From Engraulis encrasicolus (Eukaryota > Chordata > Actinopteri > Clupeiformes > Engraulidae), in NCBI RefSeq assembly GCF_034702125.1, contig NC_085871.1, positions 37,687,159-37,751,158 on the forward strand: a DNA stretch of 64,000 nucleotides, written 5' to 3'. Below the pieces are notes generated by a model that did no database searches, had not been told where the DNA came from, and was given only the letters and a program-made list of their open reading frames with translations. This document shows positions 1 to 64,000 of this stretch, piece after piece (positions within the stretch are counted from its first letter, which is position 1; every line of letters starts with the position of its first letter). The position numbers and the translations under genes were made by a program.

Positions 1-216
1 ACCTACACAGATGATCAAGCAATACGTACACACAGAAGCACCTCCTCATACACAAAGTGACATGCTACATTACAGGACACAGACAGGCAAATAAAAAGCC
101 AAATATTGTACACATAGTATGTTATACACTAAAATACAGTAGGTCATCTATATTAAAACACATACGGTATTTACAAACAAAATACGGTATTTACAAACAA
201 ACAAGTGCATTTTACG

Positions 217-217
<1 letters not shown>

Positions 218-275
<58 letters not shown>
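218..275. repeat. (AC)n microsatellite
   Basis: Uninterrupted AC dinucleotide run. Open frames through it (His-Thr polymers) are artefacts. Confidence 0.98.
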
Positions 276-278
<3 letters not shown>

Positions 279-392
279 CTGCTTACCGTTCACCAGGACA
301 CACATTACGACGACAGCCATCATCATCCATCTTCCGTTTCTGCATGGACAGAAGAGAGTTGCACTTCCCAAAACAGGTAGCAGCATTATTAC

Positions 393-627
393 CAGTGTTG
401 CCAGATGGAAAATGCTGAATTATCGTACCAAAACCGCAAATGATCTTTTTTGGGGGCTTTTTGGGAGGAAATTATCGTACAAGACCCAAATTGTTGTTTC
501 AAGGCATCTAAATGAACTGAATGACAACTCTGAAATGATCATACATCATGTTTTTTGATAGTACAGAGGACAAAACTAACAAAATTATGGTACAAATACG
601 ATAATTATCGTACATCTGGCAACACTG
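393..627. mobile_element. hAT-like MITE, 235 bp
   Basis: The ends are a perfect 15-bp inverted repeat, CAGTGTTGCCAGATG on the left and its complement on the right. The element is flanked by a perfect 8-bp direct repeat, ATTATTAC (385-392 and 628-635). An 8-bp duplication and a terminus beginning CAG are typical of hAT elements. The inside is AT-rich with repeated ATTATCGTAC motifs near both ends and has no coding capacity, so it is non-autonomous. Confidence 0.88.
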
Positions 628-635
628 ATTATTAC

Positions 636-1116
636 TGACATTGGCACAGTTATGGCACGAACGGATCAGAAGCAACTAGAGTGACACCGGCGACAGAAGT
701 AATGGACTTTGAAGAGACAAAGGCGATTTGGGAGACAAGAGGGTGATTTGAGGGATTTGAGTGACAGTGAATATTTCAGTGAATATTATGCTAATTAGCT
801 ATGATGTGGTGCAGCAACAGCCGCCACAGCTAGGCTAAGTGGAATGTCGGAATATTTACATTCCGCTCTTAATGGGCGTACTCTGGCGGTTCCATAGCTC
901 AGATCACTCTTGCTATGAACAAAGATTCTCTATTATAATTCATAATCCATTTAAACCGTCTCTGCTATGAACACATTCCAGTGATTCCTAGGCCTCCTTT
1001 GGTGTATTTGCGGGGTTAGATGCTGCCTACAGTACCGCCTAAGACACTACGTCAGGTCTGCTGACTTGCAGATTTGTGACTTGGTCCCACCTCCAGTGTA
1101 TACATACTGTAATATA
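636..1116. other. unassigned sequence
   Basis: No coding exon, RNA gene or clear terminal repeat was recognised here. Confidence 0.5.
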
Positions 1117-1199
1117 CAGAAGTGATTCTCAAACTGTGGGACAGGGCCCACCAAAGTACTCCAAATGGGTCTTGAAATATTTTAAAAAAAAATATCGAA

Positions 1200-1248
<49 letters not shown>

Positions 1249-1404
1249 GTGCGTGTGTGCGTGTGTGCGTGTGTGCGTGTGTGCGTGTGTGCGTGTGTTG
1301 ACTATTCATTTGATTTGTATTGTTTACTGGGTTAGAGGTGGGCCCTGACCATTTGCGAAAAACGTTCAAGTGGGCCGAAAGTTGGAAAAAGTTGGGGACC
1401 TCTG
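1117..1404. mobile_element. degenerate hAT-like element with (GT)n core
   Basis: The stretch begins CAGAAGTGATTCTCAAACT and ends AGTTGGGGACCTCTG, a loosely complementary pair of hAT-type termini. The middle is a (GT)n/(GTGTGC)n microsatellite (1204-1298). The flanks share only ATATA, so the target duplication is not secure. The ends resemble the widespread vertebrate hAT terminus with CTCAAACT near the edge. Confidence 0.4.
1204..1298. repeat. (GT)n / (GTGTGC)n microsatellite
   Basis: Pure GT run followed by repeated GTGTGC units. Confidence 0.97.
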
Positions 1405-1929
1405 ATATAAGCTTACAGTACATTATCTGTCAGCTCATCTACATTCTGTATTCGTGCTATTCAAATTGAGGAGGAAATGTACCGTATACAAATTAATGGT
1501 AAACAAATCCAGTGTATTCTGGAGAGTTTATGCACTGTGTAGTGGAGTGAAAGGGCAGGGCATGTTTAAATTTCCATGACAGGGCTGTCTAATGCCCACA
1601 CACTAGCACTGACTAAAACTCATATTTGCATATACCGGCGTCACACATCTAGAAAAAGCAGAAGTTGCCAATCATGTATTTTGTGACAATAAACAGATAA
1701 AACAAACAAACAAAAAATAACAATAAAAATAAGTCCTACTCTGTTTATACCTAAGTAGTTTAAGTTAGTGCTTTATTGCCACACAGCATAGCTGGTGATT
1801 TTTCTTAATTCAAAGTAGTCAGGATTCTAATCGAGTCAACGTATAAATAGCCTGCAACTATATACACAAATAAGTTACAATGACGATGTGGTGAAGTGTT
1901 GAACACAAGGATGTACTGAACAAGTATGA
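1405..1929. other. unassigned sequence
   Basis: AT-rich sequence with no supported gene or repeat. Confidence 0.45.
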
Positions 1930-2125
1930 GCAGGATCAAAGGAGGGTTTTGTGGTGCACCACAGGACACCCATACCATGAACATCAGGACCCAGGGTCGA
2001 ATCCAGCCTGTGTCATTTCCCAGTGCCCTACCCCATCTGTCTCCCCAGTCCCCACCACTTTCCCCTCTAATTTTCACTGTCCTATCATGTCCAACAAGGC
2101 ACGACACCCCCCACCCCCCCAAAAA
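1930..2125 (+). mobile_element. tRNA-derived SINE, diverged
   Basis: A B-box-like GGGTCGAATCC (about 1994) is followed by a pyrimidine-rich body with TCTCCCC, CACTTTCC and CTGTCCTATCATG. The body matches those of the SINE copies at 4603, 40566 and, in reverse, 43903. It ends in C- and A-rich sequence. The tRNA-like head is diverged and would not give a functional tRNA. Confidence 0.6.
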
Positions 2126-2452
2126 AAAACATTTTTAAAAAGGAATGTAAAAAAAATAATAATTGAAAGGTTAATTACCGTAGTATTACTCTGCTATGAC
2201 ATAACAGGGCCTTTAGCAATGCACTATGACTCGGTCATTATCATTCTGGTAAGAACAAATACATAACGCCGTGTCTTAAGGGGTTAAATATTAAATAGAG
2301 GTCATGAAATGAGCTTTATTCATTTTAGGAAATTAAGCTTGGTAAGCAGCACTAACCTTTCCATCTGACAGCTGGAGTGTTTGGCTGAAAGGCAGGTGAT
2401 GGGTGAGACCAGAGCTGCTTCCTCTGACACTGACTGGAGTGTGTAACCTAGG

Positions 2453-3202
2453 GAGTGCGTTTTAATTTGCGACCTTGCCTCCTCCACTTGCACTTGTCTC
2501 CTCGTCCTGCCTCCTGGCCCCTCCTCCGTGGAGAAAACGATAAAGTTTCCCAGCTGTCAGCCTAGCCACAACTTTTGAGGGACTGTTTTTCATTCACCAT
2601 CCCAATTGCAAATGAGAAAAAGACTCTACAATTGAGCTTTTGCAAGATATTGAAATGTAATGCTGTTGTCAGTGATGTTATCATGACATATTACTTCCTG
2701 GTACGAGGAGAGAAGCAAGTGGTGGAGGCAAGTGGAGGAGGCAAGGTCGCATATTGCAGCGCACTCACTGACTGGAGTGTGTAACCTACTGTGTCAGTCA
2801 CACGTCTGACATGACCTGGCTGGACTGGGACCAAAAACAGCCTGGGCATTTTTGGCCAAGACCAGCCCCTCACACGTTCCCCTAGGAGTGCGTTGCAATA
2901 TGCAACCTTGCCTCCTCCACTTGCCTCCTCCACTTGCTTCTCTCCTCGTGCCAGGAAGTAATGTCATGATGACATCACTGACAACAGCATTATATTTCAA
3001 TATCTTGCAAAAGCTCAATTGTAGAGCCTTTTTCTCATTTGCAATTGGGATGGTGAATGAAAAACAGTCCCTCAAAAGTTGTTGTTGCTAGGCTGACAGC
3101 TGGGAAACATATCGTTTTCTACCCGAGGAGGGGCCAGGAGGTGGGACGAGGAGACAAGCGCAAGTGGAGGAGGCAAGGTCGCATATTAAAACGCACTCTA
3201 GG
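2453..3202. mobile_element. pair of MITEs in inverted orientation forming a large palindrome
   Basis: Two copies of one element of about 310 bp lie head to head, at about 2453-2768 and 2885-3202. Each copy starts with GAGTGCGTT..., runs through CCTTGCCTCCTCCACTTG, and ends with the complement, AAGGTCGCATATT...CGCACTC. The second copy is the reverse complement of the first, so the whole stretch is a palindrome with a spacer of about 115 bp (2769-2884). The sequence before each copy ends in CCTAG. A 20-bp string, CTGACTGGAGTGTGTAACCT, occurs both just left of the first copy and at the start of the spacer. A fragment of the same family is at 43200-43316. Confidence 0.8.
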
Positions 3203-3814
3203 TGTGCACAGATAGGGACGAGGTGGAGCTAAAGCAGCTGCCCCTTTGACCTACTGGATAAAAATGACCTTTTTGAACATTTAAAAAAAAAAAGTTTTTG
3301 TCACAATGTATACCATTGTCCATGTTGACAAAATAATCTACAAATGTTTCACGATCAAAAGCATGTTACAAATAATGCCCCAAATATAATACATAGCCTA
3401 TAGCCTAGTAAGGCAGTCGGAAGTTCCACATGCCCCCAACACCTCCCTTCCAAAATGTCTTTGCACACCACTGCACATTCCCCTACTCTTCTACGATATG
3501 ATCATCGGAGTCCACTGTCTACTAAAAATAGACCAATGGACCGCCCCATGTAAACTAACTGTGGGCCAGTACCTGAGAAAAACAAAAGACCAACAGACTT
3601 AAAAAATAACAACAAGAGCATGTCTGCCCACCAGGCAAAAGCCTTGTATGCCATATTACCAGGCCAGCCCTGCTTTTGCTAAACAGGAAGTTTGTACACT
3701 TTGTGGGTGTTGTAATGAGGGATGTTTCTGTGTTCTCTTCTGGATTAAAGGCCTAAGCTGAAGATCAGTGTGTTCTACTGCCCAACCCTCACAAGGGGGC
3801 AGCACATAACTATC
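3203..3814. other. unassigned sequence
   Basis: No gene or clear repeat structure was recognised. Confidence 0.45.
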
Positions 3815-4045
3815 AGGCGAGCATCTGTTGGTCCTTGTGGTTGGCGTACAGCTCCTCATTGCCCTTCCGCACTGCCTGGACCAAGGGCATCATGTCCCCC
3901 TTATTGTAGGCCAGCACCGCCCCCTGCCATAGCGCTCATGAAGACCCCGTACTTAGCGTGGCTCTGTTTGATCACCACAGCATCCCAGAGGTGCAGCCAG
4001 TGGCGGACGTCCAGACGGGCCACAGCACCCCTCTGCACCCCACGT
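3815..4045 (-). pseudogene. decayed coding fragment of unknown repetitive ORF
   Basis: On the minus strand, one frame reads VARLDVRHWLHLWDAVVIKQ and continues SHAKYGVFMSA. It then shifts frame and continues with VLAYNKGDMMPLVQAVRKGN and ELYANHKDQQ before two stops. The strong codon-like text over about 200 bp across a single frameshift marks it as a former coding sequence. The sharp edges and lack of neighbouring exons suggest a transposon-derived ORF or a processed fragment. I do not recognise the family with certainty. Plus-strand frames here are shadows. Confidence 0.4.
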
Positions 4046-4114
4046 CAGGATCAATGAGCTACTGTCACTGAGATGACATGGGAAAAATAGCATGCATCTA
4101 CAAAGTATCTATGC

Positions 4115-4498
4115 CAGGGCTATTCAAATGGAGGCCCTGGGGCCAGATGCGGCCTGGGAGTGCAAGATTCTGGCCCCCATAAGGTCAGAACAAAATAAAA
4201 ACAAATACATGTGCTATCTGTGGCCGTGCATAATTTGCGATCACTAGCTGTGAAGGTTGGGGATATCTCTGCTATGCATTCACATGAGTCTGAAATCTCA
4301 TCTAAAACAGTGTCATAATCAGACCATCCTAAGGCTACTAAGAAATAGAGACGAATATCTGTTCTGTCTAGAAAGCTTGTTTTGCACCATAACCTCAGAC
4401 ACCGTGCTGCTCACAGTTATACAGATTCTATGTTCGGCACCTTCACTGGAGGGAATTTGAAAAACTGACCCTTGGTGACTTTTAATTGAATACCCCTG
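4115..4498. mobile_element. hAT-like MITE, 384 bp
   Basis: The termini are CAGGGCTATTCAAATGG on the left and TTGAATACCCCTG on the right, which are imperfect inverted repeats. The element is flanked by a perfect 8-bp direct repeat, ATCTATGC (4107-4114 and 4499-4506). It has no transposase coding capacity. The terminus and duplication length place it among hAT non-autonomous elements. Confidence 0.85.
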
Positions 4499-4602
4499 AT
4501 CTATGCAATAGTATTTCATTAAATAACTTTTTATTATTATAATTATCTGAATTATTTTTTTAAATATCATTACGGAGGACGCTATGATGAAATGAAAATG
4601 TA

Positions 4603-4790
4603 TCGGCGGCCCTGCCGTCTGCCATAGGGCCGCCCCGGATTCGATTCCCGGCCTGGGTCCTTTGCCGACTCCTACCCGTCTCTCTCCCCATTCGCTTCCT
4701 GTCCACCTCTCAAGCTGTCCCATCATTAATAAAAGTCGTAAAAGACCAAAAATCCAAGACCAAAATCTTTTAAAAAAAGAAAATGTACCA
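4603..4790 (+). mobile_element. tRNA-derived SINE
   Basis: A tRNA-like head contains the B box GGATTCGATTCC (about 4636). A body with CCCGTCTCTCTCCCCATTCG and CTTCCTGTCCACC follows, then a tail ending TAAAAGACCAAAAATCC and A-rich sequence. Body and tail match the copy at 40566-40715. Confidence 0.75.
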
Positions 4791-5796
4791 GCAGCAGTTG
4801 TTGTCGGCATAGATGACTCTCGGGGCTGGAGCATTGGCACGTTCGAACGCTGGTGAGGTACTGCATCGCGTCCTGGCCATCCCCTTAGATCTTCTTCAGG
4901 ACAGGTCATAAAACAGACCAAATCAAAACAGACACATTATTACATTACATTACACTACATTACACATTATTACGCAAATGACATTTGTTGTTTCCCTAAA
5001 TAATCGATATAAATGACAGTCACCATAATTTTCAAATCATCAGCCATTGGAGTACAATCAAAAAGTTTTTTAATGAACCTTCCAATGATAACGGTAATTT
5101 TTAAAATAATAAAAAAAACTTTGTTAAAAAACTCTGTTCCAAATTATCACGGAAAACAGTTTTGTAGTGTTGTAATCCAAATTTCTCTCTTCTTTCCCAT
5201 TTACATCAAAACAGCTGGAATTTTGTACCTTCTAAATTACCTTTCAATGTTCAATATTTGGTTATAAGCCCTTTGCCTTAGTAACTGGAATGCTGCGTTT
5301 AACATTGAAGTCAATGGCAGGGTATTGCATGGGAGTTATGGAAGCCCAGATATCCTTGATGCTTTAAGTTTGCTCTCAGCTGTTTTTGTTTGTTTGGTCT
5401 GGTGACCCACACTTCACTCTTCAATATACCTGTAGATTTCCATGCCGCGTTTAGGTGACCCATGATACGATGCGATTTGATTCAATCGTCAAATTATGTC
5501 GCGATATATCGATACATTTCTATTATTATTTAAACCCCTAAAACCTGACTGAAAGGTCTGCTATTTCTCACATCGACAACAGCTGATCTGATAATCTCCA
5601 CTGATGAGTATGGACATTTAAACCATACATTCATAATTCATCATTCATCATAGGTTCATAATTATGTCCTACACTAATGCGCTCTCTTTCCCTGTCAACA
5701 GTCTGTAAATAATATATATGCGATTTTAAAATATTAAGCTTTCAGATGGGGGAAGGGCAGCAGGTCAGCGTATCCTCGGATTCCAGGGCTCCGCGC
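4791..5796. other. unassigned AT-rich sequence
   Basis: About 1 kb with no supported gene. Short ATTACATTAC repeats occur around 4935-4970. Nothing else was recognised. Confidence 0.45.
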
Positions 5797-6262
5797 TGTA
5801 ACACCCACCAACATAATAACTTATCACCAACGTAATAACCCTGCCAACGTAATAAAAAAAAAATGCATTTCAAACGTAATAGCCCGGCCAACATAATAAT
5901 TTCCTGCCAACATAATAATTCTTGCCTCCTGCCAACGTAATACACAGCTTCCTGCCAACGTAATAAGTACTACTTTGGCAGAAAATTATTACGTTGGTGT
6001 GTGACACCCACCAACGTAATAACTTCCCACCAATGTAATAACCCAGCCAATGTAATAAAAAAATGTCCATTTCAGACATAATAGCCTGGCGAACATAATC
6101 ATTTCCTGTCTACATAATAATTCTTGCCTCCTGCCAACATAGACAGCTTTCTGATAACTTAATTTAGTTGGCAGGAAATGATTATGTTGGTGGGAAGTGT
6201 AACACCAACCAACGTAATAACTTCCCACCAACGTAATAACCCAGCCAATGTAATAAAAAAGA
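5797..6262 (+). repeat. left terminal inverted repeat of giant element, tandem CCAACGTAATAA units
   Basis: The array contains roughly twenty degenerate units, mostly in the orientation CCAACGTAATAA. Two short inverted islands (about 5977-5998 and 6163-6192) read TTATTACGTTGG or a variant. It pairs with 24885-25353. Confidence 0.85.
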
Positions 6263-6482
6263 GCATTTCAGACGTAATAGCCCGCCAGCGTAATAATTTC
6301 CTGCTTCTTGAAGGTTCTCAGGCACCCAAAAGCAGCTTACTATGAAAGTGGTCCATTCCTTGTATCACACTTCTGCAGAAAATTAAGGGAGCTTGAATTA
6401 CTTAACGTTTTGATTGTCCTGCAGTAAACATGTTTTTGTTGTTGTTTATAAACTCAGTGTTATGAGGAGGGGCAAGACTGTT

Positions 6483-6612
6483 ACGTGGCGCTATTCCGAC
6501 ATGGCGCTATTCCGACGTTAATGTCTATTGTCGGAATACCGACACGTTTTCCACCGTCCGCCGCTATTCCTACATGCCGCTATTCCTACATGCCGCTATT
6601 CCTACATTTTTT
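6483..6612 (+). repeat. left arm of inner inverted repeat, CGCTATTCCGACA units
   Basis: Several degenerate copies of GCGCTATTCCGACATG and GCCGCTATTCCTACAT, with one inverted copy (TGTCGGAATACCGACA). The complementary arm is at 24148-24232. A 9-bp direct repeat GGGCAAGAC lies just outside both arms, at 6470-6478 and 24239-24247. Confidence 0.75.
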
Positions 6613-6719
6613 TAAGTAGGCCTATATTGAACCATTCTGAGAATGCTGCCACTCTACTGTGTAGCACTGTCATCAGGGCAGCCAACGTTTCCCTCCATAT
6701 CCATATAAGGCTCTTAAAT

Positions 6720-9098
6720 AAGGCAGAAGAGGCTCTAAGAGACTGCTTTCAGTCCACACACTGGAGTGTACTGCAGGAGAGTGAAAACCTGGAGGAAATC
6801 ACTGACTGCACAGCTGACTACCTCAATTTTTGTATGGATGTCGCAGTCCCAACCAAGACTGTGCGCTGCTTCCCCAACAACAAACCCTGGGTGACTAGGA
6901 GGGTGAGAGAACTCCTAAACAGCAAGAAGAGGGCCTTCAAGGAGGGCAACACTGAGGAGTTGAGGAGTACCCAGAGAGAACTGAAGAGAGAGCTGAGGGC
7001 TGCTAAGGAGGCGTATGGGAGGAAAGTGGAGAGGAAGATGGAAAGCAACCCAAGGCAGTTATGGCAGGGCATCAGAGCGATGACCGGTTTTGGCGCCAAG
7101 AGTGGAGGGGCTGAGGGCAACAAAGACAGAGCAGATGAGCTTAATCTGTTTTACAACAGATTTAATTGCCCATCTGTAGACTGCACGGCTAGTGGCACAA
7201 CTCCCACCACGCAGTGCCCCCCTCCCCACTCTCCCACCACTGAAGACATCTCAACACCTTTGGTCTGTGCAGCCCTCACCTCACCCATCCCCCCTCAGCC
7301 CCCAGCACTCACACTGGACCCCCCTCCTCCTCCTCCTACCTCCTCTGAATTCCCCTGTACCTCTCCCATCCCCCCTCTCCCCCCAGCTTTGACACTGGAC
7401 CTCCCTCCTCCTCCTCCCTCCTCTGAATTTCCCTGTACCTCTCCCATCCCCCCTCTCCCCCCAGCTTTGACACTGGACCTCCCTCCTCCTCCTCCCTCCT
7501 CTGAAGTCCCCTGCACCTCTTCCATCCCCCCTCTCCCCTCAGCTTTCACACTGGACTCCCCTCCTCCTTCTCCCACCTCCTCTGAAGTAACCTGCACTGA
7601 CACACCTACACTGATGGAACCTCTCCCCACCCATCCCCCACCACAAACGGAGCAGCCACCCCCCACCATTACGACAGGACAAGTTAGGAGCGCACTGCGG
7701 AGGCTTAAGCCGAAGGCCAACGGACCTGATGGGGTCAGCGCCAGACTCCTCAGGACCTGTGCAGAAGAGCTAGCTGAGCCACTGCAACACATCTTCAATA
7801 AGAGTCTGCATGCGGGTAAGGTGCCCACACAGTGGAAAACCTCATGCCTCATACCTGTACCCAAAAAGCCACACCCCAAAGAACTAAACGACTACAGACC
7901 GGTAGCCCTCACATCCCATATAATGAAGACATTCGAGCGTGCGCTTCTGCTCAACATACTGAAACCCCAAGTTCACCACGCACTAGACCCACTACAATTT
8001 GCCTACCAGGAGAAGGTGGGAGTTGAGGATGCTATTCTGTATCTGCTGCACAGAGTGCATTCTCACCTAGACAAAGGAAGCAGTGCTGTTAGAATCATGT
8101 TCTTTGATTTCTCCAGCGCCTTCAACACAATACAGCCACTACTGTTGAGAAACAAACTACTGCAGATGGGAGTGGAGACTGGGCTGGTGAACTGGATCAC
8201 AGACTACCTCACAGGAAGGCCCCAGTTCGTCAGACTAGGTGACCTCACATCAGAGACTGTAGTCAGCAGCACTGGAGCTCCACAAGGAACGGTGCTTTCC
8301 CCCGTGCTGTTCACCCTGTACACCACTGACTTCAACTACAACACGAAGACCTGCCACATGCAAAAGTTCTCGGATGACACGGCCATTGTTGGATGCATCA
8401 AAGATGGGCAGGAGGGGGAGTACAGGGGACTGGTGGAGAACTTTGTCAAATGGTGCAGAACAAACCAGCTGTGGCTGAACACCACCAAAACCAAAGAAAT
8501 GGTGATTGACTTCAGGCGAACCACCCCACCCCTGGTGCCTGTCTCTATCGAGGGGGAGACTGTGGAGACAGTCTCCACATACAAGTACCTGGGTGTTCAC
8601 CTGGACTCTAAACTGGACTGGTCTGCCAACTCACATGCACTGTACAAGAAAGGCCAGAGCAGACTCTACTTTCTGAGAAAGCTGAGATCTTTCAATGTCT
8701 GCAACAGACTCCTGCAGATGTTCTACCAGTCTGCCATGGCCAGTGTGCTCTCCTATGCTGTGGCATGCTGGGGTGGCAGCATTAGGAAAAGAGATGCTGG
8801 ACGGCTCGACAGGCTGGTGAGGAAAGCAGGGTCTGTTGTAGGCATAGAACTGGACGCCCTCACAACCACAGCCGACAAGAGGACACTTGGCAGATTGGAC
8901 TCTATTTTGGACAACGACAAGCACCCACTGTACCCAGTCCTCAACAACCAGAGAAGCCTGTTCAGCTACAGACTGCGCGCCATCTCCTGCAAGACAGACA
9001 GGCTGCGGAAGTCCTTTGTACCCAGGGCCATTCAGCTTTTCAACATTGCACAGAAGGACACACAAAGAGAGATCATCATAGGGGACTGGACTGCATAA
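6720..9098 (+). CDS. L2-type non-LTR reverse transcriptase, N-truncated
   Basis: The open frame extends upstream to 6528 only through flanking repeat and has no credible ATG there. LINE-like protein begins around KAEEALRDCF (about 6720). Then come the conserved linker NNKPWVTRRVRELLNSKKRA, a proline-rich repeat region (about 7280-7600) and the RT core: KANGPDGVSARLLRTC, NDYRPVALTSHIMKTFER, FFDFSSAFNTI, GAPQGTVLSPVLF and the catalytic box FSDDTAIVG. FSDD replaces the more common FADD, but both aspartates are kept. The C-terminal region has YKYLGVHLDSKLDW and the tail ending IIGDWTA. It is open to the stop at 9098 with no frameshift. With no endonuclease it could not retrotranspose alone. Confidence 0.88.
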   Translation, partial: KAEEALRDCFQSTHWSVLQESENLEEITDCTADYLNFCMDVAVPTKTVRCFPNNKPWVTRRVRELLNSKKRAFKEGNTEELRSTQRELKRELRAAKEAYGRKVERKMESNPRQLWQGIRAMTGFGAKSGGAEGNKDRADELNLFYNRFNCPSVDCTASGTTPTTQCPPPHSPTTEDISTPLVCAALTSPIPPQPPALTLDPPPPPPTSSEFPCTSPIPPLPPALTLDLPPPPPSSEFPCTSPIPPLPPALTLDLPPPPPSSEVPCTSSIPPLPSAFTLDSPPPSPTSSEVTCTDTPTLMEPLPTHPPPQTEQPPPTITTGQVRSALRRLKPKANGPDGVSARLLRTCAEELAEPLQHIFNKSLHAGKVPTQWKTSCLIPVPKKPHPKELNDYRPVALTSHIMKTFERALLLNILKPQVHHALDPLQFAYQEKVGVEDAILYLLHRVHSHLDKGSSAVRIMFFDFSSAFNTIQPLLLRNKLLQMGVETGLVNWITDYLTGRPQFVRLGDLTSETVVSSTGAPQGTVLSPVLFTLYTTDFNYNTKTCHMQKFSDDTAIVGCIKDGQEGEYRGLVENFVKWCRTNQLWLNTTKTKEMVIDFRRTTPPLVPVSIEGETVETVSTYKYLGVHLDSKLDWSANSHALYKKGQSRLYFLRKLRSFNVCNRLLQMFYQSAMASVLSYAVACWGGSIRKRDAGRLDRLVRKAGSVVGIELDALTTTADKRTLGRLDSILDNDKHPLYPVLNNQRSLFSYRLRAISCKTDRLRKSFVPRAIQLFNIAQKDTQREIIIGDWTA
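7284..7595 (+). repeat. in-frame 78-bp minisatellite in LINE linker
   Basis: A 78-bp unit coding for about 26 residues of the type CTSPIPPLPPALTLDLPPPP repeats about four times. The middle copies (7362 and 7440) are nearly identical. It lies between the linker helix region and the RT domain and keeps the frame. Confidence 0.85.
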
Positions 9099-9173
9099 AC
9101 AGATCCCACTCCTGCATACTCTTTTTACCTGGACTCTCTACCCTTCGACTCCTTTTCAGCGGAATGCACAGCT

Positions 9174-9302
<129 letters not shown>

Positions 9303-9368
9303 CTCAGTTTGCGATGTGTGTAACCCCCCTGACTACTGATACTCCTGGACTATGTACACTTTATTTTT

Positions 9369-9369
<1 letters not shown>

Positions 9370-9402
<33 letters not shown>
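9370..9402. repeat. (GT)n microsatellite in LINE 3' UTR
   Basis: Pure GT repeat, preceded by TTTATTTTTGG, the same context as the array at 9590. Confidence 0.95.
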
Positions 9403-9403
<1 letters not shown>

Positions 9404-9589
9404 AGTGACACAGGGGGTGACTTGTGTTTAACCCCCCATCTCTTTTTCTAAGGAATACAATGGACATTGTTCTAGGAAAGAGACTATGGACACTCCTGGA
9501 CACTTTATGGCCACCTTGTCTTGGCTACTATGTGCCACTTAGCTAAGGCACATGTGAACACTGTGGACACTTTACATTTTATATTTTTG

Positions 9590-9615
9590 GTGTGTGTGTG
9601 TGTGTGTGTGTGTTT

Positions 9616-9672
<57 letters not shown>
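9590..9672. repeat. (GT)n-(GA)n compound microsatellite in LINE 3' UTR
   Basis: GT run with two interruptions, then a GA run. Confidence 0.97.
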
Positions 9673-9673
<1 letters not shown>

Positions 9674-9860
9674 TGCCTTGGCAATAAGTATGCAACAGCG
9701 AGCTATATATGATTATTTTATTTTATGTGTAAATATGTGTGTTATGTCTTGTGGACAATGTCTTTATGTCTGTATTTATGTGTGTATGCTACTTGACACC
9801 TTAATTTCCCCCTGGGATCAATAAACGATACTCTACTCTACTCTACTCTACTCTACTCTA

Positions 9861-10557
9861 AATCTAAATGAGCTATCCACGCGGGTGTGGTGCTGAAATC
9901 AGCGATGTAAGACACTTTCCCACGTTACTGCTTTGAAGAGATAAACTTTGTTGCCTACATTCCAAGTTACTCAATCGAATTATATCGCAACAATGTAAGG
10001 CCTACCAAAACATCCAGCGACATGATGGAGCACACAACCCTTGTCCTTATTTTGAAGTTCCAGAGAGAAGAGCCGTTGTCGTGTCCAAACCGAGGCAAAA
10101 CAAAAGCAAACTGTGAGAAATTCCAAAAGGCAAGTCTTACAAATCCAGACAGACATTTAGACTACAATAGGCCTATTAATCTGAAGTCGGGTCCCGCCTC
10201 TAATTCCCCGTTTAGCACATGCCATAGCCTACACTCAATCCATCTCATTGAAATGACTTGTTCATCCACCACCGGTTCCACGGAGAGAACCCAACTCTCA
10301 GCAGCCTTTCAGGGCTGAAGGAAGGTGCAGTGGATTTATTTGTCACAGGGTGACAAATTGAGAACTCACGCACTCACTGATTACATTGATTTCAGGTGCC
10401 AGCGAGAGAAGGGAGGAAGGTGATTGGGCCAATAGGATGGGTGTGGGTTTTTTATGTGCAGGTGCTAAGATGGACGGTGACACACCGGAGAGAGAGCGAG
10501 ACGCACGGCCGCATCGTTGGGAAGTTGGTGGATGAGGACGCTCACCAACGAAGAGTT
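9861..10557. other. unassigned interior sequence of composite element
   Basis: Between the LINE and the next MITE. No gene recognised. A GA-rich stretch lies at 10395-10500. Confidence 0.4.
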
Positions 10558-11160
10558 ACGGCCCGTTCCCACTTTGCCGGCGAGCGCGTTGACGCCGACG
10601 CCTTCAATTCATTTTCAATGGAAAGCGGCGACGCCCTCGCAAAGGCTTCTGGGATACGCGGCGCGGCTACTTTGACAGTTGACGCGCGTCAAAAAAGTTG
10701 AGCGAGCTTCTACTTTATGCTAATTACTCGCGGCCAACGCGGAGCGTTATCCAATGATTGTCGAGTACATGAGGAATTCCCATGAAACCAAGGGCTATGT
10801 TTTGCTGCTTAAAAGTAGTTTTATGACTGGTTATCATACGTTTTAATGCAATACACTACAAGAAACTATGAAGTGCAAGGTCTTTGTGCTTATGTTCAAA
10901 GGATTATGTACATTTTGACGACATTCAAAACTACGTGATGGCTATGAAATGTGTGAAGTAAACACATGTCCACAGTAAGGTAAGGGCAGACTTTGATGTT
11001 ACTATCGCTGGTTAGCTTGCTTAATCGATATAAACGTGTAGAAAGACAGAAAGAGATATTCCTGTTCAGTGTACTCTGTCACGCCCCTGCATTCAGTCAA
11101 AAAAGGGAGGTGCGTCGCGTTTATGAGCGTCAAATGGCCGTCAAAGTGGGAACAGGCCGT
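10558..11160. mobile_element. putative MITE with ACGGCC(C/T)GTTCCCACTTTG termini
   Basis: The left end ACGGCCCGTTCCCACTTTG is matched by the inverted right end CAAAGTGGGAACAGGCCGT. Both ends continue inward with weakly matching, CpG-rich GACGC motifs. Length is 603 bp with no coding capacity. No clear target duplication was found, so the borders are approximate. Confidence 0.5.
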
Positions 11161-11869
11161 CAAGTGCCCACACCTGGCCGCCATAGCCTTCACTAGAAGC
11201 AAGCCCCCTACCCGCGGTGCATGCCGCCTTCAGCTCTCTCTCACCCTCTCGCTCTCTCTCTGGCTCTATCGCTGCAGCTGGCAGAGACGACAGAGGACAG
11301 AGCGTGAATGGACTGGTTGTATTCAAACACACACACATGCACACAGGACTATGTTCTCAAATGGAAAATAAATATTTGAATGAAATGACTTGTGTCTTGG
11401 TGTTTTCTGGTGTGTACAATGTTCCTCGGGGGAGTTGGTAATAAGAGGGGGTGCCGCTTTCAAACGCGCACCTCCCACCTGTGACATATTTTAAATTTAA
11501 ATTTAAATAATTAATATGTTTTTTTAAATAATGAGACTTAAATCCTGAGACTTTCTTATACAAAAAGCACCAACTTGGGCGCGTAACTACAGAACTTTGT
11601 AAATTGAATGGATGACTTTCTGCCACAGTCTGACGTGCATGGGACATAGCCCATATCGGTTCATTTGTGATGCGTGAACAGCCGGTCTAGCCTACCTGTA
11701 AAATGACACCCTCTTCTGCTGTAATATTACTTATTATGTAGGCTATTACGCGCTTGCAATAGAGAGAACTCAATCAGCCTTGTGTTACACATGGTTTTCT
11801 TCTTTTTTTTTACCTTCTAAATGAGGCTCCTGCTTGCACGACTTCCGTGGCAGATACTGATGTGTGCCT
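11161..11869. other. unassigned interior sequence
   Basis: A CT-rich tract lies around 11229-11268. No gene recognised. It ends at the TTAA target of the 11874-18329 transposon. Confidence 0.4.
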
Positions 11870-11873
11870 TTAA

Positions 11874-12305
11874 AGGATTTATCCGGAGTTGGAACAAGTT
11901 TGCCTGATTTTTGCATGTTTGGGATGAAATACAGTCACTCTAGAGCAAAATCAAGGCAAAAGGATGCGTTTTGAGAAAGTTTGATAATATCACGTTAGCC
12001 TCGTTAGCCATATCAGCTATGCAATATGAAAGATGCGGGCATCGTTTTTCGGCGGTTACACACATTTCAAAAACACAACATTTTAAAGTCTTGCACAGCT
12101 CAAAACAACGTCACACTTACCTCGTAATATGTTGAGGGTATCCACACATAAACCAAAGTGTCCAAAGTCCTTCATGTATTCTTGAAAGGTCTGCAGAATG
12201 TGTCTTGTGAACCTACTACCTTGAGAATATCTAAATTACGGTCAAGACAACTATTTGACACTAAAGCCCACCAAGTAGATTGCCGAGTGCGTCGCACCAT
12301 CAGCT
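11874..12305 (+). repeat. left TIR of the ISL2EU-like transposon
   Basis: Starts AGGATTTATCCGG and ends GTCGCACCATCAGCT. It is the inverted match of 17898-18329. Confidence 0.92.
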
Positions 12306-13351
12306 GTGGCAAAGAAAATGGAATCTTGTACAAGAACGACAACTAGCTGGTGTGGCCAGGAGTGGCACTGCAGCTATGTTATCGCAGCCAAGTAAATAAT
12401 GAATGGGTGCCAATGGGGCTGTACGCTTCTCTTAGAACTATCTGCCCGCGTGATTTTTTCCCTGGAAACAATGAAGTCGCGTTCGATAGATATGAGTAAG
12501 TGAAAGCATTTGCCGACACGTTTGCATCTTGTCAAGTGTTAGATTCGTGAAAATGACCCTTATTTCAACTATAGCAATGACATAGCACGTGACAATCGAC
12601 TTTACGGCATACGCCATTTGTTTTGTAGTTTTAAGTCTGACTTCAGATGTCGATGTGTTTAAAGTTATGTTAGGATTGTTGCGGACACCTGTTATTTATT
12701 GCATTTAAGGTGGTGGAAAAGCAGCATGTGTACATGGGGTAAAGGAAATGACTGCGCTCATCCTTAAGAATTTGGGCACCTTCAATTAACATGTTGGACG
12801 GTGGTGGGGGTTGAGGTGTGTGACCGTAGATGTCTCTGCTAGGAGGATCAGTCAGAGTACGTCTCTCGTCAGCTCTGGTCGTGAATAGTCGCAGAGATTC
12901 CTCGGCCAGCAGGTATTAGCCGAATGCTAGCGTGTTGCAGGACAAAACTAACACGTCTTTGGGAGAACAAAGCCATGTCAGGAACCTTTAACTTCACTTC
13001 TAATACAACTTCCATGATAAGGTACAGAATGTGCACACATCGTTACAAACCAGAGAACAGAATCGTCACAAATCCCTGCTGAGCCATTTAGCCCAATAGG
13101 CTCCCATTCATCTTTTACTTGGCTGCGTGCGCCAACGGGGCTATAATGGGAGCCAATGAGAGACGGCTATCTCATAGCTTAGAACATTTCTGGCTGTGGT
13201 TACTCGCTATGGAAATACGCAAGTTTTTGACCCGTTTCCGGTTTACTTCCTTAACTACCCCTGTATATGCCCGCCACTTCCGTTCTAACGAGCTCCGATT
13301 GAAAGTTAGCTTTGATCGTGTTCGACGCAGTGGGGAAAAAAGGTCATTGTC
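12306..13351. other. transposon 5' region before the transposase gene
   Basis: A short inverted pair lies inside: CGCAGCCAAGTAAATAATG (about 12384) against a matching inverted block near 13100 (CATTCATCTTTTACTTGGCTG, read without its last base). It may mark a small nested element or a promoter-proximal hairpin. No coding exon was recognised before 13352. Confidence 0.45.
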
Positions 13352-15246
13352 ATGGAAAATGTCAAGAGGAAAAGTGGTTCGGGAACTACGTGTGCAGTGG
13401 TTGGCTGCACAAACTCAAGGAAACGCCTGAACGAGTGGTTAGGTCGAGAGTGTTTTGACCACAAACCAGCCACAAAGAGGGAATGTCCATGCCCTCCTTT
13501 GTTTACTTTCTTTCGCAAGCCTGATGCCGACGCAGAATCACGGGCCTGGCTGAAGGCATTAAATTTAAAGAATCCACCCCGCAACGTGTTTGTGTGTTCT
13601 CATCACTTTGTGGACAAGAGGCCAACCGAGGGTAATCCGTATCCAGAGCTGTGGTTGGGATACAGTCGCTTAACCCAGCCGAAGAGGAGGCGAGTCACCG
13701 ACCGGACCCCTGCCCCCCCAAAGAAACGTAGACTTCCATCTGATGGTAAGTACAGCAACCTCAGCATGCTAGCTAGCTCCGCTTAGCGCAAATGTTAACA
13801 AATTATGAACTTGTTAACCTTATGAGGGTAAGCAACATATCCGTGTATCAAGTCATCATTGGACTTTCATATTTAAATTGCCCTGTTCATGTTAGGGGAG
13901 AGATGGGAGACCTGGCGACTGAGTGTCTGTTCACTTGCTCATTTGCTGTCAAATCACCTCACCTGAAGTTTGTAGGGCGTAGCATACAGTAACTCTCAGT
14001 AACAGTAACATTTTAATGTGCACGCCTTCTGTATTGTCAAAGTAATTTACAATTTGCCTACAGTGTAATGTTGTAGTACAATTTATGCAGCTGATGTTTT
14101 CAGATAGATGACTACTACTCAACTTAGAGTATAAGCTTATGTTTTTTGCACATATTAATGTCAGCTACTTGTGTTCTCTTCCCCTTTTTAGATGCTCCTG
14201 AAACCTGTCAGCCTGCCTGCGAGACAGAGCCTGCCTGCGAGACCGAGCCTGCCACACCAAAATACAGAGATGCCCAGACCCAGTGGGAGGATCCGTCACT
14301 GACTGACCACACATACTGTTCAACATATCAGTCTGTTAAAGTAGATAAGGCCACGCAGTGCGAGGATCCTACTGTGACTAGCACCACAGTCATTGATGAT
14401 TCCAGGTCTCGGCTGTATACAGGAGTGCGCATGGTTCAATTTTTCACCATGGTGACGGCGTTGTTGCCTTTCAGTAAGCCATCAATTACCCTTCCTGTTG
14501 TAGACCAAATCCTGATGACCTTGATGAAGCTAAAACTAAATTTAATATTAGGAGATATTTCTCACCGTTTCAGTGTGTCTACATCCATGGCGAGCATTGT
14601 GATTAGTCACTGGATTTGTGTGATGGGTGAACAGTTCAAAGTCCTGATCCCCTGGCTTCCAAGAGAGACCATTCGTGCCACCATGCCCTTACCGTTTCAG
14701 AGGAACTATCCCCGAACCACCTGCATCATTGACTGTGCCGAAAGTGCCATGCAGAGAGCAACAAACCAAGATTCGAGGAGTGACACGTTCAGTCAGTATA
14801 AATCACGCAATACTGTTAAATATCTTGTCGCTGTGGCCCCTAATGGGCTAATCATGTTTATATCTGAGTCATATGCTGGCAGAAGCAGCGATAAGTTCAT
14901 CACCATGGACAGTGGTTTCCTTGATTATCTTAGGGCTGGTGATGAGGTCATGGCGGACCGTGGGTTCACCATTCGAGACCTGCTTAGTGAAAGAAAGGTC
15001 AGTTTGAACATCCCTGCATTCACCTACAGGCGTAAGCAGTTGACCAATGAGGAGATAACGCGAACCAGGCGAGTAGCCAATGTCCGTATACATGTGGAAA
15101 GAGCAATCCAGAGACTAAAGGTCTTTAAGATTTTATCCCAGACCGTTCCCATCAGCATGGCATGTAAACTGGACAACATCTTGATCATCTGTGCTGGCCT
15201 AGTTAACCTGAGAAGCCCATTGATCAGAATGCCTAATGAGATTTAG
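13352..15246 (+). CDS. THAP zinc finger / DDE_Tnp_4 transposase, two exons (13352-13745, 14192-15246)
   Basis: Exon 1 encodes a THAP zinc-finger DNA-binding domain: CAVVGCTNSRKR (the C2 pair), then FTFFRKPDADAESRAWLKAL and VCSHHFVDKRP (Cys and His ligands), with a basic tail PKRRRV. A consensus donor TGATG/GTAAGT and a pyrimidine-rich acceptor at 14191 join it in phase to exon 2. The product is about 482 residues. Exon 2 has an acidic repeat ACETEP, a helix-turn-helix-like region DISHRFSVSTSMASIVISHW, and the catalytic triad: D312 in IIDCAES, D387 in VMADRGF and E434 in IHVERAI. Motifs YKSRNTVKYLVAVAPNG and GRSSDK are typical of DDE_Tnp_4 enzymes, which cut and paste the transposon through its TIRs. 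All catalytic residues are present and the frame is open, so the enzyme may be active. The neighbour is convergent. Confidence 0.87.
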
Positions 15247-15661
15247 AATTTTGCCTTGTATCCCTGTGCACAATATTGTAATTTGTTAATATTGTAAATG
15301 ATTTTTATAGTGATGTTATTGTGTGGTCTTGTTTTGTACTTCACTTTTTAATGTAAGAATTAAATACATGGTATTTCTTGTTGAAGCCATTCGTTTCATT
15401 TTCTCAAAACATTTAATTAATCTTGTTATTAATGTCCAGGATGAGTGTACTATGAATGAATTGTGTTAGAAGAAATTGTAAGCTTAACACTCTAAAGAAG
15501 ATGGGGGAACACATGATTGTAGTTTCATAATGATTTGAAATTTAATCAACATTTATTTTCAAGTCTGTACAACAAACATATATCACATTCATTAATATAT
15601 TACATTTTCTAAACACCAGACATCTGCTGGCAGGCACCCTTATGCATCTACATAAGGCAGC
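15247..15661. other. convergent 3' region of the two transposon genes
   Basis: AT-rich spacer holding both 3' UTRs. An ATTAAATAC-type poly(A) signal candidate lies at about 15359 for the plus gene. Confidence 0.5.
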
Positions 15662-17753
15662 TTATTTTGGTTTTACAATGCTGAGATACCTACTGCAGAA
15701 CTGTAACCTTCCCTCAACAAAATCATCAACAATTTTTGGGAGCATGTGGGAAAAGTAGAATGTGCGCAACCTTGGGATATGCTCCTCAACAAAGTCTTGG
15801 TCATAGGGTACTTCTATTTCTAGGTGCTCCGTTTTGTTCCAGATGACCAACTTGGCGTGCTGAAGCCCTGTGCAGTACATCCCAAGCTGAACCTGCATGT
15901 AGTAGCCCTTTTGACCGTTAGAGGCAATAAGGTATTCTACCCTATCGCCGTTTGCCACAGTTGTGATTTCACAGCCCTTTGTTGCCAAAAATTCATCCAT
16001 TGACTTGTTTCCCATCACTGGTGTTTTGATCTCTAAAAGAGTGTCTTTGTTAATCACTCCATCGGGTGATGCTGCAAGCCACGGCTCCATTTTACACACC
16101 ACTAACCCTTTACACTCAATGCGGTTGCCCAGAGTTTCCAAATGGTCCCTTGCCACTTCCTCCCCCTCTGCTCCTTGGCGAGTTGCGGCATTGCCACGGA
16201 AGGATGGATGTAAGTGCTCTGACAAAAACTTCTCAGGCGCTGTGGTTAAGCGAATGGGCACCTTTTTTGCTGTGCTTGCTGTAATGCGCACTCTCCTTGC
16301 ATCATGCCAAACCTGTTCTTTGCTCTGTTGTTTGGTAGCCCTCTCAATCTCCTCAAACTTGGGTGTGGGCATATCAATGTATTTATTGTAAAAAGTTCTG
16401 CATTTTTCACAAGCCAGTGGTGTGTGGTGCTCATCATGGCTTAGGAGATGGAGGTGTGGGCATGGTGTTGGATCAGTGATGTTGGTGGTGTCGGCATTAA
16501 GGCAGAGCTGAAGGAGGCTATCCCCAGGGCAATTGAAAAGTGCTGCCATTGGTGAGGCAAGTGCGTTCTTCCTCCACTCTTCATGACTTCTAAAGAGTCT
16601 CACCTCCTGTGCTGGTTCTGGAGAGGAAGAGGATGGCTGTGCAGTTGATTGCAGCTGGTAGAGGTCTGTCCTCTTATGTCTCTTGAAGCTCACATACTTC
16701 ATCTTCCTCTGTCCAGCATTTCTTTTAGACCCAGCATTCCACTGGTTCTGTCCGTCTGTGCAGGCGAGCCCGGTTTTGCCCTGTCTCACAGCATTTTCTA
16801 CCTAGAGAAAGATATTTAAAAACAGGGCATTAGTATTGTAATGAGTTAAGAAATGTGTTATTCGTGTTGCCACCTGTCCACATTTTTTACTGATTGTCCA
16901 GAATTTTAATGACCTATCCTGGGGAGAAAAAAAAAACCTTTCCTGGACAATGAATGAAGGATAGCTTACAATTGCGTACAAGCAAAGCGGTCAATTGAGT
17001 TTGAAATGTCCAGGATTTTTTTCAGACAGAGGTGGCAACCCTATGTGTTATTATGATCATCCTCTCTCACACACGCGCACAATTTTTCCAGGAAAAAAAA
17101 AACTTTCCTGGACAATGAATTCAGGATAGCTTACCATTGTGTACAAGCAAAGAGGTCGACTGAGTTTGAAATGTCCAAGATTTTTTTTTTCAGACAGAGG
17201 TGGTAAGTTGTAACCCTATGTGTTATCATGATCATCCTCTATCACACACGTACACTAACCAAGTCAATATGATGTAGTTCAACTAATTAAAGTCATAAAA
17301 AGATATATAAGCCTAGAGACAGTACAATGGTCAAATAGTTACCTTCCACAGGATCGCAGCTGCATGGGAACAAGATCTTCCAGGTCCAGCGACACACGTA
17401 CATCCAGCTGTTTTGATGTCTCCCGCTTCTGTGGTTAGCACCCAAGCATTGTGCCAGGCGCTATTCAAGCACTGACTTGGTTCAACATCGGCTTTCAAAT
17501 AAACAAAACGTTCGTGCTTGTAAGACATTATGCGACCAACTTTCTGACTGTGCAAATACTGATATGCCTCGGAGGCTTTTAAGTTGTCCATGGCTTTTCC
17601 ATCCGTTGCTAGGGAGTCCACGAAATAAGCACAAATATTTCCATACGTTACGTTCGGCCATGTTGTCATACTATCCTCCCAGTTCTGCACATAATCCGGG
17701 TGGGGGATAGTAACGCCATCTCCTGTTAAAGTATTTAAACTGTGTTCCCACAT
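15662..17753 (-). CDS. SWIM zinc finger plus YqaJ-type nuclease protein, two exons (17753-17343, 16801-15662)
   Basis: Exon 1 starts at ATG 17753 and ends with a SWIM-like zinc finger, CTCVAGPGRSCSHAAAILW (CxC...CxH). Donor AAG/GTAACT and acceptor CTCTAG join exon 2 in phase 0, giving about 516 residues. Exon 2 carries a YqaJ/lambda-exonuclease-like core of the PD-(D/E)xK type: a helix with ARRVRITASTA, ASPDGVINKDTLLEIKTPVM (catalytic D and ExK) and KGYYMQVQLGMY (QxQ). Before it lies a short Cys/His cluster, CPHLHLLSHDEHHTPLACEKC. YqaJ proteins are nucleases of phage-type recombination systems. In eukaryotic transposons their role is unknown, and processing of excision products or DNA intermediates is an inference. 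The plus-strand frames are shadows. The gene converges on the transposase gene with about 415 bp between stops. Confidence 0.85.
16862..17262. repeat. intronic MITE-like repeat with about 175-bp partial tandem duplication
   Basis: Within the SWIM-YqaJ intron. The left edge GTTGCCACCTGTCC and the sequence GACAGAGGTGGCAACCCT are inverted partners. A block beginning CTTTCCTGGACAATGAAT and ending TATGTGTTAT occurs twice (about 16939 and 17102), so the inner part was duplicated. Confidence 0.65.
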
Positions 17754-17897
17754 TATTAGCGTGCGGTCTAAGTGTGGGCTGTCAAGGTTTGTTTACATTG
17801 GAAAACGCTGTGCAGCCCTTTTCCGGCGGAAGTTCCATGCATTTAGAAGAGTAATGGCGCCACCCAGTGTTTGTGACGTAAACTTGTCTATAATCAT

Positions 17898-18329
17898 AGC
17901 TGATGGTGCGACGCACTCGGCAATCTACTTGGTGGGCTTTAGTGTCAAATAGTTGTCTTGACCGTAATTTAGATATTCTCAAGGTAGTAGGTTCACAAAA
18001 CACATTCTGCAGACCTTTCAAGAATACATGAAGGACTTTGGACACTTTGGTTTATGTGTGGATACCCTCAACATATTACGAGGTAAGTGTGACGTTGTTT
18101 TGAGCTGTGCAAGACTTTAAAATGTTGTGTTTTTGAAATGTGTGTAACCGCCGAAAAACGATGCCCGCATCTTTCATATTGCATAGCTGATATGGCTAAC
18201 GAGGCTAACGTGATATTATCAAACTTTCTCAAAACGCATCCTTTTGCCTTGATTTTGCTCTAGAGTGACTGTATTTCATCCCAAACATGCAAAAATCAGG
18301 CAAACTTGTTCCAACTCCGGATAAATCCT
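17898..18329 (-). repeat. right TIR of the ISL2EU-like transposon
   Basis: Inverted match of 11874-12305. Confidence 0.92.
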
Positions 18330-18333
18330 TTAA

Positions 18334-18710
18334 GCCGCATAATTTAGTCTGCCATGTGACCATTAGGCACCAATTGGCAATATTAGGCACATCTATAAAA
18401 GATTGGCACAGCCCCCTCGTAGGGAAGCGGCAGATTGATTGTGTGCTCGTGGCAAGTGTGCCTTTGTTGTGTTTGGTGTCGCTGAGTCGAATCCGTGTAG
18501 GGCCCTTCGCGGGAGAGGTATTCCGTGGAGTTGAGGCCTATTACGGCGGTGCGACTGTGTGGAGCGACCAACTTGGTGGCCGCGCCGGCTCCCGTATTTG
18601 GGTATGTAGCCGTCGCCTGTCCTATCGCATAGCTAGATTTTTATTGCACAGGTGCTCAGGCACCGATGCGTTTCGAATCGCGCACAACTCTTTTTTCTTT
18701 TTCTTTTTAA
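18334..18710. other. GC-rich unassigned interior sequence
   Basis: This contains ATTAGGCACCAATTGGC and ATTAGGCACATC near 18361-18390, then a CpG-rich stretch to about 18640. It could be a promoter-proximal part of the outer element, but no gene was recognised. Confidence 0.35.
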
Positions 18711-19215
18711 AGTGTCAAGGTGTTTTCAAGTTATAGTCTAGAAGCATTTCCAGAAAAAGGCCCTTTATAAGGGTGTTAGAAGCATTTTTTAGTAAAAGTT
18801 GGGAACCTAGTTTTCTAAGACAATTAGAGTACCCTGAATTCAGCTAGCCTGGTTCCCAAGCTGAATTTTGAGTTTTTGACCATGAAATGGGCAAAAAACA
18901 AAATGGCCGCCGAAATTCTTGATTTTGGGCAGAATATGTAGAAAGTACCACTTCTCCATGGAAATAAATGTGCAATGCTCACATATTTGCATTTATCATG
19001 TATTCCTACACTTACACAAAGGCAAATTGTCATGGCAAAAAGATAAAAAAAATACTATAATTATGCCGTTCTAATAATAAGATATTCTCGTAAACTGGCA
19101 TTCAATAGCAATAGCCTCCATGAAGCACATTATCATACAAAATTGTCATTCAATAAGATTTGGAAGGAAAAAGAGAGGCAAAGAAGATAGTATTATCTAA
19201 AAGACTAAATATTGG

Positions 19216-19486
19216 GACATGAATATGTCCCCTGTTCTTTGAAGGAGATGAGTGAGCCATCTCTATGGGAGCGCACTCTCAGCTGTACGATTAGCTGAAG
19301 ACCTTTGCAATCACGCCAAAGGTCCAATCAACTGTGTGGGCAGGATGTCCACTTTGTCAAAACCGAATGGTTGCGCGCAACTAAGCCACGTTGATGCCAA
19401 ACATCTCTTCGGCTGTCGTCAATAAGGTTGTCTTGAGAGATGGCTCACTCATCTCCTTCAGAGAACGGAGACATATTCATGTCCTA
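19216..19486. repeat. inverted repeat, about 50-bp arms
   Basis: GGGACATGAATATGTC with GGAGATGAGTGAGCCATCTC at 19216-19264 is mirrored at 19434-19486. It adjoins the DIRS recombinase 3' end and may be part of the DIRS terminal structure or a separate small element. Confidence 0.6.
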
Positions 19487-19576
19487 ATGCTCTCTTTCAG
19501 TCGAATCGTTCGCATATGCTGGTCCAAACTAGGCAGAACTCCAAGAGCATCCTGTAAGGATAGCGTTCCTATCACC

Positions 19577-20527
19577 CTACAGACAATCAGTGGTCCTGCC
19601 CAGAACCCTATGTTCCTGTGGCAACTTGGTCACATCTAGCCGGTAGAACAGGACAAAGGTGGCGGGGTTGGCCCAACCAACCGCTCTGCACACCTCTGAA
19701 ACTGCTGCACCCTTGAAGAGAGGACAAGATGTAGAGACCTGCACTAGTAAAGTGAGCCCTAATCTGAGCCGGGGGTTGGCGACCCTTGGACTCATATGCC
19801 AGGGCAATGGTTTGAACCAACCATTTGGAGACCTCTATTTCAAAACTGTGAGCCCTGTAGAGGGCTTGATGAAGCACACAAACAGCTGCTCAGTGTTCCT
19901 AAAAGAGTGAGTCCTGTTCATGTAGATGTGTAAAGCGTGCACAGGGCACAAGTTGTGTTGTCACCTCTCTTCCACGGATCTGAAAGGTGGTGTGCAAAAG
20001 CAATTTGGAGAGAACCCTCTTGGAGGGGCTCGAAAGGGGCCCCACATATAGCCTCCAGTACTAGAGAGATATCCCAGGAGGGTATCGTCTGATGTAGCAC
20101 GGGGCGTAAGTATCTAGTGGATGGGCACTCAGAGTGTTGGAACCGAATCCTACATGGCACGATGAAATCGCTGCAAAGTAGACTTAAATGGTAAAGTCTC
20201 CCCCGAATAAGTCTTGTAGGAAGGACAACACCATCGGTACTGAACACTTTCGCGTTGGTCACACTAGCGTTGGAAGACAGACCACTTCAGGTTATACAGT
20301 GTCAAAGTAGATTGGGCCCTGGCCCTTTTAATTGTCCTGATAACGTTATCCAGAAAAGCGGTTAGGTTCAAATGTTCCCTTGCCAGACCCATAGGGGCAG
20401 GTGGCCCCTGGGCTGGAGTATGTCCTCCTCCTGGTCCGTTGCCAGACTCCAACCTGCAGGAGAGGGGAAAGTAGCAGGAGGGGCTCTCAGCCGAGGCCCC
20501 TGAGCCCCGTGGGCTAAGGGGGGACAA
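19577..20527 (-). pseudogene. DIRS-like tyrosine recombinase, frameshifted
   Basis: Minus-strand frames in order: TIKRARAQSTLTLYNLKWSV (N-terminal core, about 20330-20270), IPSWDISLVLEAICGAPFEP (about 20085-20020), VSKWLVQTIALAYESKG with the AHFTSAG box (about 19820-19750), and AVGWANPATFVLFYRLDV with the Tyr box (about 19690-19620). This order matches DIRS-type tyrosine recombinases, which integrate circular retrotransposon DNA. At least two frameshifts occur, and the HxxR box reads HFTS, losing the catalytic Arg, so it is dead. No reverse transcriptase was seen beside it, so the element is partial. Confidence 0.75.
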
Positions 20528-20603
20528 ACCCTGAGAAATCTCGCTTCCTTGCAGGAGGGGAAAAAGGGAGGCGTCAGGCGAAGGCGCTCGTGGTGCATTA
20601 TGC

Positions 20604-20855
20604 TAGCCTGATAAACCAGACTAAATGTGGATGTCTAATTTAGTCTGGCCTCGATGCATAATACATCCGAAGATTGTTGATGAGAACAACCTTCCCTCAA
20701 AACCCTGCCCGCTTTGATTCAAAACACACCTTTGCGTTGTAAATGGTTTGCCAGATTCATGGCATTCTGGCTTCATTGAATCATTATGCGAGGCCAGACC
20801 CACCCGTAGACAAAACATTTTGCCGTCCAGTGGGTGGCGCTGGTTCACCAGGCTA
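20604..20855. mobile_element. 252-bp MITE inside the DIRS remnant
   Basis: The termini TAGCCTG...CAGGCTA are inverted. The flanks are a perfect 9-bp direct repeat GCATTATGC (20595-20603 and 20856-20864). Depending on how the border is drawn, the duplication is 8 or 9 bp, as for hAT elements. It interrupts the DIRS sequence and is therefore younger. Confidence 0.82.
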
Positions 20856-21477
20856 GCATTATGCAGGACTTTTGGAGCGCGCCATGCCTGGTGACAGGGT
20901 GCGCTTTCGTGCCAAGCGCAGTGGCCTGCCGTGATGCCCAAGGGGCTCCAAGGCAGCTGCTCGAGCTGGGGAAGCCACATCAGCTACTAGGGTGGTGGTC
21001 AGTACTGTATGAGATTCTCTGTGGTGGCAGGGAGTTGGGATAAAGAGTCGTCCACCTTAGGCGGGAGATCGAAGCACTTTGCCAGGGGGGAGTCAGAGTC
21101 TGACTCCACTGAAATTCTTTGCCAGCAGTCGACCGTAGTCAAGAGAACAAAGGGACAGAGCAGGCTAGTACTTTTCAAGCTCTCGTAACTCGTGTCCTTC
21201 AGGGTACTCGTGACCTCAGTCAGGAGACGTGAGTCCAAGGAACCGGGTACGCACAAATGTTTGTAAAGAACTTTTACTCCGTATTGTTTCTAATCTGCCG
21301 TGAGTAGATTCCGTCATTGTGAAGTTTCTTGCTGCCATGGGGAGGACACTGTACATTTCATATGTTTGATCTGCAATGTGTGATCTCAGGTTAAAAGAGA
21401 GTGTCCACCTACACAAAGCTGAGGCTGTCTCAGTGATCACAATTATGCTCTTTTATTGCCTGTGACATTTACCCACT

Positions 21478-23034
21478 TCATAGCCTGATCAGAATCTGGC
21501 TAAACTTGTGAGCCAATCTCTTGACCACAAAGTGGCCTTTTTGGAATTCAGACAAAATGGTTCTGGAAGCTGACTCATCAAGTAGATACACTGGGCCCCA
21601 TTGTGCATAGTTAAGATGGCCATACCGCTTAAAGTAGGGTAACATTAGGCTGAAAGAGTGAAAATTCAGATCCCAGGTAGCTTCACGTTGTTCTCTTGTG
21701 TATTGCAGCAGAACAGTAACCATATCCATATACTGCCACCAGTTCACATCATCAGATTGACTCTCAGCAATATCATGCAGAAGATTTCTGTCCTTTTCCT
21801 GATACTGGAATGAAATCAGTTCACTAATTGTCTGAGGATCATCACCATTAGCCATCCTAGCAAGGCAGGTAGAGAAGACTTGGCATGAGAAGACCCTAAA
21901 GGGATTGCAGAGCAAACTTGTGTGCCATGGCTTTGTTGGATGCCTTTCCTGCCAGAACAAGTTCAACAGGGCCTTATCCAAGCAATCCACCATCCATACA
22001 TTGGTCAGTCCAGATCCATTCATATGTTCTCCTATGGCCTTAAGGAAGTTGATTGACAAGTTAAGTCCTCCTAGGCGAGGTATTCATCTGTTGTTCTATT
22101 CTGAAATTGCCCACTTTAACTCTTTAAGTCTGCAGTACAATGCTTGGTCAACTGTGATAACTGTTCCTGTCCAAAATGTTAAGATATGACAATGCATTTG
22201 TATTCAAAGTATCAAAACGTGTGCAGTAGCGAGGACTATTGGCAAATAATTGTTCCTTTGATGACAGTGACTGATTGAACACTGACCAAGAAATCTTCAT
22301 GTCTAAGTTTTGACAGTGCAAGAAGAAAGCTAGATCCGTAGCCTTTGCTTGTCTAGCATACCTATGCTCCTCTCCAGATTTTCCAAAGCATGTTTAAGCA
22401 ATGGGTGCTGAAAAAGTTGGCTTGAATGTCCTATGAGTAATCCAGAGAGGATGTAGCTCCATCAGGGCATTTGGCACATTTAATGTATGTCTAGTAGACA
22501 CCTCTATATATTTAACACAATCATCAATTGGTTGGCCTCTCTGCCATGCTGCCATTTGTGTTGCATGGAAAGTATTCTTCCCATCAAGTGTTTCATCCAG
22601 GATATCAATGTTATCACATGTGTAGTGGATGAATTTATCTGCCACAATGTTTGTTGGAATAATGGCACCACTCTCTTGGTTCAGTGTTTTAGAGTGCTCT
22701 CAGCTAAGGAGGATCTGGACTTGGAGGACCTGGTCGTAACTCAGACAATGACCTGCCTGATTGAATAGTCATATTAGATATTTTACCCAATAGCTTGATG
22801 AAGAGTACAAGCAAGACTTACATGTTTCGGAGTCCATTTTTTGCCATCACTGACACAATAAACAAGGACTTTAGCCTCATTCAGAACTCTTCTTTGAGGA
22901 AGTTTTTCCTTGCCACCAATTCCATCATCTTCAAGAGATGTCTGGCCACTAACAACCAGGCTGAGTAGCATGTATAGACTATCTGGAATGTATGCAATAG
23001 TATCTGATAGAATATGTAAAATATGTCTGAACAT
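21478..23034 (-). pseudogene. decayed gene of the 18711-23618 element (unknown transposon protein family)
   Basis: Three minus-strand blocks appear in order. The first (23034-22783) has IPDSLYMLLSLVVSG, VLVYCVSDGKKWTPKHVSLA and CTLHQ. The second (22645-22394) has YTCDNIDILDETLDGKNTFH. The third (22059-21478) has HSFSLMLPYFKRYGHLNYAQ, WGPVYL and EFQKGHFVVKR. From recall, text like this occurs in repetitive, poorly characterised proteins in many metazoan genomes. Function is not known to me. Gaps and frame changes between blocks, and no full-length frame, indicate decay. It lies inside the inverted-repeat element and is presumably its own gene. Confidence 0.6.
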
Positions 23035-23618
23035 TTTTCAAAATGTACGTTATATGTAATATCATCATGGTGTCATCTAACGATTTCTGGACAGTTTTCA
23101 GAGAGCCAATAGCAACTTTCAGTGTTTTTTTGGAAACACTAAATACTTTGAATTATGCAAAGTATTTCTAAAATACTTACATCAATTTTCTTAACCATAT
23201 AAACACACATAGGCTACAAATATCTTATTAGAAAAGCTAAATATTTAAAACGTTTAGGCTAACACCTAGCCTACAATATTAGCATTATTAGCATTCTAGA
23301 AGCTATTTTATACTTTTTAAAATCCTCTATAGTAGATACATTCATCAAGAAACATTAATGGGACACAAAATGTTAGAAAAGAGCATTTATTTCCAAGTAC
23401 AGCAATACTTGGTAAAAATGCTCTGTCAAAAATAGCGTATTTTGGCAGCCATTTTGTTTTTCAAATTTAACTGTCAAAACCTCAAAATCCAGCTTGGGAA
23501 CCAGTCTAGTTGAATTCAGCACACTTAAATTATGTTAAGTACATAGGTTCCCAACTTTTACTAAAAAATGCTTCTAACACTCACAAATATGAAAAATGTG
23601 TCTAGACTATTGGACACT

Positions 23619-24147
23619 GCAAGTCGAAGCGAGTTGGTGTGTGGAAAAAAAGTAAATAGCAGTGTTGCCTCGGGACCCTCCGTTATGCCATTGTTTTTTT
23701 TGCCATATTACATTAGACATAATAAGTAACCTAAAAGTCAAGTTCTGTGTGCATCATACCAGAGCTCTAGGTCGGCAACGTTGTTGCTTTAACAGTTTGC
23801 CTGCAGGATATCGGACCAGCGCAGCAGGGGAAAATAGGCTTCAGTTTGGTGTTTTTATTTCCTCATAATAAGTCTTAAGTGGTCGACATAGTCCATATTA
23901 AATAGGCTACATTAAATAGACTACATTAATAGACAGTCGTGTGTGCTTTTGCCAATTTCAATGGCACACCGCTCACATGCCATGTGAAAACCCGCTCAAA
24001 TTATATTTTAAAAATAAATTGCTGCGTGCCAGTAAGCCCTCTCCAGCGCAATCGCCTTGTTGGTGTCGAGACTCATGCATATTCCCTGCTGCAATATAAA
24101 AAATAGTCTGTGTGAATGTCATCATGAAGCAATGATGCGTGGGGATA
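23619..24147. other. unassigned interior sequence
   Basis: No gene recognised between the older element and the inner inverted arm. Confidence 0.4.
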
Positions 24148-24232
24148 AAAAGTGTCGGAATAGCGGCAGTCGGAATAGCGACATGTCGGGACAGCGGATT
24201 GTCGGAATAGCGCTATGTCGGAATAGCGGTTG
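24148..24232 (-). repeat. right arm of inner inverted repeat, TGTCGGAATAGCG units
   Basis: Four to five degenerate units of GTCGGAATAGCGGC, the reverse complement of the 6483-6612 arm. GGGCAAGAC follows at 24239-24247. Confidence 0.75.
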
Positions 24233-24247
24233 CCCCCCGGGCAAGAC

Positions 24248-24884
24248 ACTGGCAGTCAACCACGTGAGCTAATTTTTTGACAGACAGTGGTTTCCTACAA
24301 TCAGAGGTTGAGTTGTGCGCAGCCAGGGTTGCGCAGCCTCTCTAGGTCGTCCTCAGACGAGCCTTCCATCATTGCTTCCAGTCATCCCGATTCTCCATAC
24401 ATCTTTTCAGTTTGCTGGTACTCAGGGCTCTGGCGTCCTTCTTGAGTATTGAGAACCCATGTATAGTGACAAAAAGCTGGAAATTGCAGAAGGTCAAGTG
24501 CATTAGAATAGGCAAGCTTTTCAAGTCCTGACCAAGTGTATGAGAATAGGCCAGCTATTTAGGTCCTGACCAGCATACAGACACATTACAAGATATTTAT
24601 GATAATAAGTATAACATGATAATAATAATATAATGTTGCATTGTGTGCATTTTTAGTCAGTTTAGCAAACAGGGGAAGGGGGTACATGACATATAGGGTA
24701 TTTTTCCTGCCCTTGAAAGAAATGGGTAAAATTTTGTAAGGAATTTATACAAAACTAAACAAACCCTTTAAGTTTAATGGCATTAAGGTTGCACTTTCAT
24801 GTAGACTTTGTCGCCATCACTATTTCTTTATATTATTGTTCAAAACTGTGTGTATAGTAGGGCTATTTTCATTACTTTTCATTA
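24248..24884. other. unassigned sequence between the two right arms
   Basis: About 640 bp, with a block GTTGCGCAGCCTCTC...CATCCCGATTCTCC at 24327-24396 that looks like a repeat fragment, and AT-rich sequence after it. No gene recognised. Confidence 0.35.
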
Positions 24885-25353
24885 CTTTGGCAGGGTTATT
24901 ACGTGTTATTACGTTGGTTGGTGTTACACTTCCCACCAACGTAATAATTTCCTGCCAACGTAATTAAGTTGGCAGAAGGCTTTCTATAATGTTGGCAGGA
25001 GGCAAGAATTATTATGTTAGCAGGAAATGATTATGTTCGCCAGGCTATTATGTCTGAAATGCATTTTTTTATTACATTGGCTGGGTTATTACATTGGTGG
25101 GAAGTTATTACGTTGGTGGGTGTCATACTTCCCACCAACGTAATAATTTCCTGCCAGCGTAATTCTTATTACGTTGGCAGGAAGCTGTGTATTACGTTGG
25201 CAGGAGGCAAGAATTATTACGTTGGCAGGAAGTTATTACATTGGCCGGGCTATTACGTTTGAAATGCACACTTTTTTATTATGTTGGCAGGGTTATTACG
25301 TTGGTGGGAAGTTATTACGTTGGTGGGAAGTTATTACGTTGGTGGGTGTTACA
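24885..25353 (-). repeat. right terminal inverted repeat of giant element
   Basis: Degenerate TTATTACGTTGG(T/C) units ending GGTGGGTGTTACA at 25353. Inverted partner of 5797-6262. Confidence 0.85.
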
Positions 25354-25375
25354 GGGCGCATTAAATGGGTTTAAA

Positions 25376-25729
25376 GGTGCACTGTGTAGGATGGTGGGCG
25401 GCCATAGTAGGTATTGCAACTATGATGCTCATTGAAACTAAACTGCCTAATGCCAGATTTGATCTTTTCATGAACATTTACTAAATCATGAACTAATATT
25501 TACTAGTATCACCAAAGTACAGCAAGCTTTGCAGCTAGTTTTCTATTTCTGGAAATTCAAAATGGCGGACCATGGACAAGATCCCCCTTTTCATGTATGA
25601 AAAGTGCAAATTTCCCGGTCAAAATATATACTTAGAATTTGATTGTGGTGTTTGTGTAAAAGGTACTATTTGTGCACGGGCAGCCGGAATTCTGGAAATA
25701 AACTACAAAAAAAATTTATACAGTGCACC
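25376..25729 (-). mobile_element. GGTGCAC-ended MITE, copy 1
   Basis: The termini GGTGCACTGTGTA and ...CAGTGCACC are inverted. The flanks are a perfect TTAAA direct repeat (25371-25375 and 25730-25734). Internal landmarks such as CCATCCTACACAGTGCACC, CTTTTCATACATGAAAAG and GGCGGACCATGG are shared, in the opposite orientation, with the copies at 30966 and 59954. Confidence 0.85.
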
Positions 25730-25963
25730 TTAAAAGTGATACCGTCCTATTTTAGAAAATAAAAACACTTATTTTACACCTCTCCTTGAGTTAAATGATT
25801 GAGCTTTACCTTTCCCCTGTACCTTCAACCTTTCTCCGAAAAGTAAAACCCAATCATTTAATTCAAGGAGAGGTGTAGAATAAGCTTATGAAAACTGGGA
25901 GTCTGCATATTAAAGAGAATCGCTTGCTGACCCATCCACTCATTTCCATTGACAACAGTAGGG

Positions 25964-26151
25964 GGGTGCACCGTTCCTGGAGGTACTGCAATACCAGGTC
26001 GATGCGTGGAGTGGACGGAGCAAGCCCCTATTCCATCTCCCTGTTCCAAAAATCAATTTAATATATGGTCCCCGGGTAGGGGACGTATCAGATATTAAAC
26101 TGATAAGAACAGATACTACACTTGATCTTAGCCAAAAGGCCGAGAAGCGAT
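25964..26151 (-). ncRNA. RNU2: U2 snRNA gene, copy 1
   Basis: U2 is the spliceosomal snRNA that pairs with the intron branch point. On the minus strand it starts ATCGCTTCTCGGCCTTTTGG and includes AAGTGTAGTATCTGTTC (the branch-point pairing element GTAGTA), the Sm-type site GATTTTTGG, and the stem III/IV text GCTTGCTCCGTCCACTCC and GGTATTGCAGTACCTCC. The length of 188 nt fits vertebrate U2. Downstream is a 3'-box-like TGTCAATGGAAATGAG. A PSE-like block lies at -45 to -54, and a CCAAT block at about -240. No disruptive change is seen, so it is probably functional. Confidence 0.96.
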
Positions 26152-26189
26152 ACTGACCATCAGCTCAGAAAAGGGGGTGGATTCACAGA

Positions 26190-26206
26190 TGTAGAATTCA
26201 CAAGGA
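26190..26206 (-). promoter_or_regulatory. PSE-like element of U2 copy 1
   Basis: Minus-strand CTTGTGAATTCTA, with its TTGTGAAT core at -46 to -54. The same core and spacing occur before all four U1 genes. Confidence 0.7.
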
Positions 26207-26369
26207 CGGAGGAAAGACATTTTTCCCCAATTAATCTGTTGTAAAGAATAAGCTTATTTGTTTGGAACTAGTACAATTTATGTTATCAATTAATTGGGTT
26301 AGCATGTTTTAAGATGGAATACTAAATAAGGCAGAAATAATGTAAATACCAACTTCAACGTAGGAGGCA

Positions 26370-26400
26370 TTACCATAAAGAATTGAGGGAGCCAATCACA
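26370..26400 (-). promoter_or_regulatory. distal CCAAT/SPH-like element of U2 copy 1
   Basis: The plus-strand text ATTACCATAAAG...GAGCCAATCAC lies about -220 to -250 from the U2 start. It is repeated at 29361-29391 and, diverged, at 35333-35362 before the other two U2 genes. The CCAAT box and the ACCAT block resemble NF-Y and SPH (ZNF143) sites of snRNA distal enhancers. Confidence 0.5.
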
Positions 26401-26434
26401 GACAACCATTGTAGAAAGCAAATCAACTAACTTA

Positions 26435-27145
26435 AGGGGGATTCATACTTGGCGTGACTGGTGTAAGTCTCCTTCATACTTCACTCGCGACCTCACTCGC
26501 GACCTCACTCGCGCCATCACGTGACCCAAAATGACGTCACACGCCGTGGCGCGAGCTGCCGTGTCGCGACGTCGTGCACCCCACATTTTTTGTAACATGT
26601 CGTGCGCCACCAGCGACCATGCAGGCAGGCAGACAAAGCAGGAGTTGCGAAGAGAGGCTACAACTACTGTAGGCTACTACAGAATGGATCCTGCACCATT
26701 TTAAGGATAATAAAATGTCATAGAGAGTTATTTTATCTTCTCTCTTAAATGTTGTTCAGTGAAACAATTGTTTACTTTGTTCAGAAGCACGTGTTCGGCG
26801 ATATATTTAAAAATTCTGCCGCCAGAACATTGCCAGATCATTCCAAGACCATGTGAGAGCAATGTAGGCTACAACAAAAAATATATGTTTCAATGTGGTA
26901 AGTCACAAGTCAGACGTTCAGTAGCCCTACAGCAGCCGTGTTTGGCTTTCTATTTTATACATCCGTAGAACTCACGCTGCGAGTTGCGAAAGAAACTGCC
27001 GTTTCTCTCATGAACAGCAGAGGGCACTTCCGACAATGCGAGCGAAAGCCTTCTGAAGTATGAATAGTCTGTCGCAAGTGATGACGTCATTAATGGTTCT
27101 CGCGCCACACGCGACAAAATGCGCACGTGAAGTATGCAGAGCCCT
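26435..27145. mobile_element. PIF/Harbinger-like MITE, 711 bp
   Basis: The termini AGGGGGATTCATACTTGGCG and the inverted AAGTATGCAGAGCCCT match partially (AGGG...CATACTT...CGTG). The flanks are TTA (26432-26434 and 27146-27148), the 3-bp target typical of PIF/Harbinger. The paralogous spacer at 29408-29456 lacks it, giving an empty site. Direct repeats CACTCGCGACCT lie near the left end. Confidence 0.8.
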
Positions 27146-27430
27146 TTACCCTTCTATACATCTTCACCTTACTTGAGCTGTAAAGATCAAATGTGAAGCC
27201 AAAATATTGTAAGTTCTGTGTATGAAAGGGAATCTGGCATAATTGAGAGTCTTGATTATCTTTTGCTTTAAACTCTGAGCGTCATTGTGTCCATTGTTAA
27301 AGCTTTACTCCCCCTTGTGGTAGAACACAGACTTACACTTCCTGTTTGTAAAAAAGTCCACCACAACCAAATATTCACTGTTTCAAGGTGTAGAACTAGT
27401 CTAGCACGCAGCTGTATGTGTGTGTCTATG

Positions 27431-27455
27431 CGAGTGAGTGAGTGAGTGAGTGAGT
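27431..27455. repeat. (GAGT)n short tandem repeat
   Basis: About six GAGT units. A shorter form lies in the paralogous spacer and a longer one at 33105-33149. Confidence 0.9.
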
Positions 27456-27857
27456 GGAGATGCATGTTGCAACTTGGCGTACAATCCTGAGTTATTGTTT
27501 AGTCTTCATGTTTCACCATGAAAAAGGTTATTTTAGAAAATGATAAAACTTCACTGAGCAATGTAGCCACTAGATCAAGTTAATAGACCATAGACCTGAC
27601 AAATTGTAGTTCCCCACCACTGCATGTATTGCAGCTTAGCTGGGAACACCTTCTCAGACTACGAGAATACAACATAAAACAAAAGATATATAAACTTACT
27701 TCATGCTGCGGAAAGGTTATACCCTCTCCTCTAAAAACTACAAAAATTAGATGCTAGCAAGCAATTACAAAATCCAGTGTTACATTTTAGCATTCCACTT
27801 CATCCCCACCACCACTTCTACTCTAGATAACTATTTATTTATTTTCCACAATGTTAT

Positions 27858-28021
27858 CAGGGGAGAGCGCGGACGCAGTCCCCCACTACCACAAATTATG
27901 CAGTTGAGATTCCCACATTTGGGGAATTCATTCGGGTCAGCACAGCCGAAGTGCAATGGCTGAGCCTCACCAAAGGTGAACCACCTTCTTGATCATGGTG
28001 TCTCCCCTGCCAGGTAAGTAT
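27858..28021 (-). ncRNA. RNU1: U1 snRNA gene, copy 1
   Basis: U1 recognises the 5' splice site. The minus-strand RNA starts ATACTTACCTGGCAGGGGAG, where ACTTACCTG pairs with donors. It has the 70K-binding loop GATCAAGAAG, the U1A-binding loop CCATTGCACTTCGG, and the Sm site ATAATTTGTGG, and ends CGCTCTCCCCTG. It is exactly 164 nt, the usual U1 length. The PSE-like block lies at -45 to -54. A downstream GTGGAAAATAAATA is a 3'-box candidate conserved in all four U1 copies. Confidence 0.96.
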
Positions 28022-28059
28022 GATTTCCTATTGCCAACCATCAGGACCTCATTCTACTC

Positions 28060-28078
28060 ACTACGATTCACAAGAAGG
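28060..28078 (-). promoter_or_regulatory. PSE-like element of U1 copy 1
   Basis: Minus-strand CTTCTTGTGAATCGTAG. Its TTGTGAAT core sits at the same distance as in the other snRNA genes. Confidence 0.7.
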
Positions 28079-28958
28079 GCAATGCTGTTATTATTATGCA
28101 TCACTGCAATACAAGGTTTCAAAGCCATGCCACCAGGAAACACAGATCTATTGGAGTCAACACTTTAATTGACTTATGTTGTACTTTAAATGAGGTGAAA
28201 ATGGTGAAGGAGCATAGGGGGTGGGGTAGATCATCACCATGGGCCTCCACAATAGGCTAAAAGCTAACAAGCTAACATGGGGCAACCAGAAAGGGCACAC
28301 CATTATCTGCCTCCTTTCTGCATTTACCTTACGTTAATTCAAACAAAAAGATTGAATGTGTAGCCAACAAAGCAGTAAGTCATTTCACTGTGTGTGGAAG
28401 AGAGAATCTGCCAGAATTACGAGTCTTGATTGACTTTTGTTCTAAATTTAGCGCCATTGCCTCAAATGTTAAAGCGTTACACCCCCCCCCCCATGTGGCA
28501 GAAAAGAGCATAACACTTCCTGTGTCTGAAAAACACACCAAAACCAAATATATGTCACTAAATGTTTAAGACGTAGCCTAGCACGTTTACCACTGACCAC
28601 GCAGTGAGTTCCATGTCTTTTCAAACGAAACTTTAATGCCATTTTATGATCGATTGCTTGAGTGCTCCATTGGAGTCAATGTAAAGGTGGGGGGGAGCTG
28701 CAGTGTTTGATACCCAACTTCTCCGTTCAGCACCAAATGTCAAAAGTGTGATGAGAACAAATCTAATTCACTTCAGAAGTTACAAAAACAGGGCTTAATG
28801 TCTAAAATAGCGAACCACCCCTTTTCAACACATTTGGATATCACCAAATATTAAGCGGGGGGTCTCTGATAACCACTCAAATGAACTGTTGAACTGATCT
28901 GTAACCCCATTATCACCTCATTTGCCAAGTCACTCATTTCCATTGACAACAATAGGGG

Positions 28959-29146
28959 GGGTGCACCGTTCCTGGAGGTACTGCAATACCAGGTCGATGC
29001 GTGGAGTGGACGGAGCAAGCCCCTATTCCATCTCCCTGTTCCAAAAATCAATTTAATATATGGTCCCCGGGTAGGGGACGTATCAGATATTAAACTGATA
29101 AGAACAGATACTACACTTGATCTTAGCCAAAAGGCCGAGAAGCGAT
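28959..29146 (-). ncRNA. RNU2: U2 snRNA gene, copy 2
   Basis: Same 188-nt sequence and landmarks as copy 1 (5' ATCGCTTCTCGGCC, GTAGTA, GATTTTTGG). The flanks for about 250 bp upstream are also similar, marking the segment as a tandem duplicate of the copy-1 unit. The PSE-like block, with one mismatch, lies at -45 to -54 (29191-29200). The CCAAT block lies at about -240. Confidence 0.96.
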
Positions 29147-29185
29147 ACTGACCGTCAGCTCGGAAAAAGGGGTGGATTCACAGAT

Positions 29186-29202
29186 GTAGAATACACAAGG
29201 AC
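29186..29202 (-). promoter_or_regulatory. PSE-like element of U2 copy 2
   Basis: Minus-strand CCTTGTGTATTCTAC, differing by one base from U2 copy 1, at identical spacing. Confidence 0.65.
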
Positions 29203-30116
29203 GGAGTAAAGACATTTTTCCCCAATTAATAATATGTTGTAAAGAATATTCATTTGGAACCAGTATGATTTATGTCATCAATTATCTGGTTTAGCAAGTC
29301 TTAAGATAGTATACTAAATAAGGCAGAAACAATGTATGTACCAACTTCATAGTAGAAGTCATTACCATAAAGTATTGAGGGAGCCAATCACAGGCAACCA
29401 TTTTTTAAAAGCAAATACTACCCTACTATACACCTTACTTGAGCTCTAAAAATCAAATGTGTAGCCAAAATATAGTTAGTTCTATGTATGAGAGGGAATC
29501 TGGCACAATTGGGAGCCTTGATTAACTTTTGTTTTAAACTTTAAGCACCATTGTGTCCAATGTTAAAGCGTTACTTCCCCATGTGGTAGAACACTGCATT
29601 GCATTTCCTGTCTGTAAAAAAATAAACCACAACCAAATAAGCTTATTCACTAATGTGTCAAGGTGTAGAACTAGTCTAGCACACAGCTGTATGTCTGTGT
29701 GAGCGAGTGGAGATGCATGTTGCAACTTGGCGTACAATGCTGAGTTACTGTTTTGAATAGTCTTCATGTTTCACCATTAAAAAAGTTATTTTAGAAAATC
29801 ATAAAACTTCACTGAGCAATGTAGCCACTAGATCAAGTTAACAGACCATAGACCTGACAAATTGTAGTTCCCCACCACTGCATGTGTTGCAGCTTAGCTG
29901 GGAACACCTTCTCAGACTACGAGACTACAACATAAAACAAAAGATATATAAACTTAAGTTACTTCATGCTGCGGCAAGGTTATAACCTCTCTTCTAAAAA
30001 CTACAAAAATTAAACGCCACCAAGCAATTTCAAAATCCAGTGTTACATTTTAGCATTCCACTTCATCCCCACCACAACTTCTACTCTAGATCTCTGTTTA
30101 TTTTCCACAATGTTAT

Positions 30117-30280
30117 CAGGGGAGAGCGCGGACGCAGTCCCCCACTACCACAAATTATGCAGTTGAGATTCCCACATTTGGGGAATTCATTCGGGTCAGC
30201 ACAGCCGAAGTGCAATGGCTGAGCCTCACCAAAGGTGAACCACCTTCTTGATCATGGTGTCTCCCCTGCCAGGTAAGTAT
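30117..30280 (-). ncRNA. RNU1: U1 snRNA gene, copy 2
   Basis: 164 nt, apparently identical over the gene to copy 1 (5' ATACTTACCTG, loop GATCAAGAAG, CCATTGCAC, ATAATTTGTGG). The upstream sequence to about 170 bp and the downstream sequence also match copy 1, supporting duplication of a U2-U1 unit. Confidence 0.96.
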
Positions 30281-30318
30281 GATTTCCTATTGCCAACCAT
30301 CAGGACCTCATTCTACTC

Positions 30319-30337
30319 ACTACAATTCACAAGAAGG
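30319..30337 (-). promoter_or_regulatory. PSE-like element of U1 copy 2
   Basis: TTGTGAAT core at -46 to -53 on the minus strand, in the conserved block CTTCTTGTGAATTGTAGTG. Confidence 0.7.
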
Positions 30338-30816
30338 GCAATGCTGTTATTATTATGCATCACTGCAATACAAGGTTTCAAAGCCACGATGACAAGAAAC
30401 ACAGATCTATTGGAGTCAACACTTTAATTGACTTATCTTGTACTTTAAATGAGGTTAAAATGGTGAAGGAGTATAGGGGGTGGGGTAGATCATCACCATG
30501 GGCCTCCGCAATAGGCTAAAAGCTAACAAGCTAACGTGGGGCAACCAGAAAGGGCACACCATTATCTACCTCCATTCTGCATTCACCTTAAGTTAATTCA
30601 AATAAAAAGATTGAATGTGTAGCCAACAAAGCACCAAGTCATTTCATTGTGTGTGGAAGAGTGAGTCTGCCATAATTATGAGTCTTGATTGACTTTTGTT
30701 CTAAATTTAGCGCCATTGCGACAAATGTTAAAGCATTACTCCCCCATGTGGCAGAAAAACACACCAAAACACAATACATTAACTAAACGTTTAAGACATA
30801 TTCCAGCACTCAGCTG

Positions 30817-30822
<6 letters not shown>

Positions 30823-30905
<83 letters not shown>

Positions 30906-30930
30906 GAGAGAGACAGAGAGAGAGACAGAT
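30823..30930. repeat. (GA)n microsatellite
   Basis: GA/CAGA-rich run in the spacer, with few interruptions. It occupies the place of the GAGT repeat in other spacers. Confidence 0.95.
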
Positions 30931-30965
30931 GCATGTTGCAGCTTAGGGTACCATGTTGAGTTCAA

Positions 30966-31319
30966 GGTGCACTGTGTAATAGTTTTAGCTGTTTATTTCC
31001 AGAATTCATACTGCCCATTCACAAATGTTACCTTTTTCATGTATACTTTCCACCACCATCAAATTATATGTATTCATTATGACTGGGAAAAATGCCCTTT
31101 TCATACATGAAAAGGGGGATCTTCTCCATTGTCTGCCATATTGAATTTCCAGAAATAGACATTTTCAGCTACAAAACTTTGGTCACACTGTACTAGTAAA
31201 TATTTGTTTATCATTTTATAAATATTCATGAAAAAATCAAATTTGGCAGTAGACAGCACAGCTTAAATGAGCAGCGTAGTTGCGATACCTCCTCTGGCCA
31301 CCATCCTACACAGTGCACC
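30966..31319 (+). mobile_element. GGTGCAC-ended MITE, copy 2
   Basis: Inverted ends GGTGCACTGTGTA and CAGTGCACC, with the full set of internal landmarks of the family. Flanks TTCAA and TTTAA are an imperfect TTAA-like duplication. It sits in a U1 spacer. Confidence 0.8.
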
Positions 31320-32030
31320 TTTAAGCTTAGTCTTTGGGATAATAATTTGCATTTTTAACCACATAGAGCTTGAGTCCCGCCCTTTAGTTCCCCATTTCAC
31401 GGGACCTAGTGACCACCTAACAACATAGTAGTGAGTAAATATCTTCTGCTATTGAAGAGGCTAGATAAAGATTATTCATGCAGAAGTACGTTTTATCAAT
31501 GTTTTGTTCCGAAGCCATCTGCATGAAAAATGTGAAGAAACACAGCTTTCTAAAAAGTTTGGGGGTTCGTACGAAAATTTTAAAAAATATATCAGAAACA
31601 ACATATGTGGAGCTCGTGGCACAACTCCAAGGGGATTGAAATATCATTTTAATACCGCCATTGGATTATATGCTATGATTTTCGGCTAAAAACGCCATTG
31701 GGGTCCCATCAAATTGGGGGAAGTGACATCACTTTCAAGCTCTATGGAGGGAATTTAAGAAATGATACAACTAAACGTGTAAGTTACACATGCCCCTCCA
31801 CTGCATGTCTTGCACTTTGGCTGTGGACACAGTGTCAGACTACAAAATAAAAATTCTTACATTGTTTCAGTTGTAAAATAAATAGTTCAGGCTGGAGAAA
31901 AGGGAATATCCCCAATATAAAGAACAAAATGAGACTGTAGCGATAGGAAATCCAGTGTTGGATTTGGCATTCCACTTCATCCCCACCACAACTTCTACTC
32001 TAGATCACTATTTATTTTCCACAATGTTAT

Positions 32031-32194
32031 CAGGGGAGAGCGCGAACGCAGTCCCCCACTACCACAAATTATGCAGTTGAGATTCCCACATTTGGGGAAT
32101 TCATTCGGGTCAGCACAGCCGAAGTGCAATGGCTGAGCCTCACCAAAGGTGAACCACCTTCTTGATCATGGTGTCTCCCCTGCCAGGTAAGTAT
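32031..32194 (-). ncRNA. RNU1: U1 snRNA gene, copy 3
   Basis: 164 nt, same class as copies 1 and 2. Near the 3' end it has GCGTTCGCGC where those have GCGTCCGCGC. All functional landmarks are kept: ACTTACCTG, GATCAAGAAG, CCATTGCAC and ATAATTTGTGG. The PSE-like block is at 32239-32248. Confidence 0.96.
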
Positions 32195-32232
32195 GATTTC
32201 CTATTGCCAACCATCAGGACCTCATTCTACTC

Positions 32233-32251
32233 ACTACAATTCACAAGAAGG
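32233..32251 (-). promoter_or_regulatory. PSE-like element of U1 copy 3
   Basis: Conserved block with the TTGTGAAT core at -46 to -53. Confidence 0.7.
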
Positions 32252-32714
32252 GCATTGATAATATCACTGTGCATCCAAGCAGCATTGTGTTTCAAAGTCA
32301 AGGTAACAGGAAACCCAGATTTACTGAAGACACCACTTGAATTCATATATAATATACATTACAGAACATTAAACACCCCTAAGGGGCATACGGGGTGGGT
32401 CTTCATGGACCCACACTGTTAGGCTAACGGCTAACATGAGCCAGAGAGCATCAACACTTCAGCAATTCTGTATTTACCTTAATTCACCTCTCAAACTTTA
32501 AATGTGTAGCCAACAAAGCACCAAGTAACTTAAGTGCATTGAGTTCAGTGAGTGGAGATGGAAGGCACTGCCATAAGTGGGAGCCTTGATTGAGTAGAGT
32601 TCTACATTTAGCACCACTATGTCCATTGTTAAAGCTTTACTCCCCCATGTGGCAGAACAGATAATAACACTTCCTGTCAGAAACATACACCACAACCAAA
32701 TACACTCACTAATG

Positions 32715-33066
32715 CAGAGGTGTCAAACTCATTTCAGTTCAGGGGCCACACACAGCCTATTTGATCTCAAGTGGGCAGGACCTGTGACATAATTGCAAAA
32801 TATTGCACATTTCTGCTTCATATGGGACTCGCATTGCTTCACAATCATCTTGAGGTGGATAACAGTGTATGTCAGGAGTACTGACTGCAAAAGGTCACCG
32901 AGTGATGGTCTCAAGTATTAAGAACCTGAAATCTCAGATAACTGCAGCAAATTTTGTAATGGGCAAGAGATTTCTCATTACATTCTTTTTCCCTACATGT
33001 CTGGGTCCAGATTGAACCATCTGGCGTTCCGCATCCTGCCCCCAGGCCTTATGTTTGACACCCCCG
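32715..33066. mobile_element. hAT-like MITE, 352 bp
   Basis: The ends CAGAGGTGTCAAACTCA and TGTTTGACACCCCCG are imperfect inverted repeats. The flanks CACTAATG and CACTACTG (32707-32714 and 33067-33074) form an 8-bp duplication with one mismatch. It has no coding capacity. Inserted in the spacer between U1 copies 3 and 4. Confidence 0.78.
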
Positions 33067-33104
33067 CACTACTGTTTCAAAATGTACTGTAACACTCAGC
33101 TGTG

Positions 33105-33149
33105 TGTGAGTGAGTGAGTGAGTGAGTGAGTGAGTGAGTGAGTGAGTGA
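33105..33149. repeat. (GTGA)n microsatellite
   Basis: About eleven GTGA units. Confidence 0.95.
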
Positions 33150-33535
33150 TGAGTTATGCTGAGTTAAGCTACTTTATGTTTGGAATAGTTTGCATCTTTC
33201 ATCACAAAGAGGGATTTTTAGAAAATGACAAAACTACAATGAATAATGTAGCCACTAGCCAAAGATCATGTTTCTAAATTAACCATGGACCTGACACATT
33301 GACGTGACCCACTGCTGTGAACACGTTTGTAAAGACAGGCTCAGACTACAAAATAAAACAAAATATCACAATACTTCATGTTGGCGAATAGGGATACAAC
33401 ATCCCCATTGAACAGAACAAAATGAGACTCTAGTGATAGCAAATGCAGTGTTAGGTTTGGCATTCCAGTTCATGTCATGTCCACCAACACTTCTCCTCTA
33501 GCTGCTAGATCACTATTTATTTTCCACAATGTTAT

Positions 33536-33699
33536 CAGGGGAGAGCGCGAACGCAGTCCCCCACTACCACAAATTATGCAGTCGAGATTCCCACATTTGG
33601 GGAATTCGCAGAGGTCAATATAGCCGAAGTGCAATGGCCATACCTCGCCCTGGGTGAACCACCTTCATGATCATGGTGTCTCCCCTGCCAGGTAAGTAT
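33536..33699 (-). ncRNA. RNU1: U1 snRNA gene, copy 4 (variant class)
   Basis: 164 nt with the same 5' end, 70K loop (GATCATGAAG), U1A loop (CCATTGCACTTCGG) and Sm site. It differs in stem-loop II: CCCAGGGCGAGGTATGG pairs with CTATATTGACCTCTGCG, where the other copies have CCTTTGGTGAGGCTCAG with CTGTGCTGACCCGAATG. The changes keep base pairing on both sides, so it is probably a functional variant and not a pseudogene. It is closer to the canonical vertebrate U1 at CCCAGGGCGAGG, and carries CTCGACTGC like canonical U1. Confidence 0.95.
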
Positions 33700-33737
33700 G
33701 ATTTCCTATTGCCAACCATCAGGACCTCATTCTACTC

Positions 33738-33756
33738 ACTACGATTCACAAGAAGG
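33738..33756 (-). promoter_or_regulatory. PSE-like element of U1 copy 4
   Basis: TTGTGAAT core at -46 to -53, identical to the other U1 copies despite the changed RNA. Confidence 0.7.
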
Positions 33757-33889
33757 GCAATGCTGTTATTATTATGCATCACTGCAATACAAGGTTTCAA
33801 AGCCACGATGACAAGAAACACGGACCTATTTGAGTCAACACTTGAATTGACCTATAATGTACTTAACATGAGGTTAAACGTATGAGACA

Positions 33890-34940
33890 GTAGAAGAGGT
33901 GGGGGTAGATCACCACCATGGACCTCCACAATAGCCTATGCTAACATTATGTCAGACACAACAACATTAACTCCATGAGCTCGTATTCAGCTGCCAGTTA
34001 AACTCAATGGGATTGTAGATGTAGTGCATACCAGCTGTTTACATGTCTCACGAGACATTATCCTTACACAAACACGTTGTACAGTGTGGAGTTCTTTATG
34101 AAGGGAGATCAAACAGCTAGCACAGCAACCTTGTATCCATTACACCCATTCAATCCATGACAGCGCGAGAACAACAACAATTCAAAGCTCTGGGTAGTGC
34201 GGCTTATCTGGACAGCTGCTAGGAATATATACAATAATCAGTGTACTTGTGAAGTGAAATCCTGTTCATCAACGTTTACTATGATCATTTTATTTTATTT
34301 TGATTTTGACCAAATCATATCCGGGTCACCACAATGCAGTTTCCGGTACGACATCAACATTCCGACCTGCTACAACTTTCCAACAATCCCTTTTCAAAGG
34401 ATAGAGTTTTGAAGTGTGGCGTGTTTACAAATTAAATTATTATACAGGCAAAACAATCTTATATGGATTAAATCAATATGTTTGCATCAACTATATGAAT
34501 AACATTGAGAACGCAACCCTCAACACAGAGATACTAAGCCATGAAAGAAACGTTCCTAGTTAGAACGTCTGTGACAAGGGATTCAAGTAGACCAAGACGC
34601 TTGCCTTCGTGGACAAATGTCGATATTCAAGTTTTAGCATTCTTGGACTTCACTTGATTTTCATAATGTGAATGACTGAAAGGGGTCGACACATCAAATG
34701 AATCGAGATGTGCTTAAAAAAAAAACAGACATTCCTGGAGCAACAGGGGTGGGAGATGTATCCGAATCGTGTTGGGTTTTACATATTGGGTTTTGATATA
34801 CTGCACCTAATAAAATATCTGCGTTATCTCCATTATGAGCAAAACCGGTTCCATTCAACGATCGTTCAGTATGCACACTTGTTCCATCTGAAGACAATAA
34901 CACTTAGTATCTCAATCTGCGCATTTCCATTGACAGCAAT
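33890..34940. other. spacer between U1 copy 4 and U2 copy 3
   Basis: No gene or clear repeat recognised after the short conserved U1 upstream block (to about 33940). Confidence 0.45.
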
Positions 34941-34944
34941 AGGG

Positions 34945-35132
34945 GGGTGCACCGTTCCTGGAGGTACTGCAATACCAGGTCGATGCGTGGAGTGGACGGA
35001 GCAAGCCCCTATTCCATCTCCCTGTTCCAAAAATCAATTTAATATATGGTCCCCGGGTAGGGGACGTATCAGATATTAAACTGATAAGAACAGATACTAC
35101 ACTTGATCTTAGCCAAAAGGCCGAGAAGCGAT
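34945..35132 (-). ncRNA. RNU2: U2 snRNA gene, copy 3
   Basis: 188 nt, same U2 sequence as copies 1 and 2 (ATCGCTTCTCGGCC, GTAGTA, GATTTTTGG). The flanks are diverged: only the PSE region (about 35161-35186), the 3'-box-like TGTCAATGGAAATG and the ATTACCAT...GCCAATCA block near -205 to -230 are recognisably shared. That contrast separates functional flanking sites from duplicated spacer. Confidence 0.95.
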
Positions 35133-35160
35133 ACAGTTTGGTAGTTCAAGCAAGGGGGTG

Positions 35161-35186
35161 GTTCACGGACCTACATTTCACGTGGG
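35161..35186 (-). promoter_or_regulatory. PSE-like element of U2 copy 3
   Basis: Minus-strand CACGTGAAATGTAG. The core is diverged and about 2 bp closer to the start than in copies 1 and 2. Confidence 0.5.
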
Positions 35187-35332
35187 CGGGCATTTAATAT
35201 TTTATATACAATTTATTCATATACCAATATTCTGCGCGCTGTTCCTAAACTGGATAAACACATTCCAATCCACTATCAAACCAGAAATAAAGTAGAAACG
35301 ATGTACATAAACAGCAAGTCAAACAGGAAGTA

Positions 35333-35362
35333 ATTACCATGAAGCATCGAATCAGCCAATCA
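35333..35362 (-). promoter_or_regulatory. distal SPH/CCAAT-like element of U2 copy 3
   Basis: The plus-strand text TTACCATGAAGCATCGAA then CAGCCAATCAT lies about -205 to -230 from the U2 start. It resembles the SPH (ZNF143) site plus a CCAAT box, and aligns with blocks upstream of U2 copies 1 and 2. Confidence 0.5.
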
Positions 35363-37951
<2,589 letters not shown>

Positions 37952-38935
37952 GTCCGCCTAATAGGCCTGCATTGGCATTTCACCATGGCCTGATGAGAAT
38001 AGTGGTAAGTGCTGCTAAGTGTTGTTTATTGTTTAATGTCACTCTGAATTAAAGAACAAAGAAAGGAAACAGGCCGGCAAACAATCCAGCACTACACAGA
38101 CAGGTCAATAGGGAAGATTTCCCCAGTCTTTTACAGACAGAAATCGTTTTTCTAGCCAATAAACCCACTGTATGATCATTTCCCCAGTGTTTTACCATTT
38201 TACTGTAACAGAAACTTTGACTTGTGACAGTGAGTTGAAAATTCAAAAAAAGTCAAAGAATGTGTGCGCATCAGTAGCACAGGTGCTGGACCAAACAGAA
38301 GATAGCCTAACTGAAGGGAAATGAGAAAGTGCTAGAACTTTGTCTTGCTGCGGGCCTTTATCGTTTCCCTTCAGAAAGTTGAAAATGCCCAGGAGAGGGC
38401 ACTGTTGTTTGTGTTATGAGATATCTTATAAGTCCTTCTGCCACCCTGCAGTAGGCTACACAGCACTCAGACAGTGAGCTTCAAAGTGTCAAACCAGCAG
38501 CATCCGTTCTCTGTCAACCTCTCAGTTTCTCCACCTGTCTCTCTACTGTATGTATCTGTCTGCCTTCTTTCTCTCTCTTTGAGTGTGCGTGCGTGTGCGC
38601 ATGCATGCGTGTGTGTGTGTGTGTGTGTACTTGGGTGGTGCCTCTGTGTATGTGGTGTGTGATGTCTTTGTGTCTGTGTCTGTGTGTCTGAGGTTTGGGT
38701 GTCTCCTGGCTGTGGTTTACTAAAGTGCCCAGCATGTGAAACACCTCCACTTTCACTCTGACCTCACCCAAAGCCAAAGGCGCCACTTTTTGAATTTCTA
38801 TAGGAAACCACCAGAGTAACTGTAACTGGCTGACTGTTTTTTTCTATTCATGAGAATATCATGAGCAGACAGACGTCATTCCAATCAAACTTTTGATTGC
38901 ATATTTTGTATTAATACTATTAATTTAGGCACTAC
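37952..38935. other. unassigned sequence with CT- and GT-rich tracts
   Basis: A GT-rich tract at 38580-38630 with GCGT/GCAT interruptions. The contexts around 37680-37760 and 38385-38480 (GAGGGCRCTGTTGTTT...GAGYYTCAAAGT) are similar, suggesting an old duplication. No gene recognised. Confidence 0.4.
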
Positions 38936-38959
38936 CTACGGTAGGGCACTCATCCACTA
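38936..38959 (+). mobile_element. 5' head fragment of SINE split by Tc1 copy 1
   Basis: GTAGGGCACTCATCCACTA looks like the part of a tRNA-derived head before the B box. It resumes at 40566 with ...TATGTGGCCGACCTGGGTTC after removal of the Tc1 element and one TA. Confidence 0.55.
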
Positions 38960-40565
<1,606 letters not shown>

Positions 40566-40715
40566 TATGTGGCCGACCTGGGTTCGATTCCCGGCCCGGG
40601 TCCTTTGCCAGGCCTTCCCCGTCTTTCTCTCCCCACTCGCTTCCTGTCAACATCTTCACTGTACTATCATATTTAAAGTCAAAAAGACCAAAAAATATCT
40701 TTAAAAAAATATATA
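40566..40715 (+). mobile_element. SINE body, 3' part of the SINE split by Tc1 copy 1
   Basis: B box GGGTTCGATTCCCGG at about 40580, the body GTCTTTCTCTCCCCACTCGC, and the tail AAAAAGACCAAAAAATATC. Same family as 4603-4790. Confidence 0.75.
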
Positions 40716-41403
40716 GGCTACTATTCATTTAGATACCAGTGTAAATGTATCAGACTGGCAGACGGGCAGAGCACCACCATCCTAGTGTTGTTACACTTTG
40801 ACATGTAATCCCTTGGATATCCATTGTCTATCCATAAATAAACCAAAACACCAAACCAAAACTAAATCAAACCTTTGATTGCCTATTTTTTATTAGTATT
40901 AATTTAGATACCAAAGTATCTGACTGGCAAATGGGCAGACCACCCTCCTATATGTGTGTAGCAGTCATTGTAAAGTCAATATTCTCATTTCCAATTCATG
41001 CAGTTGCTGTTGATGTGCACATTTGCCCATTACTGTAGTTATTTTTAACAGCAGCCTGTTTCTTCTTGCCTCGTTATTTAGAGTGGTAGGCGTACACTGT
41101 AAAACATTGCAGCTATAGTTAAATGTAAAACAAGTATTTGGATGTAGGATGAAGGAAGGAGGATTAAGTTAACTGAACTTGAGACTTAACTCAACTCAAG
41201 GCCTTCACAAGTTGAGTTAACTTACAAACTTAAGGCTGCAGAGCAATTTAATTTTTTAAATGTAACTGGCTGCAATGTGTTACAGTAGGCTTATGTTATA
41301 AAATAAGAATGTGTATCCTAAGTAAGCTCTAAGTAAGCTCTAGGCATGCTAATCCCATGCTGACTTTGTTCTCAGATTTCATGGAGTCAAGACATGGCAT
41401 GTA
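40716..41403. other. unassigned sequence between the two Tc1 copies
   Basis: A local inverted pair, AAGTTAACTGAACTTGAG against TTGAGTTAACTT (about 41165-41225). A duplicated phrase, ATTAGTATTAATTTAGATACCA, occurs in variant form near 40725 and 40890. No gene recognised. Confidence 0.4.
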
Positions 41404-43007
<1,604 letters not shown>

Positions 43008-43012
43008 TAGAG

Positions 43013-43196
43013 AGAGCACAAGTTCCTAGCTAGGAAGCCGACAGGGAGGACAAAGGGGCAGTTGTCCCAGGTCCAGGGATATTGGGGGCCCAGAAATGGG
43101 TCTTTAGCATACATGTATGTATTGGTTGCGGGGCCCTTTCAAATTACTTTGTCCTGGGCCTGGCTACAGCTGTCAGCAGCCCTGGTCCCTAGTCTA
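43013..43196 (+). repeat. interspersed repeat with GGGGGCCCAGAA core, copy 1
   Basis: AAGCCGACAGGGAGGACAAA, CAGGGATATTGGGGGCCCAG, ACTTTGTCCTGGGCCTGG and CAGCCCTGGTCCCTAGTCTA are shared with 54415-54825 and, in reverse, with 52905-53096. Class not determined. Confidence 0.65.
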
Positions 43197-43199
43197 TAC

Positions 43200-43316
43200 C
43201 TACACTGACAACAGCATTATATTTCAATATCTCACAAAAGTTCAATTGTAAAGTCATTTTCTCATTTGCAAACTGGATGATGAATGAAAAACAGTCCCCC
43301 AAAAGTTGTTGTGGCT
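43200..43316 (-). mobile_element. fragment of the 2453-3202 MITE family
   Basis: CTGACAACAGCATTATATTT and AAAAACAGTCCCCCAAAAGT match the interior of that palindromic element. Confidence 0.75.
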
Positions 43317-43607
43317 ACTACTATATTGCTAACCTGCCTTCACTCACATATGAATTGTGAGTGCCATTCCATCGCTAACCCAAAGGGTTCAATATGATAT
43401 CGCTTTCATCCCATTCCTAACCCATACGGCTCAATATGATGCCGGCCCTTTTGCAGCCATTACAGTTTCAAGTGTTTTGGGAAGGCTGTCCACAAAGTTG
43501 AAGAGTGTGTTCAACACATTTTTTGACTATTTTTCCCCAAAGTGCATTGGTGAGGTCACACATAGGTTATTTGTCGAGAAGGCCTGGCTCTCAGTCTTCC
43601 CTCTAAA

Positions 43608-43700
43608 TCAGGGGTCCCCAAACTAAGGCCCGGGGGCCGGATGCGGCCCGCCATCCCCCTTTGACCGGCCCTCCACCTCTCTGCACCTCACCATTTGAAC
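43608..43700. mobile_element. hAT-type terminal fragment
   Basis: CAGGGGTCCCCAAACTAAGG followed by CCCGGGGGCCGGATGCGG resembles the terminus of vertebrate hAT elements and the inner text of 4115-4498 (GGGGCCAGATGCGGCC). The other end was not located. Confidence 0.45.
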
Positions 43701-43902
43701 TGGCCCAAAGAAGCAATCCTCACAGAAAAAAATAATGATATGATATATCAACAGGCCTTCCTTAATTTTCACTAACCTAGTGTGAATCATCAGAAGTGTC
43801 TTGTCTTGATAGTTTATAAGTGAAACAATAGAAATGGTAGGCCTGTTTATATTACAGTAAGATGAGAAACTGTCAATCACCATATTTTTCTTTTTTTTTT
43901 TT

Positions 43903-44088
43903 AAGTATTTTTTGGGCCTTTTTGGCCTTTAATATTACAGGACAGTTTGAGAGTAGACAGGAAATGATTGGGAGAGAGAGATGGGGCAGGGCTGGGAAAT
44001 CACCCCGGTCGGACTCGAACCGGGGTCCCCGTGGGCATGCAAGCCCAAATGTGGGGGGCTTAGCATGCTGCGCCACAGCGCCCCCCTC
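43903..44088 (-). mobile_element. tRNA-derived SINE
   Basis: The minus-strand head GTGGCGCAGCATGCTAAGCC (A-box region) and GGTTCGAGTCCGACC (B box) form a tRNA-like head. The body CATCTCTCTCTCCCAATCAT and CTGTCCTGTAATATTAAAGG follows, then A/T-rich sequence. It is the best-preserved tRNA-like head of the family in this window. Confidence 0.8.
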
Positions 44089-44289
44089 ACCATATTTTTC
44101 TAACGTTTCCTTGCTTTCCATGTTTGTTATTAGCCTATTTCAAATTGAAAAACATGTGAAGTACTCACTTCTTTTGCAAATCACTTGTAATGATGAGCTA
44201 TTAACGGGCAGTGGCCTAGTATACAGACCACATGATTGATCCCGGCCCCTGATCACAGAGATCTGAACCACAACATGATTTTAGTATCC

Positions 44290-45440
44290 TTGAAGAACAT
44301 TTGAACACTTTTGGATGAAAGTTTTGGGTTGTTATCTTATTGAAAGATCCAGTGAGGATCTTAGCTTCCTCTATAAGCATATTTTTGCACGGTCACCTTC
44401 CACATTCTATCATAATCTTCTACTTGTATGGTGCCGTACACCCAAACAAGGTTTCCTGTGGCTGAGGCTGCCACATAATGATGCTCCCACCGTGTTTAAT
44501 TGTGGAAACCATGTTATAAAGTTTTAAGGACTATCCCTTTCTTCACCTGACAGAAGCAGAATCCATGCATCAAAGCAGGTGCAATTGAATCTCATCAGAT
44601 GAAAGCAGAGACTTTCAAAACTCATTTTTGACTTTCAAATGTTCATAGGAAAAGCTCAACAACACTCTCTATGCACCACCTTTAGTAAAAGGGTTCTTCC
44701 GTGATGATGGCCCCAAAGCCCAATATGATGACAAGCCCTAACAGCTGCTTTTCTTGAAATAAAAACTCCAGGTGAGGCCAGGTCAATAACAACCATCTAG
44801 GTAGGTGTCCAATGGTCTAATGAGACTAAGCAGTTTCCACAGTTACACATAGTGTTGGGGGCATCAAGTTTTTAGACTGTTATTCAGCCTCAGACACAAG
44901 GAGTCTGGGTCTGGATCTGGATTGCTGGGTCCTCCAACAACATTTTACCCCAAAGTAAACATTTAAATTAGTTCAGAGGTTCTTCAAGGACACTAAAACC
45001 ATGATACTGGAATGACCCGCTCAAATTCCAGTCCTCAATCCCACTGAGAGTCTGTGGCAAATGTCTATGCTCAGCATCCATGCAATTTGAACCAGCTAGA
45101 ACACTTTGCATTGAAGAAATGGGCCAAAATCCCTAGTGGGGCATGTGCCAACCTAAGTAACAACTGACCAAAGTGCCTGTTGTCAGTTTTGGTTCATAAA
45201 TGGCGTCATATTGACTGATAATGATCAGGGGGCTAATAATTTTGTCCTTGTCATTTTTGCCCTTTTTTGTTTAAACTCATTGTAACTATAGAAAAATGCA
45301 AATTCAACTCATTGAACATTATCTCCATCAGTGTATTTGTTTCCAGAATAACAGAAACGGTTCATAATGGTCATTCTCACTGAGAAATCAAGAGTAATGT
45401 CTAATTTCAGGAGGGAGGCTAATAATATCGTCCTCAACTG
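44290..45440. pseudogene. decayed Tc1/mariner remnant, rearranged
   Basis: Antisense transposase-like text lies at 44310-44520: GTACACCCAAACAAGGTTTC and CACCGTGTTTAATTGTGG correspond to a (V)KHGG...NLVWVYG-like region. Near 45030-45150 the sense text CAATCCCACTGAGAGTCTG and GAAATGGGCCAAAATCCC corresponds to NP(T)ESLW and the EEWAKIP region. GGGGGCTAATAATTTTGTCC (45228) and GAGGCTAATAATATCGTCC (45415) look like end repeats. No open frame remains. The mixed orientation suggests inversion or two remnants. Confidence 0.5.
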
Positions 45441-45717
45441 TAAGTTCATATGTTCAACTGTGAGTCAATGTTGGTTAGCAAATATTTTTTGGCAATATAA
45501 TGTGTTGCTGAGTGGGCAGGATACGGGTGTGGGGCATTTAGCAATTCATCTCTTGCCATATTGTAGGAGTTTTTGTGTATTTCTTGAAGTGTTTAATGTT
45601 TTGTGTGTGTGTGTGTGCATGTGCATGTGCATGTGGTATATGGGCTGACATATGTTGGCATATAGATTTCTTTCTGGTTTGTGAGTATGTCAATAGCAAT
45701 AATACCCTCCTTATGGC

Positions 45718-45928
<211 letters not shown>

Positions 45929-46290
45929 TTGATGCTCCGTCTTGAGCTGAGAAAGAGGTGTGAGTCTTTGCAGTCAACAAACAACAAACAAAGGTAGTGT
46001 ACGTGTATATCTCGATCTAGGGTTGTGTCCATCTTCATCCAGTTTACAACCTGTTGGATGAGGTAGGCTACTTACTTGGATAGGGGCTGGGGGGACAGGC
46101 ATACTTGCCTTAGGTAAACATGCACGTGGAGACACACACACACACAGACAGAGGCACAGACACTGACACACACACACATGCATGCACGCACGCACACACA
46201 CACATGCGCGTGTGCGCACGTAACGTACGCACACACAGGTACATTCTGTGAGTCATCATAGGTGTCTCCACCGCCCAACCCCCCCACACA

Positions 46291-46400
<110 letters not shown>

Positions 46401-46666
46401 GGAATACTCATATAACCCGTCAACTCACGATAGCAAGAGATAGTGAGATAGAGTGTAGTAGTTAAATGCCAGTCCCTTGGGCGCCAGAGCAAGAGAGAAA
46501 AAAACAAGACGAGGAAGAGAGAGAAGATGAAAAAAAGCACACATTACCCAAAGGTGGAATTTCATAACAAGTGCCAGGTTGGTCTTGATTCACCTGTCTG
46601 GCTGTACTAGCGTGTTAGCACAGCAAGCCAACCAGACACTTGGCTTTCACAATCAACAACCCCCCA

Positions 46667-46796
<130 letters not shown>

Positions 46797-46799
46797 TCA

Positions 46800-48008
46800 T
46801 CCATCCGCCTACCCGCTCTAAACCTGTGCACCTCAGTCTGCATGGGATCAATTCCAGGTAGGTGTAAAGTCCCCCTAACACCTTTCTTAGTATCCATTTT
46901 TTTTTGACTCAATGTCCCTCAATGGCAACAAAACACCGGCCCATCTCAGTTGTTTCCTTCTCAACACCCCCCTAAGCCTCCCCAACGCCCCCTGGGGGCG
47001 CTGTAGAGCCCCCATTGAGAAATACTCAATTAAATTTACCATTTTGCAAATTATACCTCATTTTAGTATCCCTGTTTATATTGCAACCGTTGCAACGTAC
47101 TGTACCAAGACCGTAACAATCACAAACAACTCTGAGAAATGACAGGTGGTGCAGAAGTGAAGTGAAAGGACTTTCCCTGACTCATCTGTAGACAAGGAGA
47201 GCAAGGCAGACAGACGGAAATAACAACTTTGACAGTTGGAACGACAGTACTTGACAGCATGGACTGCAGCTGACAGTAAAAGAAAATCCCTCAGTTTGCC
47301 AAGGTGTGCCTTAAGAAAACAAACACTGATACGCTGAGTAGGAGTGAGTCAACATTTGAAAGTTTGTTGACGTTACAGTTTTACGAAGTAAATAATGCTG
47401 TTGAAATGCAAATAGATGGATAAAGCATTTATTTTAACAGTAAATTGACTTTTGTTTTTTTGTTTTTGTCCGGTGTGTCGAAAATAGAGTGAGCCTGCAG
47501 AGTCACCAGTGCTCCTCACATCCGATTTTTCCACACAAAAAAAGAGGGAAAGAGGAGAGGCACTCTGATATTTGAGAATAAAAATTAAAAAGTATAAAAA
47601 AGCCATTACTATAACATGGCAAATATGTTTAAAAACACATGGGCCTACGCATTGTGGTCATGTTGGCCTACATCAGGGCATTGACAAAGAATTTAGTAGG
47701 TCAAAGGTTAAAATGGCACCCATATGTGTCAAAGGGGATGGAGTCTTCCTATCCCATTTTTGTTTTAATATATAAACATACAGTGGAAATGGGAGGTACA
47801 TTGGAGCTTGATCCAAAGGGCCCCGAATGAGGTGTTACGTCTGCATGGAATAACAATAATCTCACAACTGAACTATACAGATAGGCCTGCTGTTTTGAGG
47901 TGAAGTGAAAATGAAAGCCCATTTGGTAAACTCCAATTCCCATTGTCATTGTGACACAGCACTCCATAGCACACAAGGGCACACTACACACAACAAAATT
48001 GCATTTAG
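46800..48008. other. unassigned sequence
   Basis: No gene or bounded repeat recognised. CCCCCTGGGGGCG at 46988 is a short palindrome-like GC block. Confidence 0.4.
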
Positions 48009-48222
48009 GCCTCACCCGTGTAAGGGGGCAGCCTTCAATGGCACCCCAAGGGAGCAGTACGACGGGACGGTACCATGCTCAGGGTACCTCAGTCATGGAG
48101 GAGGATGGGGGAGAGCACTGGTTAATTACTCCCCCCACCAACCTGGCAGGTCGGGACTCGAACCGGCAACCTTTGGGCTACAAGTCTGACGCCCTAACTG
48201 CTTACCCATGGCCTTGACTGCC
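48009..48222 (-). mobile_element. tRNA-like SINE of a second family
   Basis: On the minus strand the sequence reads GTAAGCAGTTAGGGCGTCAG, ACTTGTAGCCCAAAGGTTGC and GGTTCGAGTCCCGACCTGCC (B box), then a body with TCCTCCATGACTGAGG, GTACC and GTCGTACTGC and TTGAAGGCTGCCCCCTTACA. The body differs from the other SINEs in this window. Confidence 0.7.
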
Positions 48223-49066
48223 CTTAATCAGGCCGACCAGAACAATGCCGGTGTACATTACCGCAACAATTACATTTGAAACAAAAGTGCTTACCTGCAA
48301 ACCACTTGTGTTCATACCGGGCTCTGAACTTTTCTGCATGTAACTGTGTGTTACCTGGATGAACCTGCTGACGTCCACATTGTTGGCGGAGAACTTTTTT
48401 TTTTTTCAACCAGACCAACCAAAGTCAACCAAACCAACTTATTTTTCAGTTCAGATTGTGAATTGTACGGTTCTCAAATGCTCAGACTTGCGGTGTGAAC
48501 GTGCAGCCGGTTGGTGATTAGGTGTGGGAATGGGCATTGACGTGGTTCTCAGGTGGCCTGAACGCCCCTAGAGATATGGCTTACTCCTCTAAACCCTTTA
48601 ACCCCTTTGCACAGAGACTTATTCTTCTTTATTGTCCATTAAACGTACATGAAATGGAAAATTTGTTTTGGTGGTGGCACAAGGACACACAAGACAAGCA
48701 CACATCACAGTCAACACAATCATTTAAAAAAAATGCACAGAGCCTATGTTATAATCTTACTGTAACCAACATTTTAATGGCTATGTCTTAATGTTTTACT
48801 TAAGGCTCTCAGTAGTGTCATAGCAATGTTGTTATAATGTAGGCCTAATTGAGTAGTTTCAGCAAATAGTGAATAGGCCCGCCGGCGACCCCATCTGCAG
48901 TAAGAGGCTACAGTCCATGAAATCCTTTCATGAGTTATTAACCCACACAAGCATTATTTTCCGTTTGAATAAATCCCTTCATGTTGGTTTAATAATACAT
49001 AATGCTAATACAAGACTTTGAGATCCCCATAATCCTTCAGTCTTATAACAAGTTTACCTGCCCACA
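48223..49066. other. unassigned sequence
   Basis: No supported gene or bounded repeat. Confidence 0.4.
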
Positions 49067-49309
49067 GGGCTGGACTGGGGAAGAAATAGGGCCTGGGCAC
49101 ATTTGACTTAAATCGCCCCCTCATAATTACATGTAGTGGCGCAGAACTGACTCACCAGTGGGCCCCGCACCCTCTTGGGCCCCTTTTTTCAGATATGTAG
49201 AAAAATTCTATATATACTATATTTTTTACGTTTCTGAAAATAGGGCCCCACGAGGGTGCGGGGCCCACCGGGAAATGCCCGGTATGCCAGATGGGCAGTC
49301 CAGCCCTGT
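49067..49309. mobile_element. MITE with CAGGGCTGGACTG termini and internal palindrome
   Basis: The ends CAGGGCTGGACTGG and GCAGTCCAGCCCTG are inverted. Inside, GGGCCCCGCACCCTCTTGGG (49159) and its inverted partner GGGCCCCACGAGGGTGCGGG (49244) form a second hairpin. Flanks CCTGCCCA and TCTGTCCC are only a weak 8-bp match, so the hAT assignment is tentative. Confidence 0.65.
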
Positions 49310-50434
<1,125 letters not shown>

Positions 50435-50828
50435 CTCTTTGCACTCTGGTAGAAAGCAGTCCAGACAGGGTGTGTAACTGAACTCACAGTTGGAAAAACC
50501 AAACATTACATTTTTTGCACAAGTCTGCAAAACAAACAACAAAAAGGCAACGAAACGTGTCAAAGAGGTTAACGTTTCAACACGAAACGTCTCACAGCAC
50601 TCCAAGCCTTTGAGTGTTTAATTGTACGTTGCAAATCTGGAAAGCAGCCTCTGTGGCTCTCTGTGTTCACACATAGGTGTGTTGTCTGTCTGCTGCCAGA
50701 TACTCAGTAATTACTGCAAGTCAAGAGCAGAGCAGAGCTGTGCTTTCCCAGAGCATGTGAGGATTTGTCCATCGCTTGTCCATAACTGCTGCACTTGGGT
50801 GTGTTGTGTGTGTGCTTACATCTGTGTC

Positions 50829-50861
50829 GTGTGTGTGTGTGTGTGCGTGTGTGTGTGCGTG

Positions 50862-50949
<88 letters not shown>

Positions 50950-50980
50950 TGCGTGCGTGCGTGTGGGTGTGTGTGTGAGA
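50829..50980. repeat. (GT)n microsatellite
   Basis: GT run with GCGT interruptions, followed by a short GA run. Confidence 0.97.
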
Positions 50981-51099
50981 GAGAGACTGTCTGTTTACAC
51001 ATAAGTATGCAGATGTCTCTGTACGTGTATGTGTATCATGTGCATGTGTATAAATATGTCGTCTGTTTGGGTCCTATTGGTGTGAGTGTGTTAGGAGTG

Positions 51100-51553
51100 G
51101 GTGAGTGGTGGTAGTGGTGGTGGTGGTGGTGGGGTGGGGGTTATGTCCGTATGTGTCGGTGTGTGTGTTTGTGAGAAATAGAAAGAGACAGAAAGAGAGA
51201 GGGGAAAGAGATCCAAGCATCCAGCGGGATAAAGTGATGGGAACCTATGTGTGTGTTTACTTCCCAGAGGACAAAAGCATGAGGCACAGGAGAGGAGAGG
51301 AGGGGAAAAGCATTGTCCTGACCCGAGCAGGAGCAGGAGCAGGAGCAGGTGTTGGCCAAGACAACAGCAGAGCAGAGCAGAAGAAATGGATAGTTACAGG
51401 GAAACCTGGCTGGGGGGTGGTGTTGGTGGTGGTGGGGGGGTGGGGGGGGGGTGCTGTGGGAGAGGAAGGAAGAAAGAGAGAAAAGAAGAAAGAGAAGAAA
51501 GAGAAGAGAGGCAAAACTGCGTGTTTGTGTGTGAGTGAGCGAGAGAGAGAGAC

Positions 51554-51604
<51 letters not shown>

Positions 51605-51864
51605 GGCAGGCAGGCAGGCAGGCAGGGAGAACCAGACAGACAGACAGGCAGAGAAAACCAGACAGACAGACAGGCAGAGAGAACCAGACAGAGGAAGATA
51701 GACAGAGACAGAAACAAACAGATGGGGAAGGGAGTGAGAGATAGATGGAGAGAGCGAGTGAATGAACGACTATGACAGTCCAGTCAGTCAGAAAATGATA
51801 GACAGACACAGTCAAGACAGACTTGGACAGACTGACAGACAAGGACAGAGACAGAGAGAGCGCA

Positions 51865-51911
<47 letters not shown>

Positions 51912-51940
51912 GACAGAGAAATAGGAATGCACATAGAAAA
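51100..51940. repeat. purine-rich simple-repeat domain
   Basis: It starts with (GGT)n at 51105-51135, then GGAGCA repeats (51328-51348), G-rich and GGAA/GAAA tracts, (GACA)n at 51571-51604, (GGCA)n at 51605-51626 and (GA)n at 51870-51908. One strand is almost free of pyrimidine runs for about 800 bp. Long open frames here come from the low complexity. Confidence 0.9.
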
Positions 51941-52640
51941 ATGCACACAGACAAAAAGACAGAGAGAGGTCTGAGACGTCAACCACCTCGGTTGTTAAAC
52001 AAAGCCACAAACCACAGCAACACACACATTGCTCATCACGATTTCGGGGTCATTAAGTGCATAATGACGACAGTGTGGTAATATTGTGGTGTGCCGTAGA
52101 TAGGATGAGACTAGCAAAAAGAGGGTCATGTTTCTACACAGTTTATCTAAGTATTATGTCACCTCGTAGGTAGGCCTAAGTAAGTAAAATGTATTTGTGT
52201 AAGTGCAGTCACTGAGTAATGCAGATGTAAACTAGATGCACTCTCTGTGCAGACCTCCGCCAAGGAAGCTGTTTGAACATAGAACATTTGACTATGTTAC
52301 ACCCTATTTTTATTTTATCTTTTTGTGGAGTTAGGAACTGGAATGTCAACATTTGTCCTGTCCCGCAATTCAATTTGCGGTCACTAGGGGCGTCTAGATT
52401 TGTATGCTAGGAATGGTGAAGAATCTTTAAATAAGTCCTGGTTCCGGTTCGGGATCGGGATTACCACCAGAATTTAATCACTTGTTCCTTGGGTCATTTC
52501 CAACAACTCCACCAGTTTCATCCGCGACCGTAAACATAACCTCCTTGGCAGAGGTAATGAGGCTAACTGTGGTACATGCACCTACAATTCATGGAATGGC
52601 AACATTTAAAACATTCTCTCAAATAAAAATGAATTTCACA
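51941..52640. other. unassigned sequence
   Basis: No supported gene. Confidence 0.4.
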
Positions 52641-52644
52641 TGCC

Positions 52645-52678
52645 CCCCCCCCCCCCCCCCCCAACAAAAAAAAAAAAA
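52645..52678. repeat. poly(C)-poly(A) tract
   Basis: A C run of 17 bp, then CAACAAAAA... Homopolymers of this length may also carry assembly error. Confidence 0.9.
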
Positions 52679-52904
52679 ACCAAGTGTTTCACTTACTTAG
52701 GAAGGAATAAGAGGCAAACATGAAAATGGTATCAGGAATAAATATGCTCAGTACCGAGAATGCAGAGTAGGCCTATACGACATTAATACAGGGCCACTTA
52801 CATACAAACAGAGTAGAGATTTAGCCAAATGCTTGTGTAAATACTGTAGCTGCATTTTAAAACCAGGGATCAACAGGTACACACTAATGACAGACTGTGC
52901 AGTG

Positions 52905-52976
52905 CCCAGGACAAAATAATCTGAAAGGCCCCACCATCCAATACATATGTAATGGGGACCCAATTCTGGCCCCCCC

Positions 52977-53034
<58 letters not shown>

Positions 53035-53096
53035 TTCTCCCTGTGCCTGGGAAAACTAACCCCTTTGTATCCCCTTGTCGGCTTCCCTGCACAGAC
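52905..53096 (-). repeat. GGGGGCCCAG-type interspersed repeat, copy 2, with poly(C) expansion
   Basis: The same family as 43013-43196 in reverse: TGCAGGGAAGCCGACAAGGG, CCAGAATTGGGTCCCC and TTGTCCTGGGCACTG on the minus strand. The GGGGGCC core is expanded to a C run of about 58 bp on the plus strand (52977-53034). The minus strand would be able to form G-quadruplexes. Confidence 0.75.
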
Positions 53097-53757
53097 AGTG
53101 AACGTTACCTAATTTAACCACAGCTTATCTTCAATTGAATGTCAGATTAGCGAGGATCAAATTAGTTGCCATGAAACATGTTCTTAGTTCAGTCATGATC
53201 TCACTCCCACACCATGATGATTTTAAAACCATTTTCAGGTTCGTGAAGAAAAAGTGTAGCAAAGTTAAGCAACAGTACTTTTTGAAAGTCCAAAGCTTCA
53301 AGCTTTAACCAGAAGTGCAGTCGCTTACACGGCCAAGTTTAACCAGCATGTGCTTAGTTGGCAGGTGCCAAAGCCAAGGCCCAGATGCACACGTATACAC
53401 ACACAGTGTCACATGTGACTTGTGTGTAAATCCGTGGTGTGTTGTTATTATGGTTGTCGCTACTGCTACTGTAGCTAATGTTGCTACTGTATACTGTTGA
53501 TAGCTACCCAGGGGGGATGACAGATACCCGTGTCGCTGTGGACGTGTGAAAATGGCTCTCCTCGCCGCTCAGCGCCCGCTCCGTGGTTTTCCCACCATTG
53601 TTCGGGCGGAACAGGCCGACAGGAAGTGAGCAATCGCGGGGCAGGAAGAGAAGTGAGGTCTCTCTTGTTGTCAGGGCCTGGCCTGTCCTGTCATGCAACG
53701 CTGAACTTGACCATCTGTCTAATGCACCACGTCCGAAAAGTAAGAGGGCTTTGGGAG

Positions 53758-53760
<3 letters not shown>
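53097..53760. other. unassigned sequence
   Basis: No supported gene. A CpG-containing stretch lies at 53540-53640 before the (CA)n array. Confidence 0.4.

Positions 53761-53841
<81 letters not shown>
53761..53841. repeat. (AC)n microsatellite
   Basis: Uninterrupted AC run. Confidence 0.98.
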
Positions 53842-53844
<3 letters not shown>

Positions 53845-54103
53845 GAAAGGCCAGGAAAGCCAGCTGGGCCTGTGATGACGGGGGAGAGAAAATAGCACAA
53901 TGAAAATGGTTACGGGACCAGATGAATCGGCCAATCAAAGGCTTCGGTGCACCTGTTGTTGCCAAGCATTGGCTGAGTGGACTGGTGCAAGGACCACTGA
54001 GACTGAGTCAGTGGGGGCCCATACAATACAATACCATACAATGCAATACGGCTGCAGCAGATGCTGCAGGTCCTTTGGTCTTCACTCAGCATCTACAGTA
54101 TTA

Positions 54104-54383
54104 CGGTAGGGACACATAGGAGGAGAAGCGAGCGAAGCGAAGAGAGGCGAAATCCAACCGTCATCAGGTCGTCGCAGCTAATCAAATGGAATGGAACAGT
54201 TATGTTGATGATTTGATTGGGCCACGGCAGGCAAATTCGCTCCTCATTTGTATAACATTAAACTTTCTTTAATAATTTCGCTTCGCTCCTGTTCGCTTGC
54301 TTTCGTTTGCCTTCGCCTGCCTTCGCCTCTCTCATAGGAATGAATGGCAAAGTTCGCAAATTCGCGTGTATGTCTCCCTACCG
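54104..54383. mobile_element. PIF/Harbinger-like MITE, 280 bp
   Basis: The termini CGGTAGGGACACATA and the inverted TGTATGTCTCCCTACCG pair well. The flanks are TTA (54101-54103 and 54384-54386), the 3-bp target of PIF/Harbinger. Subterminal runs of GCGAAGCGAA and TTCGCTTCGC(T/C) repeat inside. Confidence 0.85.
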
Positions 54384-54414
54384 TTACTTCCATCAGTCGA
54401 GTCAGTGGGATCCA

Positions 54415-54825
54415 GGGAAGCCAACGAGGCGGGACAAACAGGTCACTTGTCCCGGCCCAGGGATAGAGGGGGCCCAGAATTGGGTCCTGCTTGCATTCTA
54501 TGGGCATTTCTCAAAACTCCAGTGCGCGCACTTCCAAGTGTATCAGCCTAATTATGCCCAGTAATTGGATGGATACTCTTTATTAGTCATGCCCAGTGAT
54601 TGGATACTCCGCAGAGTTCGCCAAAGAGTATTCAATCACTGGGCGTGACTAATTAGGCCGATACACTTGGAAGTGCGCACACAAGAGTTTTGAGAAATGC
54701 CCTATGTATTGGGGGAACAGTTTGGATGACTTTGTCCTGGGGCCCAGCCAAAGCGTTCAGTGGCCCAGATGGGGCCCCGTACAATACGTCTGCAGATGCT
54801 CTTGGTCCTTTGGTCTTTAGTCTAT
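54415..54825 (+). repeat. GGGGGCCCAG-type interspersed repeat, copy 3, interrupted by a MITE
   Basis: GGGAAGCCAACGAGGCGGGA, AGGGATAGAGGGGGCCCAGA on the left and ACTTTGTCCTGGGGCCCAGC, GTCCTTTGGTCTTTAGTCTA on the right match copy 1. About 200 bp (54503-54702) is inserted between. Confidence 0.7.
54503..54702. mobile_element. palindromic MITE, about 200 bp, nested in the repeat
   Basis: The arms (C/T)A(T/-)GGGCATTTCTCAAAACTC, CGCGCACTTCCAAGTGTATC and GCCTAATTA(T/-) are mirrored at 54640-54702. The central spacer holds TGCCCAGTGATTGGATACTC, also mirrored. It is nearly a full-length hairpin. Confidence 0.8.
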
Positions 54826-54954
54826 TACTTCCATCAGGTGTTAACCTTGGAATATTAGTTGTTTATCTTGGCGGGTGTACAAAGTAATATTAATTGTTTA
54901 CCTTTGCTGGTGGAATACTAGTTGTTTATCTTGGCTGAATGTGACAATATTTGT

Positions 54955-54956
<2 letters not shown>

Positions 54957-55051
<95 letters not shown>

Positions 55052-55070
55052 CTCTCCCTGTCTCTCTCTC
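54957..55070. repeat. (CT)n microsatellite
   Basis: CT run of about 90 bp with minor interruptions near its end. Confidence 0.98.
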
Positions 55071-55152
55071 TCAACAAAATTAATGTTCATTTTGAAATCA
55101 TACGAATATAGAACCCTATGCACCCACAAGCAGGAGATTCACACAGACACAC

Positions 55153-55287
<135 letters not shown>

Positions 55288-55479
55288 AGCACCCATGTGC
55301 ATGTAAATACGTAAATACTCACTGTAACGATTTTTCGCAATTCTGGCAGTAACTTACTTTAAACCCTGCAACAATCTACTGTATATGAGTATACAGTACA
55401 CTACTGGGCAGAGCAAAGTATTGTGGGTAATAAACGGATACTTATGTACAGTACTGATGTACTGTAAATTAATTTACAG

Positions 55480-55608
55480 TAGTACAATCCCCGGGAAAAA
55501 ATTGACCAACCACAACGTTGCTCTATTTGAAATTTTCTGACAAAGCCGCCATCTTTGTGCTGCAGGAAAGCCGTTTGAGATATTGGTGAATTTCAAACAC
55601 TTTGTGAG
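55480..55608 (+). other. candidate 5' non-coding exon of predicted gene
   Basis: A consensus donor GTGAG/GTAAGT ends at 55608. The exon start is not known. There is no in-frame ATG continuing into later exons. It is placed here only because of the strong donor and the exons downstream on the same strand. Confidence 0.35.
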
Positions 55609-55794
55609 GTAAGTTCGTTTCAATGTTTCGTTAATAATGTCAAGACAATGTCATATATACAGTGAATAACGAAACAGTTTCTTGTTCAGGATGGTAATTT
55701 GCAATGAATTTGTCTTCAGACCATACCTCCGCTAACAGGCCACTATTATAACTACCGGTATGCTAACTTAGCCCTAGGTTGTTTTCACAACTTT

Positions 55795-56580
55795 GTTGGA
55801 AAGTTTGTGTTTTGTTAGAAACAAACTCTACGAAATTTACAATATATATATTTGCTCCGAAAGAGCTATAAACTTGTCCAGTGGTGCCAAAACACCCATG
55901 TCAGAGTCAAGACCTAGCTAAATGTCCGCTAGCAACATAGCTATCAGTGGTTTCTGGAGGAGGGCTGAAGGGAGTGCTTCCCCGCCGGCCAGAGATTGTT
56001 TGCGCCGGCCTCTTCACCTGAAAGAGCTAGCGCTGCATGATGAGGTGGTTCGCTAGCAACAATTAGCTATAGTCTAACGGTTAAATCCATGTTTGCCTTT
56101 GTTGAGGGATGTTTGAAAATAGCCCGATGTATTCATAACTTAATATTGGTTTCTTGTTAGAAACGAACACATTTTGAATATAATTTTGTTCTGAAGTTAC
56201 AACATGCCAAGTTAGTGTTGTAAGCCTGCTGGCGCCAAAGTTAAGAGCTAGCTAAATGTCCGCTAGCAACATTAGAGCTAGCCAAACTGAATAATGAATC
56301 TCTTGTCCGCTAGCAACATTAGCTAGCTAAAGTCTTTTTTTGTTTTGTTAGAAACGAACTCCCTTTGAGTATAATTATGCTCTGAAGATATACAGTTAAT
56401 GTACTTGAGTCAAAGTAAAACACAAATACCATAGAGAAGAGCTATCTAGAACTTCGTTAGCAACATCAGCTTATCTTTTCGCTGACTCAGAAGCTTGAAG
56501 TAGCCACAACCTATGCCTGATTTTTATTGTTAGAAACGAACTCATTTTGACTATACACTTGCTCTAAAGTATGTTTTAAC
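55795..56580 (+). repeat. diverged tandem repeat in intron 1
   Basis: The phrase TTGTTAGAAACGAACTCATTTTGA with variants recurs near 55815, 56155, 56348 and 56530. CTAGCTAAATGTCCGCTAGC recurs near 55913, 56251 and (variant) 56306. Units are roughly 190-340 bp apart and diverged. Confidence 0.75.
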
Positions 56581-56974
56581 ACATGTGCCTTTCCCTGTTC
56601 GTTGTGTAAAGGAAGTGAGTAAGTAAACTGATTCTGAACTTGTTATTGTGCACAGTGTGCTGTTTTGTCCCATTCTGTTACTGCCAACTCTGGACTGTTC
56701 TCTCTGTTCAGGGAGAAACCACTGTCAGCCATCAGATCGTGTTCTTTTCAATAAATAGGCATTACCTATTTGACAGATTTCTCCTGAAATAATGAGCCCA
56801 GAAACACCCAGATGTGTAGGGTGCTTAATTTTTTGGCTTGATCAAAGATGCTTAATGTGTATGTTACTGCAATAAATATTTAGATTTCTTTGCCCATCCT
56901 TTTTGGATCTACTAGTAGGCCTAGTGATGTTAGAGGTCTTAACAAGTGGGCTATGCATCAGATTTCATTTCAAG

Positions 56975-58680
56975 TGATGAGTAAAATATCCAGAGATATA
57001 TATAATCTGTTCTTTGTGCCCTCTAGCTTAGCACACTGAATTCTTTGAGCCATCTGGTGTCAATCCGTGTGGCAAAATGATCAATGAAAACAATTTAAGA
57101 AATGCATCTTATAGATGTTTCATATTGTAGGTCTACAGCCTATTGTGTCATGGTGGTGTTATCATTTTTCAAACTTTATTTTTGTGTAATAATTAGGCAT
57201 ATTGATACATAATCATGTTCATGTTTTGTGCTGTCTTGCTTTGCAGATGACAGAATATTGCTGAAGGATCCTACATGGAAGCTGTCTGATTACACGGAGT
57301 GATTCCTCTGGTGTGGTGTACCTCAGAGAAATAAACACTGTTGCAAGAGGTGAGTTCAAGTTTATAAAGTCACACAAAACCTATCCATGTATTTTTAAAA
57401 AGTCAAAGTTCTAACTTGCTCTGTATTTCATGCTGTCAATATGAGATGCATTCTAATGTTGTGTGTTATTATTGCAGCTGAGAAGATGGCCAAGATATCC
57501 TTATTGCTGGATGGTAGCTCTGGTCGTAGTGGACCATATCTGCAAATGCTTCTGAACATTGACAGAATTTCTAAAGGTTAGCAACCATTCACAAATTTAC
57601 ACCACATAATGTGTGTTTCAAATGTCTCAACAGTTTGAAGCACACACTGTTAATCAGAGATGCGTCCTGTTCATGCCGTGTGTTATTTTGACAGGATAGT
57701 TAAGGAATAATGGCAGCTGCCTGGTTACAGTAATTTAATCCCCTTTGTAGCACCATGTCTAAAAATGCTGAGAAAAATCAGTTTGTAAATGTAAGCATTT
57801 TTTTATAACTCTGCACCAAATGTGTGTTTCAAATGTCTACTATCTAACAGTCTGAATAACACACTCATACATGACATGACCAATATGTTATGTGCTCGTA
57901 GCGGCAGTTTACAAACGCACCCTTAGTGCCTTCTGCTGTTAGGCCAATGACACTGAGCCCACCGTTTCATTGATTGGAGTATTTGGGTTACATTTTGTCA
58001 ATTTGTTGTATTTTCCAGGATCGTTGAGGACTCCTCCTCTATGTTTGACATCTTAGATTAGATTTAGATTTAGATTTAATTTCAAGTGATGAGTAAAATA
58101 TCCAGAAAGAGAGATAATCTGCTCTTTTTGCCCTCCAGTTTAGCACACTGAATTCTTTGAGCCATCTGTTGTCAATCCGTCTGGGAAAATGATCAATGAT
58201 ATAAAACAAACAAACAAAAAAAACATTTTACATGTATACAGACATGTATCTTTTAGATGTTTCATACTCTAGGCCTATTCATCATCATATTGTGTCGTGG
58301 TGGTGACGGTGTTATCATTTTTTATTATTTTCTTGTAATAATTAGGCCTATAAATGCATAATCATGTTCACGTTTTGTGCTGTCATGCTTTGCAGATGAC
58401 TGAGAACATTACTGAAGGATCCTACATGGAAGCTGTCTGATTACACTGAGTGATTCCTCTGGTGTGGTGTACCTCAGAGAAAATAAACACTGTTGCAAGA
58501 GGTGAGTTTAAGTTCATGAATTCACACAAAACCAATCCATGTATTTTATAAAAGTCAAAGTGCTAAACATGCTATGTATTTCATGCTGTCAATATGAGAT
58601 GCAAATTAATGTTGTGTGTTAATGTTGTGTTTAGCTGAGAAGATATACTTATTGCTGGATGGTTGCTCTCTGGTCGTACT
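56975..58680 (+). repeat. tandem duplication of about 1.15 kb including exon candidates
   Basis: Block 56975-57545 and block 58080-58685 share ATGAGTAAAATATCCAGA, the exon-like segment GAAGGATCCTACATGGAAGC, and AAGATA...TTATTGCTGGATGGT. Both copies keep the AG acceptor and GTGAGT donor around the first exon candidate (57247-57349 and 58396-58501). Confidence 0.85.
57247..57349 (+). other. candidate non-coding exon 2 (and duplicate at 58396-58501)
   Basis: It is bounded by TTTGCAG/ATGACAG and CAAGAG/GTGAGT. In the frame that runs into the next exon there is a stop at 57262 and no ATG afterwards, so it would be 5' UTR. Short upstream frames ATGACAGAATATTGCTGA and ATGGAAGCTGTCTGA are present. 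The copy at 58396-58501 keeps both splice signals. Confidence 0.5.
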
Positions 58681-61600
58681 TGAGCCCCCTGGACCATGTC
58701 TGCAAATGATTGTGTTTGATATGAAGTACTATTTGTACATAGTTTGTTTGCACAGGCAAAACTCCTTCTTCTTGTGGACTTAGTTTTCGTTTTTGGAATA
58801 TGACAGAACTGTAGGGTCATGCTTTTCTGGTAGTTTCATCAATAATTTTGGTTTCACTTTTATGATTGTATGTGAAGTAACTTGCTGTATATTTGTATAT
58901 AGTTCGCTTGCAGAGACAAGACTCCTTGCTCTTGTGGATTTGTTCTTGACATAGGTTTCAGTTTTGGAATATGACAGAACTGTAGGGTCATGCTTTTCTG
59001 TATATTTGTCTATAGTTCGTTTGCACAGACAAGACTCCTTGGTCTGGTCTTGTGGACTTGTTCTTGACGTAGGTTTCAGGTTTGGAATATGACAGAACTG
59101 TAGGGTCATGCTTTTCTGGTAGTTTCATCAATATTTTTTTTTTTTGTTCTGTGATTGCATGTGAAGTACAACTTCCTGTATGTTTGTATATAGTTCGCTT
59201 GCACAGATAAGACTCCTTGCTCTTCTGGAAACTTGACGTAGGTTTTAATTTTGGAATCTGAGGATTATATATGGATTATAGAATATGAAAATGGATTTTT
59301 GACATAGGACTCTATTTCCTAGTTAACAAGGGTATTGTAGATTTGTGGGGACACTAAATATGTAGACATGCTTGTGTGTTGTGCAGTCATTCAGATAGCA
59401 TAAAGAAAGTGTACAAATCATCCACTAGATGGCACTGTCAAACCACAAATGGAAGAGCAGAGACGAATGATCCTAAGAATTAATTCTGATTGGGAAAATT
59501 GCACTTTTCATACATGAAAAGGGAGATCTTATCCATGGTCCACCATTTTGTATTTCCAGAAATAGACATTTTTAGCTGAAAAGCTTAATATACCGGTAAT
59601 AATTTGGTCATACTAGTAAACATTACTTCATTACCGGTATTTAGTAAATATTAATGAAAACCAAGATAGAATTTGGCAGTAGACGGCACAGTTTCACTGA
59701 GCAACATAGTTGCAATACCTATTCTGGCCATCTTTTTAGAGCTTCTTATCTACTAAAGATGTACCGTAGACATGCTTGTGTGTTCTGCAGTCATTCAGAT
59801 AACATAAATAAATTGTACAAATCATCCACTAGATGGCAGTCTAAGACCACAAATGGAAGAGCAATGACGAATGATGAATTAGGCCAGGGGCTCCCTTACA
59901 TGGCAAGGTCCCCAGTATACTAGTGGATCTTAGCTGAGTCCCTCACCCTTAAAGGTGCACTGAGTAATATTTTAGTAGGTTCTTTTCAGAAGTTATACTG
60001 CCCATACACAAATGTTGCCTTTTTCGTGACTACTTGCCACCCCCATCACATTGTAAGAATTCATTGTGACTGGGAAAATGGCACTTTTCATACATGAAAA
60101 GGGAGATCTTATCCATGGTCCGCCATTTTTGAATTTCCAGAAATAGACATTTTAGCTGAAAAGCTTAACATAATTTGGTCATATTAGTAAATATTAGTTC
60201 ATTATTTAGTAAATACTAATGAAAACCAAGATAGAATTTGGCATTAGACGGCACAGTTTCACTGAGCAGTATAGTTGCAATACCTATTCTGGCCACCATC
60301 CTACACAGTGCACCGTTAATATGGAATATTACTGCCAATAGGCCATCTTTTCCGCCCTTCACATCTCTATTGGCACATTCCTAAATCGTGGAAACATACT
60401 GTAAGACACATGGGTCTAAGAGGGTAGGCTATGCCTTTTCCCCCACACATATAGGCGTACACATTCTACATGAGGGGTGCTGGTCACAGGGCCAGTTTTT
60501 CAAAATTCCTTCCATTAAAAGGACTGAACAACATATTACACATTTATGTCTATATTCACATTCATTACACATTCATTTCTATATGCAGCCCGATGTCTCC
60601 TCTGCTGTGTCAAGGAAGGCCTGTCACCTAACTCATTACAACTGTAAAACAAAGCCTGGGGAATATTAGTACACTCATCCCAACTGTCCCTTCTCTTAAT
60701 GTTTTTTTTGTATTGCTCCCAAACCCAAGTTAACTACAACAACTTGACTAGGCTTTTGATCCCTCTGTCTTTCAAGCACTTGTGGTTGTGGTTCAAGCAC
60801 TTGATGTATTTACTCCAGGAGGAAAATGCGAAGGAAATTGTAATTCAAATCGTTTGTAACAAAAAACGGAAATTGGTAAAAAAAAAAAATAATAATAATA
60901 ATATTTTTTTTCCTTCTTTTTTTTTACTTTCTTTTTTTCGTAAACTATGGCGGCCAAATTTAAACTATGGCGGGCAGCCATAGTTTACTCACTGTAAGGG
61001 AAACACTGGTAGTGTGAATTCGTAGAGGGATGCGATTTGACATTGGTGAAACCCCAACATCATACAAATTAGATGGTCCCAAAGCTTTCACGAAAAGATC
61101 AAATTTGGCAATAGGCAGCACAGTTTCAATGAGAATCATAGTTGCAATACCTACTCTGGCCACAAACGTACATGGTGCACCTTTAAAACAACTGTGTGAA
61201 TCCCAGTGTAATGTAATGTAATGCTGCAAGATGCTAAGTGTGTCTGTCTTTTTTTTTAGGTCACTGCTACTGCAGCAGATGTCGCAAGTCTTTCTCTGCC
61301 CAACGCCCCAAGGCTGTTTGCACTTGGTAAGGTGAACACAATGGAATGAGTAATTAAGCTTAGTCAGATACTTTTGTCAGATACTGACTTAAGTCAGCAC
61401 AGACTTTAGCCAACAATGAAACCAGTTGGAATGTCACACTTTTTTCCAGGTCAAAGTTGGAGCGTTCCTATTCATTTTTTCTACAGGGAGACATTAAAAG
61501 AGATACTAGGTGAATAGGCTAAAATTTGAGTAGTTTGAGTAAAACTTCAGTAGCTAATTCAAACTTTGACAAAGATTTTTTTTGTAGCCTATTGCAAGTT

Positions 61601-63250
61601 GTCTGAAAATGATGATTAAATATGCATGAGATGACAACCAGGCAAGTGTTGAGGGGGTGTTAGGAGACTGATGAGAGGAGGGGTGCTTAGTGTCATTTGG
61701 GGGCATTTTGGCCTATTTTATTTTTAATAGGCCTACTAAGGGTTTTGATGAGGTCAATGGGGTGTTGGGGAAACTTACTATGAGAACCACTGCTCTATCA
61801 TGATAAAAACCTATTTTATCAAGCTATCTACCCAACCCGCCATCAGACATGACAGCTAAGTCATGGAGTAAGGTTGGCAGTTCTCATGTTCACTGTCCCT
61901 TGGTCGCTAATAACTACAGTATGCTCAAAATTCACCATTTATGACTTTTTTTTTAGCTAAATCCTCTCCCCCCTAGTCTGAGACTGTTATACAAGATCAT
62001 CCACTGCGCACAACACACACGTGTGCACCTGCGTTTGCGCGCTTGCACTGCGCCGCCCCGCGCCGCGCCCTTGTCACCTTTTTCACCCCTGACCTGTTTG
62101 CATGCCTGCAGTTTCTACATGGCGCTTCGCGTGCATAGTAGGCTGTATCAACATGGTATAATTTCGCAACATCGGCAACCTCGTATGCATTTAAGATAGT
62201 GTTAGTCATGTCAACGTTATTGTTTTGAAACTGAAAGATGTAATTGCTGTCAATACCAACAGACAGTCAATTAGTTTCTAGTCGCTGAAACACCTTAAAT
62301 AACAGCGACAGATAAGAGAGAAGGTGGGAGTCTTTGACAGTGAAAGAAGGCGGGACATATCTCATGCCTGGTTTTTTTTAATTGACAAGTTTTTTTTTCT
62401 TCTTGTAGGCCCATGTAGACCATCCTAATTTGAGTTTCTAATTTCTAATATATTCGTTTCAGTAGCCTACAATCTTAAATAGCCCTAGTGTAATATTGTA
62501 TGCAATAATTTGTTTCAGTAGGCCTACATTGGATAGGCATAGCCTACTACTGTAGGCCTATACAATTTAGACTGATAGGTTGGCAAATAGCCTACATTTC
62601 CATTGTGGAATATTATATTGGACCTACATAGGTTATCTACACAGTACATATGCAAATTATAATTGATTATTTTATTTTATTAATTTATAAAAAATTTTTT
62701 TTTTTTATTTATTATTTATTATTATTATTTTTGGATTTCGCGCGCTATGCGATTAATCACAGAAAGTCATTGAGTTAATGCGATTAAAGATTTTCATTTT
62801 TGCCCACCCCTAATTGAAAGAAAAATGTCTGCACACTTAAATCCCCTTTGTGTTCTTTTTAATAGGCCAAGCTTTCGGTCTACTGACCTTCCTCAGGGCT
62901 CAGTCCGGCTAAACACAGATGCCCACCCCTAATTAAAAGTAATCCGTTATGTTACTACGTTACCCATAAATAACAGTAACGCGTCTACTCGTGCGTTACC
63001 AACAATTAAAACTCGTTTGGGATGCGTCTCCGCCTTCAGCAGCCGCCTGCAGCAGCCTCCTTTAGATGCACCGGAAGTGCTGCATGTTAATCAATCATTG
63101 TAACTGTGGGATGATGACAGGACATTGTCAGCATATTGCACGTTTGATTTGACATTGGACATTGGATAACAACAGGCATTCCCTAAACAAGACCGGCACT
63201 TGAATTTAAACTCGACAGTATATATTTTTTGAAATTGTCCCTCCCCCCGC

Positions 63251-63310
<60 letters not shown>

Positions 63311-63724
63311 TGGTGAACAATGTCTGTCTGATCCCAGAATCATTGCATTCGTGGATAGGCAGCTAGCCGCATCACCGGGGCTGAATGGAGGGAGCGCTTA
63401 TACTGTGTTTACGCAGCATGCATCAAGCATAGAAATAGGAACAACATGAAATATCACTTCAATAAGACTAACCAAAATTGGGTGTGAAAAAGGCTGGATA
63501 GTGTAAGACTCACGAGAATTAAACTTTTTTCAGAATTCCTAATTGTATCCTATTGTGATTACAGGTTCATTCTCAGAATAAACCCAGAGGGCTCCAAATG
63601 CCAGGCCAAGTCCATCACCAGCAAGAAGACCGGTAAAAAGGTGCAAAGGAAGAGCAGCAGTGTCAACCCTATTGTTGCTTCATTCATCAGGGAACTTGTT
63701 GATTTTGACTGGCTGAATTATTAA
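57486..63724 (+). CDS. predicted small spliced protein, possibly chemokine-like (exons 57486-57576, 61260-61326, 63565-63724)
   Basis: Three exons join with matching phases (1, then 2) and no stop, giving 105 residues. ATG 57486 has a purine at -3 and G at +4. Splice signals are TTGCAG/CTGAGAAG, TAAAG/GTTAGC, TTTTTAG/GTCACT, CACTTG/GTAAGG and TTACAG/GTTCAT. The protein has a short leucine-containing start (MAKISLLLDG), a CxC-type cluster GHCYCSRCRKSFSAQRP, then AVCTWFILRINPEGSKC, a basic segment KSITSKKTGKKVQRKSS and the end SFIRELVDFDWLNY. Small size, CxC and a basic tail ending in a helix are reminiscent of chemokines. However, the usual fourth Cys is absent and no convincing signal peptide is seen, so the family is a guess. 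Expression is unproven. Confidence 0.5.
58735..59265 (+). repeat. tandem minisatellite of about 110-bp units
   Basis: Four diverged units around TATAGTTCGCTTGCACAGA, AAGACTCCTTGCTCTTGTGG and GGAATATGACAGAACTGTAG. Open minus-strand frames here are repeat artefacts. Confidence 0.88.
59480..59740 (+). mobile_element. GGTGCAC-family MITE, partial copy
   Basis: The interior of the family (CTTTTCATACATGAAAAGG, GGTCCACCATTTTG, GCAATACCTATTCTGGCCA) without either terminus. Confidence 0.8.
59954..60314 (+). mobile_element. GGTGCAC-ended MITE, copy 3
   Basis: Both inverted ends are present (GGTGCACTGAGTA and CAGTGCACC), flanked by TTAAA and GTTAA. It lies in the long intron of the predicted gene, only about 210 bp after the partial copy. 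Confidence 0.85.
61070..61190 (+). mobile_element. GGTGCAC-family MITE, 3' fragment
   Basis: AAAGATCAAATTTGGCAATA to CATGGTGCACCTTTA. Only the right end of the family remains. Confidence 0.75.
61327..63254. other. intron 3 region, unassigned
   Basis: CpG-rich block at 62000-62080, T/A-rich run at 62690-62740. At 62745-62990 there are patches (GCGATTAATCAC, AATGCGATTAAAG, AAAGTAATCCGTTATGTTAC) that look like fragments of interspersed repeats. No exon recognised. Confidence 0.4.
63255..63308. repeat. (GT)n microsatellite
   Basis: Pure GT run. Confidence 0.97.
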
Positions 63725-64000
63725 TGCTTGACCTTTTGAAGTTCCAATCACTTGTTTCTTTTAAGTAGTTCAGTCCGAGCATTGCACCAAAGGCTCGAGG
63801 CCCTGTTGTTCTTGCTGTGTTTTCCCCCCTTCTCCCCGTTTCAAAACTTATTTGGCACAGTTTTTCGATATTGTGTCATGTATAAGACTTTTAAAAGAGT
63901 GACTCTATTGCGCACCCTAGCACAGAGATGTTCGGGGCTGGAATATAGTTATAGTTATAGAATATAGTTGAAGCTACGGACTCTGGACCTTCTTTGTGGT
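63725..64000 (+). other. 3' UTR or downstream of predicted gene
   Basis: Follows the TAA at 63722-63724. No AATAAA is seen before the end of the window, so the transcript end is not visible. Confidence 0.35.

What the first reader, a model, noticed from the sequence alone, without database searches (positions are those of the whole stretch)
5797..25353. A 19.6-kb inverted-repeat shell built from CCAACGTAATAA units encloses several complete transposons
The arms are long (about 470 bp), repeat-built and inverted, and they keep the same order of rare unit variants. They therefore bound one unit, yet no gene inside clearly belongs to that shell. A mobile element with tandem-unit ends and no assigned enzyme could be a non-autonomous giant element or an undescribed superfamily. 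Alternatively it could be the remains of an inverted duplication.
Basis: partly seen in the sequence, partly recalled or inferred. Interest (0 to 1): 0.8.

Follow-up and report, generated by a model that had tools for sequence, protein, structure and literature searches.

The report
Small transposon swollen by nested insertions
The 19.6-kb 'giant element' is a roughly 1.8-kb transposon with repeat-built ends that was split open when other mobile elements landed inside it; it belongs to a dispersed family in this genome and is otherwise ordinary.

Summary
Arms of about 0.5 kb (5797-~6305 and ~24876-25353) are inverted, collinear and 89% identical over 464 columns. The arms recur on many contigs, often as inverted pairs. 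Seven of 17 two-ended copies carry a perfect 6-bp target-site duplication, against 0 of 272 mismatched-flank controls, so this is a transposon family, not a local inverted duplication or misassembly. The giant size is not its own. Four sister copies read straight across window 6478/24239 as an empty site. In the window that site is split by a second element (6479-24238) flanked by a 9-bp duplication, GGGCAAGAC. The second element has 16-bp-unit ends and belongs to an abundant MITE-like family. Inside it lie LINE reverse-transcriptase sequence, an ISL2EU element (11870-18333) and a 4.9-kb element with a DUF6589-related gene (18734-23609). Without the insertion the shell is 1,788 bp, with no transposase gene recognised, so it looks non-autonomous. 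Two other large copies (13.4 and 20.4 kb) also hold foreign or repeat-built DNA. No autonomous partner was found. TG..CA ends with 6-bp duplications would fit an integrase-type (GingerRoot-like) transposase; that is inference only.

The parts
5791..5796 (.). left 6-bp flank of the shell (CCGCGC); degenerate candidate target-site duplication
   Evidence: 4 of 6 bases match the right flank; 7 of 17 family copies have a perfect 6-bp duplication
5797..6305 (+). left arm of layer 1 (shell): terminal inverted repeat TGTAACACCC..., two-plus copies of a ~200-bp unit made of CCAACGTAATAA-type sub-units
6306..6469 (+). shell core, left part
   Evidence: continuous with window 24239 onward in 4 sister copies
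6470..6478 (+). GGGCAAGAC, left copy of the 9-bp target-site duplication of layer 2
   Evidence: single copy in sister loci L032, L033, L039, L050; window letters
6479..6607 (+). left end of layer 2: (T)GTTACG... with 16-bp CCGCTATTCCGACATG-type units
6522..9098 (+). open frame with LINE-type reverse transcriptase, inside layer 2 (the frame opens within the layer-2 end; the RT domain starts further in)
   Evidence: PF00078, E 1.5e-27
11870..18333 (.). ISL2EU (Harbinger-like) transposon with 439-bp inverted ends: THAP frame 13316-13786 +, DDE_Tnp_4 frame 14128-15246 +, YqaJ frame 15662-16801 -
18734..23609 (-). element with ~200-bp inverted ends and a broken gene related to DUF6589 proteins; an independent copy sits in sister shell C18 (L033 1156-5132) in the opposite orientation
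24147..24238 (-). right end of layer 2 (16-bp units, ...TTGCCCCCC)
24239..24247 (+). GGGCAAGAC, right copy of the layer-2 target-site duplication
24248..24875 (+). shell core, right part
24876..25353 (-). right arm of layer 1 (shell), inverted and collinear with the left arm
25354..25359 (.). right 6-bp flank of the shell (GGGCGC)

Best explanation
Layer 1 is a non-autonomous DNA transposon of about 1.79 kb. It has long foldback-like inverted ends (TGTAACACCC...GGGTGTTACA) and makes 6-bp target-site duplications. It was presumably moved by a transposase encoded elsewhere that binds the repeated units; that step is inferred. Later a long member of an abundant MITE-like family (layer 2, 9-bp duplication GGGCAAGAC) landed in its core. 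Inside layer 2 now lie LINE sequence, an ISL2EU transposon and an element with a DUF6589-related gene. The apparent 19.6-kb giant is therefore nesting, not one mobile unit. Shown: arms, family, 6-bp duplications in sister copies, empty site, 9-bp duplication, identity of the LINE and ISL2EU passengers. Inferred: the mobilising enzyme, the binding role of the units, and the order in which the passengers arrived.
For: The left arm gave 85 matches, several per locus, with 40 of 144 first-look candidates scored (a lower bound), on many contigs and often as + then - pairs. Of 17 copies with both ends recognised, 7 have perfect 6-bp duplications and 1 more has 5 of 6; pairing left and right flanks of different copies gave 0 of 272 perfect and 1 of 272 at 5 or more. 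Four copies (L032, L033, L039, L050) read from window 6478 directly to 24239 with the 9-bp GGGCAAGAC once. Four more (C9, C7, L051, L057) lack about 265 bp of core around the site and show no layer 2 there. Layer-2 ends are abundant (67 matches, 40 of 706 candidates scored) and the window's ends coincide with those of 7 fetched copies. Ten frames chosen from the 52 listed for window 5000-26500 were scanned with Pfam: 4 gave RVT_1, THAP, DDE_Tnp_4 or YqaJ above cut-off, 6 gave nothing, and all 10 lie within layer 2.
Against: The window copy's own 6-bp flanks match at only 4 of 6 positions, 9 of 17 copies match at fewer than 5 of 6, and two (C5, C18) fit 5 bp rather than 6. C14, at 13.4 kb, has no convincing duplication. 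The genome search scored only 40 candidates per query, so a gene-bearing shell could have been missed. Sister shell C18 does share passengers with the window: a copy of the DUF6589-related element and a 467-bp stretch like window 12310-12773, inside the ISL2EU element. L053 has an ISL2EU-end-like stretch beside a shell arm and, farther off, a stretch 76% like a layer-2 end.
Confidence: 0.93

Rival explanations
1. The shell is one giant non-autonomous transposon that moves as a 19.6-kb unit with its cargo.
For: Arms are paired and collinear; two other copies span 13.4 and 20.4 kb, the latter with a perfect 6-bp duplication CATAAC; sister shell C18 shares two passenger stretches with the window.
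Against: Four copies show the empty site, and none of the 9 fetched copies with shell core on both sides of it (C16a, C18, C1b, C5, C9, C7, C14, L051, L057) has layer 2 there. The shared element in C18 lies at another site in the other orientation. C10a holds a Gypsy-type polyprotein and C14 a large inner inverted repeat.
Confidence: 0.03
2. The arms are an inverted duplication or an assembly artefact.
For: Arms are partly palindromic and could arise by local duplication.
Against: Dispersed inverted pairs with 6-bp duplications; the arms differ by 11%.
Confidence: 0.01
3. The shell is a foldback-type derivative of a P-superfamily element, as Galileo is in Drosophila.
For: Galileo F subfamily also has ~210-bp tandem units inside long inverted ends, and first-found copies were only ends (passages of PMC3573991).
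Against: Most Galileo copies have 7-bp duplications; here 0 of 17 copies match perfectly at 7 bp and 6 bp is the peak.
Confidence: 0.05
4. The shell is a deletion derivative of a Maverick/Polinton.
For: Mavericks have 6-bp duplications and inverted ends of 46-1,447 bp in intact vertebrate copies (passages of PMC8097293).
Against: End motifs used there are (AG)3 or (AGT)2, not TGTAACACC; no Maverick-type gene in the 20 frames scanned with Pfam, a small part of what was fetched.
Confidence: 0.05

Closest known systems
GingerRoot DNA transposons
   Same: 6-bp target-site duplications; ends occasionally TG..CA (passages of PMC10045372)
   Different: their ends are mostly TA..TA; no transposase is linked to the shell, so membership is untested
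IS3EU DNA transposons
   Same: usually 6-bp duplications
   Different: complete families are said to have TA..TA ends always; the shell has TG..CA
Galileo and other foldback elements
   Same: long inverted ends built of tandem ~200-bp units, copies that are mostly ends
   Different: 7-bp rather than 6-bp duplications; Drosophila P superfamily
Maverick/Polinton
   Same: 6-bp duplications and long inverted ends
   Different: different end motif; uninterrupted shell is ~1.8 kb
ISL2EU (Harbinger-like), for the inner element only
   Same: THAP and DDE transposase domains and a YqaJ exonuclease, as described for animal ISL2EU (passages of PMC9179366)
   Different: it is a passenger, not the shell

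Membership tests
non-autonomous TIR DNA transposon | inverted terminal repeats shared by dispersed copies | tested here: met
non-autonomous TIR DNA transposon | fixed-length target-site duplication | tested here: met
   6 bp: 7 of 17 perfect against 0 of 272 controls; the window copy itself 4 of 6
non-autonomous TIR DNA transposon | no transposase gene of its own | tested here: inconclusive
   uninterrupted shell is 1,788 bp and its frames of 80 aa or more read as translated repeats by inspection, not by a scan; frames of 115 aa or more in 22 fetched loci were read by eye and 10 frames of C10a and C14 scanned without a shell transposase; most copies were not fetched
GingerRoot | 6-bp duplications | tested here: met
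   definition from passages
GingerRoot | TA..TA, occasionally TG..CA, ends | tested here: inconclusive
   ends are TG..CA, which fits only the exception
GingerRoot | integrase-like transposase | not tested
   no autonomous partner found
IS3EU | TA..TA ends | tested here: not met
   ends are TG..CA; 'always TA..TA' in the passage
Maverick/Polinton | 6-bp duplications | tested here: met
Maverick/Polinton | (AG)3 or (AGT)2 end motif | tested here: not met
   ends begin TGTAACACC; motif
Galileo (P superfamily) | 7-bp duplications | tested here: not met
   0 of 17 perfect at 7 bp
ISL2EU (inner element 11870-18333) | THAP/HTH DDE transposase plus YqaJ exonuclease | tested here: met
   definition
ISL2EU (inner element 11870-18333) | its target-site duplication | tested here: inconclusive
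   flanks printed; length not resolved

The most novel reading that the evidence does not exclude
The family's ends (TG..CA, 6-bp duplications, 200-bp palindromic units) belong to a transposase group not yet described, whose autonomous member was not among the 40 scored candidates or is extinct in this genome.
Probability: 0.08. Interest if true: 0.5.

Novelty: new member of a known kind. Interest (0 to 1): 0.22.

Why it matters
It shows that a pair of matched outer arms does not by itself prove a giant mobile element: sister copies with the empty site reduce 19.6 kb to 1.8 kb. The family is a clean example of a foldback-ended, apparently non-autonomous transposon with 6-bp duplications whose enzyme is still to be named.

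Tried and rejected
Giant element, inverted duplication and misassembly: rejected (see rivals). The DUF6589-related element as the shell's own gene: considered because it also lies inside sister shell C18, but there it is an independent insertion in the opposite orientation, about 60 bp from the layer-2 site, so rejected. Autonomous partner: sought by eye in frames of 115 aa or more, low-complexity ones left out, of 22 fetched loci, in L069, in C10a, C14 and C1b frames, and with Pfam in 10 frames of C10a and C14; found a Gypsy-type polyprotein and a DEAD-helicase fragment (Pfam) and, by my own reading of translations, LINE, Tc1-like, zinc-finger and immunoglobulin-like frames, but no shell transposase. 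The TSD test used 17 copies whose outermost ends I chose by hand; dropped were C1b and C24b of the first set of 18 and 14 of the 15 new loci, where one end or none was recognised; copies not fetched were not tested. The exact pattern search found nothing; it asked for two units without the spacer that lies between them. The ISL2EU duplication was not resolved. Paper searches: DUF6589 gave 0 papers, PF20231 gave 1, an unrelated optics paper, searches gave 0. Papers seen as passages only: PMC10045372, PMC8097293, PMC3573991, PMC9179366; PMC6431247 as outline and abstract; all others as search listing. No search asked whether the shell's own sequence is in print, and Repbase or Dfam could not be checked. 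For the DUF6589-related protein, a sequence comparison of P0038 with solved structures gave 2 ribosomal proteins at E 0.07-0.08, no use, and a second model (mean pLDDT 70.9, pTM 0.56) was never searched by fold.

Full report
Host and scale. The window lies in an assembly of 1,433,290,184 bases in 1,880 contigs. Chromosome-sized contigs and the kinds of transposon suggest a teleost fish; that is inference.

The arms. A self-comparison of window 4001-28000 found 24876-25327 matching 6259-5804 in inverted orientation, 89.0% over 464 columns. Each arm holds two-plus copies of a ~200-bp unit, itself partly palindromic and built of CCAACGTAATAA-type sub-units. The first and second units of one arm resemble the first and second of the other, so the arms behave as true inverted ends. 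The termini are TGTAACACCC and its complement.

The family. The left arm gave 85 matches in the assembly, several per locus; only 40 of 144 candidates were scored, so this is a lower bound. A 100-base query of the terminus gave 69 matches, 40 of 165 candidates scored. Many form inverted pairs. In the 17 copies with both ends recognised the outer length runs from 230 bp to 20.4 kb. In these, 6-bp direct repeats abut the ends perfectly in 7 (GATCCC, CAGCAT, CATAAC, GTGCCT, ACGCAC, GTGTAT, CACCAA), 5 of 6 bases match in one more (C2b), and 9 match at 4 or fewer, the window copy at 4. Pairing left flanks with right flanks of other copies gave 0 of 272 perfect. Perfect matches at other lengths: 2 bp 1 of 17, 5 bp 2 of 17 (0 of 272 controls), 3, 4 and 7-10 bp none.

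The empty site. In sister copies L032, L033, L039 and L050 the shell core is continuous from window 6478 to 24239, with the nine bases GGGCAAGAC once; in the window they stand on both sides of 6479-24238. Four other copies (C9, C7, L051, L057) jump from about 6426 to 24461, so they lack about 265 bp of core around this point, and have no layer 2 there; C14 lacks more of the core and also has none. Removing the insertion and one 9-bp copy leaves 1,788 bp of shell (19,557 - 17,760 - 9; one search printed 1,789 and the wrong nine letters for the left repeat, because its start was set one base too far right).

Layer 2. Its ends are 16-bp units (CCGCTATTCCGACATG type). The left 141 bases gave 67 matches with 40 of 706 candidates scored; 25 of the 40 places have a listed inverted partner some 20-55 bp away, as in a MITE of about 200-280 bp. 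An alignment of seven such loci, chosen by me, puts the window's ends at theirs. L076 shows a clear 9-bp repeat (GAAGGTGGA) and, by eye, some others similar ones. L075 shares the window copy's inner left and right edges, so a longer version exists. Inside the window's layer 2 are a frame with LINE-type reverse transcriptase (6522-9098), an ISL2EU element (11870-18333; 439-bp arms 99.5-100% alike; THAP, DDE_Tnp_4, YqaJ) and an element with a DUF6589-related gene.

Other large copies. C10a (20.4 kb, duplication CATAAC) contains a Gypsy-type polyprotein (RVT_1, RNase H, Integrase_H2C2) and a DEAD-helicase fragment just under its cut-off. C14 (13.4 kb) contains a large inner inverted repeat (stretches of 1.3 and 2.0 kb, 95% and 87%). 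C18 (7.9 kb) contains the DUF6589-related element and a 467-bp stretch like part of the window's ISL2EU. So size in these copies comes largely from foreign DNA. This sharing of passengers between C18 and the window is the result that speaks most for cargo; it is answered by the different site and orientation.

Mechanism. No transposase was recognised in the copies examined, so the shell was presumably mobilised in trans. Fixed 6-bp duplications and TG..CA ends would fit an integrase-type enzyme: GingerRoot makes 6-bp duplications with occasional TG..CA ends, whereas complete IS3EU families are said always to end TA..TA (passages of PMC10045372). Galileo shows that tandem units in long ends can hold extra transposase-binding sites (passages of PMC3573991); that role is inferred here. 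Confidence that nesting explains the 19.6 kb is high; confidence in the enzyme group is low.

Noticed in passing
[not shown]
   Followed up: partly
window 6479-6607 and 24147-24238: Ends of a very abundant MITE-like family with 16-bp units and 9-bp duplications (706 first-look candidates); the window copy is a long version whose own interior is unclear.
   Followed up: partly
window 11870-18333: ISL2EU copy with 439-bp inverted ends 99.5-100% alike, suggesting a recent insertion.
   Followed up: no
window 25371-25735: A repeat-like stretch beginning near TTTAAAGGTGCACTGTGTAGGAT and ending near GTGCACCTTAAA lies just right of the shell; similar stretches appear in L031, L045 and C10a. Looks like another short inverted-repeat element.
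   Followed up: no
L034/L035 (C14): Inside another shell copy lies an inner inverted repeat with stretches of 1.3 and 2.0 kb, 95% and 87% alike.
   Followed up: no
L040 and L058 (C2): Two shell ends 32 kb apart share the same 15-bp left flank, as if the flank and element end had been duplicated locally.
   Followed up: no
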